Made by a program: the position numbers and the translations under genes. The notes under the pieces were generated by a model that saw only the letters and a program-made list of their open reading frames with translations, was not told the DNA's origin and ran no database searches. A stretch of DNA of 64,000 bases from Cyanidium caldarium (lineage: Eukaryota > Rhodophyta > Bangiophyceae > Cyanidiales > Cyanidiaceae), in the NCBI GenBank assembly GCA_026184775.1, contig JANCYW010000005.1:272501-336500 (forward strand). Reading direction: 5' to 3'. Below, in pieces: positions 1-64,000 of the stretch; position 1 is the stretch's first letter; each line of letters opens with the position of its first letter.

Positions 1-310
1 GGTACCGCCTGGAGTATCCGCAGTGGCATCGACACGTGTACGGTATGTTGCAGGTGGCGGTGTTGGGCGGTTACGAGGCGACGACGATGACGACGTCGGC
101 GGCGGAGGAGTTGCGCCACCTCTCGCGCCGACGGTATGCGCTGTTGCGACGGCTGCTGGGCGGGACGACGTACGTGCCGGCGGCGGTGGCGGCGGCGTGC
201 ATCAAGCGGCTGGTGCGGCTGGCGCTGACGGCCACGCCGCCCGCCAGCGTCTGGGCGTTGCGGTTGGTGTGGCAGCTGCTGCAGCGGCACGGGACGTTGC
301 GCGAGTGGCT

Positions 311-352
<42 letters not shown>

Positions 353-823
353 CAAACGACAAAATGGGGAGGCCGCGGCGGCGGTCTCGTCGGGGGCGAA
401 ACGGGTGCGTCGGCAGGTGGCCGGATTCACCCTGTGGGAACCGGCACCTTGCAGCACCGCCGAGACCGCATCCAAGGCAGCGGACGCACACACCGACCCG
501 TTCCGCGCGGACGAGAGCGATCCGGCCAAAGCGGAGGCGCTGGCGAGCACGCCGTGGGAGCTGGCGGCGATGACCGCCACCCATCACTACGCGTATCGTG
601 TGTCCGAGGTGGTGGCCGCGGCCGGTGATGTCTCGGCGACGGGCGACGGCGGCGACGACCAGCAGCGACACGACGGGGATGACGTTCGGTACGAGGCGTG
701 GCTGCAGCGTGACCTAGTGCGCGCACAGCGGCGTATCGATCGGTACCACCACCGTTGTCGAAAGCGCGATGGCCACCGAAAGATACCCGTCGAGTTGGCG
801 CTCTCCAGGGATGGGAGAGGCAA

Positions 824-854
<31 letters not shown>

Positions 855-863
855 TCTGCATAG
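1..863 (+). CDS. NOC4: Nucleolar complex protein 4 (NOC4/UTP19), C-terminal part, cut by the window edge
   Basis: The frame is open from the first bases of the window, so the N-terminal part lies to the left. The visible ~285 residues carry the C-terminal half of the CBF/Mak21 domain: a Tyr-rich start (EYPQWHRHVYGML), then VPAAVAAACIKRLVRLAL, which matches the 'lPaylvAaFiKRLaRLaL' block of NOC4, and DPAKAEALASTPWELAAM, which matches the NOC4-specific 'DP.k..AL.SsLWEl..L' block. In yeast and animals NOC4 works with NOP14 in 40S subunit maturation and export from the nucleolus. A polyglutamine run and a terminal poly-Ala run are inserted in otherwise conserved sequence; both are encoded by pure trinucleotide repeats. 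The gene is convergent with the first bestrophin gene. Family assignment is from motif recall; NOC3/MAK21 is less likely because of the DP..AL.S.WE block. Confidence 0.8.
312..350 (+). repeat. CAG trinucleotide repeat encoding polyglutamine in NOC4
   Basis: Thirteen uninterrupted CAG codons encode a Gln run directly after the conserved CBF block. There are no CAA interruptions, so length variation between strains is likely. Confidence 0.95.
824..852 (+). repeat. GCC repeat encoding the poly-Ala tail of NOC4
   Basis: A run of GCC units encodes the last ~10 alanines of NOC4 just before its stop codon. It is a simple low-complexity expansion. Confidence 0.9.
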
Positions 864-925
864 AAGACGCGTGGACTCTGCGCGCACGCACACCACAGAG
901 GCACACTCCGTGTGTTATCGTATAC

Positions 926-931
926 AATAAA
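926..931 (+). promoter_or_regulatory. AATAAA poly(A) signal of NOC4
   Basis: A canonical AATAAA lies about 60 bases after the NOC4 stop codon, in the 107-base spacer to the convergent bestrophin gene. The position fits a cleavage/polyadenylation signal for NOC4. Confidence 0.55.
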
Positions 932-970
932 TTCACGTCCGCGTTCCGCGGTTTACCTCGGCACACCCAC

Positions 971-2386
971 TCAATAGCCCAAATATTGAATACGCGACGG
1001 CGGACCAGTCCAGCAGCGCGTCTGCCCGCCCAGCGGTCGCGGACTCAGCGGCAAGTTGCCGCTGCCGCTGCCGACCGGCGTGCCCGAATCCTCCACCGTC
1101 TCGTCTTCGCCACCCGACAGCGTGCCGTACTCCTCGCGCAACTCGTCCGAACGCCGCCGCTCAAACAGGTCGTAGGTGCTGCGCACTTTGTGCACGCCGC
1201 CGCCGGCGCCGTTGTGCGCCTCGGCCGCCCGCCTCCGCATGTACTCCTTGTACCGATTCCACCCGGGCACCGCCTCGTAGCCGTGATCCCGCCACAGGAA
1301 CGGACAGTTCCAGTGCGGATCGCCCGGAATCGGCTCGTCCGCAATCGACTCCACCGTCGGCAGCTTGATGCTGTTGTCGTCGACCATGGTGGCGTGGTCC
1401 GCACGCTGGCTCGACAGATAGTCGTCAAAGTCGAGGCCGTCCGGCGCGATGCGATACGGATTGGCCAGCTCGTCCGCCACATGCAACCACCCAATGTACA
1501 CGAAAAACACACTCATCACGTACACCAAGTCCACCCAGCTGTAGCTGCCAATGTCCACCGCGCTGGTGTCGCTCAGCAGCGTCAGGTTGCCCGCCAACAG
1601 CACCACCGCGAAAATGTACAGTCGCACCGTCCCGCTCACCAGCTGCCGATACATCAGCGGCACCGGCACATACATCAACACGTACATGCTGCCCAGACCG
1701 GTGCGCAGCTGCGCCAGCTGCAGCATCAACATGTAGTGCACCAGCTCCGTCACCCCGAAGCGCCCGCCCTGGTCCCGCAGACGCGTCAGCGTGTGCCCCG
1801 CCCACATCAGCGGCAGCGTCCACTGCGTGCGGTCCACGTCGCGCTCCACCCGCATACGCTCCGCCGACGTCAGCAGCCCCACCTTCTCCATCCTCTCGTA
1901 CGAGCTGTAAAAGTGCTCCCCGTCGCGGATCACATCCTTCAGCACAATGGCAAACGACAAGTTGCACCACCGCACCAGCCGCTGCTTCAGCCGCGCCGCC
2001 GTCACCGGGTCCTTGTCGTCGTACACAAACTGCGTCATCTGCATGGCGATGTTGTACGCGCCCGCCTGCGCCGAGCCGCACATCTGCGTGCGCGCGTCCC
2101 ACCACCGCGAGTAAATGGTGCTGGTGTAAAAGCCCAGCATAAACGTCAGCAGCGGCGACAGCACGTTCACCAGCGCCGCCAACACCCGCAGCAGATACGA
2201 CGGCCAGGCCGCCACGTAAGTCTTCAACGCGATGACGAGCGCCGCCGCCCCCACCCACGCCCAGATCTCAAACAGCAGCCGCTGCACCAGCGAACCGTGC
2301 CAGTAGAAGAAAAGACGCACCCACGACAGCGGCAGCACGTAGTCCTTGCCAAACGTGGCGATCGGGTCAGCGTATAGGATGGTCAT
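971..2386 (-). CDS. Bestrophin-family anion channel, copy 1
   Basis: This 471-residue protein is an animal-type bestrophin, a pentameric Cl-/HCO3- channel family. It starts [20 protein letters not shown], matching the family start 'MTv.Y...Va', and then has the RLFFYWHGSL block. The pore neck reads [17 protein letters not shown]: both neck Phe residues and the RWW signature of BEST1 are kept. [15 protein letters not shown] followed by an acidic stretch (DGLDFDDY) corresponds to the 'NPfGeDDDDFE' calcium clasp, with two extra residues. The Arg/Gly/Ser-rich tail of ~110 residues ends in RIQYLGY. I chose the start at MTILY because all three paralogues share it; an in-frame ATG 12 codons upstream adds only Arg-rich sequence. 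In green algae bestrophins supply bicarbonate to the thylakoid; here the membrane is unknown and no clear plastid leader precedes MTILY. Confidence 0.9.
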   Translation of the reverse strand: MTILYADPIATFGKDYVLPLSWVRLFFYWHGSLVQRLLFEIWAWVGAAALVIALKTYVAAWPSYLLRVLAALVNVLSPLLTFMLGFYTSTIYSRWWDARTQMCGSAQAGAYNIAMQMTQFVYDDKDPVTAARLKQRLVRWCNLSFAIVLKDVIRDGEHFYSSYERMEKVGLLTSAERMRVERDVDRTQWTLPLMWAGHTLTRLRDQGGRFGVTELVHYMLMLQLAQLRTGLGSMYVLMYVPVPLMYRQLVSGTVRLYIFAVVLLAGNLTLLSDTSAVDIGSYSWVDLVYVMSVFFVYIGWLHVADELANPYRIAPDGLDFDDYLSSQRADHATMVDDNSIKLPTVESIADEPIPGDPHWNCPFLWRDHGYEAVPGWNRYKEYMRRRAAEAHNGAGGGVHKVRSTYDLFERRRSDELREEYGTLSGGEDETVEDSGTPVGSGSGNLPLSPRPLGGQTRCWTGPPSRIQYLGY

Positions 2387-2974
2387 GCCGGCGGACACCG
2401 ACGGGCGCCGTCGCCGCCGCAAACGCCAACGAGGCGACGAGACGCGACCGCCGCAGTCGCCCCGTCAACCGACGCGCGAAAGAGAGCCCCCGCCGAGGGA
2501 GATGAGGTGAGGCACAACGCTGGGCGGCGTCCAACCAACGTCAGACGACGTCTCACGGTTCGCGTCGGCGTCGCTCCGTGCCCGAGGCGGCTTCGCGGCG
2601 TCGACTGACGGGGCGCTCGACCCACCCCTGTCGGTGCCCCGAGCGGTGCCGGACGCGTGTGCGCCTCGGGACACGATTCGACAATTTCCCTTCGCGTGAG
2701 GGATTTTTAAGGGAATGGGATTGCGGCGGAAATCGACGGCCTGCGCGCGGGCCGACTCGCGCGGAATCCGAGAACGGCAGCACGGCAGCGGTGGTGGTGG
2801 TGGTGGTGGTGGTGGTGGTCTGTTGCGAGATATGCGCCTGGCGCCCGAGCGAATATACCTACGACGTGCCGAGTTGCCCGCCGACACACGGACGAGGCAG
2901 GAGGCTCGAAACGAGGCCTACCGGTGCAACCGGAGTATCCGCCACCCTCGTGTGGCCTCCACCAGGCGCAACGC
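2387..2974. other. Spacer between bestrophin copies 1 and 2
   Basis: This 588-base stretch holds no convincing gene. It should contain the promoter of bestrophin 1 (its right-hand neighbour on the minus strand) and the 3' end of bestrophin 2. A (GGT)n run of ten units lies at 2790-2819. Confidence 0.6.
2790..2819 (+). repeat. (GGT)n microsatellite
   Basis: About ten perfect GGT units in the spacer between two bestrophin genes. No coding role is apparent. Confidence 0.9.
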
Positions 2975-4486
2975 CTACATGTGACCGGACTCAAAACTGC
3001 CACCGTGCGCCCCGGTGCCACCGAATGGCGATTCCAGCGTCGCACTCAAACCGTGCGGCGTGCCGCCCACCGCCGCACTCAACCGCGCACTCGCCGCCGC
3101 CCGCTGCGTTCGGTGCACCGTCTCTACGCCCTCCACGTCGACAACGTCACTGCCGTCGAGCACGGTCGGCCTGTTCGCACGCTCCGAGTGGGACTGCGTC
3201 CGCCGCCGCGAGCGCACGTCGTCCCCGTATACGCCCCAGATAATGGTGTCCGCCAGGGCGCCATCGCCACCGCCACTAGGCACGGCCGCCGCCTCGCCCT
3301 CCGCCGCACCGCCCGCGCCCCGCCACCGACACCAGCGGCAGCCGCACGCCTCGTACACTTGCGGCGGCACGAGGCGGTATCGATGGTCGCGCTCCAATAT
3401 CGGCAAAAACCACTCCGCATCGCCCGGCAGCGGCGACTCGTGTATCACGTCCGGCCGCGGCATGCGCAGCCGCGATTCATCCACCATGGCCATGTTGTCA
3501 CACCGCTGACCCGACAAAACGTCGTCGAGGTCGTGCCCGTCCGGCGAAATGCGGTACGGATTCGCCAGCTCCTCCGCCACATGCAGCCACCCGACGTATA
3601 CGAAAAACAAACTCACAACGTACAACATGTCCAGCCAGCGGTTCGCACCCGATTCCGTAAACACCGCCAGACGCAGCAGGCTCAGATCGCCCGCCAGCAC
3701 CACCATCACCGCCAGATAAATGCGCACCGCCGCATTCACCAACTGCCGATACATCAGCGGCACCGGAACGTTCTTCATCACGTACATCGCGCCCAGATAG
3801 GTGCGCAGGATGGCCAGCTGCTGCGACATCCAGCAGTGCACCAGCTCGGTCACGCCAAACCGATGGTTCTGGTCGCGCAGACGCGTCAGCGTGTGACCCG
3901 CCCACATGATCGGCAGCGTGAACTGCACCCGATCCACATCCCCCTCCAGCCGTTTGCGCTCCTCGTGCGTCATCATCCCGATCTTCTCCATCGACTCGTA
4001 CGAGTCGTAAAAGTTCGTGCGGTCCGGCACCACGTCTTTCAACACCAGACCAAACGCCAGGTTGCACCACCGCAGCAGCCGCTGCTTGAACCGGTGACAC
4101 AGCTCCGGTTCGCGATCGTCGTGCAGCAGCTGCGTGCACAGCAGCGCCAGATCGTAGTTGCCGCCCTGCGCGTCGCCCACAAAGGTCGAGCGCGCATTCC
4201 ACCACCGCGAGTAGATGGCGCTGGTGTAGAACCCCAACATAAACGTCAGCACCCCGTTCAAAACGTTCACCACCGCCGCAAACGGCACCAGCAGGTCGTA
4301 CGGCCACTCAGCCACGTACAGCTTGAGGGCGATCACCACCGCCGCCGCCCCGAACCACAGCCACACCTCGAAAAAGAGCCGCTGCAGCAGACTGCCGTGC
4401 CAGTAGAAGAACAGCCGCATCCACGACAGCGGCAACACGTAGTCCTTGCCCAAAGTGGCAATCGGGTCGACGTACAGGATGGTCAT
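2975..4486 (-). CDS. Bestrophin-family anion channel, copy 2
   Basis: A 503-residue bestrophin closely related to copies 1 and 3. It begins MTILYVDPIATLGKDYVLPL, has the neck [17 protein letters not shown], the [16 protein letters not shown] block and an acidic clasp region (DGHDLDDV). The frame stays open far upstream on this strand, but that part has no similarity to bestrophins and overlaps copy 3 in another frame, so the start is placed at MTILY. The C-terminal tail differs from its siblings: it is longer, rich in Gly, Arg and Ser, and lacks the RI.YLG ending of copies 1 and 3. Copies 1 to 3 lie head-to-tail, which points to tandem gene duplication followed by divergence of the tails. Confidence 0.9.
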   Translation of the reverse strand: MTILYVDPIATLGKDYVLPLSWMRLFFYWHGSLLQRLFFEVWLWFGAAAVVIALKLYVAEWPYDLLVPFAAVVNVLNGVLTFMLGFYTSAIYSRWWNARSTFVGDAQGGNYDLALLCTQLLHDDREPELCHRFKQRLLRWCNLAFGLVLKDVVPDRTNFYDSYESMEKIGMMTHEERKRLEGDVDRVQFTLPIMWAGHTLTRLRDQNHRFGVTELVHCWMSQQLAILRTYLGAMYVMKNVPVPLMYRQLVNAAVRIYLAVMVVLAGDLSLLRLAVFTESGANRWLDMLYVVSLFFVYVGWLHVAEELANPYRISPDGHDLDDVLSGQRCDNMAMVDESRLRMPRPDVIHESPLPGDAEWFLPILERDHRYRLVPPQVYEACGCRWCRWRGAGGAAEGEAAAVPSGGGDGALADTIIWGVYGDDVRSRRRTQSHSERANRPTVLDGSDVVDVEGVETVHRTQRAAASARLSAAVGGTPHGLSATLESPFGGTGAHGGSFESGHM

Positions 4487-4865
4487 GCTGTCGGCCGGTC
4501 GGCGGCGAGAACGAGGAGGCGATGCGGGTGCAGCGACGGGCGGTTTACCGCAACGCCGCGCAGGAACGGGCTGCACAACCGGGGCTGCAGTGACACCGCG
4601 GCACACGCGCTCGTCGAAGCTGCCAGAGTCGCCACGAGCGGGCACGGAACAGACCGGCGCAGCGGCCAACCCGAAGAGAGGGAACGCGAAGCGGGCGCGC
4701 GAGCGTGTGTGACACAATTGCCCAAAGTGGCGTGACAAGAGCCTCCCCACCCACCGCCCGCGCCCACACGGTCCCGCGGGGCACCCGATCGCCCATCGAC
4801 TGCGTGCAGAGAGCGTGTTTCCGGTGCATCGCACCACGTTCTCTCCATTTACCACCTTCCCCAGC
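4487..4865. other. Spacer between bestrophin copies 2 and 3
   Basis: A 379-base spacer that should contain the bestrophin 2 promoter and the 3' end of bestrophin 3. I see no gene in it. Confidence 0.6.
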
Positions 4866-6269
4866 TCACATACCCAGATACGGAATGCGTTGCCACGGCC
4901 GCCGTCGGCGGCGGCGTGGTCGTTGCGCCTCGCGCAGGCGCGTGTCGTCCACCGGCTCCACCTCTGCTGGGGGCGGCTCCGCCAGCGGATGCACCACCCG
5001 ATGCAGGGCCGCGCGCGCATGGTCCCCCAACTGTTCCAGCTCCTCCAGGCGGTGCTCCCGGAACGTGTCGTAAAACTCCCGCACCAGCTGCCGCGGCCGC
5101 GGCAGCTTGCCCGGCGGTTGTCGCGTCCACTGGTGCAGCCCGGGCAGCCACTCGTGCGTGTGGTCGCGCCACAGCGTCGGCGCGTTCCAGTCCGAGTCGC
5201 CCGGAAGCGGCTCGTTGGCGATCGACTCCACCGTCGGTAGCCGCACCCGGTGGTCGTCCACCATCGTCGCCACATCCACCCGCAGGCTCGACACGTAGTC
5301 GTCGTAATCCAGACCGTCCGGCGATATGCGGTACGGGTTCGCCAGCTCCTCCGCCACATGCAGCCACCCGACGTATACGAAAAAGATCACCACCACAAAC
5401 AGCAGGTCCACCCACCGCAGGTTGCCCTGCGCCTTCGCCTCGTCGCCCAACGACAACAGAAGGCCCAGGTCGCCCGCCAACAGCACAATAGCGATCACGT
5501 ACACCCGCACCGCCGCATTCACCAACTGCTTGTATATCAGCGGCACCGGCACCATCCAAAAGGTGAACATCCAACCGAGGTCGCCGCGCATCGAGCACAT
5601 TTCCTGAATAAACAGATAATGCATCCACTCGGTCACCCCAAAGCGGTGCCCGTCCTCCCGCAGCCGCGTCAGCAGATGACCCATCCACATGATCGGCTGC
5701 GTGTACGTGGAGCGGTCGATCTCGTGGTCCAGCTTGTCCGCCTCCACCGGCGTCGCCAGCCCGATGCGCGCCATCGAGTCCAACGTGCTGTACACATGCG
5801 GCTTGTCGGTGTACACTGCGCGCAACAGCATGCCAAACGGAATACAGCACCACCGCATCAACAGCTGCTTCAGGCGACTGGCCGCCACCGGATCCTCGTC
5901 GTCGTAAATGCACTGCGTCAGCTGCATCGCGATATTGTACGCCTCCAACTGCGCCCCACCGTGTGCCCCCGTACGGGTGGTCCACCACCGCGAGTAGACA
6001 GTCGACGTGTAAAAGCCCAACATAAACGTCAATATGCTCGACAAGATGCTCACCAGCGCCGCACACACATGAATAATAGGCGCCGGCCACGCCCCCACAT
6101 ACGCCTTGGTCGCTATCACCACCGAAGCCGCTCCCGTCCACAGCACCACCTCCAGCAGCAGCCGCTGCGGCAGCGAACCGTGCCAGTGCAGAAACAGCCG
6201 CAGCCACGACAGCGGAAACACGTAGTCCTTGCCGAACGTGGCCACCGGGTCGCGGTACAGGATCGTCAT
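4866..6269 (-). CDS. Bestrophin-family anion channel, copy 3
   Basis: A 467-residue bestrophin, the furthest upstream of the tandem trio. It starts [20 protein letters not shown], has neck [17 protein letters not shown], and [15 protein letters not shown] followed by DGLDYDDY. The GRxP-type first block reads [16 protein letters not shown]. The tail (~110 residues) is Arg/Pro/Glu-rich and ends QRIPYLGM, nearly the same last residues as copy 1. Start at MTILY as in the siblings; an in-frame extension of 23 codons (many Arg) exists upstream but has no match in the other copies. Expected function is anion (Cl-/HCO3-) conduction; subcellular site not determined. Confidence 0.9.
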
Positions 6270-6433
6270 ACCCGCCCCCCTAGCACGTACAGACTGCCGC
6301 TGCACCCTACAAACCGCCCTCGTTTCTCGTGCCTGCAACCAGCTCGCTCCGACGCCGCGCTGTCCCCAGCCGACGCCCCGACCCGCCGCACGACGTCCTC
6401 CACTCCGAAATGACGCGCAACCACTTTGTTCCT

Positions 6434-6474
6434 CACCACCACCACCACCACCGCCACCACCACCACCGCCACCA
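6434..6474 (+). repeat. Imperfect (CAC)n tract
   Basis: CAC/GCC units over about 40 bases, upstream of both divergent genes. Confidence 0.85.
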
Positions 6475-6536
6475 ACTCTCTATAGCGCCACTCTCGTCGC
6501 CCACCGACCACAAGACGCCACGCTCAAGGTACCGTG

Positions 6537-6567
<31 letters not shown>
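6537..6567 (+). repeat. Alternating (GC)n(AC)n run
   Basis: About 30 bases of unbroken alternating purine/pyrimidine, GC units followed by AC units. Such tracts are known to favour left-handed DNA under negative supercoiling. A similar (AC)n lies ~100 bases downstream. Confidence 0.9.
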
Positions 6568-6666
6568 GTCACAACGACCGCTACGCCCCGCTGCCGAACG
6601 ATCGCCCGCGGTGCGTGCAGCCGGCGCGCCCGAATCGCACACGACCGTCCAGAACCGGCGCGCGAT

Positions 6667-6690
6667 GCACACACACACACACACGCACAC
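6667..6690 (+). repeat. (AC)n microsatellite
   Basis: About twelve AC units, roughly 130 bases before the malate dehydrogenase start codon. Confidence 0.9.
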
Positions 6691-6816
6691 CGCGGGGGCG
6701 ATCGGGTGGCGCGCGAGAAACCGCGCGTGGAGACCTCGGTAGCACCGTCTGCTGTGCTGCCGATCGGGGTGTTGTTGGGGTGTGTGTTTCGGAACAGCCA
6801 CGGGCCATCCTACAGT

Positions 6817-8100
6817 ATGATCGGAAGGTTGCACCGTGTGGCAACCAGTGCAACGGCCGCAGCGGGCGGCTGGTTGTGGGCGGCGCCGCGGCGGACGCTG
6901 GCGGGCGGCGGCGGCGGCGTTGACAGAGCGACGGGCGGTGTGGGCGCCAAGAGCGCTGCAGCGGCGTCCGGGTTGGCGATGCCGCCGGCGGCAGATATGT
7001 TACCACCGCTGAGGGTTGCGGTGACGGGGGCGGCGGGGCAGATCGGTTACCAGCTGTTGATGCGGCTGGCGGCCGGGGAGATGCTCGGCAAGCACCAGCC
7101 GGTCATACTGCACGCTATCGAGACGCCGCAGGCGATCAAGGCGCTGCGTGGCGTGGTTATGGAGCTGGAGGACTGTGCGTTCCCGCTGCTGCGAGGCGTG
7201 CTGGCGACCGACCAGGTGGAGAAGGGTTTCGGCGACGTGAACCTGGCGGTGTTGGTGGGCGCGCGCCCGCGCGGCCCGGGCATGGAGCGGCGCGATCTGC
7301 TGTCGGCCAACGCACAGATATTCGCCGAGCAGGGACGCGCACTGAACCGTGTCGCTCAGCGCGATGTGCGGGTGCTGGTGGTGGGCAACCCGGCCAACAC
7401 CAACGCGCTGGTGGCCGCTGCCAACGCGCCCGACCTCTGGGAGGAGCAGTTCACCGCCATGACGCGCCTGGACCAGAACCGCGCGGTGAGCCAACTGGCG
7501 CTCAAGCTACAATGCGCCGTCACCGACATCGAACGCGTCATCATCTGGGGCAACCACTCCAACACCCAGTACCCGGACTTGTCGCACGCGCTGGTGCGCG
7601 GCGAGTGGGCGCGCCCGCGCATCGACGACGCGTGGTATCGGAACGAGTTTATTCCGCGCGTGCAGAAGCGCGGCGCGGAGGTGATCGAGGCGCGTGGCGC
7701 CAGCTCGGCGGCCTCGGCGGCGAACGCGGCCATCGACCACCTGCGCGATCTGTGGCTGGGCTCGGGCGGACGCTGGCAGTCGATGTCGGTGCCGAGCGAC
7801 GGCTCGTACGGCGTCGACGCCGGACTGTGGTACTCGGTGCCGTGTGTGTGCCCGGGTGGACACTTTCGGCGGGTGCTGGACCTGCCGATCGATGAGTTCA
7901 GCGCGTCGATGATGGAGCGAACGCGGAAAGAGCTGGTCGAGGAGCGCGACGCGGTGCGGCATCTGTTGCCCAAGGATTACGACAAGGCGTTCACCATGGG
8001 CGAGGCGTCGCGGATGGTGGCGCAGGCAGGCGGCGGCGGCGGTCAGTCCAAAAGCGGAACCGCCTCGGCCACGGCCGCGGCCACTGCCCGTCGCAAGTAA
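6817..8100 (+). CDS. Organelle-targeted malate dehydrogenase, cytosolic/bacterial type-2 MDH family
   Basis: The enzyme interconverts malate and oxaloacetate. From about residue 65 the sequence follows the Thermus/cytosolic MDH family: [10 protein letters not shown] nucleotide-binding loop, [49 protein letters not shown], and [15 protein letters not shown] with the catalytic His near residue 246. In ILHAIETPQ, at the end of strand 2, the Glu aligns with the acidic residue that confers NAD preference, so an NAD enzyme is likely. The first ~55 residues ([20 protein letters not shown]...) are basic, free of acids and Ala/Gly-rich, like a mitochondrial or plastid leader. The C-terminal tail is Gly/Ser/Ala-rich and has no Cys pair, so thioredoxin control of the plant NADP-MDH type is not expected. 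An internal ATG just before the catalytic domain could give a leaderless form. Confidence 0.92.
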
Positions 8101-8216
8101 ACGTTAGCCTTTGTGTCTGTTGCCTCTGTGCTCAGGGGATCGTGGCTGTGCCTCTCGGCAAGCACCGACAACGCCGCCCATCACGTCCGCGGTGTCTCTC
8201 GCAGCAGTCGCCTTTA

Positions 8217-9509
8217 TCATTCAGACGCCGTCGGCCGGGCGAGTTGTCGCACCACGCTCGCGTGCGCCGCCTGCACAAACCGCTGCGACAGGCGCGGCGC
8301 GTCGTCGTACGCCGATGGCGACAGCGGCCGTTGCCAAACATCGCGCAAATAGGCGTGCATCATGCCGGCGAGGTAGGCATCACCGCAGCCGGTGGTGCGC
8401 TGCCCGGCACCGGGCGGCAGAGGCGGCGCCGGCGCATAAAACTTGTCGAGCGCCGCAAGCCCCAGCGCCTGCAGCGCCCGCGTCGAACCAGCCACCAACA
8501 ACGAGCCGTCCGCCCCGAGGGTGATCGCCAGCGACCGCACGGCGCTCGTCGTCGTCGACGACGACGACGCCTCCTCGGCGGCACTGACCAGGTGACACAG
8601 CGCCTGCAACAGCCGCCAGGCGTCCTGTCGCCGTCGTTGCCGGTGCGCCGACTGCTGCTCATCGGGCGGTGCGAGAAGCGGCGACTCGCCCAACAGCGCG
8701 CATGCCTCCTCGTAGTTGGCGTGCAACAGGTGCAGCTGCGGCAGCACACCGCGCAGCCATGCCCGCGCCGCAAGCTGATCGAGCTGGGCGGCCGCATCCA
8801 GACGCGGTGCCATCGACGCGCCGTTGGTGTCCAGCGCTAGCGCCACCGGCCGGCCGCGGAACCACTCGTGGATGGCAGCGTGCAGCAGCTGCGACAACGC
8901 CGCCTGCGGCGGTCGCAGTCGTGGCAGCAAGTGCGGATACGCCACATGAAACAGCACCGGACCGGTGCAGCCATTGCTACAGCGGTCACCGTCCAGTTCT
9001 CGGAGGGCGTCGTCGATACGCGGCACGTCGAGCGCTGCATTGGCGCCGCCGTCCAAAAAACACGCTCGGCCGCCCTGGCGATACTCGACCACCACCGACA
9101 CGCCCGTGCTGCACGATTCCACCGAGGCCACCCCACGGAGAGTATTGGCAGCGATGCGGTCGCGTCCCAGCGCGCTGGACAGCGCCTCGCAGTACCGCCG
9201 CCCCTGAGCGTCATCGCCGACGCAGGCGATCGGCTCCAGACGCACGCGCACCGCGGCGCCGCCCTCCGTCGGCGATTCAGCCAGCGCCGCGTGCAGCGCT
9301 CGCAGCGTGTGAAACACACCGCCGCCCGCACACTCCTCGACACCGCCACGGAACTGCACCACGTCCTCGGCGTGCGCCAGCGGCCGCTCCACGTCGCGCA
9401 GCAGCAGGTCCACGCAACCCAGGCCGACGCTGTACACGGTGACGGGCAGGGCGCCGCGGGAGCGCCCGCAACGCCGCACCGCTGCATGTGCGCCTGCGGC
9501 GCTGCCCAT
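8217..9509 (-). CDS. pfkB/ribokinase-family sugar (or nucleoside) kinase
   Basis: A 430-residue kinase of the PfkB fold. VYSVGLGCVDLLLRDVERPL near the start is the first Rossmann strand with the substrate-contact Asp. A QFRGGVEECAGGGVFHTLRAL block corresponds to the 'GG.a.N.A..l..LG' motif (the usual Asn is replaced). TTGCGDAYLAGMMHA near the C-terminus is the second signature (DTxGAGD-like) with the catalytic Asp. The substrate cannot be told. The start at 9509 is the only ATG in frame with the domain. Its 5' end lies inside a duplicated segment: two further copies of this end (10431-10660 and 11582-11811) carry one extra G in a G-run just after the start, which would switch the frame to a different ATG. 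The gene is convergent with malate dehydrogenase and shares a 325-base divergent promoter with a one-helix-protein gene. Confidence 0.85.
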   Translation of the reverse strand: MGSAAGAHAAVRRCGRSRGALPVTVYSVGLGCVDLLLRDVERPLAHAEDVVQFRGGVEECAGGGVFHTLRALHAALAESPTEGGAAVRVRLEPIACVGDDAQGRRYCEALSSALGRDRIAANTLRGVASVESCSTGVSVVVEYRQGGRACFLDGGANAALDVPRIDDALRELDGDRCSNGCTGPVLFHVAYPHLLPRLRPPQAALSQLLHAAIHEWFRGRPVALALDTNGASMAPRLDAAAQLDQLAARAWLRGVLPQLHLLHANYEEACALLGESPLLAPPDEQQSAHRQRRRQDAWRLLQALCHLVSAAEEASSSSTTTSAVRSLAITLGADGSLLVAGSTRALQALGLAALDKFYAPAPPLPPGAGQRTTGCGDAYLAGMMHAYLRDVWQRPLSPSAYDDAPRLSQRFVQAAHASVVRQLARPTASE

Positions 9510-9834
9510 TCGGGAGCCGGACGGGTCGGGCGCGGCGGCGTCGGAGGCGGCGGACAGCGCGCGCTCTGGGGAGCGGACGGGCTGTGCTGGTGAGGCTGCC
9601 GCCCGCAGGACGGTGCACCGGGCGCGGGAGGGTGCCCACGAATCCCATCGCGTCAGCGATCGGTGCGCGCGGAAGGTGTCGTGGACGGATGCACGGGGTG
9701 AATGCGGTATGGCGGCGGATGCTCCGTTCACACGCATGCCGTTGGGGTTGTCCGGGTGTGGTGAACCGCAGACGAATTGTGTGCTCGTGAGAGGTCGTTG
9801 TGACAGCGCAAACTTCAGACTACCGACAGCAAGA
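9510..9834. promoter_or_regulatory. Divergent promoter of the kinase and one-helix-protein genes (unit A)
   Basis: The 325 bases between the kinase start and the OHP-a start must contain both promoters. The same sequence is repeated unchanged in unit B and its kinase-proximal half in unit C. I could not identify a TATA box. Confidence 0.5.
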
Positions 9835-10227
9835 ATGGCATACACCAGCACGGGAACCGGGCACCAGACTGCCGGGCGGCTGTTGTTCGTGGGGGTTGCT
9901 GTGAGGCCTGCGACGCGGGCGCAGCGGGTGAACGGGTTGACGCGGCTGCCGCCGACGGCGCCCCGGGCGGCCGGAGCGCCGCTGGGGCCGCGGACGGCTC
10001 GCCGCGCCAGTTGCGTCTCCAAGCGCGCGTCGCTGCAGATGGCCGCCGGCGGTGGTTCGGGTGGCGGGCCGGAGCAGCGCGGGTTCGGCTTCAGCCTACA
10101 CGCGGAGCAACTCAACGGGCGCGTGGCGATGTTCTTCTTCATGGTGGGCCTGATCACCGAGTTTGCGTCGGGTCAGACGATGCCCCAGCAGATCGCGTAT
10201 TTGTTCCACACCCTGGGCATCGTCTAA
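9835..10227 (+). CDS. Plastid one-helix protein (HLIP/OHP family), copy a
   Basis: A 130-residue protein with an N-terminal plastid-type leader of ~65 residues (Thr/Ala/Arg-rich, no acids) and one chlorophyll-binding-like helix at about residues 90-115. The helix motif HAEQLNGRVAMFFFMVGLITE matches the Lhc/HLIP consensus 'E..NGR.AM.gf....E', with Glu, Asn and Arg as the expected pigment ligands and salt bridge. It ends ASGQTMPQQIAYLFHTLGIV. One-helix proteins bind chlorophyll and carotenoid, protect photosystems under high light and help photosystem assembly. The start ATG (MAYTSTGTG) is chosen because it gives a normal leader; the frame is open further upstream without resemblance to anything. 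The protein is identical to copy b. Confidence 0.85.
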   Translation: MAYTSTGTGHQTAGRLLFVGVAVRPATRAQRVNGLTRLPPTAPRAAGAPLGPRTARRASCVSKRASLQMAAGGGSGGGPEQRGFGFSLHAEQLNGRVAMFFFMVGLITEFASGQTMPQQIAYLFHTLGIV

Positions 10228-10430
10228 CAGCGGCCGGCGAGTCGTTGCGCGCTCCGGCGCAGTGTACGGTATATGGAGGGCGCATGGGCGGACGCGCGGC
10301 GAAACGTGGAGGACCGCCCAGCGAGGAACGAGGACAGCTGCAGAGTGAACGCACGGATGGTATGGTAAACGTCTGCTTCCCATGGTCGCGACGCCAGGGC
10401 CGACAACCGGTCCGCTGAACGCAAGTGTCC

Positions 10431-10660
10431 CCAGCGCCGCGTGCAGCGCTCGCAGCGTGTGAAACACACCGCCGCCCGCACACTCCTCGACACCGCCACG
10501 GAACTGCACCACGTCCTCGGCGTGCGCCAGCGGCCGCTCCACGTCGCGCAGCAGCAGGTCCACGCAACCCAGGCCGACGCTGTACACGGTGACGGGCAGG
10601 GGCGCCGCGGGAGCGCCCGCAACGCCGCACCGCTGCATGTGCGCCTGCGGCGCTGCCCAT
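10431..10660 (-). pseudogene. Truncated 5' fragment of the pfkB kinase gene (unit B)
   Basis: Only the first ~75 codons of the kinase are present; the copy stops at the duplication junction after LRALHAAL and runs into unrelated sequence (GTLAFSG...). The extra G puts the domain in frame with a different ATG (MQRCG...) rather than the one used by the intact gene. It cannot make a kinase. It may still be transcribed from the duplicated promoter. Confidence 0.9.
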
Positions 10661-10985
10661 TCGGGAGCCGGACGGGTCGGGCGCGGCGGCGTCGGAGGCG
10701 GCGGACAGCGCGCGCTCTGGGGAGCGGACGGGCTGTGCTGGTGAGGCTGCCGCCCGCAGGACGGTGCACCGGGCGCGGGAGGGTGCCCACGAATCCCATC
10801 GCGTCAGCGATCGGTGCGCGCGGAAGGTGTCGTGGACGGATGCACGGGGTGAATGCGGTATGGCGGCGGATGCTCCGTTCACACGCATGCCGTTGGGGTT
10901 GTCCGGGTGTGGTGAACCGCAGACGAATTGTGTGCTCGTGAGAGGTCGTTGTGACAGCGCAAACTTCAGACTACCGACAGCAAGA

Positions 10986-11378
10986 ATGGCATACACCAGC
11001 ACGGGAACCGGGCACCAGACTGCCGGGCGGCTGTTGTTCGTGGGGGTTGCTGTGAGGCCTGCGACGCGGGCGCAGCGGGTGAACGGGTTGACGCGGCTGC
11101 CGCCGACGGCGCCCCGGGCGGCCGGAGCGCCGCTGGGGCCGCGGACGGCTCGCCGCGCCAGTTGCGTCTCCAAGCGCGCGTCGCTGCAGATGGCCGCCGG
11201 CGGTGGTTCGGGTGGCGGGCCGGAGCAGCGCGGGTTCGGCTTCAGCCTACACGCGGAGCAACTCAACGGGCGCGTGGCGATGTTCTTCTTCATGGTGGGC
11301 CTGATCACCGAGTTTGCGTCGGGTCAGACGATGCCCCAGCAGATCGCGTATTTGTTCCACACCCTGGGCATCGTCTAA
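10986..11378 (+). CDS. Plastid one-helix protein (HLIP/OHP family), copy b
   Basis: Identical in protein sequence to copy a, 1151 bases away, with the same leader, the same chlorophyll-binding-like helix (EQLNGRVAM) and the same upstream and downstream DNA. It is a full, apparently working duplicate that would raise gene dosage. A mis-assembled repeat is the main alternative to a real duplication. Confidence 0.85.
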   Translation: MAYTSTGTGHQTAGRLLFVGVAVRPATRAQRVNGLTRLPPTAPRAAGAPLGPRTARRASCVSKRASLQMAAGGGSGGGPEQRGFGFSLHAEQLNGRVAMFFFMVGLITEFASGQTMPQQIAYLFHTLGIV

Positions 11379-11581
11379 CAGCGGCCGGCGAGTCGTTGCG
11401 CGCTCCGGCGCAGTGTACGGTATATGGAGGGCGCATGGGCGGACGCGCGGCGAAACGTGGAGGACCGCCCAGCGAGGAACGAGGACAGCTGCAGAGTGAA
11501 CGCACGGATGGTATGGTAAACGTCTGCTTCCCATGGTCGCGACGCCAGGGCCGACAACCGGTCCGCTGAACGCAAGTGTCC

Positions 11582-11811
11582 CCAGCGCCGCGTGCAGCGC
11601 TCGCAGCGTGTGAAACACACCGCCGCCCGCACACTCCTCGACACCGCCACGGAACTGCACCACGTCCTCGGCGTGCGCCAGCGGCCGCTCCACGTCGCGC
11701 AGCAGCAGGTCCACGCAACCCAGGCCGACGCTGTACACGGTGACGGGCAGGGGCGCCGCGGGAGCGCCCGCAACGCCGCACCGCTGCATGTGCGCCTGCG
11801 GCGCTGCCCAT
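11582..11811 (-). pseudogene. Truncated 5' fragment of the pfkB kinase gene (unit C)
   Basis: A second promoter-proximal kinase fragment, the same as that in unit B, cut at the same junction. Not functional as a kinase. It now lies directly upstream of the divergent OHP-c gene. Confidence 0.9.
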
Positions 11812-11982
11812 TCGGGAGCCGGACGGGTCGGGCGCGGCGGCGTCGGAGGCGGCGGACAGCGCGCGCTCTGGGGAGCGGACGGGCTGTGCTGGTGAGGCTG
11901 CCGCCCGCAGGACGGTGCACCGGGCGCGGGAGGGTGCCCACGAATCCCATCGCGTCAGCGATCGGTGCGCGCGGAAGGTGTC
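11582..11982. repeat. Partial duplication unit C
   Basis: The first 401 bases of the unit recur a third time and then stop at GGAAGGTGTC, after which unique sequence (CCTGACTG...) leads to the third, divergent OHP gene. It carries the same extra G as unit B. Confidence 0.95.
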
Positions 11983-12137
11983 CCTGACTGACGCAAGGGA
12001 AAGGAGTTGGGCGGCGAGCGGCTCGGCTGTGCTCATCGCGTTGGTGAACCGGCGGCAAACCACTTCTCGGAGGCGCCACCAGGGCTGCGCGTGCAACAGA
12101 ATATCATCAGAGATTGTCGCAGTGCGGTGCGGGTGTC

Positions 12138-12782
12138 ATGAAACAGTTTCCGGAGCGGTTGATGTTCGCGAAGGTGGCTGTCGGGCTTGCGACGCGATCA
12201 CGGCGGGCTGACGCGTTGCCGCGGCCACCAGCGTCGGCGGCGCACTGCCCAGCCCGGGCGCCACTAGATCGGCGGCTCTGGCACCGCGCCGCGCCTGCGG
12301 CGAGACGTTCAACGCTGCGAATGACTGCCGACGATAGCGCGGACGACGATTCGGAGCAGAAACGGTCGTCGCCCTCGTCGCCCTCGTCGTCCTGGGCGCC
12401 GACATCGTCAAATTCGCCAGCGGCCGCCTCTCTGCGCGACGGCCTGATAGATGAGGACGGTTTCGATTGGTCGGGCGACATTTTCGAGGGCGATATCGGC
12501 TACGACCCCAAGACCGATCCCATGCGGTACCAGTTCACCGAGGCGGAGCTGCAGGAGCAGCAACGCGCCATGACGGCGCTCTCCAACAAGTGGCGCGCGG
12601 AGCGGTTGGCTCGCGAGGCACGCGAGCGGCGTTGGTTTGGCTTTTGTCCGCGCGCGGAGCTGCTCAACGCGCGCGTGGCGATGTTCTTCTTTGCAGTGGG
12701 CATGTTCACCGAGTATGTGACCGGCCAGTCGATGCCGCAGCAGATTGAATACTTTTTACGCATTTTGGGGATTATCGAATAG
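12138..12782 (+). CDS. Plastid one-helix protein (HLIP/OHP family), divergent copy c
   Basis: A 214-residue protein. The first ~65 residues (MKQFPERLMFAKVAVGLATR...) form a basic plastid-type leader with Phe at position 4. An acidic Ser-rich stretch (DDSADDDSEQ) follows, then a conserved-looking segment (DWSGDIFEGDIGYDP, YQFTEAELQEQQRAMTALS) resembling the N-terminal part of larger Lhc-like proteins. The C-terminal helix reads PRAELLNARVAMFFFAVGMFTE, with the Glu/Asn/Arg pigment-binding pattern, and the tail TGQSMPQQIEYFLRILGII parallels copies a and b. So this is an older paralogue with a long stromal domain, in the style of OHP2. The start at 12138 is the first ATG of the frame. Confidence 0.85.
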   Translation: MKQFPERLMFAKVAVGLATRSRRADALPRPPASAAHCPARAPLDRRLWHRAAPAARRSTLRMTADDSADDDSEQKRSSPSSPSSSWAPTSSNSPAAASLRDGLIDEDGFDWSGDIFEGDIGYDPKTDPMRYQFTEAELQEQQRAMTALSNKWRAERLAREARERRWFGFCPRAELLNARVAMFFFAVGMFTEYVTGQSMPQQIEYFLRILGIIE

Positions 12783-13107
12783 GAGCTGGAGGCAGGATGC
12801 ACATCGCGGGGAGAGGGAGAGATAGCACAATGTTGCACGGTGCGTGCGGACGGTCGGACAGGTTCAGAGTCATGGCAGACCGCCCGACGAGAGCAGCGAG
12901 GGCCACCGCGCGAGCGCAGCTGTCGTGGCGTGACGATGTGCTTCCTATGACCTCCTAGGCCAGGGCCAACAAACTATTTGCTGGGGCGACTCGCCGCAGC
13001 ACCGCGGCGATGCCAATTGGCGTTGCCCCCTGCGATGCACGGATCGATCCCCCCACCGACGACCGCCGCCAGCTCATGGGCGAGCGCAACCCGTCGCCTC
13101 TGCCAGC
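12783..13107. other. Spacer between convergent OHP-c and inositol-phosphate synthase
   Basis: A 325-base spacer holding two 3' ends. I see no gene and no clear AATAAA in it. Confidence 0.6.
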
Positions 13108-14805
13108 TCATTCAGCAGCGACTGGACGGGCGGCGCCAGCCGCTCCGCTCTCCCCATCGCTCGATGGAGGCGCCTCGACGCGACACTTGCTCTCCAGGCG
13201 TAAATGCGACTCGGGCGGCAGTCCGACCAGTGCTCGCAGCATATTCTCCAGGCACGCGCGCTGTCGTCGCAACGCATTCACCACCGGCTCGCCGGGCGGC
13301 ACCTGTGGCGATTTCATGAAGAAACCCAGCACGCTCAGCACCGGGTGCAGCGGCTCGTAGTCGCCCGGTGCATCGGTCCGCCGGAAGGACACGCGCGTGA
13401 ACAGCTCGCATAGGATGGCGGTGTCGATAATGAGCGGCGCACACAGCATCGAGTCCAGACACTCGTTGTGCATCACCGAGGTGTAGTGCGCGCCCATGAA
13501 CGCCTCGCTGGTGTACTCGCTCACGTCGCGCTTGGAATCGCCCAGATACGGCACGTACTGCACCACCACCGCGTGGTCGGGCTGCTCGTGCGGGCCGTAC
13601 AGCAGGCCGTTCGACGCCACCAGGTCGTCGATAACGCGCGACTTGGAGGACGACTTGGGCTGCCACATCACGCGGTCCGTCAACTGGTACATATCGTTGT
13701 TGCCGAGGTGGTTGTAGGTCACCATCGCGCGCACCTTAAAGCCGCACTCCAGCAGATAGTCCACCAGCACCGACTTGAGCCGCGTCTGACCCGACTTGAA
13801 GTCGTCGCCGAGCACCGGCACGTGGTGCTGGCGCGCCAGCTCCACCACGCTCGGCAGCAGCGTGTTTTGCGGCGAACCGTTCACGAACGGACAGTGCTCC
13901 AGGACGGCCGCCACCGCGTACAGCGTCGACGGGGACACCTCGGCGTGGTCGGCGTCGATCGCCGCCAGCAGCGCCGGTGCCCGCTGATGCGCCTCGGGTG
14001 GCAACGACGAATACCGCTCACTGTTGCCGGTCCACACCACCACCGCACGCTCCAGCGCGTGTTCCCGCTTGAACTGTTGAATGTGGCCGCGGAGCGCGCG
14101 CAGCTGCTCGCCCTTGCCGCCCGCCAGCACGTTGTCGGCGCGCGGCCACTGGTTGCTGGCGATGAAAGAGCGGTCAAACGCGCCCGGCCACGGTCGCATA
14201 TCCTGCAGCAGCGGCCGCAGCTGCCGACGCAAATCCGGCTCCAGCACCTGCGCTCGCTCCAACGCATCGGCCAGGTTGAGCGACGACACGTCCCAGCCGC
14301 CCAGCACCAGGTCGTTCGGGTGCACCATCGGCAGCAGCGACGACAGCGGCACGTACACGTCGCGCCCAGCCGCATCGCTGCCCACGTGCACCGTCGCCGC
14401 CTGCGTCAGCGAGCCATAATAGTTCGCCGCCTGTGGCCCGCCGCGCGCCGCCCACGATAGGCGCTCGCGGTTGGCCACCACCGCCGCCGTCACCGTCGAG
14501 CCGTTGTTGCCGCCCCAGCCCACCTGCAACAGACCAAGCCTCGGCACCCGCAGCTCCGTCCGAAACGTGTACGACAACGTGTGCTCCCGCGCCTCCAACA
14601 CCTGTCGTTGCAGATCGGGCGTCACCCGCGCCGTCCGGTACTCGTACTGCGCCTCCACGTGGCGGTCCGTGTAGCGCACCCGCGGCGACTGCACCCGAAC
14701 CGGCCAAGCGCGAAAACTACGAAACGGTGATTCGGAAGCCGCCGTTGTCGCCGTTGCCGCTGCAGAGGCAGTGGCGCGGTCGTCCGCCGGCCCCGACGGG
14801 CGCAT
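13108..14805 (-). CDS. INO1: Inositol-3-phosphate synthase (MIPS)
   Basis: This enzyme turns glucose 6-phosphate into 1D-myo-inositol 3-phosphate with NAD+, the first step of inositol synthesis. The 565-residue length fits the eukaryotic family (~510) plus a 50-residue Ala/Thr-rich leader. All core motifs are present in order: GLLQVGWGGNNGSTVTAA (NAD loop), LVLGGWDVSSLNLADAL, FIASNQWPRADN, NGSPQNTLLPSV, VLGDDFKSGQTRLKS, TYNHLGNNDM and SKSRVIDDLVASN. Start at the first ATG (MRPSGPADD); an upstream extension lacks an ATG. The leader is not strongly basic, so the enzyme is probably cytosolic. It is divergent from the sugar-phosphate cyclase gene across 393 bases. An inositol monophosphatase gene, the next step in the pathway, lies 7 kb away. 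Confidence 0.96.
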   Translation of the reverse strand: MRPSGPADDRATASAAATATTAASESPFRSFRAWPVRVQSPRVRYTDRHVEAQYEYRTARVTPDLQRQVLEAREHTLSYTFRTELRVPRLGLLQVGWGGNNGSTVTAAVVANRERLSWAARGGPQAANYYGSLTQAATVHVGSDAAGRDVYVPLSSLLPMVHPNDLVLGGWDVSSLNLADALERAQVLEPDLRRQLRPLLQDMRPWPGAFDRSFIASNQWPRADNVLAGGKGEQLRALRGHIQQFKREHALERAVVVWTGNSERYSSLPPEAHQRAPALLAAIDADHAEVSPSTLYAVAAVLEHCPFVNGSPQNTLLPSVVELARQHHVPVLGDDFKSGQTRLKSVLVDYLLECGFKVRAMVTYNHLGNNDMYQLTDRVMWQPKSSSKSRVIDDLVASNGLLYGPHEQPDHAVVVQYVPYLGDSKRDVSEYTSEAFMGAHYTSVMHNECLDSMLCAPLIIDTAILCELFTRVSFRRTDAPGDYEPLHPVLSVLGFFMKSPQVPPGEPVVNALRRQRACLENMLRALVGLPPESHLRLESKCRVEAPPSSDGESGAAGAARPVAAE

Positions 14806-15198
14806 GCCGCAACCGCCCGCGATCCCGCTTCCAACGCAGCAACGCGCCGCCTCGCCACCACCACCACCGCCACCGAACACCTTTGAACGCTCACTGCGGC
14901 CCCACCCGCAGCACCGCAGTTGCCCTGCTGGTCGACTTTATCGAAACACCTCCGACACCCTCCACCGCGGTAATGCACCCGCTGCGACAGAGACTGTCGC
15001 CCGCCGCCCGGGCGCGTGCTCGACGATCGAGCGTTGCGAGCGCGATTCGCGGCGGGCGCATCGTGGGCGTTTCTGCCGTGCCCGGGAGCACAAAGCGTGC
15101 TCGCCAGAAACGAGGCTGTGTGAACAGACACCGGTGCGAATGGGCGTCGGGAGGGTGCGTCGGATGCTGATTGGGGGCGAGCGCTAAGGGGAGGCGCT
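14806..15198. other. Divergent promoter between MIPS and the sugar-phosphate cyclase
   Basis: This 393-base spacer holds the promoters of both genes. No coding feature is supported. Confidence 0.55.
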
Positions 15199-16602
15199 AT
15201 GTCGGGCGGGAAACGGGCGGCACTGAACGGCGGGGGCGATGGCGTGCAGACCGACGGGTCATCGCTGGTGGAGGCGGCGCCGGAGCGCAGCGGAGAAGGG
15301 AGCGACGGGGTGCAGGGGCGCAGTGTCGACGATGTTCCGGGTGTGCCGCTGCGGCGGGCGCCATTGAACGTGTTTTGGCGCCCGTCCGACTGTTGCCACT
15401 GTGAGCCGGGCGCTGCGCAAGGAACGTGCGCGCGACACGGCTCGTGGCTGAACGCGTTTCGGCGCGAGGTGTCGTATTCAGTGAGTTTCGCCAAACGGTT
15501 GCTGGATGTGCGGAATCCGACGCTGGCACACGCACAGCGGCCGCCGGAGCTGCGGCGTCGGTTCTGTGTGATCGACACCGAGGTGCAACGGCTGTACGGT
15601 GCGGCGATCCGGGGATACTTCCAGCACCACGGCCTGGAGGTGGACGCGGTGGTGTTGGCGGGCGGCGAGCAGCACAAGACGCTCGAGGCGGTGCAGCAAG
15701 TGCTGGATGCGCTGTGTGCCTTCCAGCTGCACCGCCGCGAGCCGATGCTGGTGTTTGGCGGCGGTGTGGTGTTGGATGTGGCCGGATTTGCGGCATCGGC
15801 GTATCGCCGCGGCGTGCCGTACATTCGGATCCCGACGACGCTGCTGGCCATTGTGGACGCCAGCGTGGGCGTGAAGACCGGCGTGGACTACCGGCACACC
15901 GGCACCGGAGCGGTGTACAAGAACCGCATGGGCGCGTTCTATGCGCCGGCAGCAGCGTGGCTAGATCCGTCGTTCATCGCCACGCTGGATGAGCGCAACG
16001 TGGTGAACGGGATGGGCGAGATCGTCAAGCTGGCGCTGGTGCGGTCAGCGGAGCTGTTCGCGCTGCTGGAGGAGCACGGCGCCCGCCTGATCGACTCGCG
16101 CTTCCAGTGCGGCGAGGTGGCCGACCGCGTCATCGCCCTCAGCGTGGAGATCATGCTGGAGGAGCTGGGACCTAATTTATGGGAGACCAACCTAGAGCGC
16201 TGCGTTGACTATGGACACACCTTTAGCAAGGTACTGGAGATGAAGCGACTCGGTGACCTGTGGCACGGCGAGGCGGTGAACATCGACGGGCTCCTCTGCG
16301 TGCTGCTGAGCGAGGCGCGCGGCTGGCTCACCGTCGAGCAGCGTGAGCGCATCCTGCACGTCATGCGGGACGTGTGTCGCTTGCCGGTGCACGACGCGCT
16401 GTGCGACAGCGCGGATACGCTGTGGCAAGGCGTGCTGGACGGCATCGAGCACCGGAACGGGCGACAGCGCGTGCCGCTGCTGCGTGGCGCCATCGGCCAG
16501 ACGGTGTGCGTCGACGACCTCACCTACGCGGAGGTGGCGCAAGCGTCCCGGCACCTGCGGGACCTCACGCGGGGCGCTCCGCCAGCGCGGGCGTCTCCAT
16601 AA
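15199..16602 (+). CDS. Sugar-phosphate cyclase, EEVS/DDGS type (dehydroquinate synthase superfamily)
   Basis: The protein has 467 residues; after a ~95-residue N-terminal extension it follows the sedoheptulose-7-phosphate cyclases: EVSYSVSFAKRLLDVRNPTL, MLVFGGGVVLDVAGFAAS, IRIPTTLLAIVDASVGVKTG, NGMGEIVKLALV, LEELGPNLWE, VDYGHTFSKVLEM and WHGEAVNID. The Glu of NGMGEIVK and the His residues of GHTF and WHGEA are the zinc ligands. True dehydroquinate synthase lacks the LEELGPNLWE segment, so the product is more likely 2-epi-5-epi-valiolone or demethyl-4-deoxygadusol, the latter being the first precursor of mycosporine-like sunscreens known from red algae. I cannot separate EEVS from DDGS by eye. 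In some red algae DDGS is fused to an O-methyltransferase; here it is not. The 3' end overlaps the convergent VOC gene by 38 bases. Confidence 0.85.
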   Translation: MSGGKRAALNGGGDGVQTDGSSLVEAAPERSGEGSDGVQGRSVDDVPGVPLRRAPLNVFWRPSDCCHCEPGAAQGTCARHGSWLNAFRREVSYSVSFAKRLLDVRNPTLAHAQRPPELRRRFCVIDTEVQRLYGAAIRGYFQHHGLEVDAVVLAGGEQHKTLEAVQQVLDALCAFQLHRREPMLVFGGGVVLDVAGFAASAYRRGVPYIRIPTTLLAIVDASVGVKTGVDYRHTGTGAVYKNRMGAFYAPAAAWLDPSFIATLDERNVVNGMGEIVKLALVRSAELFALLEEHGARLIDSRFQCGEVADRVIALSVEIMLEELGPNLWETNLERCVDYGHTFSKVLEMKRLGDLWHGEAVNIDGLLCVLLSEARGWLTVEQRERILHVMRDVCRLPVHDALCDSADTLWQGVLDGIEHRNGRQRVPLLRGAIGQTVCVDDLTYAEVAQASRHLRDLTRGAPPARASP

Positions 16603-17176
16603 ACTCCAGTGCGTTGCCGTCGGGGTCGCGGCAGAAGAGCGCCGCCCGCCCACTCTTGCTCATGGTGTACGAGATGCCGCGCGCCGTCAACGCCTCGCGG
16701 ATCGGCGCCAGCGCGTTCACCGCCAGGGCGACGTGGTAGTCACGACCGCCGTGCTCCGGCCGCCCCGATGAAAACGACGGCAGCGGCACGCCGCCGGTGT
16801 TGCCGACCATGAGGTGAATTTGGGTGTTGCCCGCGCGGACAAACGCACCTGCGAAAGGCAGCTTCGGGTTGCGCAGCTGCGTGTCGTCTTGCATGCCCAA
16901 GGTGTTGAGGTAAAACTCCAGCGAGTTTGGGAGGTCGCTCACGAGGATGCCCACGTGCTGTATGCCGCCGTAGACCACCGACGACGCGCCGGCGGAAGTC
17001 GAAGACGAGGGCGCGGCCGACGACGCGGAGCAGCGCAGCGGTGCCGGGAGCGACGTTGAGGGTGTGCGCGGTCGGAGCGGGAGTCGACTAGGATGGTGGG
17101 GTGGACGATGGTGCGTCCGTGATGAAGCGGCGCTGCGGTGGACGGATGGAGTGGAAAAGGCGGGCACAAAGAACAT
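16565..17176 (-). CDS. Plastid-targeted VOC (glyoxalase/dioxygenase-fold) protein
   Basis: A 203-residue protein. The leader of ~75 residues (MFFVPAFSTPSVHRSAASSR...) is Ser/Pro/Arg-rich with Phe at positions 2-3, typical of red-algal plastid import. One vicinal-oxygen-chelate module follows: YGGIQHVGILVSDLPNSLEF, TQIHLMV, HGGRDYHVALAV, and FCRDPDGNALEFME. The two His and final Glu fit the VOC metal site. Similar single-module proteins are common in cyanobacteria and plastids with no firm function. Certain VOC proteins epimerise 2-epi-5-epi-valiolone, the product of some cyclases like the convergent neighbour, but this one looks more like the generic plastid type. Start at the first ATG; the frame further upstream has none. 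Confidence 0.8.
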   Translation of the reverse strand: MFFVPAFSTPSVHRSAASSRTHHRPPHHPSRLPLRPRTPSTSLPAPLRCSASSAAPSSSTSAGASSVVYGGIQHVGILVSDLPNSLEFYLNTLGMQDDTQLRNPKLPFAGAFVRAGNTQIHLMVGNTGGVPLPSFSSGRPEHGGRDYHVALAVNALAPIREALTARGISYTMSKSGRAALFCRDPDGNALEFMETPALAERPA

Positions 17177-17650
17177 CGCGAGGGAGACGCTGTGGAGCGT
17201 GAGGGGAGCGAGAGAGGGCAAGAACCGAAATCGAGCGCGGTGGCGCGCGACGAGTCAGCTGGCGGATTTGTGGCTTCAAGAGGTTTGCTCGGTTTCTTAT
17301 GAGCGACGATTGTAGCCTTTCGGTTACGATGGCGTCGGGAAAGACGCTTTGCAGGTGCGTGGGTAGCCCGGTGTCGTGGTCCCTACGCGGGTGGCAGTTC
17401 GTTTTTCGAGTTGTTGTGGTGAGGGAAAGTTACCGGCGGTCGCGGAGTCCGGGGCGTCAGGTGCCGACGCAGAGCGCGCGACCCCTGTGCTCGATGACGG
17501 CCAGTCAGGCCGCCGCTTCATAGCACATCGGCTACTACGTTCCGTCGAGTTCTCGGGACCTGAAGAAAGGGACTCTGAGCCCCACAGGCTGAGAGCTGCC
17601 TGCCGGCAGGTGTGCATCGTGCTCGGGCATCCGGCGCCTTTCGGCATAGC
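17177..17650. other. Spacer upstream of the VOC gene and downstream of the SDR gene
   Basis: A 474-base stretch that looks less GC-rich than its surroundings. It should hold the VOC promoter. The short frames in it are not protein-like and I call no gene. Confidence 0.5.
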
Positions 17651-18445
17651 TCAGAACTGTTGCTTGAGGCCCATCTGAAACACGAATTCCGGCATGAAGC
17701 CGCGGACGAAGGCAAGCCAATGTGCGTCTCCGCCTACCAGATAACGTTGTCTTGGCCGCTCGACATCGAGTGCCCGCGCGATCACGGCCGCGACCCAGTC
17801 CGGAGGAATGCCGTTGCCGACACTCTTATCCATAGCACTGGCGACTCGGGCGCGGCGTTCGGCGTAAACGTCGATCCGCTCCGCTGATTCGCTCTTCTTG
17901 CAGCGAAGTTCGGTTTTGATGAAGCCTGGCTCGATCAACACGCAGCAAACGCCGAAGGGCGCTGTCTCGAAGGCAAGCGTCTCGGTATAACCCTCGAGCG
18001 CGTGCTTGCTGGCGCTGTAAAAAGCGCTGAATGATGTGGGCAAGAAGCCTGCGATCGAGCCCACGATCACGACGTGGCCACGCCGTTGCGCGCCCATAAT
18101 CGGTAACACCGCCCGGACCAGTCGGTGGACACCGAAGAAATTGGTCTGAAACAGCTTCTTGGCCTCGGCTGTGCTGATCTCCTCGGCAGCGCCGATCATG
18201 TCCACCCCTGCGTTGTTGACGATGGCGTCGATCCGCCCGGTGCGCCTCATGATCTCGGCGACGGCGGCGGCGACACTGTCGTCGCTAGTTACGTCGAGTG
18301 CCAGCGCGTCCGGGCCGTGTTGAGCAAGTTCAGGACGCCGCATGGTGTTGAAGACCCGCCAGCCTTTCTGCTGCAGCCGCGCGGCAGCGGCCCGACCGAT
18401 GCCGCCACCGGCACCTGTGACGATGACGGTGCGCCGTTGCGTCAT
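17651..18445 (-). CDS. Short-chain dehydrogenase/reductase, bacterial-like
   Basis: A 264-residue classical SDR: VIVTGAGGGIGRAAA is the nucleotide-binding loop, LALDVTSDDS the adenine-site Asp-Val, DAIVNNAGVDMIG the NNAG motif, VGSIAGFLP carries the catalytic Ser, and FYSASKHALEGY is the YxxxK active site, followed by IEPGFIKTEL. It has no targeting leader. Substrate unknown. The protein reads like the many proteobacterial/actinobacterial SDRs, with none of the low-complexity insertions seen in almost every neighbour, and the surrounding DNA is visibly less GC-rich, so acquisition from bacteria is plausible. An 8-base inverted repeat lies ~92 bases upstream of the start. Confidence 0.85.
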   Translation of the reverse strand: MTQRRTVIVTGAGGGIGRAAAARLQQKGWRVFNTMRRPELAQHGPDALALDVTSDDSVAAAVAEIMRRTGRIDAIVNNAGVDMIGAAEEISTAEAKKLFQTNFFGVHRLVRAVLPIMGAQRRGHVVIVGSIAGFLPTSFSAFYSASKHALEGYTETLAFETAPFGVCCVLIEPGFIKTELRCKKSESAERIDVYAERRARVASAMDKSVGNGIPPDWVAAVIARALDVERPRQRYLVGGDAHWLAFVRGFMPEFVFQMGLKQQF

Positions 18446-18536
18446 AGTGCTCTTGCATAGACGCGCGAAATGGCAATCCCGACGCGGAATTTTTCGTTAC
18501 GAGAGGCCTAAATTCGAAACTGATCATGCTAAACCT

Positions 18537-18560
18537 GGAAAATTTTTCAGTGAATTTTCC
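18537..18560. promoter_or_regulatory. Inverted repeat upstream of the SDR gene
   Basis: Arms GGAAAATT and AATTTTCC are perfectly complementary around an 8-base centre, within an AT-rich stretch between the SDR and LST8 genes. The size and place fit a protein-binding site, but that is only inference. Confidence 0.35.
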
Positions 18561-18688
18561 GCGCGGCGGGATATTTCACGTCTGCCGTCAATTGACGCAC
18601 AGAAAATACCACCTCTCGAAAAGCGAAAAGTCGACAGTGCTGCCGAGAGTGGGCAACATTGTCGCGGCGCTCAGCGCGTCTCGCAAAT

Positions 18689-19735
18689 TCACACGCTGGT
18701 AACCGACAAGGCGACGGCCGTAATTGCTAGTTTGTGTGCGTCATAGGTGCGGATCACCGACCCACTGGACAGCTCCCACAGACAGGCACGTTTGTCGCTC
18801 GAGCAGCTGAACAGAAACTCGCTATTGTCCGAGAACACCAAATCCCAAACCCAGCGCTGGTGCCGCCCCAGCACTCGGTTCTGTTGCCACGGCTCGCCGC
18901 CCTCTCGGGACACGTTCCACAGCCGAATGAAGCCCGAGTCCAGCGCCGTCGCCAGCAACTTGTGGTTGGGGCTGAAAACCGCGCGCAGCACGTATCGCGA
19001 GTGCGGCTGCCAGGTGGTGAGCGGCTGAAAGTCCAGCGGCGCCTGTTCAGGCTCGGACGCGGCCGCATGTTCTAGCGCCCCGTCCGATGCCGTCTGGGGC
19101 GCGCCGCCTTCTTGCGCGTCATCGCCGCTGACGTCTGCGGCCGTCGCCGCCAGCGCCTTGTCGCCCACACCCCACACAAAGCAGTTGCCGTGGTGGTTAC
19201 ACACCGCCAGCAGAGCGCCGTCGCTGGACAGCGCCGCCGAACAGATGGAGACGTCGCCTTGCGGCTTCAACTCGCGGTTCAGGCGGTTCGCCAGCAAATC
19301 CCACGTCCGGATGTTGCCCGCCGCGTCACAGCTGATGATTTCGCGCTGGTTCGCATGCAGCACAGCAGCCGTCACCGGCGCTCGGTTGTGAAACACGTGC
19401 GCTTGCTTCCCGCTCCGCAAGTCCCACGTCCGCACCGTGCCGTCCTCCGACCCCGAATACAACCAACTGCCAAAGCTCTCGTACCCAACGCTCATCACGT
19501 TGCCCCGGTGCCCCTCGAATGCCACCACCGGATTCGGAGAGTTGCCCACCGCATCGAACAGAACGATGCGCTGACTCCCGCCCACCGCCAGGCACTCCCG
19601 GTCCGGCGAGAACGTCAGCCGGTTGATGTGCGACTCGGCAAACTGCAACGTCCGATAGCATATGCCGCTCGCCGCCTCCCAAAACCGAACGGTGTGGTCA
19701 TACCCGCCCGTCGCCAGCAACACCTTTTTGGGCAT
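18689..19735 (-). CDS. LST8: LST8/GbetaL, WD40 subunit of TOR complexes
   Basis: LST8 binds the TOR kinase domain and is shared by TORC1 and TORC2. The 348-residue protein starts MPKKVLLATGGYDHTVRFWEA, matching human mLST8 'VILATAGYDHTVRFWQA', and continues with SGICYRTLQ, NPVVAFEGHRGNV, WLYSGSEDGTVRTWDLRS, HANQREIISCDAAGNIRTWDL, GNCFVWGV, and C-terminal SSDKRACLWELSSG. Seven WD repeats can be placed. The usual length (~320) is exceeded by an Ala/Glu/Asp-rich insertion of ~40 residues between the fifth and sixth blades. The start is the ATG directly before the first blade. Confidence 0.93.
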   Translation of the reverse strand: MPKKVLLATGGYDHTVRFWEAASGICYRTLQFAESHINRLTFSPDRECLAVGGSQRIVLFDAVGNSPNPVVAFEGHRGNVMSVGYESFGSWLYSGSEDGTVRTWDLRSGKQAHVFHNRAPVTAAVLHANQREIISCDAAGNIRTWDLLANRLNRELKPQGDVSICSAALSSDGALLAVCNHHGNCFVWGVGDKALAATAADVSGDDAQEGGAPQTASDGALEHAAASEPEQAPLDFQPLTTWQPHSRYVLRAVFSPNHKLLATALDSGFIRLWNVSREGGEPWQQNRVLGRHQRWVWDLVFSDNSEFLFSCSSDKRACLWELSSGSVIRTYDAHKLAITAVALSVTSV

Positions 19736-20098
19736 GCGCGCCTCACCAGTACACCCACTTGCCGGCGGGCGGTGCAGCACCCACCCCGTCCGATGCGCTT
19801 CTGCCGCTACACCGCAACCGCTGGACGCCCAACCACCGGTTCCGCCACGATACACTCAAACACGCGTTTCAGAACGTGCCCGCCTCGGGGGTCGATTTCT
19901 CGGAGGTGACCGCGTTCGACGGACGCCACTCGCCCTCGTATCTCCACACACCATCCAAACGCCCTCGCCCACCCCATCGTGTCCGGTTCGAACCGAGGTG
20001 CCATCGTTTTCCACAGAGTGCGTCTGCAGTCTGACGGGGAACGGTGAAGGAGGACGTCAGGGCGCTGCGCCCTCATGAAGGCAGGGCATTGACCGGTT
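19736..20098. other. Divergent promoter between LST8 and squalene epoxidase
   Basis: A 363-base spacer between two divergent genes. No gene is supported. Confidence 0.55.
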
Positions 20099-21619
20099 AT
20101 GGGGTGCACAACCGATTCACACGAGGTGGTGGTGGTAGGCGCGGGAGTGGCCGGTGCGGCGTTGGCGACGGTGTTGGCGCGCGACGGTCGGCGCGTGTTG
20201 GTGATCGAGCGGGACTTGTCGGAGCCGAAGCGGATCGTGGGCGAGCTGCTGCAGCCGGGCGGTTGTCGGCAGCTGCGGGAGCTGGGGTTGGGGGCGGCGC
20301 TGGAGGGTATCGACTCACAGCGAGTGTACGGATATGGTATGTTTCTGTACGACCGCAAGATGTGCATCGACTACGTGGAGCGACGGGCCGCGGCGGGATG
20401 GGCGGAGGCGGACGAGGTGGCCGGCCGCTCGTTTCACAACGGGCGCTTTGTGCAGCGGCTGCGGGAGGCCGCCCAGGCCGAGCGGAACTGCACGCTGGTC
20501 CAGGGCACGGTGACGCGACTGCTGTACGAGCGGGAGGGCGACGAGACGTCGCGGGTGTGTGGGGTGGTGTACACCGTTGCAGCGGACAGCGGGGCCGAGC
20601 GGGTGGCGCGTGCCTCGCTCACCATCGCATGCGACGGCTGTGCGTCGCGTCTGCGGCGGATGGTGCTGCCGGTTGCGCGGCACAGTATCTCGTCGTATTT
20701 CGTCGGGCTCATACTGCAGCACTGTGAACTGCCGTTCCCACAGCACGGCCATGTGGTGCTGGCCGATCCGGCGCCGGTGCTGTTTTACCCGATCTCCAGC
20801 ACGGAGGTGCGCTGCCTTGTGGACGTGCCGCTGGCGGCCCGCTCGGCGGGAGCGAGTGGTGACCGCGACGGCCTGGCACACTATCTACGGACTGCGGTGG
20901 CCCCGCAGGTGCCGGATGCGCTACGGCCGGCGCTCGTGGCGGCCATCGACCGCGGCGACTTCAAGCTCATGCCCAACCGCGTGATGCCGGCGCGGCCGGT
21001 GTCCCTGCGCGGCGCCCTCCTGCTGGGCGACTCGTTCAACATGCGGCACCCGCTGACGGGCGGCGGCATGACGGTGGCGCTGTCGGATGTGCGCCTCATT
21101 CGCGCCGTCTTGCGCAGCGTCCCGGATCTGGCGGACGATGCGATGGCCATGCGCAAACTGCAGGCGTTCTACTCGCAGCGCAAGCCACTCAGCTCCACCA
21201 TCAACATCCTGGCGGACGCATTGTACGCGGTGATGTGTGCGACGGACGATCCGGCGCTGAAGGAGATGCGCTCGGCCTGCTTCGATTACCTCGCTTCCGG
21301 CGGGCGGCGTTCCACGGACCCGATGGCGATGCTGGGCGGCCTGCGGCCGTCGCCGTACCTGCTCGCGGCGCACTTTTTCGCGGTGGCCGGGTTCGGCATC
21401 GGTCGGGTGCTGCTGCCGCTGCCGACGCCAGCCAAGATCGCACGGGCGTGGAAGTTGTTTTGCGCGGCGTTCAACATTGTGAAGCCGCTCATCGACGCGG
21501 AACGCGTCACCCTGCTGGCGTACGTCCCGGTGGGCCACATTCCTACCGGGTGCGGTCGCCTGGTGCTCGCCGCCGCGGCCGTCGCCGTGGCTCTGGTGGT
21601 GTGGTTGCTGTGGCGATAG
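20099..21619 (+). CDS. SQE: Squalene monooxygenase (squalene epoxidase)
   Basis: This FAD enzyme makes (S)-2,3-oxidosqualene from squalene, the oxygen-dependent entry to sterol synthesis, on the ER membrane. The 506 residues include the N-terminal dinucleotide loop EVVVVGAGVAGAALA, the family block RIVGELLQPGG, the DG motif in ACDGCASRLRR, and the second FAD motif LLLGDSFNMRHPLTGGGM. PLSSTINILADALYAV and the following helices are also typical. The last ~20 residues (LVLAAAAVAVALVVWLLW) form a membrane anchor. Unlike many eukaryotes there is no N-terminal hydrophobic segment before the FAD domain. It is the conventional enzyme, not the alternative squalene epoxidase of diatoms. Confidence 0.96.
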   Translation: MGCTTDSHEVVVVGAGVAGAALATVLARDGRRVLVIERDLSEPKRIVGELLQPGGCRQLRELGLGAALEGIDSQRVYGYGMFLYDRKMCIDYVERRAAAGWAEADEVAGRSFHNGRFVQRLREAAQAERNCTLVQGTVTRLLYEREGDETSRVCGVVYTVAADSGAERVARASLTIACDGCASRLRRMVLPVARHSISSYFVGLILQHCELPFPQHGHVVLADPAPVLFYPISSTEVRCLVDVPLAARSAGASGDRDGLAHYLRTAVAPQVPDALRPALVAAIDRGDFKLMPNRVMPARPVSLRGALLLGDSFNMRHPLTGGGMTVALSDVRLIRAVLRSVPDLADDAMAMRKLQAFYSQRKPLSSTINILADALYAVMCATDDPALKEMRSACFDYLASGGRRSTDPMAMLGGLRPSPYLLAAHFFAVAGFGIGRVLLPLPTPAKIARAWKLFCAAFNIVKPLIDAERVTLLAYVPVGHIPTGCGRLVLAAAAVAVALVVWLLWR

Positions 21620-21694
21620 AAGGCGCCGTCGCGGCGAACGTGATGCGGACGCAAATGAAGCATCCCGCAGAGGTAAAGCGGCGCGGCGCGCCAC

Positions 21695-22825
21695 CTATGT
21701 GTCCCTTTCGTCGAGTGCGCCACGGCAGCCGTCAGCGTCAAGCACGATCGCACCGAGGGCAGTGGCCAACTCTGCCGTGCACGCGCACAGGATGCTGTCG
21801 CTGAAGATGTCAAAGAGGCCCGATGGCGGGCCGGCGCACGCCGCGTCACCTGCTCGCAGCGGCACGACCACGGCGCCGGCCTCCTGGGCGATGAGCGTGC
21901 TGGCGGCGTGGTCCCACGGCCGCCAGCCCTCACCGGCCACGCCCGCATACACGGCCGCAATACGCCCCTCGGCGACGTACAGGATGTCCAGGATGCCGGA
22001 TCCCAGCATGCGCACCGCGCGCACGCCGCTGCGCAACAGTCGCTCGACGGCACCGCACATGCGTTGAGCACCTATTCGACTCCGGTCGTACCCGAATTCG
22101 GTGACCACCACCGCCTCCTCCATTGCGCGCACCGTGTCGCATTTCAACGGGTGGCCGTTCAGCACCGCGCCGCGGCCCCGCACTGCCATGTACAGATCGT
22201 CGGTGCACGGGTTGTGCACGGCGCCCACGAGCACCGCGCCCTGATAATACAAACCCACCGAAGTGCATATTTGCGGAATACGGGCCACAAAATTGGTGGT
22301 GCCGTCTAGCGGATCCACAATCCACACCGGCTTCTCCGGTTGTCCGCCCCGCCGCTCCAGCACCTGCGGCCGGGGCGGCGCCTCCGCCGCAGCGCCTGCG
22401 TCCGCCGACTCGCTGGATATCGTCGACGACGACGCCTCTTCGCCCAGAAACCCGTACGCCGGGAAAGCGCCCAGCAGTATCTCGCGCATCTTCTTCTCCG
22501 CCTCGCAGTCCACTTGGGTCACCAGGTCGGCGCTGTTCCCTTTGCGCTGCACCATCAGCGTCCGACCGCCGTCCGCCGACCGCCCGCTCTCCAGCGCCAC
22601 TTTCACCAGAGATCCGCCGGCCACAACTGCCAGTGCCGCGGCAGTCGCCTCGTTCAACAGCTCGTCGTCTGTGCCGGGCGCAAAACCGAACCACGAAATG
22701 ACCCACTCGGCCACATGATGCACCGCAGGCAGTACGCCCGCGTGCGCACGGCTCTGCGGTGCGGCGCCCGTCCGAGGCGCCGGCGCACGGGGCAGCGGTG
22801 CGCAGCGCGCACCCATGGCCGCCAT
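21695..22825 (-). CDS. Inositol monophosphatase family phosphatase
   Basis: A 376-residue Mg2+-dependent phosphatase that most likely releases free myo-inositol from inositol phosphates. The metal site is clear: GFLGEEASS (first Glu), WIVDPLDGTTNF (Asp, Asp) and WRPWDHAAST (last Asp). LVTQVDCEAEKKMREIL is the usual upstream helix. An acidic/Ser/Ala insertion of ~40 residues follows GEE. The first ~40 residues are Ala/Pro/Arg-rich and could be a targeting leader. Start at the first of two close ATGs. Related enzymes act on histidinol phosphate or galactose phosphate; with MIPS in the window, the inositol role is the simplest reading. Confidence 0.88.
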   Translation of the reverse strand: MAAMGARCAPLPRAPAPRTGAAPQSRAHAGVLPAVHHVAEWVISWFGFAPGTDDELLNEATAAALAVVAGGSLVKVALESGRSADGGRTLMVQRKGNSADLVTQVDCEAEKKMREILLGAFPAYGFLGEEASSSTISSESADAGAAAEAPPRPQVLERRGGQPEKPVWIVDPLDGTTNFVARIPQICTSVGLYYQGAVLVGAVHNPCTDDLYMAVRGRGAVLNGHPLKCDTVRAMEEAVVVTEFGYDRSRIGAQRMCGAVERLLRSGVRAVRMLGSGILDILYVAEGRIAAVYAGVAGEGWRPWDHAASTLIAQEAGAVVVPLRAGDAACAGPPSGLFDIFSDSILCACTAELATALGAIVLDADGCRGALDERDT

Positions 22826-23158
22826 CGCGCAGAGTTTTGTGCGCGACGCCCACAAGCCACGGACGTTGCCGCAGTGAGCACGCTCGGTCCGTCGACGAGG
22901 CGTGTTTCGACGCGCACCCGCGCGCGCCAGCCAGCGCCAAGTGGCTGCACGCGCGCAGACCGAAATGTACGCAATTGTCGCCAAATGTACTATATCGTTC
23001 GCACCGAACTTTCCGCCCGGCGCGCGCTGAGGCGGCGGCGGCGCCCACACCCGCGCTCGCTGCGGCTTGTGGCGATTGCCCTTCACGCAGGCGCCGCCTC
23101 CCTCCGATCAGCTCGAGCCAACAGACCGCTCTCCTCGTGCGGGCGCACCTGACACAGC
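22826..23158. other. Divergent promoter between the IMPase and uL1 genes
   Basis: A 333-base spacer between divergent genes; no gene is supported. Confidence 0.5.
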
Positions 23159-23815
23159 ATGTCCTCGAAGCTGCCGTCGGCGGTGATCCGCTCGGCGGTG
23201 CAGGACATGCTGCGCGAGTCCACCGACGAGCGCAAGCGCAACTTTCTGGAGACGGTCGAGCTGCAGGTCGGCATCAAGAACTACGACCCGCAGAAGGACA
23301 AACGGTTTGCCGGTACGATTCGGCTGCCGTACGTGCAGCGACCGACGATGCGCATCGCGGTGCTGGGCGACGCGGCGCATCTGGAGCAGGCGGCGGCGAT
23401 CGGGGTGGACGGCTACGACCTGGAGCGGCTGAAGCAGTTCAACAAGCAGAAGAAGCCGATCAAGAAGTTTGCCAAGTCGTATGACGCGTTCTTGGCCAGC
23501 GAGAGCATCATCAAGCAGATTCCACGAGTGCTGGGGCCCGGTCTGAACAAGGCCGGCAAGTTCCCCACGCTCATACCGTCCGGCGAGACGGTGGAGAGCA
23601 AAGTGGGCGAGCTCCGCTGCACCATCAAATACCAGCTGAAGAAAGTGTTGTGCCTGGCCACCTCCGTCGGCCACGTGAAGCTCACCGAGGACGAGCTGGT
23701 GGCCAATATCACCCTGGCGGTGAACTTTTTGGTGTCGCTGCTGAAGAAGCAGTGGCAGAACGTCCGCTCGCTGCACCTGAAGACCACCATGGGCAAGCCA
23801 CACCGCATCTACTGA
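23159..23815 (+). CDS. RPL10A: 60S ribosomal protein uL1 (RPL10A)
   Basis: The 218-residue protein matches cytosolic RPL10A over its full length: start [72 protein letters not shown], and the end [11 protein letters not shown]. It forms the L1 stalk of the large subunit, which guides release of the E-site tRNA. No insertion or low-complexity tract breaks it, unlike most genes nearby. No intron. Confidence 0.98.
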
Positions 23816-24181
23816 GGCGCCGGGCGCCCAGCGTCAGCGCTGCTGCTTTCTGTCTATTGCTTTGGCATCCCGTGACCTCCGATAAAGGCGCTCGCATCCC
23901 GAGACTCGACAAAAGCGCGGCCGTCGGCGCGCACCGACGACCTCGCCGTTACCACCATCATCCGCTGCATGCTTCTCGCGCCCACAGGACGGTGCGCATT
24001 CGGGGACCCACTCCTTGGCAGCGCCGCCCAACCCATGCGCCGGAGCCTCTCGGAAACGTGCCCGCCCCACACTGACCTCTACTCGGCGGCAACATGCCGC
24101 CGCCGTCCACGAAAATCAGCTGCCGCCGCCTTCCGCCCACCCGCAATCGCCACGCCTTCCGGGCAAGCTGGCCGCCGCCAC
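23816..24181. other. Spacer between convergent uL1 and UEV genes
   Basis: A 366-base stretch holding two 3' ends. I see no gene or repeat in it. Confidence 0.55.
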
Positions 24182-24643
24182 CTACCGGCCACTGGGTGCG
24201 TTGCTCGGCGCCGAGAACTCGCTCCCCTCGGGTGGCTGCTGCAACCGTCGATTCTGCGGGTGGGTCATCTCGCGCCGCAGCTCGATCAGCAGCGTCTCCA
24301 GCGTGCACTGGCGCGTCCAGCCGCGCAGCACCGCACAGCGGCTCGGATCCACGGCGCCCGTGTGGCTGTCCACGCAGTGCAGGTGGATTCGCGTCCGAAA
24401 GTACACCACCGGCGGACTCTCCGGGTAGTTGGAGCCGCACCGGATACGCAAGTTGTAGATGCGATTCTCAAACGCACTATTCAGCGGACCCAGAATCGTG
24501 CCCGTCCAGTACGTCAGCGTGGTGTCGTCGTCCATGAGGCCATAGCTGACGCACCCGTCGCCGAGTCCGCGCTCGCCCTTCTCCAACTCATCCAACAGCC
24601 GAAAGTTCCGCGGAACCTTCACGTCCAAGTCAGCGCCAAACAT
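24182..24643 (-). CDS. MMS2: Ubiquitin-conjugating enzyme variant, MMS2/UEV1 type
   Basis: The 153-residue protein is a catalytically inactive E2 variant that pairs with Ubc13 to make Lys63-linked ubiquitin chains in DNA-damage tolerance. VPRNFRLLDELEKGERGLGDG, TYWTGTILGP, ENRIYNLRIRCGSNYPESPP and LETLLIELRREM match Mms2 closely. In place of the E2 active-site HPN...C segment it has HLHCVDSHTGAVDP, then LRGWTRQCTLE, as in UEVs. The start (MFGADLDVKVPRNF) is the ATG that gives the family length. A short polar tail of ~15 residues follows the end of the fold. Confidence 0.93.
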   Translation of the reverse strand: MFGADLDVKVPRNFRLLDELEKGERGLGDGCVSYGLMDDDTTLTYWTGTILGPLNSAFENRIYNLRIRCGSNYPESPPVVYFRTRIHLHCVDSHTGAVDPSRCAVLRGWTRQCTLETLLIELRREMTHPQNRRLQQPPEGSEFSAPSNAPSGR

Positions 24644-25367
24644 GAGCGCCGCGTACCCAAAAAAAAGCCAACACGCGACACGCGCCCTCAGCACCCCAAC
24701 CCGAGACACCGGTCGACACCGAGAGACGCGGCGCGTAACCGATACGACGCCCGGCGCGACGAGTGCACCCCACACCGTCGCCGACCGATACGCCGACAAG
24801 GAGAGAGAGGATATGTGCGGAGGACACCGTCGGAGGTGTCATACAAGGGCACCGAGCGGTTGTGAGAGACGCAACGGATGCGAACTTGGCATCGACGTGC
24901 GCCCCGGCCACGATACGAGTACGCAACGCGCGTCCGATATGCCAGCAGCACAAGAACTTTATGACCCGTAGGAGGCGGTTGACGTGGCAGTCTGCATCTC
25001 CCACTCGTTCGCTGTCCAGCCGTCCACGCTATCCCTGGCTCCCGCCTCCGGCATCGGCACTCGAAACGCGACGAGCGCGAGCGCGCGCGACCCTCGAAAC
25101 GCGCGGCGACCCGAATGGCCGCCGCCTGGCCGCAGCGGCAGCAGAGGCGGGTGAGCGCGCTTGTGAGCGCCGTGCACGAGAGCGTCGTGCGACCTGACCT
25201 GACCAGTGGAGTGCCTCTGAAGCGAACACGGACACGCTGCGAGGCGGTGGCTGTGGCTGGTTGGGTTGTCGACAGGGTGTGGTTGGGAGTGCTTCGGGGC
25301 GCTTCGGTCGGGCGCACGGGGCAGCGAAGGAGGCGTCGGCGTCGGCGGCGCCCAGGGTAGGGTCGCA
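24644..25367. other. Long divergent promoter region between UEV and the giant ARM/ankyrin gene
   Basis: At 724 bases this is the longest gene-free stretch in the window. It must carry both promoters. No frame in it looks like protein. Confidence 0.55.
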
Positions 25368-28300
25368 ATGTGGCGGGCGCCAGCCGATGGGCGCGAGTTG
25401 GGAGCAAGTGGGTCGCGCGTCGGTGGTGATGGTGGCGGTGATGGTGCGGTTGCGGGGTTGTTGGAGGGCGAGCGGGCGGCGGAGATGGCGGCCGTGATGC
25501 GGTCTTGGGGCGGCGACGCGCTGGAGGGCGGCGCGCTGGCCGAGGAGGAGGACAGCGACGAGTTGGGCGACTGCGAGTCTGGGCACGACGACGGCTTCGA
25601 GTCGGTGATTCGCGTGCGAACGGCGGCGCGCCTGTTGGCGGCGCAGCTGGACACGCTGGAGGACGACGCGCTGCTGCAGGCGTTTTGCGCGGCCATATGC
25701 GAGCTGTTCGGCGACGGCATCCACAACGAGTACATCCAGGCCATTTTGGAGGCGAACGTGGTGCCGAAGATTGTTCGCATTTTGGAGCCGCTGCTAGACG
25801 GTTGCAATGAGGAGGAGGAGGAGGAGGACGCAGAGGAGCCGACGAGTGCCAGCGGCGCCCGGGGCGCCGAGCGTCAAAACTCGTTCTCGTTTTTCAAGGC
25901 GACCGGTCTGGTAGGCAAACTGGACAGCTTGCGGGCGGCGGCGCGGGAGACGCGCAACCGCCACGAGCGCCCGCGCGCTCCCGGCAAGCGAGCGGCACCG
26001 GCGGCAGCGTCCAGCTCGCGCCCGGGCCGTCCACTGTCGACGGCGCTGCAAGCGGCGGCCCTGCAAGTCATCGGCAATATCGCCTGCGGCGATGACCGCC
26101 AGACGCAGGTCATCATCGACTGTCCGAACGCGTTGCGCATCCTCAGGGTGCTGCTGGCGTCGCCGGAGCGCAGCATTCGCAAAGAGTGCTGCTGGATCGT
26201 GTCCAACATCACCGAGTCGGCACATCAGGTGGGCGACGTGGTGGACGCGGGCATTTTATCGCCCATCGTCGCGCTGCTTGGTCTGAACGACGGCGCCTGC
26301 TGCGAGGACGCCGCGTGGGTGATGTACAACGTGAGCGCGTGCGAGGACGCGCACTTCACGCAGGAGCTGGTGCGGTGCGGTGCGGTGTCGGTGCTCAGCG
26401 GGCACCTGATGTCCACGCGTGAGCTGGACGTGGCGTGGAAGGGGTGCTCGACGCTGAGCGCGGTGGCGTTGCGCGCCCTGTGCAACATGATGAACACCCT
26501 GCCGGAGGTGGTGCGGCCGCAGTTGGCGGCGGCGTACGGCGTGGAGCGGTTAGATCGGCTGGCGTTTGCGCACAGCTATGAGCTGACCGACGGGGCGCTG
26601 CAGCTCGCAGCCAGCGGCCTGCTGAGCGCACACTACGGGGTGCGTTCGTGCCGGGCCAATGTCGACACCCGGCAGCCGTGTCTGCTGTGCGAGATGGGCG
26701 CGCAGGAGAGCGTGTCTGGGGGCGAGGGCGCGGCGGCCGCCGAGTGTCCGCACCACACGCGAGAGACGGAGGCGACGGTGAGCGTCGACGACGCATACGA
26801 TCGCGCGAGGGACACCACGGGGACGGGAGTGTGCCCTCCAAAGAAGACGACCGGCCCGACCATCACCTTCCCGCCGCCGCTGAGCGACGTGTGCCAGGCG
26901 GCGCGCGACTCGGCACCCGCAGCGTGTGCGTTTTGCGACGGCGAACTGCCGCCGTACGACGCGCAGGCGGATGATTATGTGGGCGGCGGTCGCCAGGAGC
27001 ATTTGGCGGCGCTGTTGGCGCGAGCTGTCCGCCTGGGCCACCAGCGATGCCTGCAGAGCCTGATCGATCGGCGCATGCAGTGGTCGGACCGGCAGGTGAT
27101 CGCGGAACCGCTCATCCCGGAGGGCGGTTTTGGTAGCGTTGCACCCTGGGAGGAGACGGCGTCGCCGACGACGCGGCAGCGTCTGCCCGGCGCTCGGGAT
27201 ATCCCCGAGCCGGCGCTGTCCGGCAAGGACGATGCCGTGAGCGCGGCGGGATCGGCAGCGGAGGCGACGCTGGCGCCTGCCACGCAGCAGACGGCAGGCG
27301 CGCGGCCGTCGCCGCCGTGCAAGTCGGTGCTGATGTTGGCGGCGGAGTTGGGGCGCGCGTCGTGCCTGGTGACGCTGCTGGGCCGGCTGCGGCCGGTGCT
27401 GGGCGAGAGCGCCGGCCATCGGCATCGGGTGTCGCTGATGGCGGTGGCGGCCTACAAGGGCCACACCGCGGCGGTGCGGGTGCTGCTGCAGTACGGCGAG
27501 CTGGAGAACGGCGACGGCGCGGACGTGAACCACCTGGACGCGAGTGCGTGTGTCCAGAGCCGGTGCGAGACGTGTGGCGAGGGTCTGTCGGTGCTGCACT
27601 TGGCGGCGGCCGGCGGCAACGCGGATGTGTGTGCGCTGCTGGTGCGGCAGTGCGGCATGGATGTGAATGCGGTGGACGGCAAGGAGCAGCGCCCGCTGAG
27701 TTTCGCGGCGTGCTACGGCTGGAGCGACACCTGCCGGATGTTGCTGGAATTGGGCGCGGACGTTGCGGCGGCCGATTGTCGCGGCATGACCGCGCTGCAT
27801 CTGGCGTGCTTTTACGGCTACGAAAATGTGGTGCGAGTGCTGCTGGAGCACGCGCGCCGCGCGGATGCCGCCGCTGCGGAGCGGGACGGAGAGGACGAAG
27901 AGGACGGTGGAGCTGAAGATAATGGTGGCCGCCGGCCATGGCCTCGTCGCCGGCTGCTGCAACGCCTGGTGAATGCGCGCTCCAGCGGCAACACCACCCC
28001 GGTGCATTACGCCATCCAGGGTCGCGCGGTACACTGCGTATCGCTGTTGCTGGCGGCGGGCTGCGAGGTGCGCGACCCGGACCCGCAAACGGGCATGCGG
28101 AACCCGTTACTGGTGCTGGCGGCGGAGGCCGGCAACCTGGACATTGTGCAGCGCTTGCTGCAAGTGCGGGCGCCGGTGAACTGCACCGCCAGCATTAAGG
28201 TGGTGATTGCACGCGACCGCGGCAGCGCCCTGGACGAGCACGGCCGCGCCGACACCATCGAGCTGGTGGATCAGTTCACCCCGCTGCACATCGCCGCCTG

Positions 28301-31300
28301 GAAGGGCAATTTGCAACTGGCGGAGCTGCTGCTGCAGCAGCAGCAGCAGCAGCACGGTGCTGAGGTGAACCGTCGCAGCCCGAACGGCTGGTCGGCGCTG
28401 GATTTTGCGGTGCTCGGCGGCCACGAGCAGCTCACGCGCCTGCTCCTGTCACGGGGCGCCGTGGTGGATCGTGCGCCCAAGCCGCTGCCGACGAGCGCAA
28501 CGGCGGCGGCGGTCGGCGACGGTGGCACGACTGCCGCCCGGACGCTGGTGCAACACGCGGCGATCATGCAGAACAAGGAGATTGTGCGGCTGCTGGTGGA
28601 GCGCCTACGCCATCAGGAGGACGACGAGCACGGCGAGACGTTTGTGGATGCCGTCGGGCGCCCAGAGCCGAGTGCGACGACGAGCAGCGACACCGCCAGC
28701 GCGGATGTGGGCGATACTGCCGCCGAGGCGCCGCTACACTTTGGCACACCGCCCGACGGGAGCGACGGGCCGGCGCTGGAGCCACCGGGCGGCGGTCTGG
28801 CGAGCGCTGCGTCCTCGCCGCGCAAGCGCAAGGAGACCGATCGGGAGCAGCAGCGGCATCGCGATGCCCGACGCCGCGAAGCCGAGGCCACCGAGGCGCG
28901 CGAACGTCTGCTGGAGGCGATCCATGCGCGCTCCGTCCCGCGCCTCTGCGAGGCCATCTCGCACGGCAACAAGGTGGTGTTGCAGCTGGCGGCGGGCTAC
29001 GTCAAGTCGAGCGCGCCGCGCCTGACCGACTCAGAGGTGAGTCTGAGCGCGGAGGTGGAGCGGGCCCGGCGGGTGTTGTCGGCGCTGCAGTCGCAGCAGC
29101 TGCGTGCGGCGGCGGATCGAGAGCGCGAGGCGCACGAGGCGCGTCGTCGGGCGGTGCAGCAGCAACTGCAAGAGGCGATCGAGGCGTTTTGTGGGGCTGG
29201 TGACCCGAAAGTGTTCGACAAGGCGCTGCGCAAGGCGGGCAAGGTGGATGTGGACGAGTCGGACGCCACGTTGCAGCGCATTCGCGATTTGCGGGCGTTG
29301 CTGGCGGATCTGCAAAACAAGGTGCGGGCGCTCGAGGCGTCGATGAAGCGTGTGCAGGGCCGGGAGCCGGAGCGCGCCCACGTCGAGGAGATTCGGGCGC
29401 ACGTGGCGGCCTGCGAAGCGGCCATTGCGGCGTTGGTGAGGGCCGGCGCGTCCGCCGGCGCTTTCCAGCCGATTGTGAGGGCGCGCGAGACGCTGACGAT
29501 GGCCGACAGCACGGCCGCAGAGATCGACGAGCAGTGCGCGATGCTGGAGCGGCGTCGCGCCGATGAGCAGGCCATGGCGGCAGAGTTGCGCGCCTCCATC
29601 GCGGCGCTGGAGGCGAGTTTGCGTGAACACGGTCAGGCGAGCGGGCGCACCGACTGTCTGACGCGGGTGGAGCGGGCGCTGGAGGAGACGGCGCGGCAAG
29701 TGTGCGCACAGCTGACCATCGCCGAGTTGCGTGCCGACTGCGAAACGCTGCTGGAGACGGTGCGCCGCTCGTTCGCCAAGGCGGTGCGCGCCGAGCGCAA
29801 GCGTCTGCGGCAGGCGTGTGCGCAGGGCGACGCGGCGGACATCGAGGCGGCGATGGCGGCGGCGCAAGCGCTGCAGGTGCGCGCGCTGGAGGCGGACATC
29901 CAATCGGCGGCGGCGACGCGCGACCGGCTGCGCGAACAGACCGCGGCGCTGGCCGAGTGGAGTGCGCTGCAGGCGCGGCGCGAGGCGCTCACCACCGCCG
30001 AATTGCACGCCCTGCGCGAGCAGCTGGAGAAACTGGGCCTGGTGGAGGAGGCCGAGCAGGCGCGTCTGTTGGGCGAGCAGTTGGCCCGCGAGGATCGCAC
30101 GCGGCACTTGCTGGAGGCGGCGATTGACGAGGCGGTCAAAGCGCGGGAGCGTTCGGAGGCGGAGACGGCCGACGGTGGCGATGGCGCCGCCGCCTTTATA
30201 CGCTTCGGCGACGCCGAGGTGGCGCTGTGCAAGCGACTGCGCGACCTGGCGGAGCGAGCACGCCGTTTCGAAGCGCTGGCCGATCGGGTGCAGCGCGCGG
30301 AAGACGAGTTGCGGCAGCTGGCGCACGTTGCGGAATGCGCGCTGCGGGCGACGATGCCGACGACGGCGGGCGCTGAAGACGAAGGCGCCGCGGCTGCTGC
30401 TGCCGCCGCGAGCGGGCCGGGCTGGGAAGAGGCTGCAGCGGCGACGACGACGACGGCGGCGGCGGCACCCGAATCTGGCGCCGAGCGCGCATGGGTGCAA
30501 GCGGCACAGCAGCGCGTGACTGCGCAGATCGATCAGCTGCAACACGACCTGGAGCAGTTGCGGGCGGCGGCGACGCGTTACGGCGAGTGTTTCGGTGCGC
30601 CGGCCACAGCAGCCAAGACGGCCGACCGAGCGACATCGGCTACGGCGCCGTCCGCGTTGCTCGTCGCGGCCGGCACCCGCATCGACGAGCTGGTGGAGCG
30701 GAAAGCGCGTCTGGAGGAGCGCTATCGGGAGCTGGAGCGGCAGCGCCAGGACATGGCCGCGATGGAGCACATGACGCAGCGGCGCAGCAGCGGCAGCGAT
30801 GCGGCCGATGCCGCAGAGGGCGGTCATCATCGGCGCGAACTGAGCGATGCCGTACGCAGCAGCCGCGCCGACGGCGCTCACCAGACGGCCGCGGCTGCCA
30901 CCGCAACATCGTCATCGTCGTCGTCGTCGTCGCCGCATCGGGCAGTCGGCAGCACTGCTACCGCGACGAAAACGGCGACTGCCACACCGTCGGCTCCGTC
31001 GCCGGAGCGCCGACGCCGCACGCCCACCGATGCCAACAGGGCGTCGGCGAGCAAACCGGCCGAGGCCGCCGCCAAGCCGAAACCGGAGGGCCGCAAAAAG
31101 GGCACTGAACGCGCTACCACCACCGCCGCCACCGCCAAACGGAGCCATGCCAAGGGCGCCATCAGCACCGGCGACGCGTCTTTGGGCGTCAAAGACACCA
31201 GCACCGCCGCCGCTGCAGGCACGCCGGGGGCAACACCCACCAAGAAGACGCCCGACGAGCCGGAGGCGACGCTGGCCGGCGATATGCGCACCGTCACCAC

Positions 31301-32540
31301 CGACACCGACTCGTCGTGCGCACACTACTACGTCTGGTGCCGCGGCAACGTGGTGTACTGCGGCAAGTGCGGTGATATTCGCATCTCGCGCAACCAAAAC
31401 TGGTTGGAGCGCGTCAAGCGCCGCACGCAGCGCCGCAAGGAGCGCCTCACCGACGGGCAACTGAGCGCGGTGGAAGAGTACCTGGCGACCCGCAAGAAAA
31501 AGGGCAGCAACCAGCAGCAGAGCGGAGCGGCGGCGATGGCGCCGACTACGACGTCCGCTGCCGCCGGCGGGCGACCGGGCGAGCACGAGGCGGTGCACCG
31601 CACGGCGTCGGACGAGACCATGGCGCCGTCCGGGCGCCGGACACATTCGCGAGAGCCGGATATGCGCGCCGCGGGCCAGCCGTTTTATCCGCTGCAGCGG
31701 GAACCGGAGGGCAACCTGTGGGGGCAGCGGGCGCCGCAACCGACGGGCGCCTACGCCATGCCGACGCCTCTGCGCAACGGGCCTGGAATGGCGTTCGCCG
31801 CGGTCGGTGACGTGCCGGCTGCGGGCATGCCCGGTCTGGAGCCGAGCACGCCCGGCCGCACCGCCTCGCCGTTTGTGGACGCCACCCCGTCGCCGGGCAG
31901 CGTGAGCGGGGGCGAGCGCTCCGGCATCACGCATCTGTCGCTGGGCGGCCGGCTGGGAATGCCGGCGACGGCGACAGCGGGCGTGCCCAACGTGCCGCTG
32001 GCGTTTGCCCACGCGGCGGGCGCTTTCGCGCCACCGTCACAACCGCAACCGACGCTGCCGCTGAATGCGTTGGCGCCTTCGTCGTCGGTGCCGCAGACGA
32101 GCGCAATGCTGGCCGGGTCGCGTCTCGGCACGCCCTTCGATGGTCGGCCGTTCGCGCCCGAACTGGCGCCCGGTGTACCGCCGCTGGCAGTGTCCGGCGG
32201 CAAGGGCCATTCCGGCCCGCCGCTGGGGGTCGCGGCCGGCGACGCGTTCCTCTTCGGAGCGCCGTCGGCGTTGACGCGTTCCCCGGTGGCGGCCGCCGCC
32301 GCCGCCGCCGCCGCCGCAGGACCATCGCCGCCGGCGCCCGAGGCGTTTCAGGACGTGGATTTCGCCAACGAGAACTTCGGTTTCGATATCGACGCCATCG
32401 TGGACGAGCCGCGCAGTCACAACAGCACCCGCCGCGGCGACGGCAATGACGGCCATGGCCGCTCGGGCCGTGCCTCGCGCCAGCGCAGCAACAGCACCGC
32501 TACCAATGCGCGTCGCCATTCCCACTACTCCATCTTTTAA
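25368..32540 (+). CDS. Giant ARM-repeat, ankyrin-repeat, coiled-coil protein with a C-terminal Cys cluster
   Basis: I do not recognise this 2390-residue protein as a known family. Residues ~70-400 form armadillo repeats of importin-alpha type; two carry the W...N pattern that binds nuclear signals in importin-alpha (ECCWIVSNITES and EDAAWVMYNVSA). Residues ~650-1080 hold eight or nine ankyrin repeats (for example GLSVLHLAAAGGNADVCALL, MTALHLACFYGYENVVRVLL, TPLHIAAWKGNLQLAELLL). Residues ~1150-1830 are a long Ala/Arg/Glu coiled coil. Near residue 1985 a Cys cluster C-x-H-x4-C-x6-C-x2-C (CAHYYVWCRGNVVYCGKCG) is followed by a very basic stretch. The last ~350 residues are Pro/Gly/Ala-rich and probably disordered, ending in an acidic patch (DVDFANENFGFDIDAIVD) and a basic tail. 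The start is the first ATG; one 39 codons later is equally possible. Scaffold or transport roles can be imagined but not shown. Confidence 0.85.
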   Translation: MWRAPADGRELGASGSRVGGDGGGDGAVAGLLEGERAAEMAAVMRSWGGDALEGGALAEEEDSDELGDCESGHDDGFESVIRVRTAARLLAAQLDTLEDDALLQAFCAAICELFGDGIHNEYIQAILEANVVPKIVRILEPLLDGCNEEEEEEDAEEPTSASGARGAERQNSFSFFKATGLVGKLDSLRAAARETRNRHERPRAPGKRAAPAAASSSRPGRPLSTALQAAALQVIGNIACGDDRQTQVIIDCPNALRILRVLLASPERSIRKECCWIVSNITESAHQVGDVVDAGILSPIVALLGLNDGACCEDAAWVMYNVSACEDAHFTQELVRCGAVSVLSGHLMSTRELDVAWKGCSTLSAVALRALCNMMNTLPEVVRPQLAAAYGVERLDRLAFAHSYELTDGALQLAASGLLSAHYGVRSCRANVDTRQPCLLCEMGAQESVSGGEGAAAAECPHHTRETEATVSVDDAYDRARDTTGTGVCPPKKTTGPTITFPPPLSDVCQAARDSAPAACAFCDGELPPYDAQADDYVGGGRQEHLAALLARAVRLGHQRCLQSLIDRRMQWSDRQVIAEPLIPEGGFGSVAPWEETASPTTRQRLPGARDIPEPALSGKDDAVSAAGSAAEATLAPATQQTAGARPSPPCKSVLMLAAELGRASCLVTLLGRLRPVLGESAGHRHRVSLMAVAAYKGHTAAVRVLLQYGELENGDGADVNHLDASACVQSRCETCGEGLSVLHLAAAGGNADVCALLVRQCGMDVNAVDGKEQRPLSFAACYGWSDTCRMLLELGADVAAADCRGMTALHLACFYGYENVVRVLLEHARRADAAAAERDGEDEEDGGAEDNGGRRPWPRRRLLQRLVNARSSGNTTPVHYAIQGRAVHCVSLLLAAGCEVRDPDPQTGMRNPLLVLAAEAGNLDIVQRLLQVRAPVNCTASIKVVIARDRGSALDEHGRADTIELVDQFTPLHIAAWKGNLQLAELLLQQQQQQHGAEVNRRSPNGWSALDFAVLGGHEQLTRLLLSRGAVVDRAPKPLPTSATAAAVGDGGTTAARTLVQHAAIMQNKEIVRLLVERLRHQEDDEHGETFVDAVGRPEPSATTSSDTASADVGDTAAEAPLHFGTPPDGSDGPALEPPGGGLASAASSPRKRKETDREQQRHRDARRREAEATEARERLLEAIHARSVPRLCEAISHGNKVVLQLAAGYVKSSAPRLTDSEVSLSAEVERARRVLSALQSQQLRAAADREREAHEARRRAVQQQLQEAIEAFCGAGDPKVFDKALRKAGKVDVDESDATLQRIRDLRALLADLQNKVRALEASMKRVQGREPERAHVEEIRAHVAACEAAIAALVRAGASAGAFQPIVRARETLTMADSTAAEIDEQCAMLERRRADEQAMAAELRASIAALEASLREHGQASGRTDCLTRVERALEETARQVCAQLTIAELRADCETLLETVRRSFAKAVRAERKRLRQACAQGDAADIEAAMAAAQALQVRALEADIQSAAATRDRLREQTAALAEWSALQARREALTTAELHALREQLEKLGLVEEAEQARLLGEQLAREDRTRHLLEAAIDEAVKARERSEAETADGGDGAAAFIRFGDAEVALCKRLRDLAERARRFEALADRVQRAEDELRQLAHVAECALRATMPTTAGAEDEGAAAAAAAASGPGWEEAAAATTTTAAAAPESGAERAWVQAAQQRVTAQIDQLQHDLEQLRAAATRYGECFGAPATAAKTADRATSATAPSALLVAAGTRIDELVERKARLEERYRELERQRQDMAAMEHMTQRRSSGSDAADAAEGGHHRRELSDAVRSSRADGAHQTAAAATATSSSSSSSSPHRAVGSTATATKTATATPSAPSPERRRRTPTDANRASASKPAEAAAKPKPEGRKKGTERATTTAATAKRSHAKGAISTGDASLGVKDTSTAAAAGTPGATPTKKTPDEPEATLAGDMRTVTTDTDSSCAHYYVWCRGNVVYCGKCGDIRISRNQNWLERVKRRTQRRKERLTDGQLSAVEEYLATRKKKGSNQQQSGAAAMAPTTTSAAAGGRPGEHEAVHRTASDETMAPSGRRTHSREPDMRAAGQPFYPLQREPEGNLWGQRAPQPTGAYAMPTPLRNGPGMAFAAVGDVPAAGMPGLEPSTPGRTASPFVDATPSPGSVSGGERSGITHLSLGGRLGMPATATAGVPNVPLAFAHAAGAFAPPSQPQPTLPLNALAPSSSVPQTSAMLAGSRLGTPFDGRPFAPELAPGVPPLAVSGGKGHSGPPLGVAAGDAFLFGAPSALTRSPVAAAAAAAAAAGPSPPAPEAFQDVDFANENFGFDIDAIVDEPRSHNSTRRGDGNDGHGRSGRASRQRSNSTATNARRHSHYSIF

Positions 32541-32665
32541 CGTCGACAGACGTGCCCGGGAATCGAACACCCACGCACCCGCACATTCACCGTCGATGCC
32601 CGTTTCGGTGTGGTGAATGGGGTCGGGGGTGGGTATAGGGGCATGCCGCAAGGCACACACGCACT

Positions 32666-34405
32666 CTAAACACGCACCCGATCGATGCCCATCGAGCACC
32701 GTCCATCACCTGCACACACCTCCGTCACCTCCGCATCGGGGAGGATGTGCGCTTGGCCGCTGCCGGACACGACGCGCCCGATGCGCCACGCCGGCCACCC
32801 GCCATCCTGCTGCTGCAGCGCCCGACAATATCGCTCGGCGACGGCCGCGCTGGACAGTCCGTCGGCTGCGGACGGTCCGAAGGCGATCAACAGGCCGCCG
32901 CTGGTCTCCGACGAGCGACCTTGGCGCAGACCGAACAGGCGCCCGCCATCCAGCGCCGCATCCGCCGACGACATGCCCGCGATGACCGGCAGGCGGTCGA
33001 TCTGCAGGTCGACCGCGGCTCGCTGATGCTGTGCAAGGTTGCGCGCGTGCCCCAGCAGACCGAAACCGGTCACGTCGGTGGCGGCGTGCGCCGGCCCCAG
33101 CGAATGCATCAGGCGGGCGGCGATGGCGTTTAGGCGTGCCATGCTCGCCGCGGCCACGTCGTACGCGTGACACACCTGCTGCGGCGTGATGACCGCGTCG
33201 ACGGGCGCATAGCGCAGACGGGCCTTGCGACCGCGTTTGACAAGCGCCGCCGGGTCACCGGATGCGGGCGTCAGAGAAGGAATGCCGGCGTGGGATGATG
33301 CAGCGGCAACGCCGGCTGTCTCCGGCACCTCCTCCGCATGTCCGTTGCCATCGCTCGTCGGATTCCCGTCACCTTGCAGGCGCGCCATACACGCTCCGAA
33401 ATGTGCGTCCTCCATCTCGCCCAGCCACTGATACAAATTCACCGCCACCTGCGTGCCCAGCGGTTTGGTCAGCACCAGCGTGTCGCCGGGCACCGCGCCG
33501 TCCGGGAAGACGACCTCGTCGCCGCGCACCACGCACTCGGCCACGCCGCCGATCAGCGGCCACGGATTCAAGGTGGTCTGGCCGCCGGTCACCGCCGTGC
33601 CCGCCTGGTGACACGCGTCCATAAAACCGGCCATCATCGACTGCGCTACGGCGCCGCGCAGTTCGTCGGATGGAATGTCGCGCGCCGCGCACAACAACAT
33701 CAACACCGTGTCCGGCGGTCGGGCCAGGCCCAGGGCGTACGCGTCCGACAGCACGTTGGCGGCGGCGATGCGGCCCATACGGTACGGGTCCTCGATGAGC
33801 GGAAAGAAGAAATCGGTGGTGCTCAGCAGATACACCTGGGACGGGTCGTGGCGGGCGACGGGTGCGCCGTCCGTCGCCGCGGGCGCCAGCACCCGCACGA
33901 TGGAGGCGTCCATCCCGACGCCCAGCTCCACCGGCGAGGCGCGATCGTCCGGCGGCCGCCACGCGCGCGCCAGTCCGCCCGAACCCGCCAGACCGTCAGC
34001 GCCATGTCGTCGCACCCGCTGCATGGCGCCCATCCAATGGAGCAGCTCGTGCTGCGGCACCTTGCAGCCGCAGCCTTTCAGCGCGCTGTACCTCGTCAGG
34101 CGGAAGCGCGGCACTAGATGATGACTCCGTGGATCCGCTTGCGGGAAGGAGGCAGTGTGCGCCAACACGCGCTCGAGCCACGCCTGCGCCCGGCGCTGCA
34201 CGTAGTCGTCGGCCCGCAGGCGCGGCGCATCGGCCTCCGTCCAAGGCGCCGAAAGCGCGCTGGTGCCTACACCACCGGGCGCCACTGGAGGCGGAAACAA
34301 GGCGCGCAGAGCCGCATCGTCCGCCGGGTCGAACTCGGACGCGCGATCGAGTAACGTGGGCACGTGTGCGTCATCGGGAGTGCCCTCGAACGGGTTGTTC
34401 TCCAT
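32666..34405 (-). CDS. SELD: Selenophosphate synthetase (selenide, water dikinase)
   Basis: The enzyme makes selenophosphate from selenide and ATP for selenocysteine synthesis. The 579-residue protein has the catalytic loop [13 protein letters not shown] near residue 110, with Cys (TGC) where some homologues have selenocysteine. [28 protein letters not shown]-type sequence (seen here as [19 protein letters not shown]), [38 protein letters not shown] and [13 protein letters not shown] follow in order. It is longer than the usual ~390 residues because of a ~100-residue N-terminal extension and a polar insertion after the second third. The N-terminus ([12 protein letters not shown]) is acidic, so the enzyme is cytosolic. 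It implies that the organism uses selenocysteine or selenouridine. It is divergent from UBE2C. Confidence 0.95.
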   Translation of the reverse strand: [579 protein letters not shown]

Positions 34406-34836
34406 GCGGGGAGCGACGCGAAAAGAGAGGCTGTGGGTGCAACAGCGGAGGGGCCGCGGTTCAAGTTGGAAATCGTCACACACCAGCAGAAGAGTCGACC
34501 GGGCCGTGCTACCCGCCGGACTCCCCTGTCGGCTACCCAGCGCGCGGGTGCGGGTGCAAGCGGCTGCGTTCTCGCACACACACACACACACACACGCATC
34601 GCGTGATGATCGCTTCCCCGAGACGGTTACGAACGGAACCTCACCTGCGCGATCCACGCACCGTTGGGAAGCGCTCGCGCCCCCCGCCCGTCCTACGAAC
34701 CGTTTCGCGCTTGGCGGCCGATTTCGGTGGCTTTTCGCGGTCTCTCTCGGGGGTGGGCGCTGCCGCCGTGGTGCGTCGCGCGCTTGTCCGAATCGGGACT
34801 GTACAGAGAGCGCCTTCCCGACTGCATCGATAAACC
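34406..34836. other. Divergent promoter between SELD and UBE2C with a CA repeat
   Basis: A 431-base spacer carrying both promoters and a (CA)n run at 34575-34595. No gene is supported. Confidence 0.55.
34575..34595 (+). repeat. (CA)n microsatellite
   Basis: About ten CA units in the SELD/UBE2C divergent promoter. Confidence 0.9.
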
Positions 34837-35484
34837 ATGTCCGCACCGAGCGCGTCCACATCCAGTGCTGCAGGTCGATCGGTTGGCACCTCGGTGACCA
34901 AACGGCTGCAGTCGGAGCTGATGGCGCTCATGCTGGAGGGCGCGCCGGGGGTTTCGGCGTTTCCGGCGGGGGAGGACCTGTTGACGTGGCGCGGCACCAT
35001 CTGCGGGTCGGAGGACACGGTTTATGCGGGTATGCGGTTTCAGTTGACGCTGCGGTTTTCGACGGATTACCCGTACGCGCCGCCGCAGGTGCAGTTTGCC
35101 ACGCGCTGCTTCCACCCGAACGTGGACTACGCCTCGGGCGCGATATGTCTGGACATTTTGAAAGAGCAGTGGAGTTCAACGTACACCGTGCGCACCATAC
35201 TGCTGAGTGTGCAGTCGTTGCTGGGCGAGCCGAACAACGACAGCCCGCTGAATGGGCATGCGGCCAGTCTGTGGGACGCCGACGCCGACGAGTATCGGCG
35301 GGTGTGTGTGTCCAAGTACGAGGAGGCCACCGGCGAGAAAGTGGGCGCCGCGGCGGCAGCGACGACGATGGCGGCGCCCTGTCTCAAGGTCGAAGCGACG
35401 CCTCCAACGGATGCGGCGGCGGACGATGCCGCGCATGCCACGCCGCGGCGCGAGAGTCCCACGGCTGCCGCCCGAGCGCCGTGA
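34837..35484 (+). CDS. UBE2C: Ubiquitin-conjugating enzyme E2 C (APC/C partner)
   Basis: UBE2C starts ubiquitin chains on substrates of the anaphase-promoting complex, driving exit from mitosis. The match to human UBE2C is close: SVTKRLQSELMALMLEG, VSAFPAGEDLLTWRGTI, YPYAPPQVQF, CFHPNV, GAICLDILKEQWSS with the active-site Cys, and VRTILLSVQSLLGEPNNDSPLN. The N-terminal ~20 residues are Ser/Ala-rich, as in the animal enzyme. A C-terminal tail of ~50 residues (Ala/Thr/Asp) is extra and looks disordered. Confidence 0.95.
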   Translation: MSAPSASTSSAAGRSVGTSVTKRLQSELMALMLEGAPGVSAFPAGEDLLTWRGTICGSEDTVYAGMRFQLTLRFSTDYPYAPPQVQFATRCFHPNVDYASGAICLDILKEQWSSTYTVRTILLSVQSLLGEPNNDSPLNGHAASLWDADADEYRRVCVSKYEEATGEKVGAAAAATTMAAPCLKVEATPPTDAAADDAAHATPRRESPTAAARAP

Positions 35485-35537
35485 AGAGGCGCAGGAAGAC
35501 AGGGAGCGCATGTTGTCGCTGGTGCCGGGCGCTGCCG

Positions 35538-36578
35538 CTAGGAGGTGTGGGCGCGATGATGCGGAAACCAGGTGTGCCAGTGTCGCTTCGCGTCGGCGTA
35601 GAGGACGGCATCGGCCGAGTGGGCGGATGGCAACGCCGGCCGATGCAGGAAACGGTGCAGTGCGGCGGCCGTGGCGCGACCGCTGGCGTCGCCAACGTCC
35701 CGCAATGACTGTTCGGAAAAGTGGAGCAGCGGAGACCGGTTCATCGCCGCGGAGGATGTCGCAGCGGCGGCTTTCTTTTCGCCAATGCCGGGTACGAGCG
35801 CCAGCGCGCGCTGCCATCGAGTGATCGACGACGACGACAACGACGACGACGACGACGCTCCCCGCATCGGATGCCTTGGCGGCAGCTCATCGATATCAGA
35901 TGGGGGGATGTCGTAGGCGGCGCGTCGGATGAACTCGACGCTGCCGCGGACATCGGCGACGAAATGGACGCGCAGCGCATCCGCAGACGCTCCACCGGGA
36001 TGCGTCGCCCCCGAGACGTCATTTTCCAAACCGGCGGCGTGAAACTGCTCCAACAGACGGGACTGGAGATGCTGCCAGGCCGCCCGTTGTCGCGCTTGTT
36101 GCTGCTGCAGGCGGTATCGGCGCCGCTCCGGCGTCGATGCACCGGACGAAGCGTCGACTTGGAAATGGCCAGAGTCGATCAGCGGCTCGTGATTGGTGCA
36201 CGGATAGCACTCGACCAGCACCACTTTGGTGCGCGCCGCTGCGCCCCTCGACGGCGGCGACGGCGACGACGACGACGACGCTCCCGAAGAGGTCGACGCC
36301 GGCTCCCCGACACGTCCAACGCTTGGCGATAAAAACGCGGCCACGCGCCGACACCACCCGTCCGTCGCGTCATCGGCCAGCGCCAACACCTCTTCCGCAC
36401 CCACGTACAGTACGCTCAGACGGCTCGCGGCTATCCACACGTCGCTGCCGTCCAGGCCGGACGGCATGTCGGCGAGCACGCGCACCTCCACCCGGCGGCC
36501 CTTGACGTCAGCCACCAAGCCATCCTCCAGTGCACTGCCCACCAGCCGTTCACTCAGTAACACGTACTTGACCGCCAT
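35538..36578 (-). CDS. FAAP24-like protein (XPF-type pseudonuclease with helix-hairpin-helix)
   Basis: FAAP24 partners FANCM and helps it bind branched DNA. This 346-residue protein begins VKYVLLSERLVGSALEDGLV, close to FAAP24 'vpLGhIVaNEkWRGSqLa', and continues with an inactive nuclease-like core: DVWIAASRLSVLYVGAEEVL and TKVVLVECYPCTNHEPL. The C-terminal ~100 residues contain a helix-hairpin-helix (RWQRALALVPGIGEKKAAA). Two Ser-rich runs (residues ~105-125 and ~235-245) are inserted. A short Gln-rich coil lies between. The match is by layout and scattered residues, so other XPF-family members such as EME1/MMS4 remain possible. The start is the ATG nearest the fold, 221 bases from the divergent FCP1 gene. 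Confidence 0.55.
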   Translation of the reverse strand: MAVKYVLLSERLVGSALEDGLVADVKGRRVEVRVLADMPSGLDGSDVWIAASRLSVLYVGAEEVLALADDATDGWCRRVAAFLSPSVGRVGEPASTSSGASSSSSPSPPSRGAAARTKVVLVECYPCTNHEPLIDSGHFQVDASSGASTPERRRYRLQQQQARQRAAWQHLQSRLLEQFHAAGLENDVSGATHPGGASADALRVHFVADVRGSVEFIRRAAYDIPPSDIDELPPRHPMRGASSSSSLSSSSITRWQRALALVPGIGEKKAAAATSSAAMNRSPLLHFSEQSLRDVGDASGRATAAALHRFLHRPALPSAHSADAVLYADAKRHWHTWFPHHRAHTS

Positions 36579-36799
36579 GAGGAGCGGATGCAACCGGAGT
36601 GTGCTGCCGAGGGAAAGGCTCCACACCACGAGGCGGCGACGCGCCGCAACAGCAACCGCGCGGGGTGCCGTGGCTTGGGCGCGCGCCCGACATCGCGGCT
36701 GCCGCTGCCGTCGTCTCGGCGTTGCGCACGCGGCAGACCGTGTGGCCGGTGAGCCGACGCCGGCGCCCGGTGCGCGCGGGACCGACGCGTCGGCTGCGT

Positions 36800-39700
36800 A
36801 TGGATAACGATGACGTCGCTGGTGATGGGTGGGAGGTGGCGGTGGTGCGGACGCCGATCGACGCTGCGGTCGCGGACGGGCAGGCCGCGGTGGACGGTGC
36901 GCTGGTAGGGGCTGCTCGGTTTGCGGCGGGCAAAGAGCACACGACGGTTGCGTCGTCTGCAGGAGAGCGCGCTGTGGGACTGGCGCGCGGCGGCAACCGA
37001 GCCGCGCTCCCGTTCTACGTGGTCTCGCGGTGGTTGGTGGAGGAGGGCGCGGCGGTGGCCAAGGGTCAGCCGGTGGCGGAGCTGGTGCGCGTGGCGCATC
37101 GGGTGGTGGATTCTGGGGTCGATGAATCGGCGGCGCCAGCACCTGGAGTCGATGCCGCGGATGGCCGTTTGTCGGCAGCCGCCCGCGGCGGTGCAACACG
37201 CTCCGGTGGAGCGTCCGGCTGGGCACTGGGTCGAGTACAGCTGGCGGCGGCGTGTTCGGGGCGTGTGCGGCGCCTGCTGGTGCCGGCGCACGAGCGGGCC
37301 TCGCAGTTGGCCCGTCGATGGCTCGACGGCGACGGCGTGCACGCTGCCGCCGAGGCGGTCACGCAGCTGCTGACGCAACTGCCGCTGCCGTCGCACATCG
37401 AGCCGGGCGCGGCCATCGCCGAGATCGAGTACTGCCCACACGATCTGCAGTATCGCGGGATATGCACCTTGTGCGGGCAGGAGATTCGCGCCGACGACGA
37501 CACACCGCCCTCTGCGGCGCATGCCCTGCTGGAGAATATCGACGAGGCGGCGTTGGCGGAGCGTCAGGCGGCGGCGGCGGCCGCATACGGCGACGGCGAC
37601 AGCGGGAGGCGCGGGCCCGACCGACTGGATGTCGGTGGACGATCGACGGTGCCGCCGAGTCGGTTGCACGTGCCGCTGGCCTACCAGAGCCAGCACCTGA
37701 CGGTGAATTACCGCACCGCGGAACGACTGGAGGAGGAGAATGCCCGGCGGCTGGTGGCACAGCGCAAGTTGTCACTGGTGCTCGACCTCGACCACACCTT
37801 GCTGCACGCCACCGACGACCCGCGAGCGACGGAGGCGTTGCGGGGCCTGGCGTGCATGCTGCAGGCGGATGAGCCACTGGGAGTGCTCGAGGCGTTTCGG
37901 GATATGTTGCCCGAGGCGGTCTCGAAGGATGCCCATTCGAAACCGAGCACGGCAGCAGAGACGGACCGGGCATCTTCTCCGTCGTCGACCGCCGCGGTTG
38001 AGGCACCGGCGCCAGCCGCTGAGGAGGCGGCGTTGCAGCGCCTGCTGCAACATCTGGGCATATTCTCTTTCCAGCTGCTGCCATCTCTGCCGAACACACC
38101 GCCGGAGGCGGTAGCTGCAGCTCCGGTGGCCGCACTCCCGCTCGACTCGACGCCGATTACGTACTACATCAAACTGCGCCCGGGCTTGCAGCAGTTTCTG
38201 CAGCGCTTGGCGCCGCTCTTCGAACTGCACATCTACACGATGGGCTCGCGGCCGTACGCGGACCGGGTGGCGTCGATGATCGACCCGGACAAGCAGCTGT
38301 TTCAGGGGCGCATCACCTCGCGCGACGACTTTGCGGACGGCCGCCTGAACCAGAAGAACCTCAAACACGTGTTTCCGTGCGACGACTCCATGGTGCTGGT
38401 GGTGGACGACCGCGAGGACGTGTGGGTGGGTGGGGAAGCGGCGACGGCGGCCGGGGCGCCGGCTTTCCCCAATCTGATCAGAGCGCGGCCGTACTACTTT
38501 TTTCGCGGCCTGGAGGAGGCGTACCAGCGCACGACGGTCACCGCGGCGACGGCGACGGCGGCATCTCCGGGAGAGATGTCCGCGGCCGACGCTGTTGATG
38601 CCGTGGGCGGCGCGGAGATGCGCGATGCAATGACGGTGCCGCAGCGATTGCGGGTGTGGTTTGCGGCCGACCGCGCCGACCGAGAGCATCTGACGCGCTT
38701 GTACGAGCTGTTGCGGGAGTGTCATCGCCGTTTTTTTGTCGAGTGCGACCGAGCAATGGGGATGGCGGAGGCGGCCGACGGTGGCCGAGAGGGGCAGGAG
38801 ACGGTTGCGCCTCATCTTCGCGCGGATGACGAGTCGTCTGCAACCGCTGCCGCTGCGGATGCCGACGAGACCGCAGTCACGGCGGCAGCGGCGATGGTGC
38901 CCGAACCAGGCGGCGACAGCATGCGGCGCGAAACCTCGCCCGCCGTTTCCTCCGTCGCGCCGGTCGCCTCCAGTATGTCGTCGGTGTTTGGCAAGGAGGC
39001 ATCCACGGAGCCGGAATCGCCGACGGCGTGGGGGGCGCAGGGTGACACGCTGGGCGGAGACACTGAGGCGGCGGCGGCGGCGGCGGCGGCGACGGCCTCG
39101 CCGCGCATCGTTGTAGCGTTGGCGCAAGCGGACTTGGGCGGCCCCACCCGGGAGGCGATACGCACCACGGTGGCGGACGGGGCGATGGCGGCGACTCCAG
39201 CGGTGCAGCCGACGGGAGAGGCGGCAGCGGCAGCATGCGGCAGCGTATTGCCGCGCCACGGCCAGCGCCCCGATGCGACTGCCGTGCCCTTTGCGGGCGG
39301 GGACGGCTCACTGGCCGGCCGCCTCGCGTCGGGCGCCACCGCCGTGGTGACTGCCACGAGGCTCCGGGCGACGGCACCACAGCGCCACGCGCTCGACGGC
39401 AACGAGTCCATGGTGTGTCACTGCGGGTCGGCGCGAGACAACACGCTGCGTCAGACGATGGCCGGCGCGGTGCCGCGACCGCCACTGCACGCCGCGGTGT
39501 TGCCGTCGTCGGGTGGCGACTGCCCGATCAGCATTCTGGGGACGGACGGCGCTGGCGACAGCGAGCTGTTGCTGCTGCGGCGGCGGTTGGATCGATCGCA
39601 GAGCGTGGCCATCGCCGAGGGATGTAGTGTGCGCGCTATCGGTTACGGCGAGGGCGTTGTTGAGGAAGAAGAGGAGACGACGGCTCTCGGTCTGCGAGAC

Positions 39701-41476
39701 AGCGTGGAGCTGGACAGTGTGGGCGAGCCGTCGCCGTCGCCGGCGCCATCGTTCCGCCCGATCGAGTGGGATCGCCAAAGCGAGGTGCACGCCGAGCATG
39801 GTGACGAACTGCCGCTGCGCCCAGTGTGCGAGGAGGTGGAGGCGGCGAGCGACGGGATGGTGAGCGACCGGCCGTCGTTGCGGCAGCGGGCGATCCAGCG
39901 GGAGATGCGGGCCGACGGCGGTGTGGTAATGGAGGTGGGGGCGCGCGGCGAGCCGATGAACAAGCGCAGTCGACTTGAGGCGTCGACGACCCGCCAGCCC
40001 GAGGAGGATGCGTGGTCGTCAACGTCATCTTCGTCGGTGCCCACGGTGGCGGCCGTGCGTCGCGGCAGGGCCGGACGAGGCGGCGGCCGTCGCCGGCGCC
40101 AACCGCGACGACGACAGCCACCGCGGCGGCATCGTCGCTCGGCGGAGCTGGACGGCAGCGGCTCGGACTCGACTACACTGGCCACCGTCGGCAGCGCGGT
40201 GGTGCCGTCGTCGCCGCCGCCGCTGCCGCCGCCGCCGCGACAACCTCTGCGTCGCAGTGCGCGTGTGCTGGCGTCCAAGAGGGCGGCGGTGGAGCGGCGA
40301 CCGGTCGACGATAGTGGAGACGCGAAGCGAGACGGTAGGTGCGCTGCCGCTGCCGCCGCCAAAGAGATCGTCGCCGGCGCCGCGGCGACTTCTCCGCGCG
40401 CGCCCCGTCACTTGAGCGCCGCGTTCATCGCGCCCGAGGTGGACGCAGCGTCGGTATCGCGGGCTGGTGGACGTTCCGCCTCGCCTTCCGGCTGGCCGGC
40501 ATCGCCGCACTCGGTGCACGAGGCTGAGGAGGCGCCCCGACGCACATCGAACGTCGAGCATCCGCCGCAAGCAGAGGCTCAGCAACTACAGCACCCGTCT
40601 CAGCGACGCCCGCGACGATTGGCGCGTCGCTCGGATGCGGCCCTGCCGCCCGAAACCAGCGCCGACGCAGCTTCAACAGCCGCTGCGGCTGCAACCGCAC
40701 CCGCTCGCCGCCGCCCGACAGCGCCCCTATCCCGCACCGCCGCCCCTTGGACACCGCGCCGGCGATGGCGGCCACCGGCGAACGTGAAAGTGATCATGGC
40801 CACCCTGCGCGGCAGCGTGCTGGCCGGCTGTCACCTGTGCTTTTCGGGCGTGATGGCGCGCACCGGCGGCGTGCAGCCGGAGGAGCATGAGCTGTGGCGT
40901 CTGGCGGTGCGTCACGGCGCCACCTGCTATCGCGAGCTGGTGCCCGAGGTGACGCACCTGGTGGTGGACGCGGAGCGCGGTCGGGACACCGCCAAGACGC
41001 ACGCAGCGCGACGGATGGGCGGCGTGTTCGTGGTGCGCACCGAGTGGTTGTGGCATAGTCTGGAGGAGGTGCGGCGGGAGAGCGAGATCGACTGGACTCT
41101 GGACGAGGACGAGGAGGAGCGGGTATCGGGCGATGTGCATGCGACGACGACGACGACGACGACCGACGCGTCACCATCGGCGACGGCGGACAACGACAAG
41201 CGGAGACGCTTTAAGGCGTGGCTAGGCGTGGAGCGGGTGCCGTCTGGCGAGTCGGAAGCGGCGTATGTGCTGCGACGGTATCGTGAACACATGAGCGTGC
41301 TGCGGGCGCAGCGACTGCAGTCGGCGCACGGCGAGCGGGAGGATGGGAGAGGGACGAAGGTGGCAGAGTTCACCCGGTCACCACCACCACCACCACCATT
41401 TTCCGATACGGCAGCCGCGGACGACGACCTGCTCGAGTCGGAGTTGCGCGCGCAACTCGGCGACGGTGCGCCCTAA
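36800..41476 (+). CDS. FCP1: RNA polymerase II CTD phosphatase FCP1, enlarged
   Basis: FCP1 removes phosphate from the polymerase C-terminal repeats so the enzyme can be recycled. This 1558-residue form has three recognisable parts. Residues ~70-230 contain a biotinyl/lipoyl-like block (SRWLVEEGAAVAKGQPVAEL) and a zinc-like YCPHDLQYRGICTLCG motif. Residues ~320-600 are the phosphatase: LVLDLDHTLLHAT with the catalytic DLDHT, IKLRPGLQQFL, LHIYTMGSRPYA, LFQGRITSRDD, LVVDDREDVW. A BRCT domain lies at ~1334-1425 (HLCFSGVM, HLVVDAER, VVRTEWLWHSLEE). Between phosphatase and BRCT are about 700 residues of Ala/Arg/Ser/Glu-rich sequence, making the protein ~600 residues longer than human FCP1. Start at the first ATG. 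Confidence 0.95.
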   Translation: MDNDDVAGDGWEVAVVRTPIDAAVADGQAAVDGALVGAARFAAGKEHTTVASSAGERAVGLARGGNRAALPFYVVSRWLVEEGAAVAKGQPVAELVRVAHRVVDSGVDESAAPAPGVDAADGRLSAAARGGATRSGGASGWALGRVQLAAACSGRVRRLLVPAHERASQLARRWLDGDGVHAAAEAVTQLLTQLPLPSHIEPGAAIAEIEYCPHDLQYRGICTLCGQEIRADDDTPPSAAHALLENIDEAALAERQAAAAAAYGDGDSGRRGPDRLDVGGRSTVPPSRLHVPLAYQSQHLTVNYRTAERLEEENARRLVAQRKLSLVLDLDHTLLHATDDPRATEALRGLACMLQADEPLGVLEAFRDMLPEAVSKDAHSKPSTAAETDRASSPSSTAAVEAPAPAAEEAALQRLLQHLGIFSFQLLPSLPNTPPEAVAAAPVAALPLDSTPITYYIKLRPGLQQFLQRLAPLFELHIYTMGSRPYADRVASMIDPDKQLFQGRITSRDDFADGRLNQKNLKHVFPCDDSMVLVVDDREDVWVGGEAATAAGAPAFPNLIRARPYYFFRGLEEAYQRTTVTAATATAASPGEMSAADAVDAVGGAEMRDAMTVPQRLRVWFAADRADREHLTRLYELLRECHRRFFVECDRAMGMAEAADGGREGQETVAPHLRADDESSATAAAADADETAVTAAAAMVPEPGGDSMRRETSPAVSSVAPVASSMSSVFGKEASTEPESPTAWGAQGDTLGGDTEAAAAAAAATASPRIVVALAQADLGGPTREAIRTTVADGAMAATPAVQPTGEAAAAACGSVLPRHGQRPDATAVPFAGGDGSLAGRLASGATAVVTATRLRATAPQRHALDGNESMVCHCGSARDNTLRQTMAGAVPRPPLHAAVLPSSGGDCPISILGTDGAGDSELLLLRRRLDRSQSVAIAEGCSVRAIGYGEGVVEEEEETTALGLRDSVELDSVGEPSPSPAPSFRPIEWDRQSEVHAEHGDELPLRPVCEEVEAASDGMVSDRPSLRQRAIQREMRADGGVVMEVGARGEPMNKRSRLEASTTRQPEEDAWSSTSSSSVPTVAAVRRGRAGRGGGRRRRQPRRRQPPRRHRRSAELDGSGSDSTTLATVGSAVVPSSPPPLPPPPRQPLRRSARVLASKRAAVERRPVDDSGDAKRDGRCAAAAAAKEIVAGAAATSPRAPRHLSAAFIAPEVDAASVSRAGGRSASPSGWPASPHSVHEAEEAPRRTSNVEHPPQAEAQQLQHPSQRRPRRLARRSDAALPPETSADAASTAAAAATAPARRRPTAPLSRTAAPWTPRRRWRPPANVKVIMATLRGSVLAGCHLCFSGVMARTGGVQPEEHELWRLAVRHGATCYRELVPEVTHLVVDAERGRDTAKTHAARRMGGVFVVRTEWLWHSLEEVRRESEIDWTLDEDEEERVSGDVHATTTTTTTDASPSATADNDKRRRFKAWLGVERVPSGESEAAYVLRRYREHMSVLRAQRLQSAHGEREDGRGTKVAEFTRSPPPPPPFSDTAAADDDLLESELRAQLGDGAP

Positions 41477-41598
41477 CCGTCACCGACGGGTGTGCGGAGG
41501 GCGCGTGCACCGAACCGGGAGATGCTGCTCGTGGCACCACCGATTACTCCCTAAATCTAACTATCCACTCTCCGCACGCTGCGCCCCCTCGCTCTCAG

Positions 41599-41958
41599 CT
41601 AATCCACCTTGACGGTGAGCAGCCCCTTGAAGCTACTCACGGGCACCAGCTCCACCTCGGTGTACATCGGCTCTTTGGCCTTCTCGGCGTCGTTCCGTTT
41701 GCGCAGTAACCGCACCCGGATGCGGAAAGGCGTCCCCCGTATACCCCGTTTCCAAATCTCCTTGTTCACTGGCTCGGTGATTCGCACGTCGGGAGTGCCC
41801 ATGGCGCGTCGGGCGAACTCGCGCACCGCCTTGATCGCCCGCGGCGCCCGCCGCTTGAAGCCCACGCGGCTCAGGTGCTTGTGCAGTTTGATGGTGTACT
41901 CGCGCGTCACCGCCGATTTCTCCGCCGCCGACGCCGCCACGCGTGTTGATTTTACCAT
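41599..41958 (-). CDS. RPL31: 60S ribosomal protein eL31
   Basis: The 119-residue protein fits cytosolic eL31 throughout: SAVTREYTIKLHKHLSRVGF, KRRAPRAIKAVREFARRAMG, VRITEPVNKEIWKRGIRG, PFRIRVRLLRKRN. It lies at the exit tunnel of the large subunit. Start MVKSTRVAAS is the only ATG that gives normal length. Convergent with FCP1, 122 bases apart. Confidence 0.97.
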   Translation of the reverse strand: MVKSTRVAASAAEKSAVTREYTIKLHKHLSRVGFKRRAPRAIKAVREFARRAMGTPDVRITEPVNKEIWKRGIRGTPFRIRVRLLRKRNDAEKAKEPMYTEVELVPVSSFKGLLTVKVD

Positions 41959-42147
41959 GACGGGCGGGACAGGACGGGATGAGAAGGGCGAAAAGGAGGT
42001 CGATGTCGCACGGAGACGCGTCGTGGGAGCGACAAGGGCGACACGGGGGGCGCGCGTCCGAGTCGGCCGTGCCGCGTCGCCGCGATCAGGATCCAGAATG
42101 AGACAATATGATTCCAAATTAGGTAATATTGTATACTTCGCGCAGGT

Positions 42148-42738
42148 TCACACGCATCCACCGCGTTGTGCGCGCCAGCACGCGCCGATGCATGCAGGCG
42201 CCTGTGCCGCCGACGACCACACCAGGAATCGATGCCGCCGCGTCAGGCGCACTGGTCGCCACGCGTGAAGAGGTGGTGATGGGGTTGCGGGTCGCTGTCC
42301 CAGTGTCTCTTGTTCCTCAATGCCGCGCTCACCAGGCGTCGGAGGTGGGACGCCTCTCAGTGGATCACCGATGGGCCTTTTCACAGTTTGTCCGCCAGCA
42401 TCCACTACATATGATGACTGGCGCGGTGTGCGCACGCCCTCCTTCTCAGGTATATCGCTCTCTTCCGCTTCCGCTCTTTTCCTCAACTCGTTCAGCGGGC
42501 GCAGCCGTCGCGGTTTGCTTGGCGGCGCCACCCGAAAGGTGTACCACGTCGACGACCACCACGGGGCTTCGGTGCCTTTCTCAGAAGCCGTCACGGATCG
42601 CCCCGCCTCCTCGTCGGGCGTCTCTCGCGCTGCGTCCAAGCCCCGCACCGCCCGCAGTGCCGATAACAAGCGTTCCAAGCGCTCCAACTCGTCTTCCGGC
42701 TCTTCATCGGTAACCCGCCTTCGAGGCGATGGCCGCAT
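42148..42738 (-). CDS. Uncharacterised protein, strand uncertain
   Basis: I do not recognise this 196-residue reading. Its sequence is polar with a short amphipathic helix (ELERLERLLSALRAVRGL), a segment TWYTFRVAPPSKPRRLRPL and a Pro/Gly-rich stretch (DPLRGVPPPTPGERG); the end is basic with several Cys. It lies 190 bases upstream of eL31 on the same strand. The opposite strand has a comparable frame from 42320 to 42865 starting with a true ATG (180 residues, Ser/Arg-rich, basic motif SADNKRSKRSNSSS). Codon choice does not settle which is real, and both could be chance. Confidence 0.3.
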   Translation of the reverse strand: MRPSPRRRVTDEEPEDELERLERLLSALRAVRGLDAARETPDEEAGRSVTASEKGTEAPWWSSTWYTFRVAPPSKPRRLRPLNELRKRAEAEESDIPEKEGVRTPRQSSYVVDAGGQTVKRPIGDPLRGVPPPTPGERGIEEQETLGQRPATPSPPLHAWRPVRLTRRHRFLVWSSAAQAPACIGACWRAQRGGCV

Positions 42739-43084
42739 TCCACCGGCACCGTTTTCCGAGACGGCTTCACGCAAGCGCCAACGTCTTCTCGGCAACGGGC
42801 GTCAGAGCGGACGGAACCCGCTGCGCGCCGAAACGGTCACTCGCGCCATCGAGTCAGTCCCTTAGCCATTTTCCCTCCCGTTAGGGAGTCCCTACTGGGT
42901 TTTGGCGCGCGCTCCGCCCAGCACACGTTCGTGCCCGTATTCTCCGCGCGCGCCGCTGGACGTGCACGCGTTACCTCTGGCGTCTCTGCCGACCGAGGGC
43001 AATCTTCTGGCTACCGTGCGTGCACGCGTCGGGTCATTTCGTAATCGGGGGCACCGAACGACCGACGCTTTCCGGTGGCGTACG
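42739..43084. other. Spacer upstream of the methyltransferase gene
   Basis: A 346-base stretch that should carry the methyltransferase promoter. Its left part overlaps the end of the alternative plus-strand frame described for 42148-42738. Otherwise I see nothing. Confidence 0.45.
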
Positions 43085-43936
43085 ATGGACGCGCGGAACA
43101 CAGTTTGCTTCGTGGACAGCGGCGCTGCGGCGGTGGCCGGCGTCCGCTGCCGATCGATCGGCGCGTCGCGGTCCGCCACGCCGACGCCGCCGCTGCTGCA
43201 CGTGCGGGGTCGGCGCCGGTCAGCGCGCTGGCACATGAAACAAGTGAGTGATCCCAAAAAGTCGGCGGCTGTGCCTGCGGAGGAGGTCAAGGCGGGTGCC
43301 CAGGACGCCAAGGCGGGCGCCGACTCGGCGGTTTCGGGCCTGCGCGATATGGCCGACGAGGTGTGGCACCGGGTGGAGACGCTGCCGGACCGCGTGCGCG
43401 AGCGCATCGAGTCGTTTGACGCCAAGGCGTTCGCCGACGACTCGCTGGCGTTTTGGAAACAGGTGTGGAACAACACGATCACCGGCGAATGGTTCAACCG
43501 TGGCGAGTTGTACTTTGCGATTCAGCTCGGGCTGCTGCTGTTGATACTGCGCGATCCGGGTGCGTTGGATCCGCTGGTGGGGTTCGTGCTGGGGCCGGCC
43601 ACGCTCGCAGTGGGTCTGTACGTGGTCGTGCGGGGTATTGTGGATCTGGGGGCGGAGAATCTGGTGCCGTGGCTCAAGCCGCCCAACAGCGCCCGGCTCA
43701 AGACGGACGGGATGTACGCGCTGATGCGGCATCCGATCTACACCGGGGTGGTGTTGACTTCGCTCGGCTATTCGGCGGTGACGCACTCACCTGAGCGGCT
43801 GGTGCTGACGTGTGCGCTATTCTACTTTTTGACGCGGAAGGCGGCCGAGGAGGAAAAGTACCTGTTGGACAAGTTTGGCAAGGACTACGAGGCGTACGCG
43901 GCCACGGTCAAGGCGTTCATCCCCAAAGTTTTCTGA
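43085..43936 (+). CDS. Membrane methyltransferase of the ICMT/PEMT fold, probably plastid
   Basis: A 283-residue integral membrane protein. The first ~50 residues lack acids apart from two Asp and resemble a plastid leader (MDARNTVCFVDSG...). A soluble, Ala/Lys-rich segment (residues ~55-120) leads to four hydrophobic segments: ELYFAIQLGLLLLILR, LVGFVLGPATLAVGLYVVV, TGVVLTSLGYSAV and LVLTCALFYFLT. The family signature RHPIYTG and the ending EEEKYLLDKFGKDYEAY place it in the isoprenylcysteine/phospholipid methyltransferase superfamily, where these residues bind S-adenosylmethionine. Cyanobacterial and plastid members have unknown or lipid-quinone-related substrates. True Ste14 would be an ER protein without a leader. 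Confidence 0.75.
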   Translation: MDARNTVCFVDSGAAAVAGVRCRSIGASRSATPTPPLLHVRGRRRSARWHMKQVSDPKKSAAVPAEEVKAGAQDAKAGADSAVSGLRDMADEVWHRVETLPDRVRERIESFDAKAFADDSLAFWKQVWNNTITGEWFNRGELYFAIQLGLLLLILRDPGALDPLVGFVLGPATLAVGLYVVVRGIVDLGAENLVPWLKPPNSARLKTDGMYALMRHPIYTGVVLTSLGYSAVTHSPERLVLTCALFYFLTRKAAEEEKYLLDKFGKDYEAYAATVKAFIPKVF

Positions 43937-44155
43937 ACGGGTAGACGTGGCCGGGCCGCACGGAGGCTGGGAGAGGTGCGGGAGAAGAGCCGGGCACCGC
44001 CGCCGTTTCTCTACCCGGGCGCCGAATGCCGGATGGGTCCGCCGGCGCTCCACCGCGCCGCCGCATTCCATCGTCTCCGCGAAACACCGAGGGTGGGGGT
44101 CATAAAAACGAATCACGACCGCATGGCTCCTGACGCCTCACATCGCCGTTTCCCG

Positions 44156-45649
44156 TCAGTCGGGCACGTGCTCCGACAAAAACGCCTGGAACTCGTCGCG
44201 GTCGATGCGGCCGTCACCGTTGCGGTCGGCGACGCGCAGCATCCAGTGTAGGCTCTCGGTGCTGAGCGAGCGCACTTCGTCGGCGCCGAAATGGCGGATC
44301 AGCGCGCGCACCAGGTGACGCGTGGTGAGTGCGGCGCTGCCATCGCGCAGCTCGTCGAACACGTGCGCCGCCTCTTCGGGCGGCAGCGTGCGCCTCCTCT
44401 TGGTGCCGCTCTTGCGGTCGACGGTGGCATTGGTAGGGATGGCGGAGGCAGTGGCGCTCACCTTTGGAGCAGGCGGAGACGCCGAAGCGGACGTAGAGGA
44501 TGCGGAACGATGCTGCCAATCGGCATCCGTCCCGTCGTCGTCATCCACAATGGCTTCTTCTTCTCCTTCTTCTCCCTCACCCTCCTCCTTCACCTCCGCG
44601 GCATGCTTCTCGCTCTCCACATCCTGTTCGTCTCCACCGGCATGCGCATCGGGAGCGCGCTTGCGCTGCACTGCCGGAACGTACACGCTGGTGCGGCCGG
44701 CGACTTTGAGCACACACACCCGCTTGCCATCTGCGGTGCGCGCGGTGGCCGCGCGTTTGCCGTCGGCGCCGCGCCGTTTCCTGCCTAGCGACCAACGCAC
44801 GTGAAACAACCACTCGCGCGGGTACCGCGACGAGTCCGCATGCACCGCGCAAGCGGTGCGCACCACGTACTGCATGGCGTCGTGCAGCGCGGCCACCTCG
44901 GTATCGTCCAGCGTGTTGACGCGCCGCTCCGGATGCAACCGTGCGGCGCACAAAATTTCGTCGGCCAGCCAATTGCCGATGCCGGCGGCGAACGACTGAT
45001 CCAGCAGCACGCGCTTGAGCGCCAAACGCGCGTGGGGCGCCAGTCGGTGTCGGAAATCGGACGCGGAGGGCATTTCTTGTAGAGGATCAAATCCCAGCGC
45101 CTGCAAGTGCTCCTCATCGTGCGGATCGGCTTGCCAGCCAAGGCGTATGGTGGCAAAGCGGCGCGGATCTTGCAACGCCACTTGCGTCGCGGCGCAGGTG
45201 GAGGCGGCCCCTCGCCGCTTCCGTTTCGAGGCGCGCCCGTCTGCCAGTGTGAGCACCAGGCGAGCGTGCGCCGGCGGCCAAGGCGCACCAGCCGTCGACT
45301 CAGCGCCTCTCTGGCTCGAACGTTTCAGGGTCTGATACACCAGCGACGGTTCGCATTGCCGTTCGGCCTCGATGGAGCCGGTCATGCCGAGGTGCAAGAA
45401 CAGACGCGGCGGCGCGTCAAATTCCAACCACAAGTGCTTGCCCCAGCGCCCAGCCCCGCGCACGACACGCCCCGCGAGAGCCGAAAAGTCGATCGCCGCT
45501 GCAGACGTTCCAGCATTCCCCCGAGCCGCGTCGCCCGCCTCCCAGCGTCCTCGTTCGTACGCGCCCCATTCGACGTTTTCCAAGCACCTGCCGACGCAAT
45601 AGCGCTCCAGCTTTCTCCGCGCATGCTCCACCTCCGGTAACTCGGGCAT
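44156..45649 (-). CDS. Fpg/NEIL1-type DNA glycosylase fused to a C-terminal EF-hand domain
   Basis: Residues 1-320 are a formamidopyrimidine-DNA glycosylase, which removes oxidised bases and nicks the strand. MPELPEVEHARR supplies the catalytic Pro-Glu; GRWGKHLWLEF carries the conserved Lys; LFLHLGMTG, DPRRFATIRLGW and the helix-two-turn-helix DQSFAAGIGNWLADEI follow. GRTSVYVPAVQRKR is a 'zincless finger' as in plant FPG and NEIL1. Next come ~90 residues of Glu/Asp/Ser/Ala linker. The end (residues ~425-497) aligns with one lobe of calmodulin: a degenerate first hand (HVFDELRDGSAALTTRHLVRAL) and a canonical second hand with the loop DRNGDGRIDRDE. The reading is continuous through all parts, so this is a real single frame. 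Calcium control of repair is an inference. Confidence 0.93.
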   Translation of the reverse strand: MPELPEVEHARRKLERYCVGRCLENVEWGAYERGRWEAGDAARGNAGTSAAAIDFSALAGRVVRGAGRWGKHLWLEFDAPPRLFLHLGMTGSIEAERQCEPSLVYQTLKRSSQRGAESTAGAPWPPAHARLVLTLADGRASKRKRRGAASTCAATQVALQDPRRFATIRLGWQADPHDEEHLQALGFDPLQEMPSASDFRHRLAPHARLALKRVLLDQSFAAGIGNWLADEILCAARLHPERRVNTLDDTEVAALHDAMQYVVRTACAVHADSSRYPREWLFHVRWSLGRKRRGADGKRAATARTADGKRVCVLKVAGRTSVYVPAVQRKRAPDAHAGGDEQDVESEKHAAEVKEEGEGEEGEEEAIVDDDDGTDADWQHRSASSTSASASPPAPKVSATASAIPTNATVDRKSGTKRRRTLPPEEAAHVFDELRDGSAALTTRHLVRALIRHFGADEVRSLSTESLHWMLRVADRNGDGRIDRDEFQAFLSEHVPD

Positions 45650-46041
45650 ATGACCCGATCACCCCCACCCACTCACTCGGGGTGAGCGTCGGCGTTGGCA
45701 GAGCGGTTGCTCGAGGCTGAAGTCGACGTTTCTGAACCCGACTTTCCATTTCCTTCCAAATCCTTCCATATCCCTTCGTGACGCTTCCAGGATCCGCCCT
45801 GATCTCCCGACGGCGCCGGATCGACACCTCGCAGCGGCCGCCGCTGCCCGGCACCGCTTCGATGGCGCGAGGCGCACGGCGAGCTCGGCGGCGCGCAGGG
45901 ACCATTGGGGTCGTGTGACGCCCTTCTCGCTGTGTGTTCTGTCCGGTGGTGCGACGCTGGCACAAGTATTGCTGCGCTGAGAACTGAACTGCGAGCGGTG
46001 ACTCTGTTGTTGTTGTTGTTGTCTCTATACGTTTATCGGTC
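45650..46041. promoter_or_regulatory. Divergent promoter of the glycosylase and phycobilisome-linker genes
   Basis: This 392-base spacer is visibly less GC-rich than the genes around it. A (TTG)n run at 46006-46021 ends 20 bases before the linker start codon, probably in its 5' leader. No gene is supported. Confidence 0.5.
46006..46021 (+). repeat. (TTG)n run in the leader of the linker gene
   Basis: Five TTG units close to the linker start codon. Confidence 0.85.
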
Positions 46042-47223
46042 ATGTTGGGATTCGTGAGCTCGTTTGTGGGCGGTGCGGTGGGAGCGCGCGGTGCGCCGGC
46101 GCCGCGCGCGGCGTGGGCGTGTGGGCAGCGCGCGTCGTCCACGTCGGCGGCGCCGCTGTCCAAGCTGCGGATGGAGGCGGAGACGAAGCGGCAGGGCGAG
46201 CGGCAAGAGGAGAAGGAGACGGGCTCGTCGACGACCGTACCGGTGTCGAGCGCGCCGGTGCAGCCGGGCGCCACGACCCCGCTGCGGACCTCGGCCAACA
46301 CCAAGCTGGGACAGGTGACGCAGGCGCGCTTGCGCAAAGTGGGCGACTTGATGACCAACCCGGAGCGCCAGATCGAGGCGTACCGCGTGCCGCCCTACTC
46401 GGTGCCGGGGCGGGACTCGGAGGTGAGCCAGCGCACGGAGCGCCTCTACCGCATCATGCGTCAGGTGTTCGGCAATGGACACCTGTTCGGCACCGATCTG
46501 GTCGAGGTGAACAAGTGGGTGAGCTGCTACACCAACGGCGAGCTGAGCACCAAGGAGTTTGTGCGGGCGCTGGCCAAGACCGAGACCTACAAGGACAAGT
46601 TCTGGCACGGGCGCGCGCCGTTCGGCAAGTACGGCGCGGTGGAGCTGGCGTTCAAGCACCTGCTGGGGCGCCGCACCTTCAACGCCCAGGAGAGCGCCGC
46701 CGTGCAGGCAGTGTACCACAGCAAGGGCTACGACGCCATGATCGACCACATCATCGACATGGAGTACGACAAGGCGTTCCCGTTCAAGAACGACCGGTCG
46801 GACAACATCCCGCACTGGCGTGAGGCGCCGTACTACATGGGCCGCAAGCCGGAGCCGGAGGCGCTGCAGCCAGGTCTGGAGCGGGCCACCGGTGGATTGC
46901 GCGCCGCCCAGCTGTACGAGTTCCGCGTGCGTCTGGGCTCGCAGAATCTGGGCGTGGTGGCCGGCGGCATGCCGCCGAACGCGAACCTGAAGAACAAGAC
47001 CGGCGAGCAAGTGTTCCGCGTGGTCACTGCCGGCTACCGCGAGCCGATGGTGAACGGCGGCGCGCCGGGCTACTCGGTCGGCCAGTCGTACACGCGCTTC
47101 AACAAGTTCAGCAAGGTGGCGCGCTCGACCCGCACGTACCTGGTCCCGTTCAGCGAGCTGATGCAGACGTACAGCCGCATCTACAAGTCGGGCGGGTACA
47201 TTCGCCGCGTGGATCGCGTGTAA
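46042..47223 (+). CDS. Nuclear-encoded phycobilisome linker polypeptide
   Basis: A linker that joins phycobiliprotein hexamers into rods of the plastid light-harvesting antenna. The first ~45 residues (MLGFVSSFVGGAVGARG...) form a transit peptide with Phe at position 4, and a Glu/Lys/Gln-rich segment follows. The linker domain (PF00427 type) spans about residues 105-260: RVPPYSVPGRDSEVSQRTER, YRIMRQVFGNGHLFG, STKEFVRALAKTETYKDKF, VELAFKHLLGRRTFNAQES and YDKAFPFKNDRSDNIPHW are hallmarks. The C-terminal ~130 residues resemble the extension of rod or rod-core linkers. Class within the linkers is not resolved. Its presence in nuclear DNA points to a red alga or glaucophyte. Confidence 0.93.
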   Translation: MLGFVSSFVGGAVGARGAPAPRAAWACGQRASSTSAAPLSKLRMEAETKRQGERQEEKETGSSTTVPVSSAPVQPGATTPLRTSANTKLGQVTQARLRKVGDLMTNPERQIEAYRVPPYSVPGRDSEVSQRTERLYRIMRQVFGNGHLFGTDLVEVNKWVSCYTNGELSTKEFVRALAKTETYKDKFWHGRAPFGKYGAVELAFKHLLGRRTFNAQESAAVQAVYHSKGYDAMIDHIIDMEYDKAFPFKNDRSDNIPHWREAPYYMGRKPEPEALQPGLERATGGLRAAQLYEFRVRLGSQNLGVVAGGMPPNANLKNKTGEQVFRVVTAGYREPMVNGGAPGYSVGQSYTRFNKFSKVARSTRTYLVPFSELMQTYSRIYKSGGYIRRVDRV

Positions 47224-47512
47224 TAAGAGTGCGTGGAAGCGTGCATTCGACGGTAATGACGGCGTCGGGGGTATCGGCAAAGTGGCGGTGTGTGCGGCGG
47301 TGCGCCGGTGTTCTCGCCCGAGGGGGAAGCGACGGGCGAGCGCCGGCGAACGATCGAGGAGCCGGAGTCGAGCACGCCAGGGCAGAAAGGGTCGTCCCAT
47401 AGAAATAATCACAAGCGTGTTTCTAAACGAAGAGTCTTTCGCTTGGCGCGGGGCACACACAAGTCCACGTTCGACAAACTGAGTCCGATCCCCTCCTGCT
47501 ACTCCGAGGCTT

Positions 47513-48427
47513 TTATCGAGCGGCGCGACGGGCCTGCCGTCGACGTTGCCACTCTAGCGCCAGAGCGGCCTCGGTGTCCGGCTCCAAGGTGGTCACGCTG
47601 ACGGAGGCGCGACAGCCGGCCACCGGACATGGCGCCGCGTGCCCGTCAGCGAGCGGCGTACGCGGTCGCAGTCGGTGGTGGCTGCGGAGGAGTTGCTCGA
47701 TGGCAGTGCGTTCGTAGGTGTGTAGACAGCGTGTGTTGCGCACCGGCTCGTGCATCTCGGCGCCGGTGATGGGACAGCGCGTCATCGCGCGGTCGTCGTC
47801 GGGATGCCCGTGGGCGGAGGACGCAACCACTGCCGCCGCCGTTGCTTCATCGTCGCCGATATGGAGAGGCGCAGCGGTCGACCCGATAACGATACCGTCC
47901 GCCACACCGTCTGCACCGGCGTTGCTCCCGTCTCCCAGTATCGCTCGTACCTGTCGAGCGTGCTGCACGGTGGTGAGGCGCGCGCGACGCGGGGAGGCGC
48001 GCTTCGATTCGCGCCGCACCGCCTCCTCCCACGTGCGCTGCATCCACGCCTCCGGCAGTTCCAATTCACTCTCCCGGCTCGGCTGTTCCCGACACGCTGC
48101 CAGACACTGCTGTGCGGCGGTCGCGCGGATGTTCGCGGCCAGCTCCGCCTCCACACACGTCTGCAGCGCCGCACGCACCTTTTCGCGCAGATCGCCGTCG
48201 CACTCCGGCGCCGGCAACACCTCTCCCTCCTCGCTCCACGCAGCAGCCTGCATCCAAAAACGCACCGCCGTACGTAAATGATCCGACGTGGCCACAGCGC
48301 GCGCCTGGAAACGGGCGTCGAGCGCACTCAGCTCGCCCAACCGGTTGGCCGCATCGGGAGCACCCACCGTAGAGCCCGCGGCCACACTCTGCGCTGCCTC
48401 CACCAGACCGCCACGAGATTCGGCCAT
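47513..48427 (-). CDS. NSE2: NSE2/MMS21-type SUMO ligase of the SMC5/6 complex
   Basis: The 304-residue protein ends with an SP-RING: TRCPITGAEMHEPVRNTRCLH, then YERTAIEQLLRSH, CPVAGC and VTTLEPDTEAAL. This matches human NSMCE2 'CPITkEEMkkPVkNkvCGHtY...CPqiGC', giving the single-zinc SP-RING of SUMO E3 ligases. The N-terminal ~200 residues are mostly helical, as expected for the part that binds the SMC5 coiled coil, though they are Ala/Arg-rich and poorly conserved. NSE2 supports recombination repair and replication-fork stability. A Gly/Ala-rich stretch separates the two halves. Start MAESRGGLVEAA is the ATG giving normal length. Confidence 0.85.
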   Translation of the reverse strand: MAESRGGLVEAAQSVAAGSTVGAPDAANRLGELSALDARFQARAVATSDHLRTAVRFWMQAAAWSEEGEVLPAPECDGDLREKVRAALQTCVEAELAANIRATAAQQCLAACREQPSRESELELPEAWMQRTWEEAVRRESKRASPRRARLTTVQHARQVRAILGDGSNAGADGVADGIVIGSTAAPLHIGDDEATAAAVVASSAHGHPDDDRAMTRCPITGAEMHEPVRNTRCLHTYERTAIEQLLRSHHRLRPRTPLADGHAAPCPVAGCRASVSVTTLEPDTEAALALEWQRRRQARRAAR

Positions 48428-48648
48428 GACGTGAAGAAGAGAGCGAGCTCTGAACGCTCCACCAGACGGAAACCACGTCTCACGGACGCAATCGGCAGGG
48501 GGCGCACGCCACGAGACGCGCACCGGCCCTGACGCGCGCGCTGGGCGCCCGTCGCGCCGCCGTGCCGGATCGGAATGCGTCGCTCTCGCGCGCGTCCCCG
48601 CACCAGCCCATCGCGGCGACGGATCGTCTTCATAATGTTGCCTGCTCG

Positions 48649-50787
48649 ATGAGCTCGTCGCGCAACTCGGTGACACGAATATCTCAAAGTGGAGAGTACC
48701 TCTGGGGAAAAGAATATGATCAGTCGGTGGCGGAGCGGGTGCGGCAAGCGTACGGCGAGTGGCCAGAGGCGCCCTCGGCGACGAGCGTCCATAGCCGCCG
48801 TTGGACGGAGGACGATGCGGCGCGGTGGGTGCATTGGGCGAGTCGGCCGTTGCCGGCGAAAGATGCGGAGGTGATGTTTGTATTGTGTAAAGTGCGCGAG
48901 GCGGCATCGGCTGGGTTGTCGGAGGCGCTGCTGGGGGCGCTGCGGCGGGTGATGGTCTCGCGGTCGTATTACGAGTATATCGGCGGGCGTTGCGGGACGG
49001 TGGCGGTGTTGGAGCGCGGGCCGGTGTGGCTGGCGCGAGCGCTGTCGTTGGTGTTGCGTGCCTGGTGGCAGCGGGTGCGTGAGGATGCGCCGCGGATGTG
49101 GCAACGGCTGCGACAGGAGGTGGGCGTGCGGGATGTTCTGGCGGCCGGCGGCGGGTGGTCGCGGACATTGCGACAGACGCGGCAACGGCTGGCACAGTGG
49201 TTGCGACCGCCGGTCACGCTGGCGGAGATGGAGCGCTGCGAGCGCGTTGCGGCACTGCATGCGCTGCGACGGCTGGAGGGGGCGCTGGCGGTGCTGGTGG
49301 GCCGGCATCACGAGGCGCTCGCGCGGTTGCACTCTATGCAGTCGTGCAGGGTGCCCGACGTGAATGTACGCTGGCGACCGCTTTCGGACTGTTGCCAACT
49401 GGCCGGGCATCTGCTGCGCGAGCTGGACGCCGGCGATCTGCCGGGCATCGAGCGCGTGGCGTACGCTCCGCTGGACCTGCATTCCGACGCGCCGGCGGAG
49501 CCGCAGCGCCTGCTGGCGGACATGCTAGACGAGTTGCAGCAGACGAGACGGCGACTGGCGGCGATACCGCGGCAGATGACCGTGCGAGCGGCGATCCCGC
49601 TGCCGCCCGCACCGGACGTCGTCGATGCCAGTGTCCGCCGCCTGGCGGAGTGGCCATTGCCCCGCGTCCATCTCGCGCATCCGGCGCACGGGCAACGACA
49701 CTGGGTCGGATACACGGTGAGTACGGTGGCGGCCGCTCTGGCACTGCGACGCCTGAGCGCGGCACCGGACCGCACTGCTCGCTACCTGGCGACCCTGCGG
49801 GCGCAAGCGGTGGCGTTCTGGCAGGGCCGCATCGTCGCGCCGCTCGCGTCGGTGTACCGGGAGGTGTTTTTGTCGTCGTACAAGACGTCGATGAGTCCGG
49901 ACTCGGTGCATGCGGAGCGCGAGGCGCTGCAGCGCATGGTGACCGACTTTACCCGCGAGACCTACCGCAACGCGTCTGCGGAAGAGCGGCGGGCGGCGGA
50001 GTCGCAGGCGGCGCGCGGCGACCTCGCGCCGGTGATGCAAGTGTACGAGCGGCAGCTTCGCAACCCAGTGGTGAACATGTTGGCCGGTGACGTGATTCGG
50101 GCGCTGCTCATCCAGGTGCAGAAGTTGAAAGTGGATGTGGAGGAGGAGATGGTGGTAGTCGATGCGCTGGTGCGCGCCAACGAGCTCAACTTGCAGGTGG
50201 CCGCAGCGGTGCCCGGAGTGCTGATGGTGGCCGTGGCGACGATGGCGGCGGTGCGCGCGGGGACGCGCTGGTGGCGCAGCGTACGCTCCACCGAGGTGGA
50301 TCGCTTTGGCAGCGGCGGCGCTTGGTGGTCGATGGGGATGAGCGCGCGACACACGGCGGCCGAGCGGGCGCGCTGGCTACTGCGCGATGTGGAGCGGGTG
50401 TTGACGGGCGGTGTGGAGAGCGCCGAGGCGGTTTCCAGGGACGAGACGGTGTCGGAAATGCAGGAGGAGACGGGAGGGGCGGGTGTGGATGAGGCCGCCG
50501 CTGCAGCCAACGGAGGGGATGCAGCTGTTCGATCCGATGCGCTGCTGCTGCCGCCGCCGACCATCCACCGCTATGAAAACACCGGACGCGTCCTGCTCAC
50601 CCTGAGTGAACTGGAGGAGCTGGCGCGCACGCACGCCGCCCAACTGCACCTGCGCACCGCCGCTCAGCTGGACGCGCTGTTGCGCGAAGACCTCGCGGAC
50701 CTGCGCACCGCCTCCCTGAGCGCCGCCCAGAAGCTGCGCACCATCGAGCGCATACGCTGGACGTATGCCTGCTTTCGAGCCGAATAA
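48649..50787 (+). CDS. NCA2: NCA2-family mitochondrial membrane protein
   Basis: NCA2 was found in yeast as a factor controlling expression of mitochondrially encoded ATP synthase subunits 6 and 8. The 712-residue protein matches its core: HWVGYTVSTVAAALALRRLS, SMSPDSVHAEREALQRMVTDF, and the signature NPVVNMLAGDVIRALLIQ with VQKLKVDVEEEMVVVDAL and RANELNLQVAAAVPG. The last block runs into a membrane segment (VLMVAVATMAAV). A second hydrophobic region lies at the first block. A Glu/Ala/Gly-rich insertion sits at residues ~590-640. Start at the first ATG (MSSSRNSVTR). The stop codon overlaps an AATAAA. The gene is divergent from NSE2 across 221 bases. Confidence 0.85.
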   Translation: MSSSRNSVTRISQSGEYLWGKEYDQSVAERVRQAYGEWPEAPSATSVHSRRWTEDDAARWVHWASRPLPAKDAEVMFVLCKVREAASAGLSEALLGALRRVMVSRSYYEYIGGRCGTVAVLERGPVWLARALSLVLRAWWQRVREDAPRMWQRLRQEVGVRDVLAAGGGWSRTLRQTRQRLAQWLRPPVTLAEMERCERVAALHALRRLEGALAVLVGRHHEALARLHSMQSCRVPDVNVRWRPLSDCCQLAGHLLRELDAGDLPGIERVAYAPLDLHSDAPAEPQRLLADMLDELQQTRRRLAAIPRQMTVRAAIPLPPAPDVVDASVRRLAEWPLPRVHLAHPAHGQRHWVGYTVSTVAAALALRRLSAAPDRTARYLATLRAQAVAFWQGRIVAPLASVYREVFLSSYKTSMSPDSVHAEREALQRMVTDFTRETYRNASAEERRAAESQAARGDLAPVMQVYERQLRNPVVNMLAGDVIRALLIQVQKLKVDVEEEMVVVDALVRANELNLQVAAAVPGVLMVAVATMAAVRAGTRWWRSVRSTEVDRFGSGGAWWSMGMSARHTAAERARWLLRDVERVLTGGVESAEAVSRDETVSEMQEETGGAGVDEAAAAANGGDAAVRSDALLLPPPTIHRYENTGRVLLTLSELEELARTHAAQLHLRTAAQLDALLREDLADLRTASLSAAQKLRTIERIRWTYACFRAE

Positions 50788-50788
50788 A
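50783..50788 (+). promoter_or_regulatory. AATAAA overlapping the NCA2 stop codon
   Basis: The TAA stop lies inside an AATAAA hexamer. If used as a poly(A) signal, the 3' UTR would be only ~20 bases long. Confidence 0.3.
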
Positions 50789-51110
50789 ATGGGGTAAAGG
50801 GAAGGTGCCGGAAGCGGTATGTATGTGCGATGGTGATGGGGGCAATGCCTCCGACCAGTCCACCCCAACGCCCTCACCGTTTCTCTCGTTCTCTCGTTCT
50901 CTCGCTCTCTCGTTCGTCGGCGCATCGGATGCGCCGCGATCCGTCTCGCGCGTCGTACACACGCGATTCGGTGCGATGGCGCGCGACGAAAATACCAGCG
51001 CGTGCACGCCTTCGGCAGGCGTGCTGGCGGTCTTGGAGGCACAGCGGCACGTTGCCACTCTCTCGTCTCGAGTGTCGTTGTGTTCGGTTGGGAGACGGTG
51101 CGGTGGTTGC

Positions 51111-52319
51111 ATGGTCTGTTTCGTGGCAGTGTCGGGGCCGAGGCGGTCGTCACCGCGTCAACGGCAGCGACCGCGGACGGTTGCAGCGGGTGAAGGGCGG
51201 GTGGCGCTCGGGGAGAAGCGCGTCCGGCGGTTGGTGGTGGGTGTTGTGGGTGGTGGTGTGCGCATGGGCGGCGTGCCGTCGTCACCTTCGGCGAAAGGGC
51301 CGGGTCGGGGCGCTTCCTCTTCCTCATCGTCGGCGTCGGGGCAGGCGGCCGGCACCGAGTCGTCGACGACGACGACGACGACGCCCCAGCGGGGTCGGTG
51401 GACGCGACCGAGCGGCGCCTCCGATACGAAAGCGTCGCGTTCGCCGCCCGTGACCTCCTCGGCATCACCGGATTCGTCGGAGCGGCGCTGGCCGAGCGCG
51501 CGTCAGGTGGGCTCGATGGTGGCGTTGGCGGCGGCCGCGGTGGGCGCCGTGGTGGCCATCGGCGACTCGCTCAACTCGCTCTCGGTGCGCAACCTGAAAG
51601 ACCTGGTGGCGTGGTTTGACTCGCTCGGACCGACTGCGGTGTTCTACTACGGGCTGGTGTACTATGTGTTGGAGTTGGTGGCGTTCCCGGCGCTGGTGCT
51701 GACCGTCGGCGCCGGGTATCTGTTCGGCGTAGTGCAAGGCGCGGCGGTGGTGTCGTTGGCGGCCACCGCTGCGGCGGCCACCTCGTTCCTGGTTTCGCGC
51801 TATCTGTTCCGCGACTGGGTGCAGCAGAACGTGGCCGAGCGGTTTCCGCGCTTTCGGGCCATCGACCGTGCCATCGCCCGCGAAGGCTTCAAGATCGTGC
51901 TGCTGCTGCGGCTGAGCCCGCTGCTGCCGTTCGCTGCCAGCAACTACCTGTACGGCCTGACCAGCGTCGGTTTCGTGCCGTACGCTTTGGCGAGCTGGCT
52001 CGGCATGTTGCCGGGCACGCTCGCCTACGTCTACGGCGGACATGCCGGCAGCGCGGTGCTGGAGACGGTGCAGGGACACGGCGAGGGCGGCAGCGGCGGC
52101 GGGGTAAACGCGGCGTTGCTGGCGATGGGCCTGGTGGCCACCGCCGCCGTGCTGACCATCGTGGCGCGCACCGCCAATCAGGCGGTGGTGGAGATGGAGG
52201 GAGAGGCGATGGCGGCGACGAGCAACGCGAACCAGGCGGTCACGGAAAAAGACCAGACGGATGAGGGCAGCGGGTCTGCAGCCGCACCGCACCTCCGTCC
52301 GCACCACCGCGACTTGTAA
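51111..52319 (+). CDS. Plastid VTT-domain (TVP38/TMEM64/DedA-like) membrane protein
   Basis: A 402-residue protein. The leader starts MVCFVAVSGPRRSSPRQRQR, basic with Phe at position 4, then ~100 Ser/Thr/Gly-rich residues. The VTT core (residues ~160-340) has the expected pattern: FYYGLVYYVLELVAFPALVL, the Gly-rich GAGYLFGVVQGAAVV, FLVSRYLF, LLLRLSPLLPFAASNYLYGL and ASWLGMLPGTLAYVYGG. The F.P..N and G.....GT motifs match plastid and cyanobacterial members of the family, which are thought to move or scramble lipids. A last membrane segment and an acidic tail follow. An alternative ATG at 50976 would add 45 residues; I prefer 51111 because it exposes a plastid leader. The 323 bases between NCA2 and this start hold no other gene. 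Confidence 0.8.
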   Translation: MVCFVAVSGPRRSSPRQRQRPRTVAAGEGRVALGEKRVRRLVVGVVGGGVRMGGVPSSPSAKGPGRGASSSSSSASGQAAGTESSTTTTTTPQRGRWTRPSGASDTKASRSPPVTSSASPDSSERRWPSARQVGSMVALAAAAVGAVVAIGDSLNSLSVRNLKDLVAWFDSLGPTAVFYYGLVYYVLELVAFPALVLTVGAGYLFGVVQGAAVVSLAATAAAATSFLVSRYLFRDWVQQNVAERFPRFRAIDRAIAREGFKIVLLLRLSPLLPFAASNYLYGLTSVGFVPYALASWLGMLPGTLAYVYGGHAGSAVLETVQGHGEGGSGGGVNAALLAMGLVATAAVLTIVARTANQAVVEMEGEAMAATSNANQAVTEKDQTDEGSGSAAAPHLRPHHRDL

Positions 52320-52373
52320 AGAGAGAGAGGGAGGAAGGGGAACGCCCATGACGTCCGTCGTTGCTTTACGCCT

Positions 52374-54434
52374 TCAGCCGTGTGCCCGTTGGCGCGCCCC
52401 GCCTTTCAGGTCGCTGTCGCCGGCCGGTGCATCGGGATGTCCTGTGCGCTGCTGCCGCCTCTCCTCGGCGTGCAGTCGCTGTTGCACCTCGGCGATAAAC
52501 GCCGCCGGCACCGTATACGTGCCGCTGAACCAACACGCCGCGCCCAGCACGGCCAGCAGATCCTGCGACACCTGCGGGCTGGACACCGCTGCGGCGTTGA
52601 GCGCGCCGCGCTCCCGCAACAGCTGTCGCGCCAGTGGCCACAGGCGCCGCCGCCGCTCCACACCGTTCAGCTGCGCCCAGCGGGAGTGCAGATCGCCACC
52701 GCCGCCGCCGGCCGTGTCGTGTTCCGTGTCGAGAAACGCCCGCGTGGCCGCCTCCAGCGCGAAACAGCGGTGTCCCAGAAACGCCATGGTGCCGTAATCC
52801 AAGCCCGCGGGCCACTGCAGGCTTTCGGGTGTCGGTGTCGTCGGCACGCCCGACGGATGCAACGCGCGCGCCGCCTCGACGATGAACCCCGGCGGCAGGG
52901 ATGCCGGATGCGGGATGCACGGACGCAGGCGGGCGGTGCTCAGCTCGGACGGCGGTGGTCGGGTGGTGTCCAGTCGCCGCCGCCAGTACGACGCCTTGTA
53001 CTGCAGAAACTGTCGGCGCATTTGGTGCAACACTGTGCGTGCGGCAGCATCATCGCCACCGTCGGTCGCTTGGCGCCAGGCGGCGGCATCGCATGCCGAC
53101 GCCTCACTGCCCCTAACACGCTGCAGCAGCACCGCCAGCAGCGCCGCCGGTCGCAACGTCTCCGGGCGCAACCGATACGGTGCTTCGGCAGCGGGACTGG
53201 ACACGCCCAGCGCTTGCAACACCTGCCGCGCGGCGTCGTGCTCGGCGACGATAATCGAGCGGCCCGAACCGCGCGCCGCCGCCACCCCGAACACCTGGAG
53301 CTGCACCTCAAACCAGGAGTTGTCGGTGAGCCGACCGACCTCCTGCACCAGCTGGTACTCTAGCGGTTGCGGCGATGCAGCGGAAGGAACGGTTGCGGTG
53401 GCCTGACCGTCGGCCGGTTCGCTGACAGCGCCACGACGCCGTTGTCGGGCGTCGCGCCGCGCCGCGTGCGTCCACAGTCGCAGTTCGCGCTCCAGGGCCT
53501 CTTTCGGATGCGGCGACATCGGCGTCGCTGCAGATGTCCTATCGGGCTCTGCGTGATCACCCGCCGGGACGGGCTCATCGCTGCTTTCGGCGGCAGTCGC
53601 CTCTCGCGATGGCCACGTCGGTTCGGCACCCTGCTGGGGCTGATCGGCCGTCAGCGTCTGCCGCACGAATCGGTGCGCCACGTCGTAACCGTGCTCCAGG
53701 AAGATGGCGCCGACGAGCGCCTCGTACGCGCCCGCCAGCACGGGCAGCGCGCCAGACTCGCCTACCGACGGCGACGGCGGCAGGCGCCGTCGCAGCAGCC
53801 GGTCCAAACCGAGTTGGCACGCTACTCGCGCCAAATGTTCGTTGCACACGTGCGCGTTGACGATGGCAAACTGTCGCGCCACCAGCGACGCCGTCAGCGC
53901 GTTGGGCGAGCGCGCGCACACCTCGGCCGCGTGCACCGTGACGCACAGATTGACCACCCGGTCGCCGACAAACTCCAGACCCACATTGTGCCGTCGATAG
54001 AGGTGGTGGCGTAGCTGCTCCGGTGCGCAGCGCGGCAGCGCGTCCTGAAACGCGTGGATGGTCAGCGCTGAGGCGTGCGTGAGCGCGCGGTGTAGCAGCC
54101 GCACACCGTGCACCAACGACCCGTCCGGGCAGTGAACATCAGCAAATGCCGGAATACCGTAGCGGCGACACAGCGCCTGGTATTGTTGCAGCGTGCCCGC
54201 CTTAAGGTCGTCGATGCCCCGCAGAGCGACGAACGGAGCACCGGACGTGGCCGTGGTGCGCCCGAACGGTCGACCGCAAGGTGCCTCGACCGCTTCCGCA
54301 CGTACTGTCCATCCTCGCCGTGCTTGCAGTGCAACAGGCGCGAGCGCACTGGTTCTGTATAACGGCCAGCACCCCGCGACGCCCTGACCACCCACCGACC
54401 GCCAGACGAGAAGCCCACCGACCCCGCAGCGCAT
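52374..54434 (-). CDS. Organellar protein with two RNase III-like folds and a dsRBD (mL44-like)
   Basis: The 686-residue protein starts with a basic leader (MRCGVGGLLVWRSVGGQG...). Residues ~90-260 are an RNase III fold: HNVGLEFVGDRVVNL and LPVLAGAYEALVGAIFLEHG. Against the bacterial signature, the first acidic residue of 'NERLEFLGD' is Val and the Asp of 'ILAD..EALIGA' is Gly, so catalysis is doubtful. Residues ~357-410 are a dsRNA-binding domain (EYQLVQEVGRLTDNSWFEV, AEHDAARQVLQAL). A second, more degenerate RNase III-like segment begins near residue 545 (LDYGTMAFLGHRCFALEAAT) and runs to DLLAVLGAACWFSGTY. Dead RNase III plus dsRBD is the make-up of mitochondrial ribosomal protein mL44. A plastid or mitochondrial processing factor is the alternative. 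Confidence 0.7.
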   Translation of the reverse strand: MRCGVGGLLVWRSVGGQGVAGCWPLYRTSALAPVALQARRGWTVRAEAVEAPCGRPFGRTTATSGAPFVALRGIDDLKAGTLQQYQALCRRYGIPAFADVHCPDGSLVHGVRLLHRALTHASALTIHAFQDALPRCAPEQLRHHLYRRHNVGLEFVGDRVVNLCVTVHAAEVCARSPNALTASLVARQFAIVNAHVCNEHLARVACQLGLDRLLRRRLPPSPSVGESGALPVLAGAYEALVGAIFLEHGYDVAHRFVRQTLTADQPQQGAEPTWPSREATAAESSDEPVPAGDHAEPDRTSAATPMSPHPKEALERELRLWTHAARRDARQRRRGAVSEPADGQATATVPSAASPQPLEYQLVQEVGRLTDNSWFEVQLQVFGVAAARGSGRSIIVAEHDAARQVLQALGVSSPAAEAPYRLRPETLRPAALLAVLLQRVRGSEASACDAAAWRQATDGGDDAAARTVLHQMRRQFLQYKASYWRRRLDTTRPPPSELSTARLRPCIPHPASLPPGFIVEAARALHPSGVPTTPTPESLQWPAGLDYGTMAFLGHRCFALEAATRAFLDTEHDTAGGGGGDLHSRWAQLNGVERRRRLWPLARQLLRERGALNAAAVSSPQVSQDLLAVLGAACWFSGTYTVPAAFIAEVQQRLHAEERRQQRTGHPDAPAGDSDLKGGARQRAHG

Positions 54435-54861
54435 AGCCAACCCGCGCACCAATTCGGAACCCGGCAACCCACCCAATAGAACCCCCGTTGTGGTGCCCCA
54501 GCCTACCACTCAACAACAACTATTACCCGTCTTGGCACCTCTACTGTGCACCCTACCACCTGGTGTCCCACCGGAGCGTGCCCTCTCACGACACGCGTCC
54601 ACCATGGAGTGCTGTCGCCCGGTCGCCGCGCCGTCGTCGCCATCGCGCGAGCGGCGTCGCGCGCGGGGGAGGCGCAGCCGCTGCGGTGCTGGGCTGGGTG
54701 CGGTCGCCCAGATGGAGGGACAGCGAGGCGGTGCGAGAATGCGGTAAGCTGGACGTGCAGAGAGGGTGCAAGGGAGAGCTGGAGACCGTGCGGGAGGCGT
54801 GTTTGTCGCATTGAAAGAGGGTGGGTGTGTCTCGGTATGTCTGGATGGGGCGCTGAGGGAG
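54435..54861. other. Divergent promoter between the RNase III-like and SERAC1-like genes
   Basis: A 427-base spacer with both promoters and possibly a short upstream part of the SERAC1-like frame. No separate gene is supported. Confidence 0.5.
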
Positions 54862-57147
54862 ATGGCGGGAGCGGTGTTGTCGACGGGCGAGTCGGGCTGC
54901 GGGCGGCGACGGCAGGTGCTGCGCTGGTTGGTGGCAGCGCAGGTGGGGCAGGCGGGGGAGCGGTTGCGGGTGGTGCGTGAGTTGGAGGCGGCGTTGGCGG
55001 GGGTGCGGGAGGAGGTGTTGCGGCAGGGCGGTGGGTCGGTGTTGGAGCGGTTGGCGCGGGCGTGGCGGGTGGAGGTGGAGGCGGCGGGGTGGTGGGCGCT
55101 GGCGCGGTCGCGGTATTGGGGTGGGCGAGTGGGCAGTTTGGCGGTTTTGTCGCGCGAATGTAGGGCGGCAAGCGTGTGTGCCGGCCGGTTGTTGCTGGAG
55201 GTGGCCCCGCAGCAGCTGGAGGAGAGCACACCGCTGCAGCTGGAGATGGCTCGCAATGCGCAACTGGCGCCGTTGTTGTGGCAGCGCTGGCTGCGCAGAC
55301 GACCTTCGTCTGTGTTACCCGTCCATGGAGGGCGTGTCCGCGGCGTGACCGTATTGGAGGCGCTGCGTGTGGCGCTGGAAAAGGTGCTCGATACCGGAGG
55401 CGGCAGCGAGTGGACGCAGTGGATGCCCATGTACAGCATGGACGAGGACGGCCTGCTGGCCATGCCCTATGAGCGACCGGAACGGGAGCAGGCGAGCGCT
55501 TTGGCGGTGGCCGCGGTGCGCAGAGGCGACCCGCGGGCGGTCTCGATCCTGCTGCGGCACTGCGACGCGCCGTGCTCCGAGGAAGTGATGCGGGCGTTGC
55601 TGGCAGTGGCGCTGTGGCGGTTTGAAGAGCAGGATGTCGGCGACCGAGGTAACATCTACGACGACGCCGAAGACGACGACGGCCAGAGCAGTGCAGCTGC
55701 TGACCGGGCACCGCACGCGTCCGATGCGCTGCGCCATGCGCTGGCCCGCGGTCTGCCGTCGGTGTTCTCGCAGCGTCTGGCGGCCGCGTATCCGGAGTGG
55801 ATTCGCGTGTTGACGCAGTGGCGGTTGCGCGACGACCACAGTCTGCTGCGGGCGTGCGCCATCAGCGCCCTGGAGAACGCCTGCAACGAAGCGGACGGCA
55901 AGCGGTGCGCAGTGCGTTACGACGACGATGTGTATGTGTTGGCGCCGGATGAGGCGCTGTCGACATCGTTTGCACCCGGTCTGGATATCGTATTGGTGCA
56001 CGGCATCCGCGGCGATCCGCTGTTGACGTGGCGCTGCGGCGCGATGCAGAGCGCCGCCGAGGAGGCCGCGGCAGCGGAGGCACCGGTGCGCACCAGCAAG
56101 CGCACGGTGGGGGTGTGGCGCGAGCGGTTGTGGCCCCGTGAGTGGCTGGCGCGCGACCTCGGCGACGACCGGGTCCGCATTCTCACCGTCGGCTACGCCA
56201 GTGCGCTGACCGCCTGGGGCAGCAGTGCGCGCACGCCGGCGCCGCCGCCGCTGCGCGAACAGGCGCTGACGCTGCGGCACAAGTTGGTGCAGGCGGGCGT
56301 AGGGCAGCGGGCGCTGCTGTTGGTGGCGCACTCGTACGGCGGTCTGATCGCCAAACAGCTGGCGGTGTCGGAGGCGGTGTCGGACCCGCCGGGTGCGCTC
56401 CTGGAGGCCCTGCGCGGGGTGGTGTTCTACTCGACGCCACATCACGGCTCGTCGTTTGCCGGCAAGATCCTCGGCGGGGTGCTGGACAAGGCCATGCGCC
56501 CGGCCGTTCCGCTCACCGAGATGTTGCCCTATAATGACACGCTGGAGACGTTGCATGCGTGTTTTCTGGCGGTGTTGCGCGATCCGGAGCGGCGCCTGCA
56601 CGGCAGCGAACGACTGCACCACCGAATGGGTCAGTGGTGGGAGTCGTGGTTGCGGGCCACCCATGAACACCGCCAGCGACGACAACGCGAGTGGGAGATG
56701 GGCGCGACGGAGGCGGGCATGTACGACACGGCGGTATCGCGGGCGCGCACGTTAGCGGAACGCGGCGATCAAATCATGGACGTGCTGGGCCCGGTAGCCG
56801 TCGGTCTCGATTATGTGCAAGGGCTGTTGCGCGAACAGGACCCGAACGGCAGCGTGGAGGATCATCGTCGCCCACCGATGCTGCCGCGCACCCCCGCCTT
56901 GCCCAGCGCCGTGCGGGTGTTGAGTTTCGCCGAGGGCCGCCCCACCCAAACCTGGGGCGGCGGCCGGTTCCGCATGGTGACGCCGGCTTCGGCCGACCCG
57001 GGTATCGGGACGGTGGTGCGTGTTGCTCATGCCGATCACCTGCAGGTGTGCAAGCCGCCCTCTCGCGACGATATACGGTATCGCGGGGTGTTGGAGGTGG
57101 CGTGCGACATTCTACATAGCGTGGAAGTCGGAGGGGAGAGAGTGTAA
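54862..57147 (+). CDS. SERAC1-like alpha/beta hydrolase
   Basis: A 761-residue protein. The catalytic part (residues ~370-600) follows SERAC1: LDIVLVHGIRGDPLLTWR, WPREWLARDLGDDRVRILTVGY, LLLVAHSYGGLIAKQLAV with the nucleophile Ser near residue 490 (HSYGG instead of the usual HSMGG), and GVVFYSTPHHGSSFAG. A later His in the GTVVRVAHADHLQVCKP stretch near the end fits the catalytic His. The N-terminal ~350 residues are helical and Ala/Arg/Leu-rich, like the ARM-like region of SERAC1. In animals SERAC1 acts in phosphatidylglycerol remodelling at mitochondrial/ER contacts. Start at the first ATG; the frame is open for 32 further codons without one. A short acidic insertion lies near residue 280. 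Confidence 0.85.
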   Translation: MAGAVLSTGESGCGRRRQVLRWLVAAQVGQAGERLRVVRELEAALAGVREEVLRQGGGSVLERLARAWRVEVEAAGWWALARSRYWGGRVGSLAVLSRECRAASVCAGRLLLEVAPQQLEESTPLQLEMARNAQLAPLLWQRWLRRRPSSVLPVHGGRVRGVTVLEALRVALEKVLDTGGGSEWTQWMPMYSMDEDGLLAMPYERPEREQASALAVAAVRRGDPRAVSILLRHCDAPCSEEVMRALLAVALWRFEEQDVGDRGNIYDDAEDDDGQSSAAADRAPHASDALRHALARGLPSVFSQRLAAAYPEWIRVLTQWRLRDDHSLLRACAISALENACNEADGKRCAVRYDDDVYVLAPDEALSTSFAPGLDIVLVHGIRGDPLLTWRCGAMQSAAEEAAAAEAPVRTSKRTVGVWRERLWPREWLARDLGDDRVRILTVGYASALTAWGSSARTPAPPPLREQALTLRHKLVQAGVGQRALLLVAHSYGGLIAKQLAVSEAVSDPPGALLEALRGVVFYSTPHHGSSFAGKILGGVLDKAMRPAVPLTEMLPYNDTLETLHACFLAVLRDPERRLHGSERLHHRMGQWWESWLRATHEHRQRRQREWEMGATEAGMYDTAVSRARTLAERGDQIMDVLGPVAVGLDYVQGLLREQDPNGSVEDHRRPPMLPRTPALPSAVRVLSFAEGRPTQTWGGGRFRMVTPASADPGIGTVVRVAHADHLQVCKPPSRDDIRYRGVLEVACDILHSVEVGGERV

Positions 57148-57362
57148 AGTGTTTGACGATGGATTAGGGCAGGCGCGGCGTGAGAGCATGTCGTTGTTTA
57201 GATGGCGAGCGTGTGCGTGTGCACAGAAACGCATGGGGGCGTGTTCGCAGTGCGACCTATCGCTGAGGCACCCGCACCCGCACGCACCCGCCCAAACGCC
57301 ACCGCGGCAGCCGTGCAGGCGGCGTTTCGGTCGGCTCCGGTGCACACGGTGGCCTCGGCACC

Positions 57363-57390
57363 GGCTGACGGGCTGACGGGCTGACGGGCT
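57363..57390 (+). repeat. Short tandem repeat GGCTGACG x3.5
   Basis: Three and a half copies of an 8-base unit end four bases before the start codon of the oxidoreductase gene, so they lie in its 5' leader. Confidence 0.9.
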
Positions 57391-57394
57391 CAGC

Positions 57395-58444
57395 ATGACC
57401 CCGAAGCTCGTGGGTATCTGCGTCATGGGGCTGGGTGAGATGGGCATCATTCACGCGCGCAACTTGGCGCGAGCGCCGGGGGTGGAGGTATCGTTGGCGT
57501 CACGGCGCAAAGACGCGTTGCACGTGTTGGGCACGGAGTTGCACGTGCCGCCGGAGCGCTGGTTTGCCAGTTACGAGTCGGCGTTGGCGTCGCCGCAGAT
57601 CGACGCGGTGGTTATCGCGACGCGGCCGACGGAACATCCGACACATATCCAGGCGGCGGCGGCAGCGGGCAAGCACGTCTTCTGCGAGAAACCGCTGGGC
57701 GTCGCGGTGCGCGATATCGAGCAGGCGCTGGCGGCGGTGAGCGACGCCCGACGTCGACAGCACCCGCGGCCGCTGCTGTTCATGACTGGATTCCATCGCC
57801 GCTACGACCCGTCGTACCACCGCGGCAAACAGCTGCTGGAGGCGGACCGCATCGGGCAGCCGACGGTGTTCAAGGGCACCTCCGGCGATCCGGAATATCC
57901 GGTCAAGTACCAGCGCGACATCGGCTATCCGGCGCTGCTGTTGGACTTGGCGGTGCACGACATTGATTTGGCGCGGTGGCTGCTGCGCAGCGAGGTGCGG
58001 CAGGTGCATACGGTGTGTGCGGCGCTGGTGTATCCGCACCTGCTCGGGTTGGGCGACGCGGACACCGGCGTGGTGGTGCTGGAGATGGAGAACGGCACGC
58101 TGGCTAGCCTGCACCTGTGTCGCGCGTTTCAGTACGGCTACAACGTGACCAGCGAATTGGTGGGCGCGCGCGGGTCGCTGCAGCTGGGCGAGCTCAAGGG
58201 CGCCGGCGAGGCGGTGCGGGTGCTGGGCGCCGACGGACAGAGCGCCGAGCGCATCGTGTGGGATTTCGGGGAGCGTTTTGCGCAAGCGTTTGCGCGAGAG
58301 ATGCAAGTGTTTGCCGAGGCGGTGCACAGCGGTAGTCTGCCGCCGGATGCGCCCACCGAGGTGGACGGTCTCGAGGCGACGCGCGTGGCCGAGGCGATGG
58401 TGCGGTCCTGGCGCACGGGGCAGCCGCAACGGGTGGAACGATGA
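57395..58444 (+). CDS. Gfo/Idh/MocA oxidoreductase, inositol 2-dehydrogenase-like
   Basis: A 349-residue NAD(P)-dependent sugar/polyol dehydrogenase. The nucleotide-binding loop is VMGLGEMGIIHARNL; IDAVVIATRPTEHPTHIQAA, KHVFCEKPLGV (the EKP motif with the conserved Lys) and FMTGFHRRYDPSY follow. LDLAVHDIDLARWLL is the D...HD.D signature of the inositol dehydrogenase branch, with the catalytic His. It has normal family length and no insertions or leader, so it is cytosolic. Substrate is not certain; bacterial relatives oxidise myo-inositol or related cyclitols. MIPS and an inositol monophosphatase occur elsewhere in the window but are not adjacent. Confidence 0.87.
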   Translation: MTPKLVGICVMGLGEMGIIHARNLARAPGVEVSLASRRKDALHVLGTELHVPPERWFASYESALASPQIDAVVIATRPTEHPTHIQAAAAAGKHVFCEKPLGVAVRDIEQALAAVSDARRRQHPRPLLFMTGFHRRYDPSYHRGKQLLEADRIGQPTVFKGTSGDPEYPVKYQRDIGYPALLLDLAVHDIDLARWLLRSEVRQVHTVCAALVYPHLLGLGDADTGVVVLEMENGTLASLHLCRAFQYGYNVTSELVGARGSLQLGELKGAGEAVRVLGADGQSAERIVWDFGERFAQAFAREMQVFAEAVHSGSLPPDAPTEVDGLEATRVAEAMVRSWRTGQPQRVER

Positions 58445-58557
58445 GGAGGTGGCAGGAAGACGAGTGTGCCGGTCTGGGGTTCTGTCGAGGGAGAGGGAGT
58501 AAGGATGGGAGCGTCGTGAGGAAAAGGTACTGCTTGCTATTTGCGGATAACCCGCTT

Positions 58558-58931
58558 CTACTCCTCCACCAACGCTTTGGCCGGCGGCAGGAAACAGGCG
58601 TCAATGGAATGGTAGAACCGCGCAATGGTTCCTCCTCGATCTCCTGCAGCATGTGCCACTCCGCGGCGAGCAGCGCTTCGATTTGGCCCTCGTGCTGCTG
58701 CAGCGAACCCGGACCGGCACTCTCACTCTCTACCCACAGGGCGCCCTTGGGACCGATCAGCGCCATCGAGCCCTCGTGATGGTGGTCGCCGAAGAGGGTG
58801 AGCAGGACCTGTGGCAGGGTATCCGGCTCATTGACCATGCGCCAGGCACCAGGCACGCACTGGTTGAAGGCCCGAACGAACGCGGTATTGTTGACGCGTG
58901 GCGTGCCAGAGTTGTACATGCGCAGCCCCAA
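58558..58931 (-). pseudogene. Broken partial copy of a class-3 lipase gene (C-terminal part)
   Basis: This fragment matches the last ~120 residues of the intact lipase at 59383-61743 at moderate identity: LRMYNSGTPRVNNTAFVRAFNQ against VRMYNFGSPRVGNAVFARTFNQ, then GALWVESESAG against GALWVEGQSAG, and IEALLAAE against IEALIKAE. After that the frame slips: the remaining family-like end (residues IARFYHSIDACFLPPAKALV, stop at 58558) is in another frame and aligns with KALLHHLEDAYFVALAHTLL. Upstream, the expected GHSLGG region is not readable and a stop lies 14 codons before LRMYN. So an old tandem duplicate has lost its 5' part and decayed. Confidence 0.8.
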
Positions 58932-59382
58932 AAATCCGACGTGGAGCGGTGCCTACGTGTCGCCCTGGGCAACACCTCGCGCGTTCCGTGCGATTGCACG
59001 TGCGTCACAACTTGGAGGCAGAGTGGGCGCGCGACGCGGAGATTTCCGCGATAGGCAGCGACATGACGGGACGGTTTGCAGCCGATGCGATGCGGGACGT
59101 GTTGCGAGGACGACAGAGCACGGAACACGCCATGATAGGACTCCGGAATGCAAAGTGCGGAGTGGGGTGATTCTATCTCAGCGAGGGAGCGTGTGTGGTC
59201 GTCTGAACGATGCGACGGAGAGCTGGCATCGAGGGTTTGGCGGCTGCGCGGCGGGCGCAGTATCCTCTCGCCTCTGTGGGCTCCCACGCAAAAGAGACTT
59301 CAACTGCTCAGACGCCGCAGCGTGTGCTCCCTATGATTTCATCACCCCACCGCCCTGTTCACATTCTACCGGCCCCTCCCGC
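58932..59382. other. Spacer with possible remains of the broken lipase copy
   Basis: These 451 bases lie between the lipase fragment and the intact lipase. I looked for the missing GHSLGG part of the broken copy on the minus strand and did not find it. Nothing else is supported. Confidence 0.5.
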
Positions 59383-61743
59383 TCACGACCGCAACAGCGT
59401 GTGCGCCAGAGCCACAAAATACGCATCCTCCAGATGGTGCAGCAGTGCCTTGTTGTTGACGATGCTCTCAAAGGCGCGCTGCTCGGCCTTGATCAACGCC
59501 TCGATCGGGTGCCAGCGCTCCTTGAGTGGATCCTCACCCGCGCTCTGCCCCTCCACCCACAGCGCGCCGTCGGGATTCACCAGCACCGTGAACCCGACGT
59601 GGTGATAGTCCATGGAGATGGTGCGCGGCATGCGCGCCACCACGTCGGCGTCGTTCACGAGGCGGTACGCTGTCGGCACGTGCTGGTTGAAGGTGCGGGC
59701 GAACACCGCGTTGCCCACGCGCGGAGAACCGAAGTTGTACATGCGCACGCGCACCGACGGCGACACGCGCTGCGCCGTGTCCAGCGCCGCCAGTGTGGCC
59801 ATGGCGCCGCCCAGGGAGTGACCGGTAAAGTACAACTCCGGCACGCCGCTCTCCACAAAGTAGTCCACCACGCGCCGCACCGCGTCGCGGATGGAGCGGA
59901 ACGCCTCCGCGAAACCGGCGTGGATGGCGGCGCCCTCCGCACCGCAGTCCTCCGAGTAGTCGTCCTGATACATCTTGGCGTCGGTGAGAAAGTCGCGCCA
60001 CGACATCTGCGCCGTGCCGCGGAAGGCAAATATCACCTTGCGCGTATGCACCGCCGGCGGCGAGCGCCACACGTAGAACTCGGTGTCGGTGCCCAGGTGT
60101 TTGACAAACATCAGCCGCTCGGTGTCGCGGTAGCTGACAATCTCCTGCGTCACCTGCCTCTGCAGTTCATCCCACTCGCGCAGCTCGCCCGGTGGCACAT
60201 CCGACTCGCGGATCAGCTTCTCGATGGCCTCGGCGGTGGCCGTAGGGTCTGCGCGCGCCTGCGCCACCGCTTGGTCGAATGCGGAGCGCGCGGCATCGCT
60301 CCAGCGGCGCGTCGTCTGGTACGCGAAATCCATCAGCGATGGCGAACTCGGGTCGGCGGGCGGAATGCCGCTGCCGCCGCCCTCTCCATCTGGTTTGGCG
60401 AACGGGGTGAACGTCAGGTCGGGAATATCGCGCAGTCGCACGCGCCGCTTATCCGTATACCACGGGGTGGCCATGCGCGTCAGCACCGCCTCGTCGTGCT
60501 CATAGTCGCGCACGTAAAACACCACCGGCTCGCCGCTGTGCGCCTCCGCCTCGGGCGGATACTCGATGTCGAACGAGGTGTCCACGCGCCCGGTCAGCAC
60601 GCCGGCAAAACGCTCGCGCACAAAATCGCCCGACAAGTACGTGGTGGCCAGCTGGTCGTGCTCGAAGCGACGGCCGTCCTCCGGCCGCGGGTCGCGATAC
60701 GCGTCAAAGGTGAACCCGGCCATCAGCAGCGCGGTCTGGAGGTCGAAGCGCTCGGCGCGGCCGCGGCGCGGTGCCACGATCGAGTCCGCCTCCACGATGC
60801 CCAGGGAGGCCATGGCCTCCGACGTCTTGGCGTCGATAAAGGCGTCGTACTGATCGCGTGCCGTCTGCAGCATCCGTTTGGCGTCGTCCACCGCCGGCGC
60901 CAGCCGTTGCGATACGTCATTGTTGGCGCGCTCAACCCGCTCTTGCAGGTCGCGCAACGACGACTCCACCGACTGCAGCGTATCCGGCAGCTCGGCGTCG
61001 CCCGGGCGAGCGCGCACCAGCCGCTGCATCGATTCGCGCGCCCGACCCACGGCTTGGGACACATCCTCCGGAATGGCACCCTGCACGGCCTCCAACGCCT
61101 GCTGGGACCACCGGTCGCAGTCTTTGCGCAACGACTCGAAGCGCGACTGCGCCTCGTTGGCCAAGTCGGACAACAGCGCGGACACATTCCGCTGTTGCGC
61201 GTTCGCCTGCTCCGCGTACAGCTTCTCCAGGGACTCCACCGCCGCACGAACCCGTGCGATAGCCGAGTCGTACTGGGACGTGTCAGCTTTAGACGAATTG
61301 AGCGAGTCGCGCCAGCGGAGCACGTGCTCGCGGACCGTGTCCATCGCATGCGCCGCCTGCGCCTGGAGGGAGGATCCGGACGTGCCGCCGCGCTGTCTCT
61401 GGCGCTGTCGCTGGAACCATCCGCGCACGTTGTCGATGAGTTTGTTGACGCGGCGCTTGATGGCCTGCTCCGCCCGCACCTCCACCGGCGGCACGCCGTG
61501 CGTCGGCGACAGTGGCAGATAGTCCTTGCCGACTATCCACCTTGGGCGGCGCGGCTCCTCCTGCATCAGGCACAGACGGTGTCCGCGTCGCCCGCGGCGC
61601 CCACGACGGGCCGTGCGCGAAGCACTTGGCGGCGTCGCCACCAGCACAAACATTCCGACAGAGACGACGGCGTTCAGGAGGGGGGGGGAAGAGGTGGCGC
61701 CCACGAGCAGCGGCACGAACGAGATGGACGCGGAGCTGCGCAT
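59383..61743 (-). CDS. Class-3 lipase, probably plastid
   Basis: A 786-residue lipase. The leader of ~60 residues (MRSSASISFVPLLVGATSS...) is Ser/Val/Arg-rich with a hydrophobic stretch and a basic cluster, typical of plastid import. Residues ~130-320 are a helical coiled-coil-like region. The lipase fold occupies the last ~270 residues: KVIFAFRGTAQMSWRDFLTD, ELYFTGHSLGGAMATLAAL with the nucleophile Ser near residue 640, RMYNFGSPRVGNAVFA, LVNDADVVARMP with the catalytic Asp, and MDYHHVGFTV with the catalytic His. The complete triad predicts activity on membrane galactolipids or phospholipids, as for plant plastid lipases. Start at the first ATG. A decayed partial copy lies ~450 bases downstream. 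Confidence 0.88.
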   Translation of the reverse strand: MRSSASISFVPLLVGATSSPPLLNAVVSVGMFVLVATPPSASRTARRGRRGRRGHRLCLMQEEPRRPRWIVGKDYLPLSPTHGVPPVEVRAEQAIKRRVNKLIDNVRGWFQRQRQRQRGGTSGSSLQAQAAHAMDTVREHVLRWRDSLNSSKADTSQYDSAIARVRAAVESLEKLYAEQANAQQRNVSALLSDLANEAQSRFESLRKDCDRWSQQALEAVQGAIPEDVSQAVGRARESMQRLVRARPGDAELPDTLQSVESSLRDLQERVERANNDVSQRLAPAVDDAKRMLQTARDQYDAFIDAKTSEAMASLGIVEADSIVAPRRGRAERFDLQTALLMAGFTFDAYRDPRPEDGRRFEHDQLATTYLSGDFVRERFAGVLTGRVDTSFDIEYPPEAEAHSGEPVVFYVRDYEHDEAVLTRMATPWYTDKRRVRLRDIPDLTFTPFAKPDGEGGGSGIPPADPSSPSLMDFAYQTTRRWSDAARSAFDQAVAQARADPTATAEAIEKLIRESDVPPGELREWDELQRQVTQEIVSYRDTERLMFVKHLGTDTEFYVWRSPPAVHTRKVIFAFRGTAQMSWRDFLTDAKMYQDDYSEDCGAEGAAIHAGFAEAFRSIRDAVRRVVDYFVESGVPELYFTGHSLGGAMATLAALDTAQRVSPSVRVRMYNFGSPRVGNAVFARTFNQHVPTAYRLVNDADVVARMPRTISMDYHHVGFTVLVNPDGALWVEGQSAGEDPLKERWHPIEALIKAEQRAFESIVNNKALLHHLEDAYFVALAHTLLRS

Positions 61744-62164
61744 GAGATTCCGCGTCGGTGCGCCGCGTCGCGTGCGTCGGTTGCGCTCGCGACGGATAGA
61801 GGACGTGGGCGGGAGGTGCGCAAGACAGAGTCGGGGCTGTGGGAGTGAGGACAGGTGAGTGGATTTCAGGGTGTGAGGAGTGCCGGGGGGACAGTCGATG
61901 CGTCAAAGTGGAATAGACTGGGCCGATCTGCGTTGATATCCGGCGGGCGTTCGTGCTCTCCAAGTGGTGAGTGCCGTTACGATGCTCTTTGGGGATAGCG
62001 GCGTGCCGTAACGAGGCCAGCATGTTCGTGGAGTACTGTGGACCGCTCTCCCGTCCTTATATTCCCAATTTGGCCACATTGCATGCGTTATTCCCCGCCG
62101 CGATCTCGCTCAGGCGGGCGTTCGGGTGCAGAGCGACACGGCATGGGTGCGTGCGCAGGTCCCC
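61744..62164. other. Spacer between the lipase promoter and the tRNA gene
   Basis: A 421-base stretch, less GC-rich toward the tRNA. It should contain the lipase promoter. No gene is supported. Confidence 0.5.
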
Positions 62165-62247
62165 GGTGACGTGGCCGAGTGGTTAAGGCGACGGAATGAG
62201 GTTCCGTTGGGCGCCAGCCCGCGCGCGTTCGAATCGCGTCGTCACCA
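62165..62247 (+). tRNA. tRNA-Leu, anticodon GAG
   Basis: All arms fold. Acceptor GGTGACG pairs with CGTCACC; the D arm contains TGGCCGAGTGG (A box); anticodon stem ACGGA/TCCGT encloses the loop ATGAGGT, giving anticodon GAG for CUC/CUU. A long variable arm (GGGC-GCCA-GCCC) makes it a type II tRNA. The T arm is GCGCG-TTCGAAT-CGCGT (B box). The discriminator base is A, as in tRNA-Leu; tRNA-Ser would have G. No intron. A T6 run follows. Most eukaryotes use AAG rather than GAG for this codon box, though budding yeast also has a GAG gene. Confidence 0.9.
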
Positions 62248-62253
62248 GAAGAG

Positions 62254-62259
62254 TTTTTT
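62254..62259 (+). terminator. RNA polymerase III terminator of the tRNA gene
   Basis: Six T residues begin seven bases after the tRNA end. Confidence 0.85.
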
Positions 62260-62499
62260 GGGGGACGCGACCGAGCACCCGGTGATCTGCTGATCTCAGG
62301 CGACCGCTCTAGAAGGTGACGTCCGCTCGCTTGCTCGGTCGCTGGGGCAACAACCGCTTTGCTTCCGTTTGCTCCTCTGTTGCACGTCCACAAGCTCTGG
62401 CAGCGGCTTCACGAACGCCGCTTCGACTTTTTGCCGCGACGCATCGTCGCTTCGTTCTGCAGCAGCCGCCCAAGAGTTAGCAACCTCCTCGCTTTTCGT

Positions 62500-63477
62500 A
62501 TGCACGCCTTTGTATGCCTGCCTCTGTCCCGCCCACGCTCCTTTACGGTTCCCTCGCGCGCTCGCTCTCGAGCGCTGGGACTCCGCGCCACTGCCGATGA
62601 CGCGGCACTGCGCGTTGTGGTCACCGGCGGTACGCGGGGCGTGGGGCTGGCGCTGTCCCGCGAACTGATCCAGCGCGGCCATCAAGTTGCGGTTTGTGGG
62701 CGTAGCGCAGTGCACGTGGAACTGGCCAAACGCGCCCTGCCTCATGCGGTGTTGGTGGAGCAGTGCGACGTGGCCGACGCCGATGCGCTGCACCGATTCG
62801 CCGAGCGAGTGGCACGATTGGGCGACGGACGCACGCCGCGGATCGACGCCTGGATCAACAACGCCGGCGCCGTCGGCCGGCGGGGGCCGCTCGCCACCGC
62901 GCCTGCCGAGGCCGTCATCGCGCCGGTGCACACCAACTTGCTGGGCACGCTATTGGGATGCCGCGAGGCCATTCGCCAGATGCAGCAGTGGCCCGACCGC
63001 CACGGCCACGTCTTCAACACGGACGGCGCCGGGGTGTTCGGCGCGGGCACGCCCAACTTTGCGGCCTACGGTGCCACGAAACGCGCCATGCCGCAGCTGA
63101 TGCACTCGCTCAACACCGAGCTGCGCGGCAGCAACGTCTCCGTACACACCGTGTCGCCCGGCATGGTGCTCACGGAGTTGTTGCTGCGCGACTCCACGGC
63201 GGCCAATCGCGTCTTCTTCAATTGGCTGGCCGAACGGCCTGAGACGGTCGCCGCCTTTCTGGCGCCGCGCATCGTGCAGACAGTGCGCCGGCGCCCGGCT
63301 GCACGCGGTGCCTATATCCGCTTCAAGACGCTGCCGGCGGCATTCGCCACCATCGCCTGCAACGCGCTGCTGCCGCACCGCCGATATCGTTTCTTCGATC
63401 GCCTCGGCAACCCGGTGGGCGACCTCGCAGAACTTGCCGGGGAACCCATAGGGCCAGGGAAACAGAGGGAGCTGTGA
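62500..63477 (+). CDS. Plastid SDR of the NOL/NYC1 (chlorophyll b reductase) type
   Basis: The leader starts MHAFVCLPLSRPRSFTVPSR, basic and Ser-rich with Phe at position 4, so plastid import is likely. The 325-residue protein is an SDR: VVVTGGTRGVGLALSRELI, DAWINNAGAVG, VFNTDGAGVFGAGTPNFAAY and YGATKRAMPQLMHSL with the YxxxK site. FFNWLAERPETVAAFLAPRI matches the 'f....ElPETVA..LvPR' block specific to NOL and NYC1, which reduce chlorophyll(ide) b to the 7-hydroxymethyl form. Red algae have no chlorophyll b, so the substrate here must differ or be a minor pigment. Start at the first ATG, 253 bases after the tRNA. Confidence 0.8.
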   Translation: MHAFVCLPLSRPRSFTVPSRARSRALGLRATADDAALRVVVTGGTRGVGLALSRELIQRGHQVAVCGRSAVHVELAKRALPHAVLVEQCDVADADALHRFAERVARLGDGRTPRIDAWINNAGAVGRRGPLATAPAEAVIAPVHTNLLGTLLGCREAIRQMQQWPDRHGHVFNTDGAGVFGAGTPNFAAYGATKRAMPQLMHSLNTELRGSNVSVHTVSPGMVLTELLLRDSTAANRVFFNWLAERPETVAAFLAPRIVQTVRRRPAARGAYIRFKTLPAAFATIACNALLPHRRYRFFDRLGNPVGDLAELAGEPIGPGKQREL

Positions 63478-63733
63478 AAAGGACACCCGTGCCGCTCCCA
63501 TGAACTTTCAGTACATGAACCCTTCTTCCTGCCCTGGTTTCCGCACTTGCTCCTGTCCACACGCGGATACGAATCGCCTGCACCACTCCGCGCGGTGACA
63601 TTCGTGGACGCGCGCGCATCCCATCACCTCCACTGCGCGTGCGCGCGCGCGCGGCAGGGTGTGAGCCTTGGCGTTCGTCACCGACGTTCGGTCGGTCGGC
63701 GGGCACGCCCATCACGCCGCGCTCGTTGGCGCC

Positions 63734-64000
63734 ATGGAGACGCACAAGACGTACACCGCCGCAGAGGTGGCCGAGCACAACAACAGCAAGTCGTGCTGGA
63801 TGATCATCGCTGGTAAGGTGTATGCGGTGGAGCGGTTTCTGAGCGAGCACCCGGGCGGCGAAGACGTGCTGCTGGAGACCGCCGGGCGGGATGCCACGCG
63901 CGAGTTTGAGGACGTCGGGCACTCGAAATCGGCACGGGAGCAGCTGAATGAGTTTTTCATCGGTGATTTGGTGGAGGAGGCTGCGCAGAGCGGTGAAAAG
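63734..64000 (+). CDS. Cytochrome b5, cut by the window edge
   Basis: The first 89 residues are visible and cover the whole heme domain: METHKTYTAAEVAEHNNSKS, CWMIIAGKVYAVERFLSEHP with the HPGG heme-binding motif, LLETAGRDATREFEDVGHS with the second axial His, and EQLNEFFIGDLV. No leader precedes the domain, as in ER-anchored cytochrome b5, where a C-terminal membrane segment would follow beyond the window. It would pass electrons to desaturases, P450s or sterol enzymes. The domain could also head a larger fusion such as a b5-desaturase. Confidence 0.9.
   Translation, partial: METHKTYTAAEVAEHNNSKSCWMIIAGKVYAVERFLSEHPGGEDVLLETAGRDATREFEDVGHSKSAREQLNEFFIGDLVEEAAQSGEK

Follow-up and report, generated by a model that had tools for sequence, protein, structure and literature searches.

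Results

Architecture of the locus

The window analysed here, i.e. the whole stretch of 64,000 nucleotides from the red alga Cyanidium caldarium (contig JANCYW010000005.1, positions 272,501 to 336,500), has a GC content of 64-71% when measured in 4 kb steps; a table in PMC13353863 gives 65.7% for the C. caldarium genome and 37.6-55.0% for the remaining cyanidiophytes. On its reverse strand lies one ATG-to-stop frame of 497 codons with zero internal stops, which combines a DNA glycosylase of the Fpg family with a C-terminal EF-hand lobe and comprises the following features:

44156..45649 (-): Fpg glycosylase-EF-hand fusion gene, 497 amino acids (open reading frame listing, Pfam, codon log-odds)
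44660..45649 (-): complete Fpg glycosylase, probably of the plant/fungal type, residues 1-330 (Pfam, alignments, predicted fold)
44660..44740 (-): zincless finger with GRTSVYVP, residues 304-330 (23-row alignment)
44426..44659 (-): acidic linker, residues 331-408 (charge count, model confidence)
44390..44425 (-): basic patch TVDRKSGTKRRR, residues 409-420, charge +5 (sequence)
44159..44389 (-): EF-hand lobe, residues 421-497 (Pfam, PDB sequence search, predicted helices)
44192..44227 (-): canonical EF loop DRNGDGRIDRDE, residues 475-486 (sole match of the loop pattern across all six frames of the window)

The gene diverges from a nuclear-encoded phycobilisome rod linker gene (46042-47220, (+); PBS_linker_poly, 1.7e-21, and CpcD in Pfam); their starts are 392 bp apart, and both may share a promoter region. 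The surroundings further contain a 2424-codon open frame with Armadillo and ankyrin repeats (25266-32537, (+)), an AIR-synthase-related protein of 731 codons (32669-34861, (-)), an FCP1-like CTD phosphatase with a BRCT domain (36599-41476, (+); 1625 codons) and a tRNA-Leu (GAG; 62165-62247, (+)), the sole Rfam match at gathering score within the window. A frame with an Nse2-type MIZ zinc finger (47516-49195, (-)) overlaps a frame with an NCA2 domain (48562-50784, (+)); as this overlap spares the domains that were matched, both frames probably start further in.

The N-terminal part resembles plant FPG

Pfam assigns residues 1-167 to Fapy_DNA_glyco (E 4.3e-22) and residues 185-275 to H2TH (E 1.1e-18), both above the gathering scores. 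For comparison we used a 23-row alignment, consisting of the C. caldarium protein and 22 full-length Fpg frames from one bacterial phylum (of 25 such frames three, L014, L028 and L035, were left out; L028 and L035 coincide in their coordinates with L006 and L012), and a three-row alignment of the C. caldarium protein, Arabidopsis FPG1 (AtFPG1) and one bacterial Fpg. M1-P2-E3, K71, N226 and R319 are invariant in 23/23 rows, R163 and F165 are nearly invariant in the same alignment, and M89, R163 and F165 are invariant in the three-row alignment. We take P2 to be the catalytic residue once the Met has been removed, K71 to be the Lys of the β-sandwich, N226 the Asn of the H2TH motif and R319 the Arg of the finger, while M89, R163 and F165 presumably correspond to those residues which occupy the space vacated by the flipped base. 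Thus, with the Pfam domains above their cut-offs and the catalytic residues conserved, the full Fpg-type glycosylase with PELPEVE and H2TH that a preliminary description of this DNA had proposed is confirmed.

The same holds for the lack of a zinc site in the finger. At the columns of the zinc-binding Cys residues, which are Cys in 22, 21, 22 and 22 of the 22 bacterial rows, the C. caldarium protein carries R304, D307, V324 and V327, i.e. all four zinc cysteines are replaced and the finger is therefore zincless, as in FPG1. In a search of PDB sequences AtFPG1 matches across residues 1-339 with E 4.8e-39 and 138 bits vs 64 bits for the best bacterial Fpg chain, and the score against TIGR00577, the equivalog model of bacterial Fpg, is 140.4 bits and thus under the curated cut-off of 203.3. 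An AlphaFold model based on the 23-row alignment has a mean pLDDT of 69.8, with pLDDT >=90 in 172 of the 497 residues, most of which, judged by block means, are located in the Fpg part. The best fold matches of this part are the AtFPG structures 3twk (8.3e-23), 3twm and 3twl, among the best 50 of 362 matches. The zincless finger, the TIGR00577 score below the cut-off and the best fold match to AtFPG together point to a plant-type FPG, an assignment made by comparison with AtFPG1 and bacterial Fpg, and the protein is probably active. The label 'NEIL1-type' given earlier is loose, the relative being of the plant FPG1 type, which has the zincless finger in common with NEIL1.

Plant FPGs act on Fapy and hydantoin-type lesions as well as on AP sites. 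Eukaryotic Fpg reportedly does not excise 8-oxoguanine, as the article on the AtFPG structure states in its title. By analogy, Fapy, hydantoin lesions and AP sites are the likely substrates of the C. caldarium protein.

Linker and basic patch

The glycosylase is followed by a linker (residues 331-408) that is as acidic as described previously, with a net charge of -16 and an acidic core (residues 336-376) containing 19 Asp/Glu residues in 41 positions. The charges of linker and Fpg part are thus opposed (-16 vs +15). In the alignment-based model pLDDT is <50 at residues 345-422 and the block means of the linker are about 28-48, suggesting that the linker is probably disordered. It leads into the basic patch TVDRKSGTKRRR (residues 409-420), which we regard as a candidate nuclear localisation signal.

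The C-terminal lobe contains one canonical EF-hand and probably a degenerate one

Two Pfam models exceed their cut-offs in the C-terminal lobe, although by a narrow margin, namely EF-hand_1 (residues 467-492, E 1.8e-6, 27.5 bits vs 25.4) and EF-hand_5 (residues 471-491, E 1.7e-6, 27.7 bits vs 25.9), whereas the pair models EF-hand_7 (1.3e-4) and EF-hand_8 (8.8e-5) as well as EF-hand_6 (9.7e-5) stay under their curated cut-offs. Among PDB sequences troponin C is matched with a whole-sequence E of 2e-6 by the entire protein and of 1.6e-9 by the last 82 residues alone, values that sum several troponin EF-hands; for the single stretch of troponin C that spans both hands (residues 423-491, 69 aligned) the independent E is about 7e-4. 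The preliminary description had proposed a domain search of this very region, and its outcome agrees with the EF-hand assignment. Both AlphaFold models predict helices at residues 424-435, 443-454, 464-476 and 484-494, and these are spaced like two EF-hands. The block means of pLDDT are 67-87 in a model calculated from the single sequence and 53-73 in the alignment-based model.

In hand 2 the loop DRNGDGRIDRDE, as read from the sequence, has all coordinating positions of the EF-loop consensus. Hand 1 (LRDGSAALTTRH) is devoid of acidic residues at positions 1 and 12 when, in our own reading, its LTT is aligned with the calmodulin ITT. The combination of one canonical and one degenerate hand suggested beforehand is thus supported, and we infer that the lobe takes up one Ca2+ via hand 2, hand 1 being structural. 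A loop pattern after PROSITE PS00018, extended by one hydrophobic residue, has a single match when all six frames of the 64 kb window are taken together, and this match lies in the lobe.

No EF-hand is found among the best 50 of the 362 fold matches of the alignment-based model, all of which are Fpg/Nei proteins, and the single-sequence model yields 0/51 matches at E 0.001, EF-hands included, a search that carries no meaning given the poor overall quality of that model (mean pLDDT 41). The EF-hand assignment is therefore based on the sequence, where the Pfam cut-offs and the loop carry it.

Coding evidence across the linker

There are no in-frame ATG codons between codon 259, inside the H2TH domain, and codon 470, inside the lobe. 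Codon log-odds, calculated relative to other genes in the window (five stretches with 1045 codons in all), are 0.051 for the Fpg part, -0.219 for the linker and 0.414 for the EF segment in frame 0, which is the best of the six frames in each segment (next-best frames: -0.262, -0.643 and 0.066, respectively). In a synonymous-codon score frame 0 is best in the Fpg part and the linker, the EF segment reaching 0.237 vs 0.290 for one reverse frame. As the GC content is high and three of the six frames, two of them reverse, are free of stops in the linker segment, the open linker is weak evidence by itself; by arithmetic, the chance that 92 codons stay open at 67% GC is about 12%. The argument for a fusion relies instead on a single frame showing homology at either end, on a lobe that has no start codon of its own, and on the codon bias. 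A scan for the donor patterns GT[AG]AG[TGA] and GTATG gave one GT[AG]AG-like site in the frame, at its nucleotide 1069, in the linker.

Search for further fusions

The contig scans were seeded with short peptide patterns, and only close relatives are within their reach. In viral contigs the protein itself gave 15 stretches matching the pattern and 0 confirmed relatives, and the three-row alignment 101 stretches, again with 0 confirmed; in genome contigs 129 pattern matches yielded one relative, a non-fused bacterial Fpg. In phages 14 records have a match, and all 14 matches lie within residues 1-275, none of them covering 80% of the protein. Matching plasmids amount to 43 records, 0 of which cover 80% of the protein, and the 20 matches listed all lie within residues 1-275. 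In one bacterial phylum 128 of 149 genomes have a match, none of those listed extending beyond residue 373; a second, overlapping draw of the same phylum, searched with an Fpg model, gave 105 of 119 genomes. At none of 42 Fpg loci of that phylum did open stretches of >60 residues contain an EF loop. These collections are viral, plasmid and prokaryotic, and the results do not speak to eukaryotes, uniqueness or conservation.

In the literature we found no published Fpg or other DNA glycosylase with an EF-hand, papers on red algae, Cyanidium caldarium and Cyanidioschyzon being judged by the titles listed. EF-hand, calcium and calmodulin are absent from the main text of a review of noncatalytic glycosylase domains (PMC9266487), and glycosylase, EF-hand and DNA repair are absent from the main text of a paper on Cyanidiales genomes (PMC6629376). 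The earlier statement that no Fpg/Nei enzyme with a Ca2+-binding domain was known is consistent with that review, the literature and the viral, plasmid and prokaryotic sequences.

Discussion

As read from the DNA, a single frame carries both domains, the catalytic residues and one canonical Ca2+ loop. With one 497-residue frame and Pfam domains above the curated cut-offs at both ends, the in-frame fusion of a glycosylase and an EF-hand lobe noted at the outset stands, and we regard it as a real and apparently new domain architecture within a known enzyme family. For the lobe we infer a regulatory function in the glycosylase fusion.

Our preferred reading, which we hold tentatively and at somewhat less than even odds, is that a nuclear gene encodes a catalytically complete bifunctional glycosylase/AP lyase of the FPG1 type that bears a calmodulin-like lobe on a flexible acidic linker and responds to Ca2+. 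Binding of Ca2+ would open the lobe, which could then grip a target helix. This helix might be located within the enzyme, i.e. in the basic patch or the finger region, so that the acidic linker would either be released from the positively charged DNA cleft or be clamped there; the tail, being opposed in charge, could lie over the cleft. Alternatively, the lobe might grip a partner, i.e. a repair or chromatin protein. In both cases the Ca2+ transients of oxidative or other stress might activate or recruit repair. Ca2+-responsive repair, as brought forward in the preliminary description, may reasonably be proposed. The more specific idea that the glycosylase senses Ca2+ directly via its built-in lobe, and that transients switch or relocate the first step in the repair of oxidised bases in this extremophile alga, is rather doubtful. 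To our knowledge no Ca2+-gated DNA glycosylase has been known so far, and this one would be the first. Tails, partners and modifications all take part in regulating the DNA glycosylases known so far, as outlined in sections of PMC9266487. If true, a covalent Ca2+ sensor on an enzyme that starts base excision repair would couple stress signalling directly to repair. Since transformation of C. caldarium is described in a part of PMC13353863, the organism is genetically tractable and the Ca2+ idea could be tested by a single loop mutation.

The catalytic Pro directly follows the start Met, and any transit peptide would need to be removed precisely at this point. An N-terminal transit peptide is therefore unlikely, and the protein probably acts in the nucleus rather than in the plastid, which weakens the link to light that had been suggested along with oxidative stress. 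We do not maintain this link, as nothing nearby hints at it except the divergent gene of the phycobilisome linker, and the neighbourhood says little in a compact genome. Likewise, we set aside a plastid or light role of the protein, since the catalytic N-terminal Pro argues against a transit peptide and the neighbouring gene is otherwise the sole hint.

A docking role of the lobe without Ca2+ regulation is nearly as likely as Ca2+ regulation. The fusion would then be real and the lobe a module for constitutive docking or stabilisation that recruits the glycosylase to a partner, e.g. a chromatin or nucleotide-excision factor, just as centrin serves XPC; Ca2+ would be bound permanently or be irrelevant. 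The pairing of one canonical with one degenerate hand and the long flexible linker would fit such a module, and so would the tail of NEIL1, which a section of PMC9266487 describes as an interaction site for several partners. Loop 2 as read from the sequence keeps each Ca2+-coordinating position, however, which speaks against it, and overall we consider constitutive docking a plausible, though not the leading, explanation.

It is unlikely that the fusion is recent and lineage-restricted and that its lobe is without a selected function. That no second fusion was found in the viral, phage, plasmid and prokaryotic collections could be taken in its favour, but these collections are without red algal genomes and the absence carries no information on age. 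Moreover, the lobe has both an intact loop and the highest codon log-odds of the three segments, and drift would erode both.

Finally, that our reading unites two neighbouring genes or runs across an intron or an assembly error, which had been named as the case against the fusion, or across a frameshift, is highly improbable when start codons, donor-like sites, codon bias and stops are considered: the donor-like site at nucleotide 1069, seven out-of-frame ATGs in codons 334-407, the lower third-position GC of the linker (0.652 vs 0.764 and 0.880) and its two open reverse frames may be seen as hints, but the lobe lacks an in-frame ATG start, frame 0 remains the best coding frame across the linker, and a passage in PMC13353863 reports ORF introns in 42 of 4,930 C. 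caldarium genes, i.e. in <1%.

Comparison with known systems

Among known systems AtFPG1/MMH (3twl, 3twk, 3twm) is closest to the C. caldarium glycosylase, being its best match in both sequence and fold, with 38% identity in the aligned catalytic part. Both share the N-terminal MPELPEVE, the H2TH motif and a zincless finger with GRT-YVP (GRTTAYVP in AtFPG1, GRTSVYVP in C. caldarium). However, the match to the 297- and 310-residue chains of AtFPG1 ends at residue 339, and in the C. caldarium protein the acidic linker and the EF-hand lobe come in addition, as do insertions within the catalytic part.

In human NEIL1 the finger is likewise zincless, and the flexible C-terminal tail is able to fold back on the core, as described in a section of PMC9266487, which provides a precedent for such behaviour of a glycosylase tail. 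In contrast to the lobe described here, the NEIL1 tail is portrayed there as mostly disordered, an EF-hand being unmentioned in that section. The lobe itself resembles those of troponin C and calmodulin, with a putative EF-hand pair that can be aligned over both hands, but it has only one canonical loop and is covalently joined to a DNA glycosylase. Finally, an EF-hand module already serves a DNA-repair protein in the complex of centrin 2 and XPC, where it is a separate polypeptide and the pathway is nucleotide excision repair.
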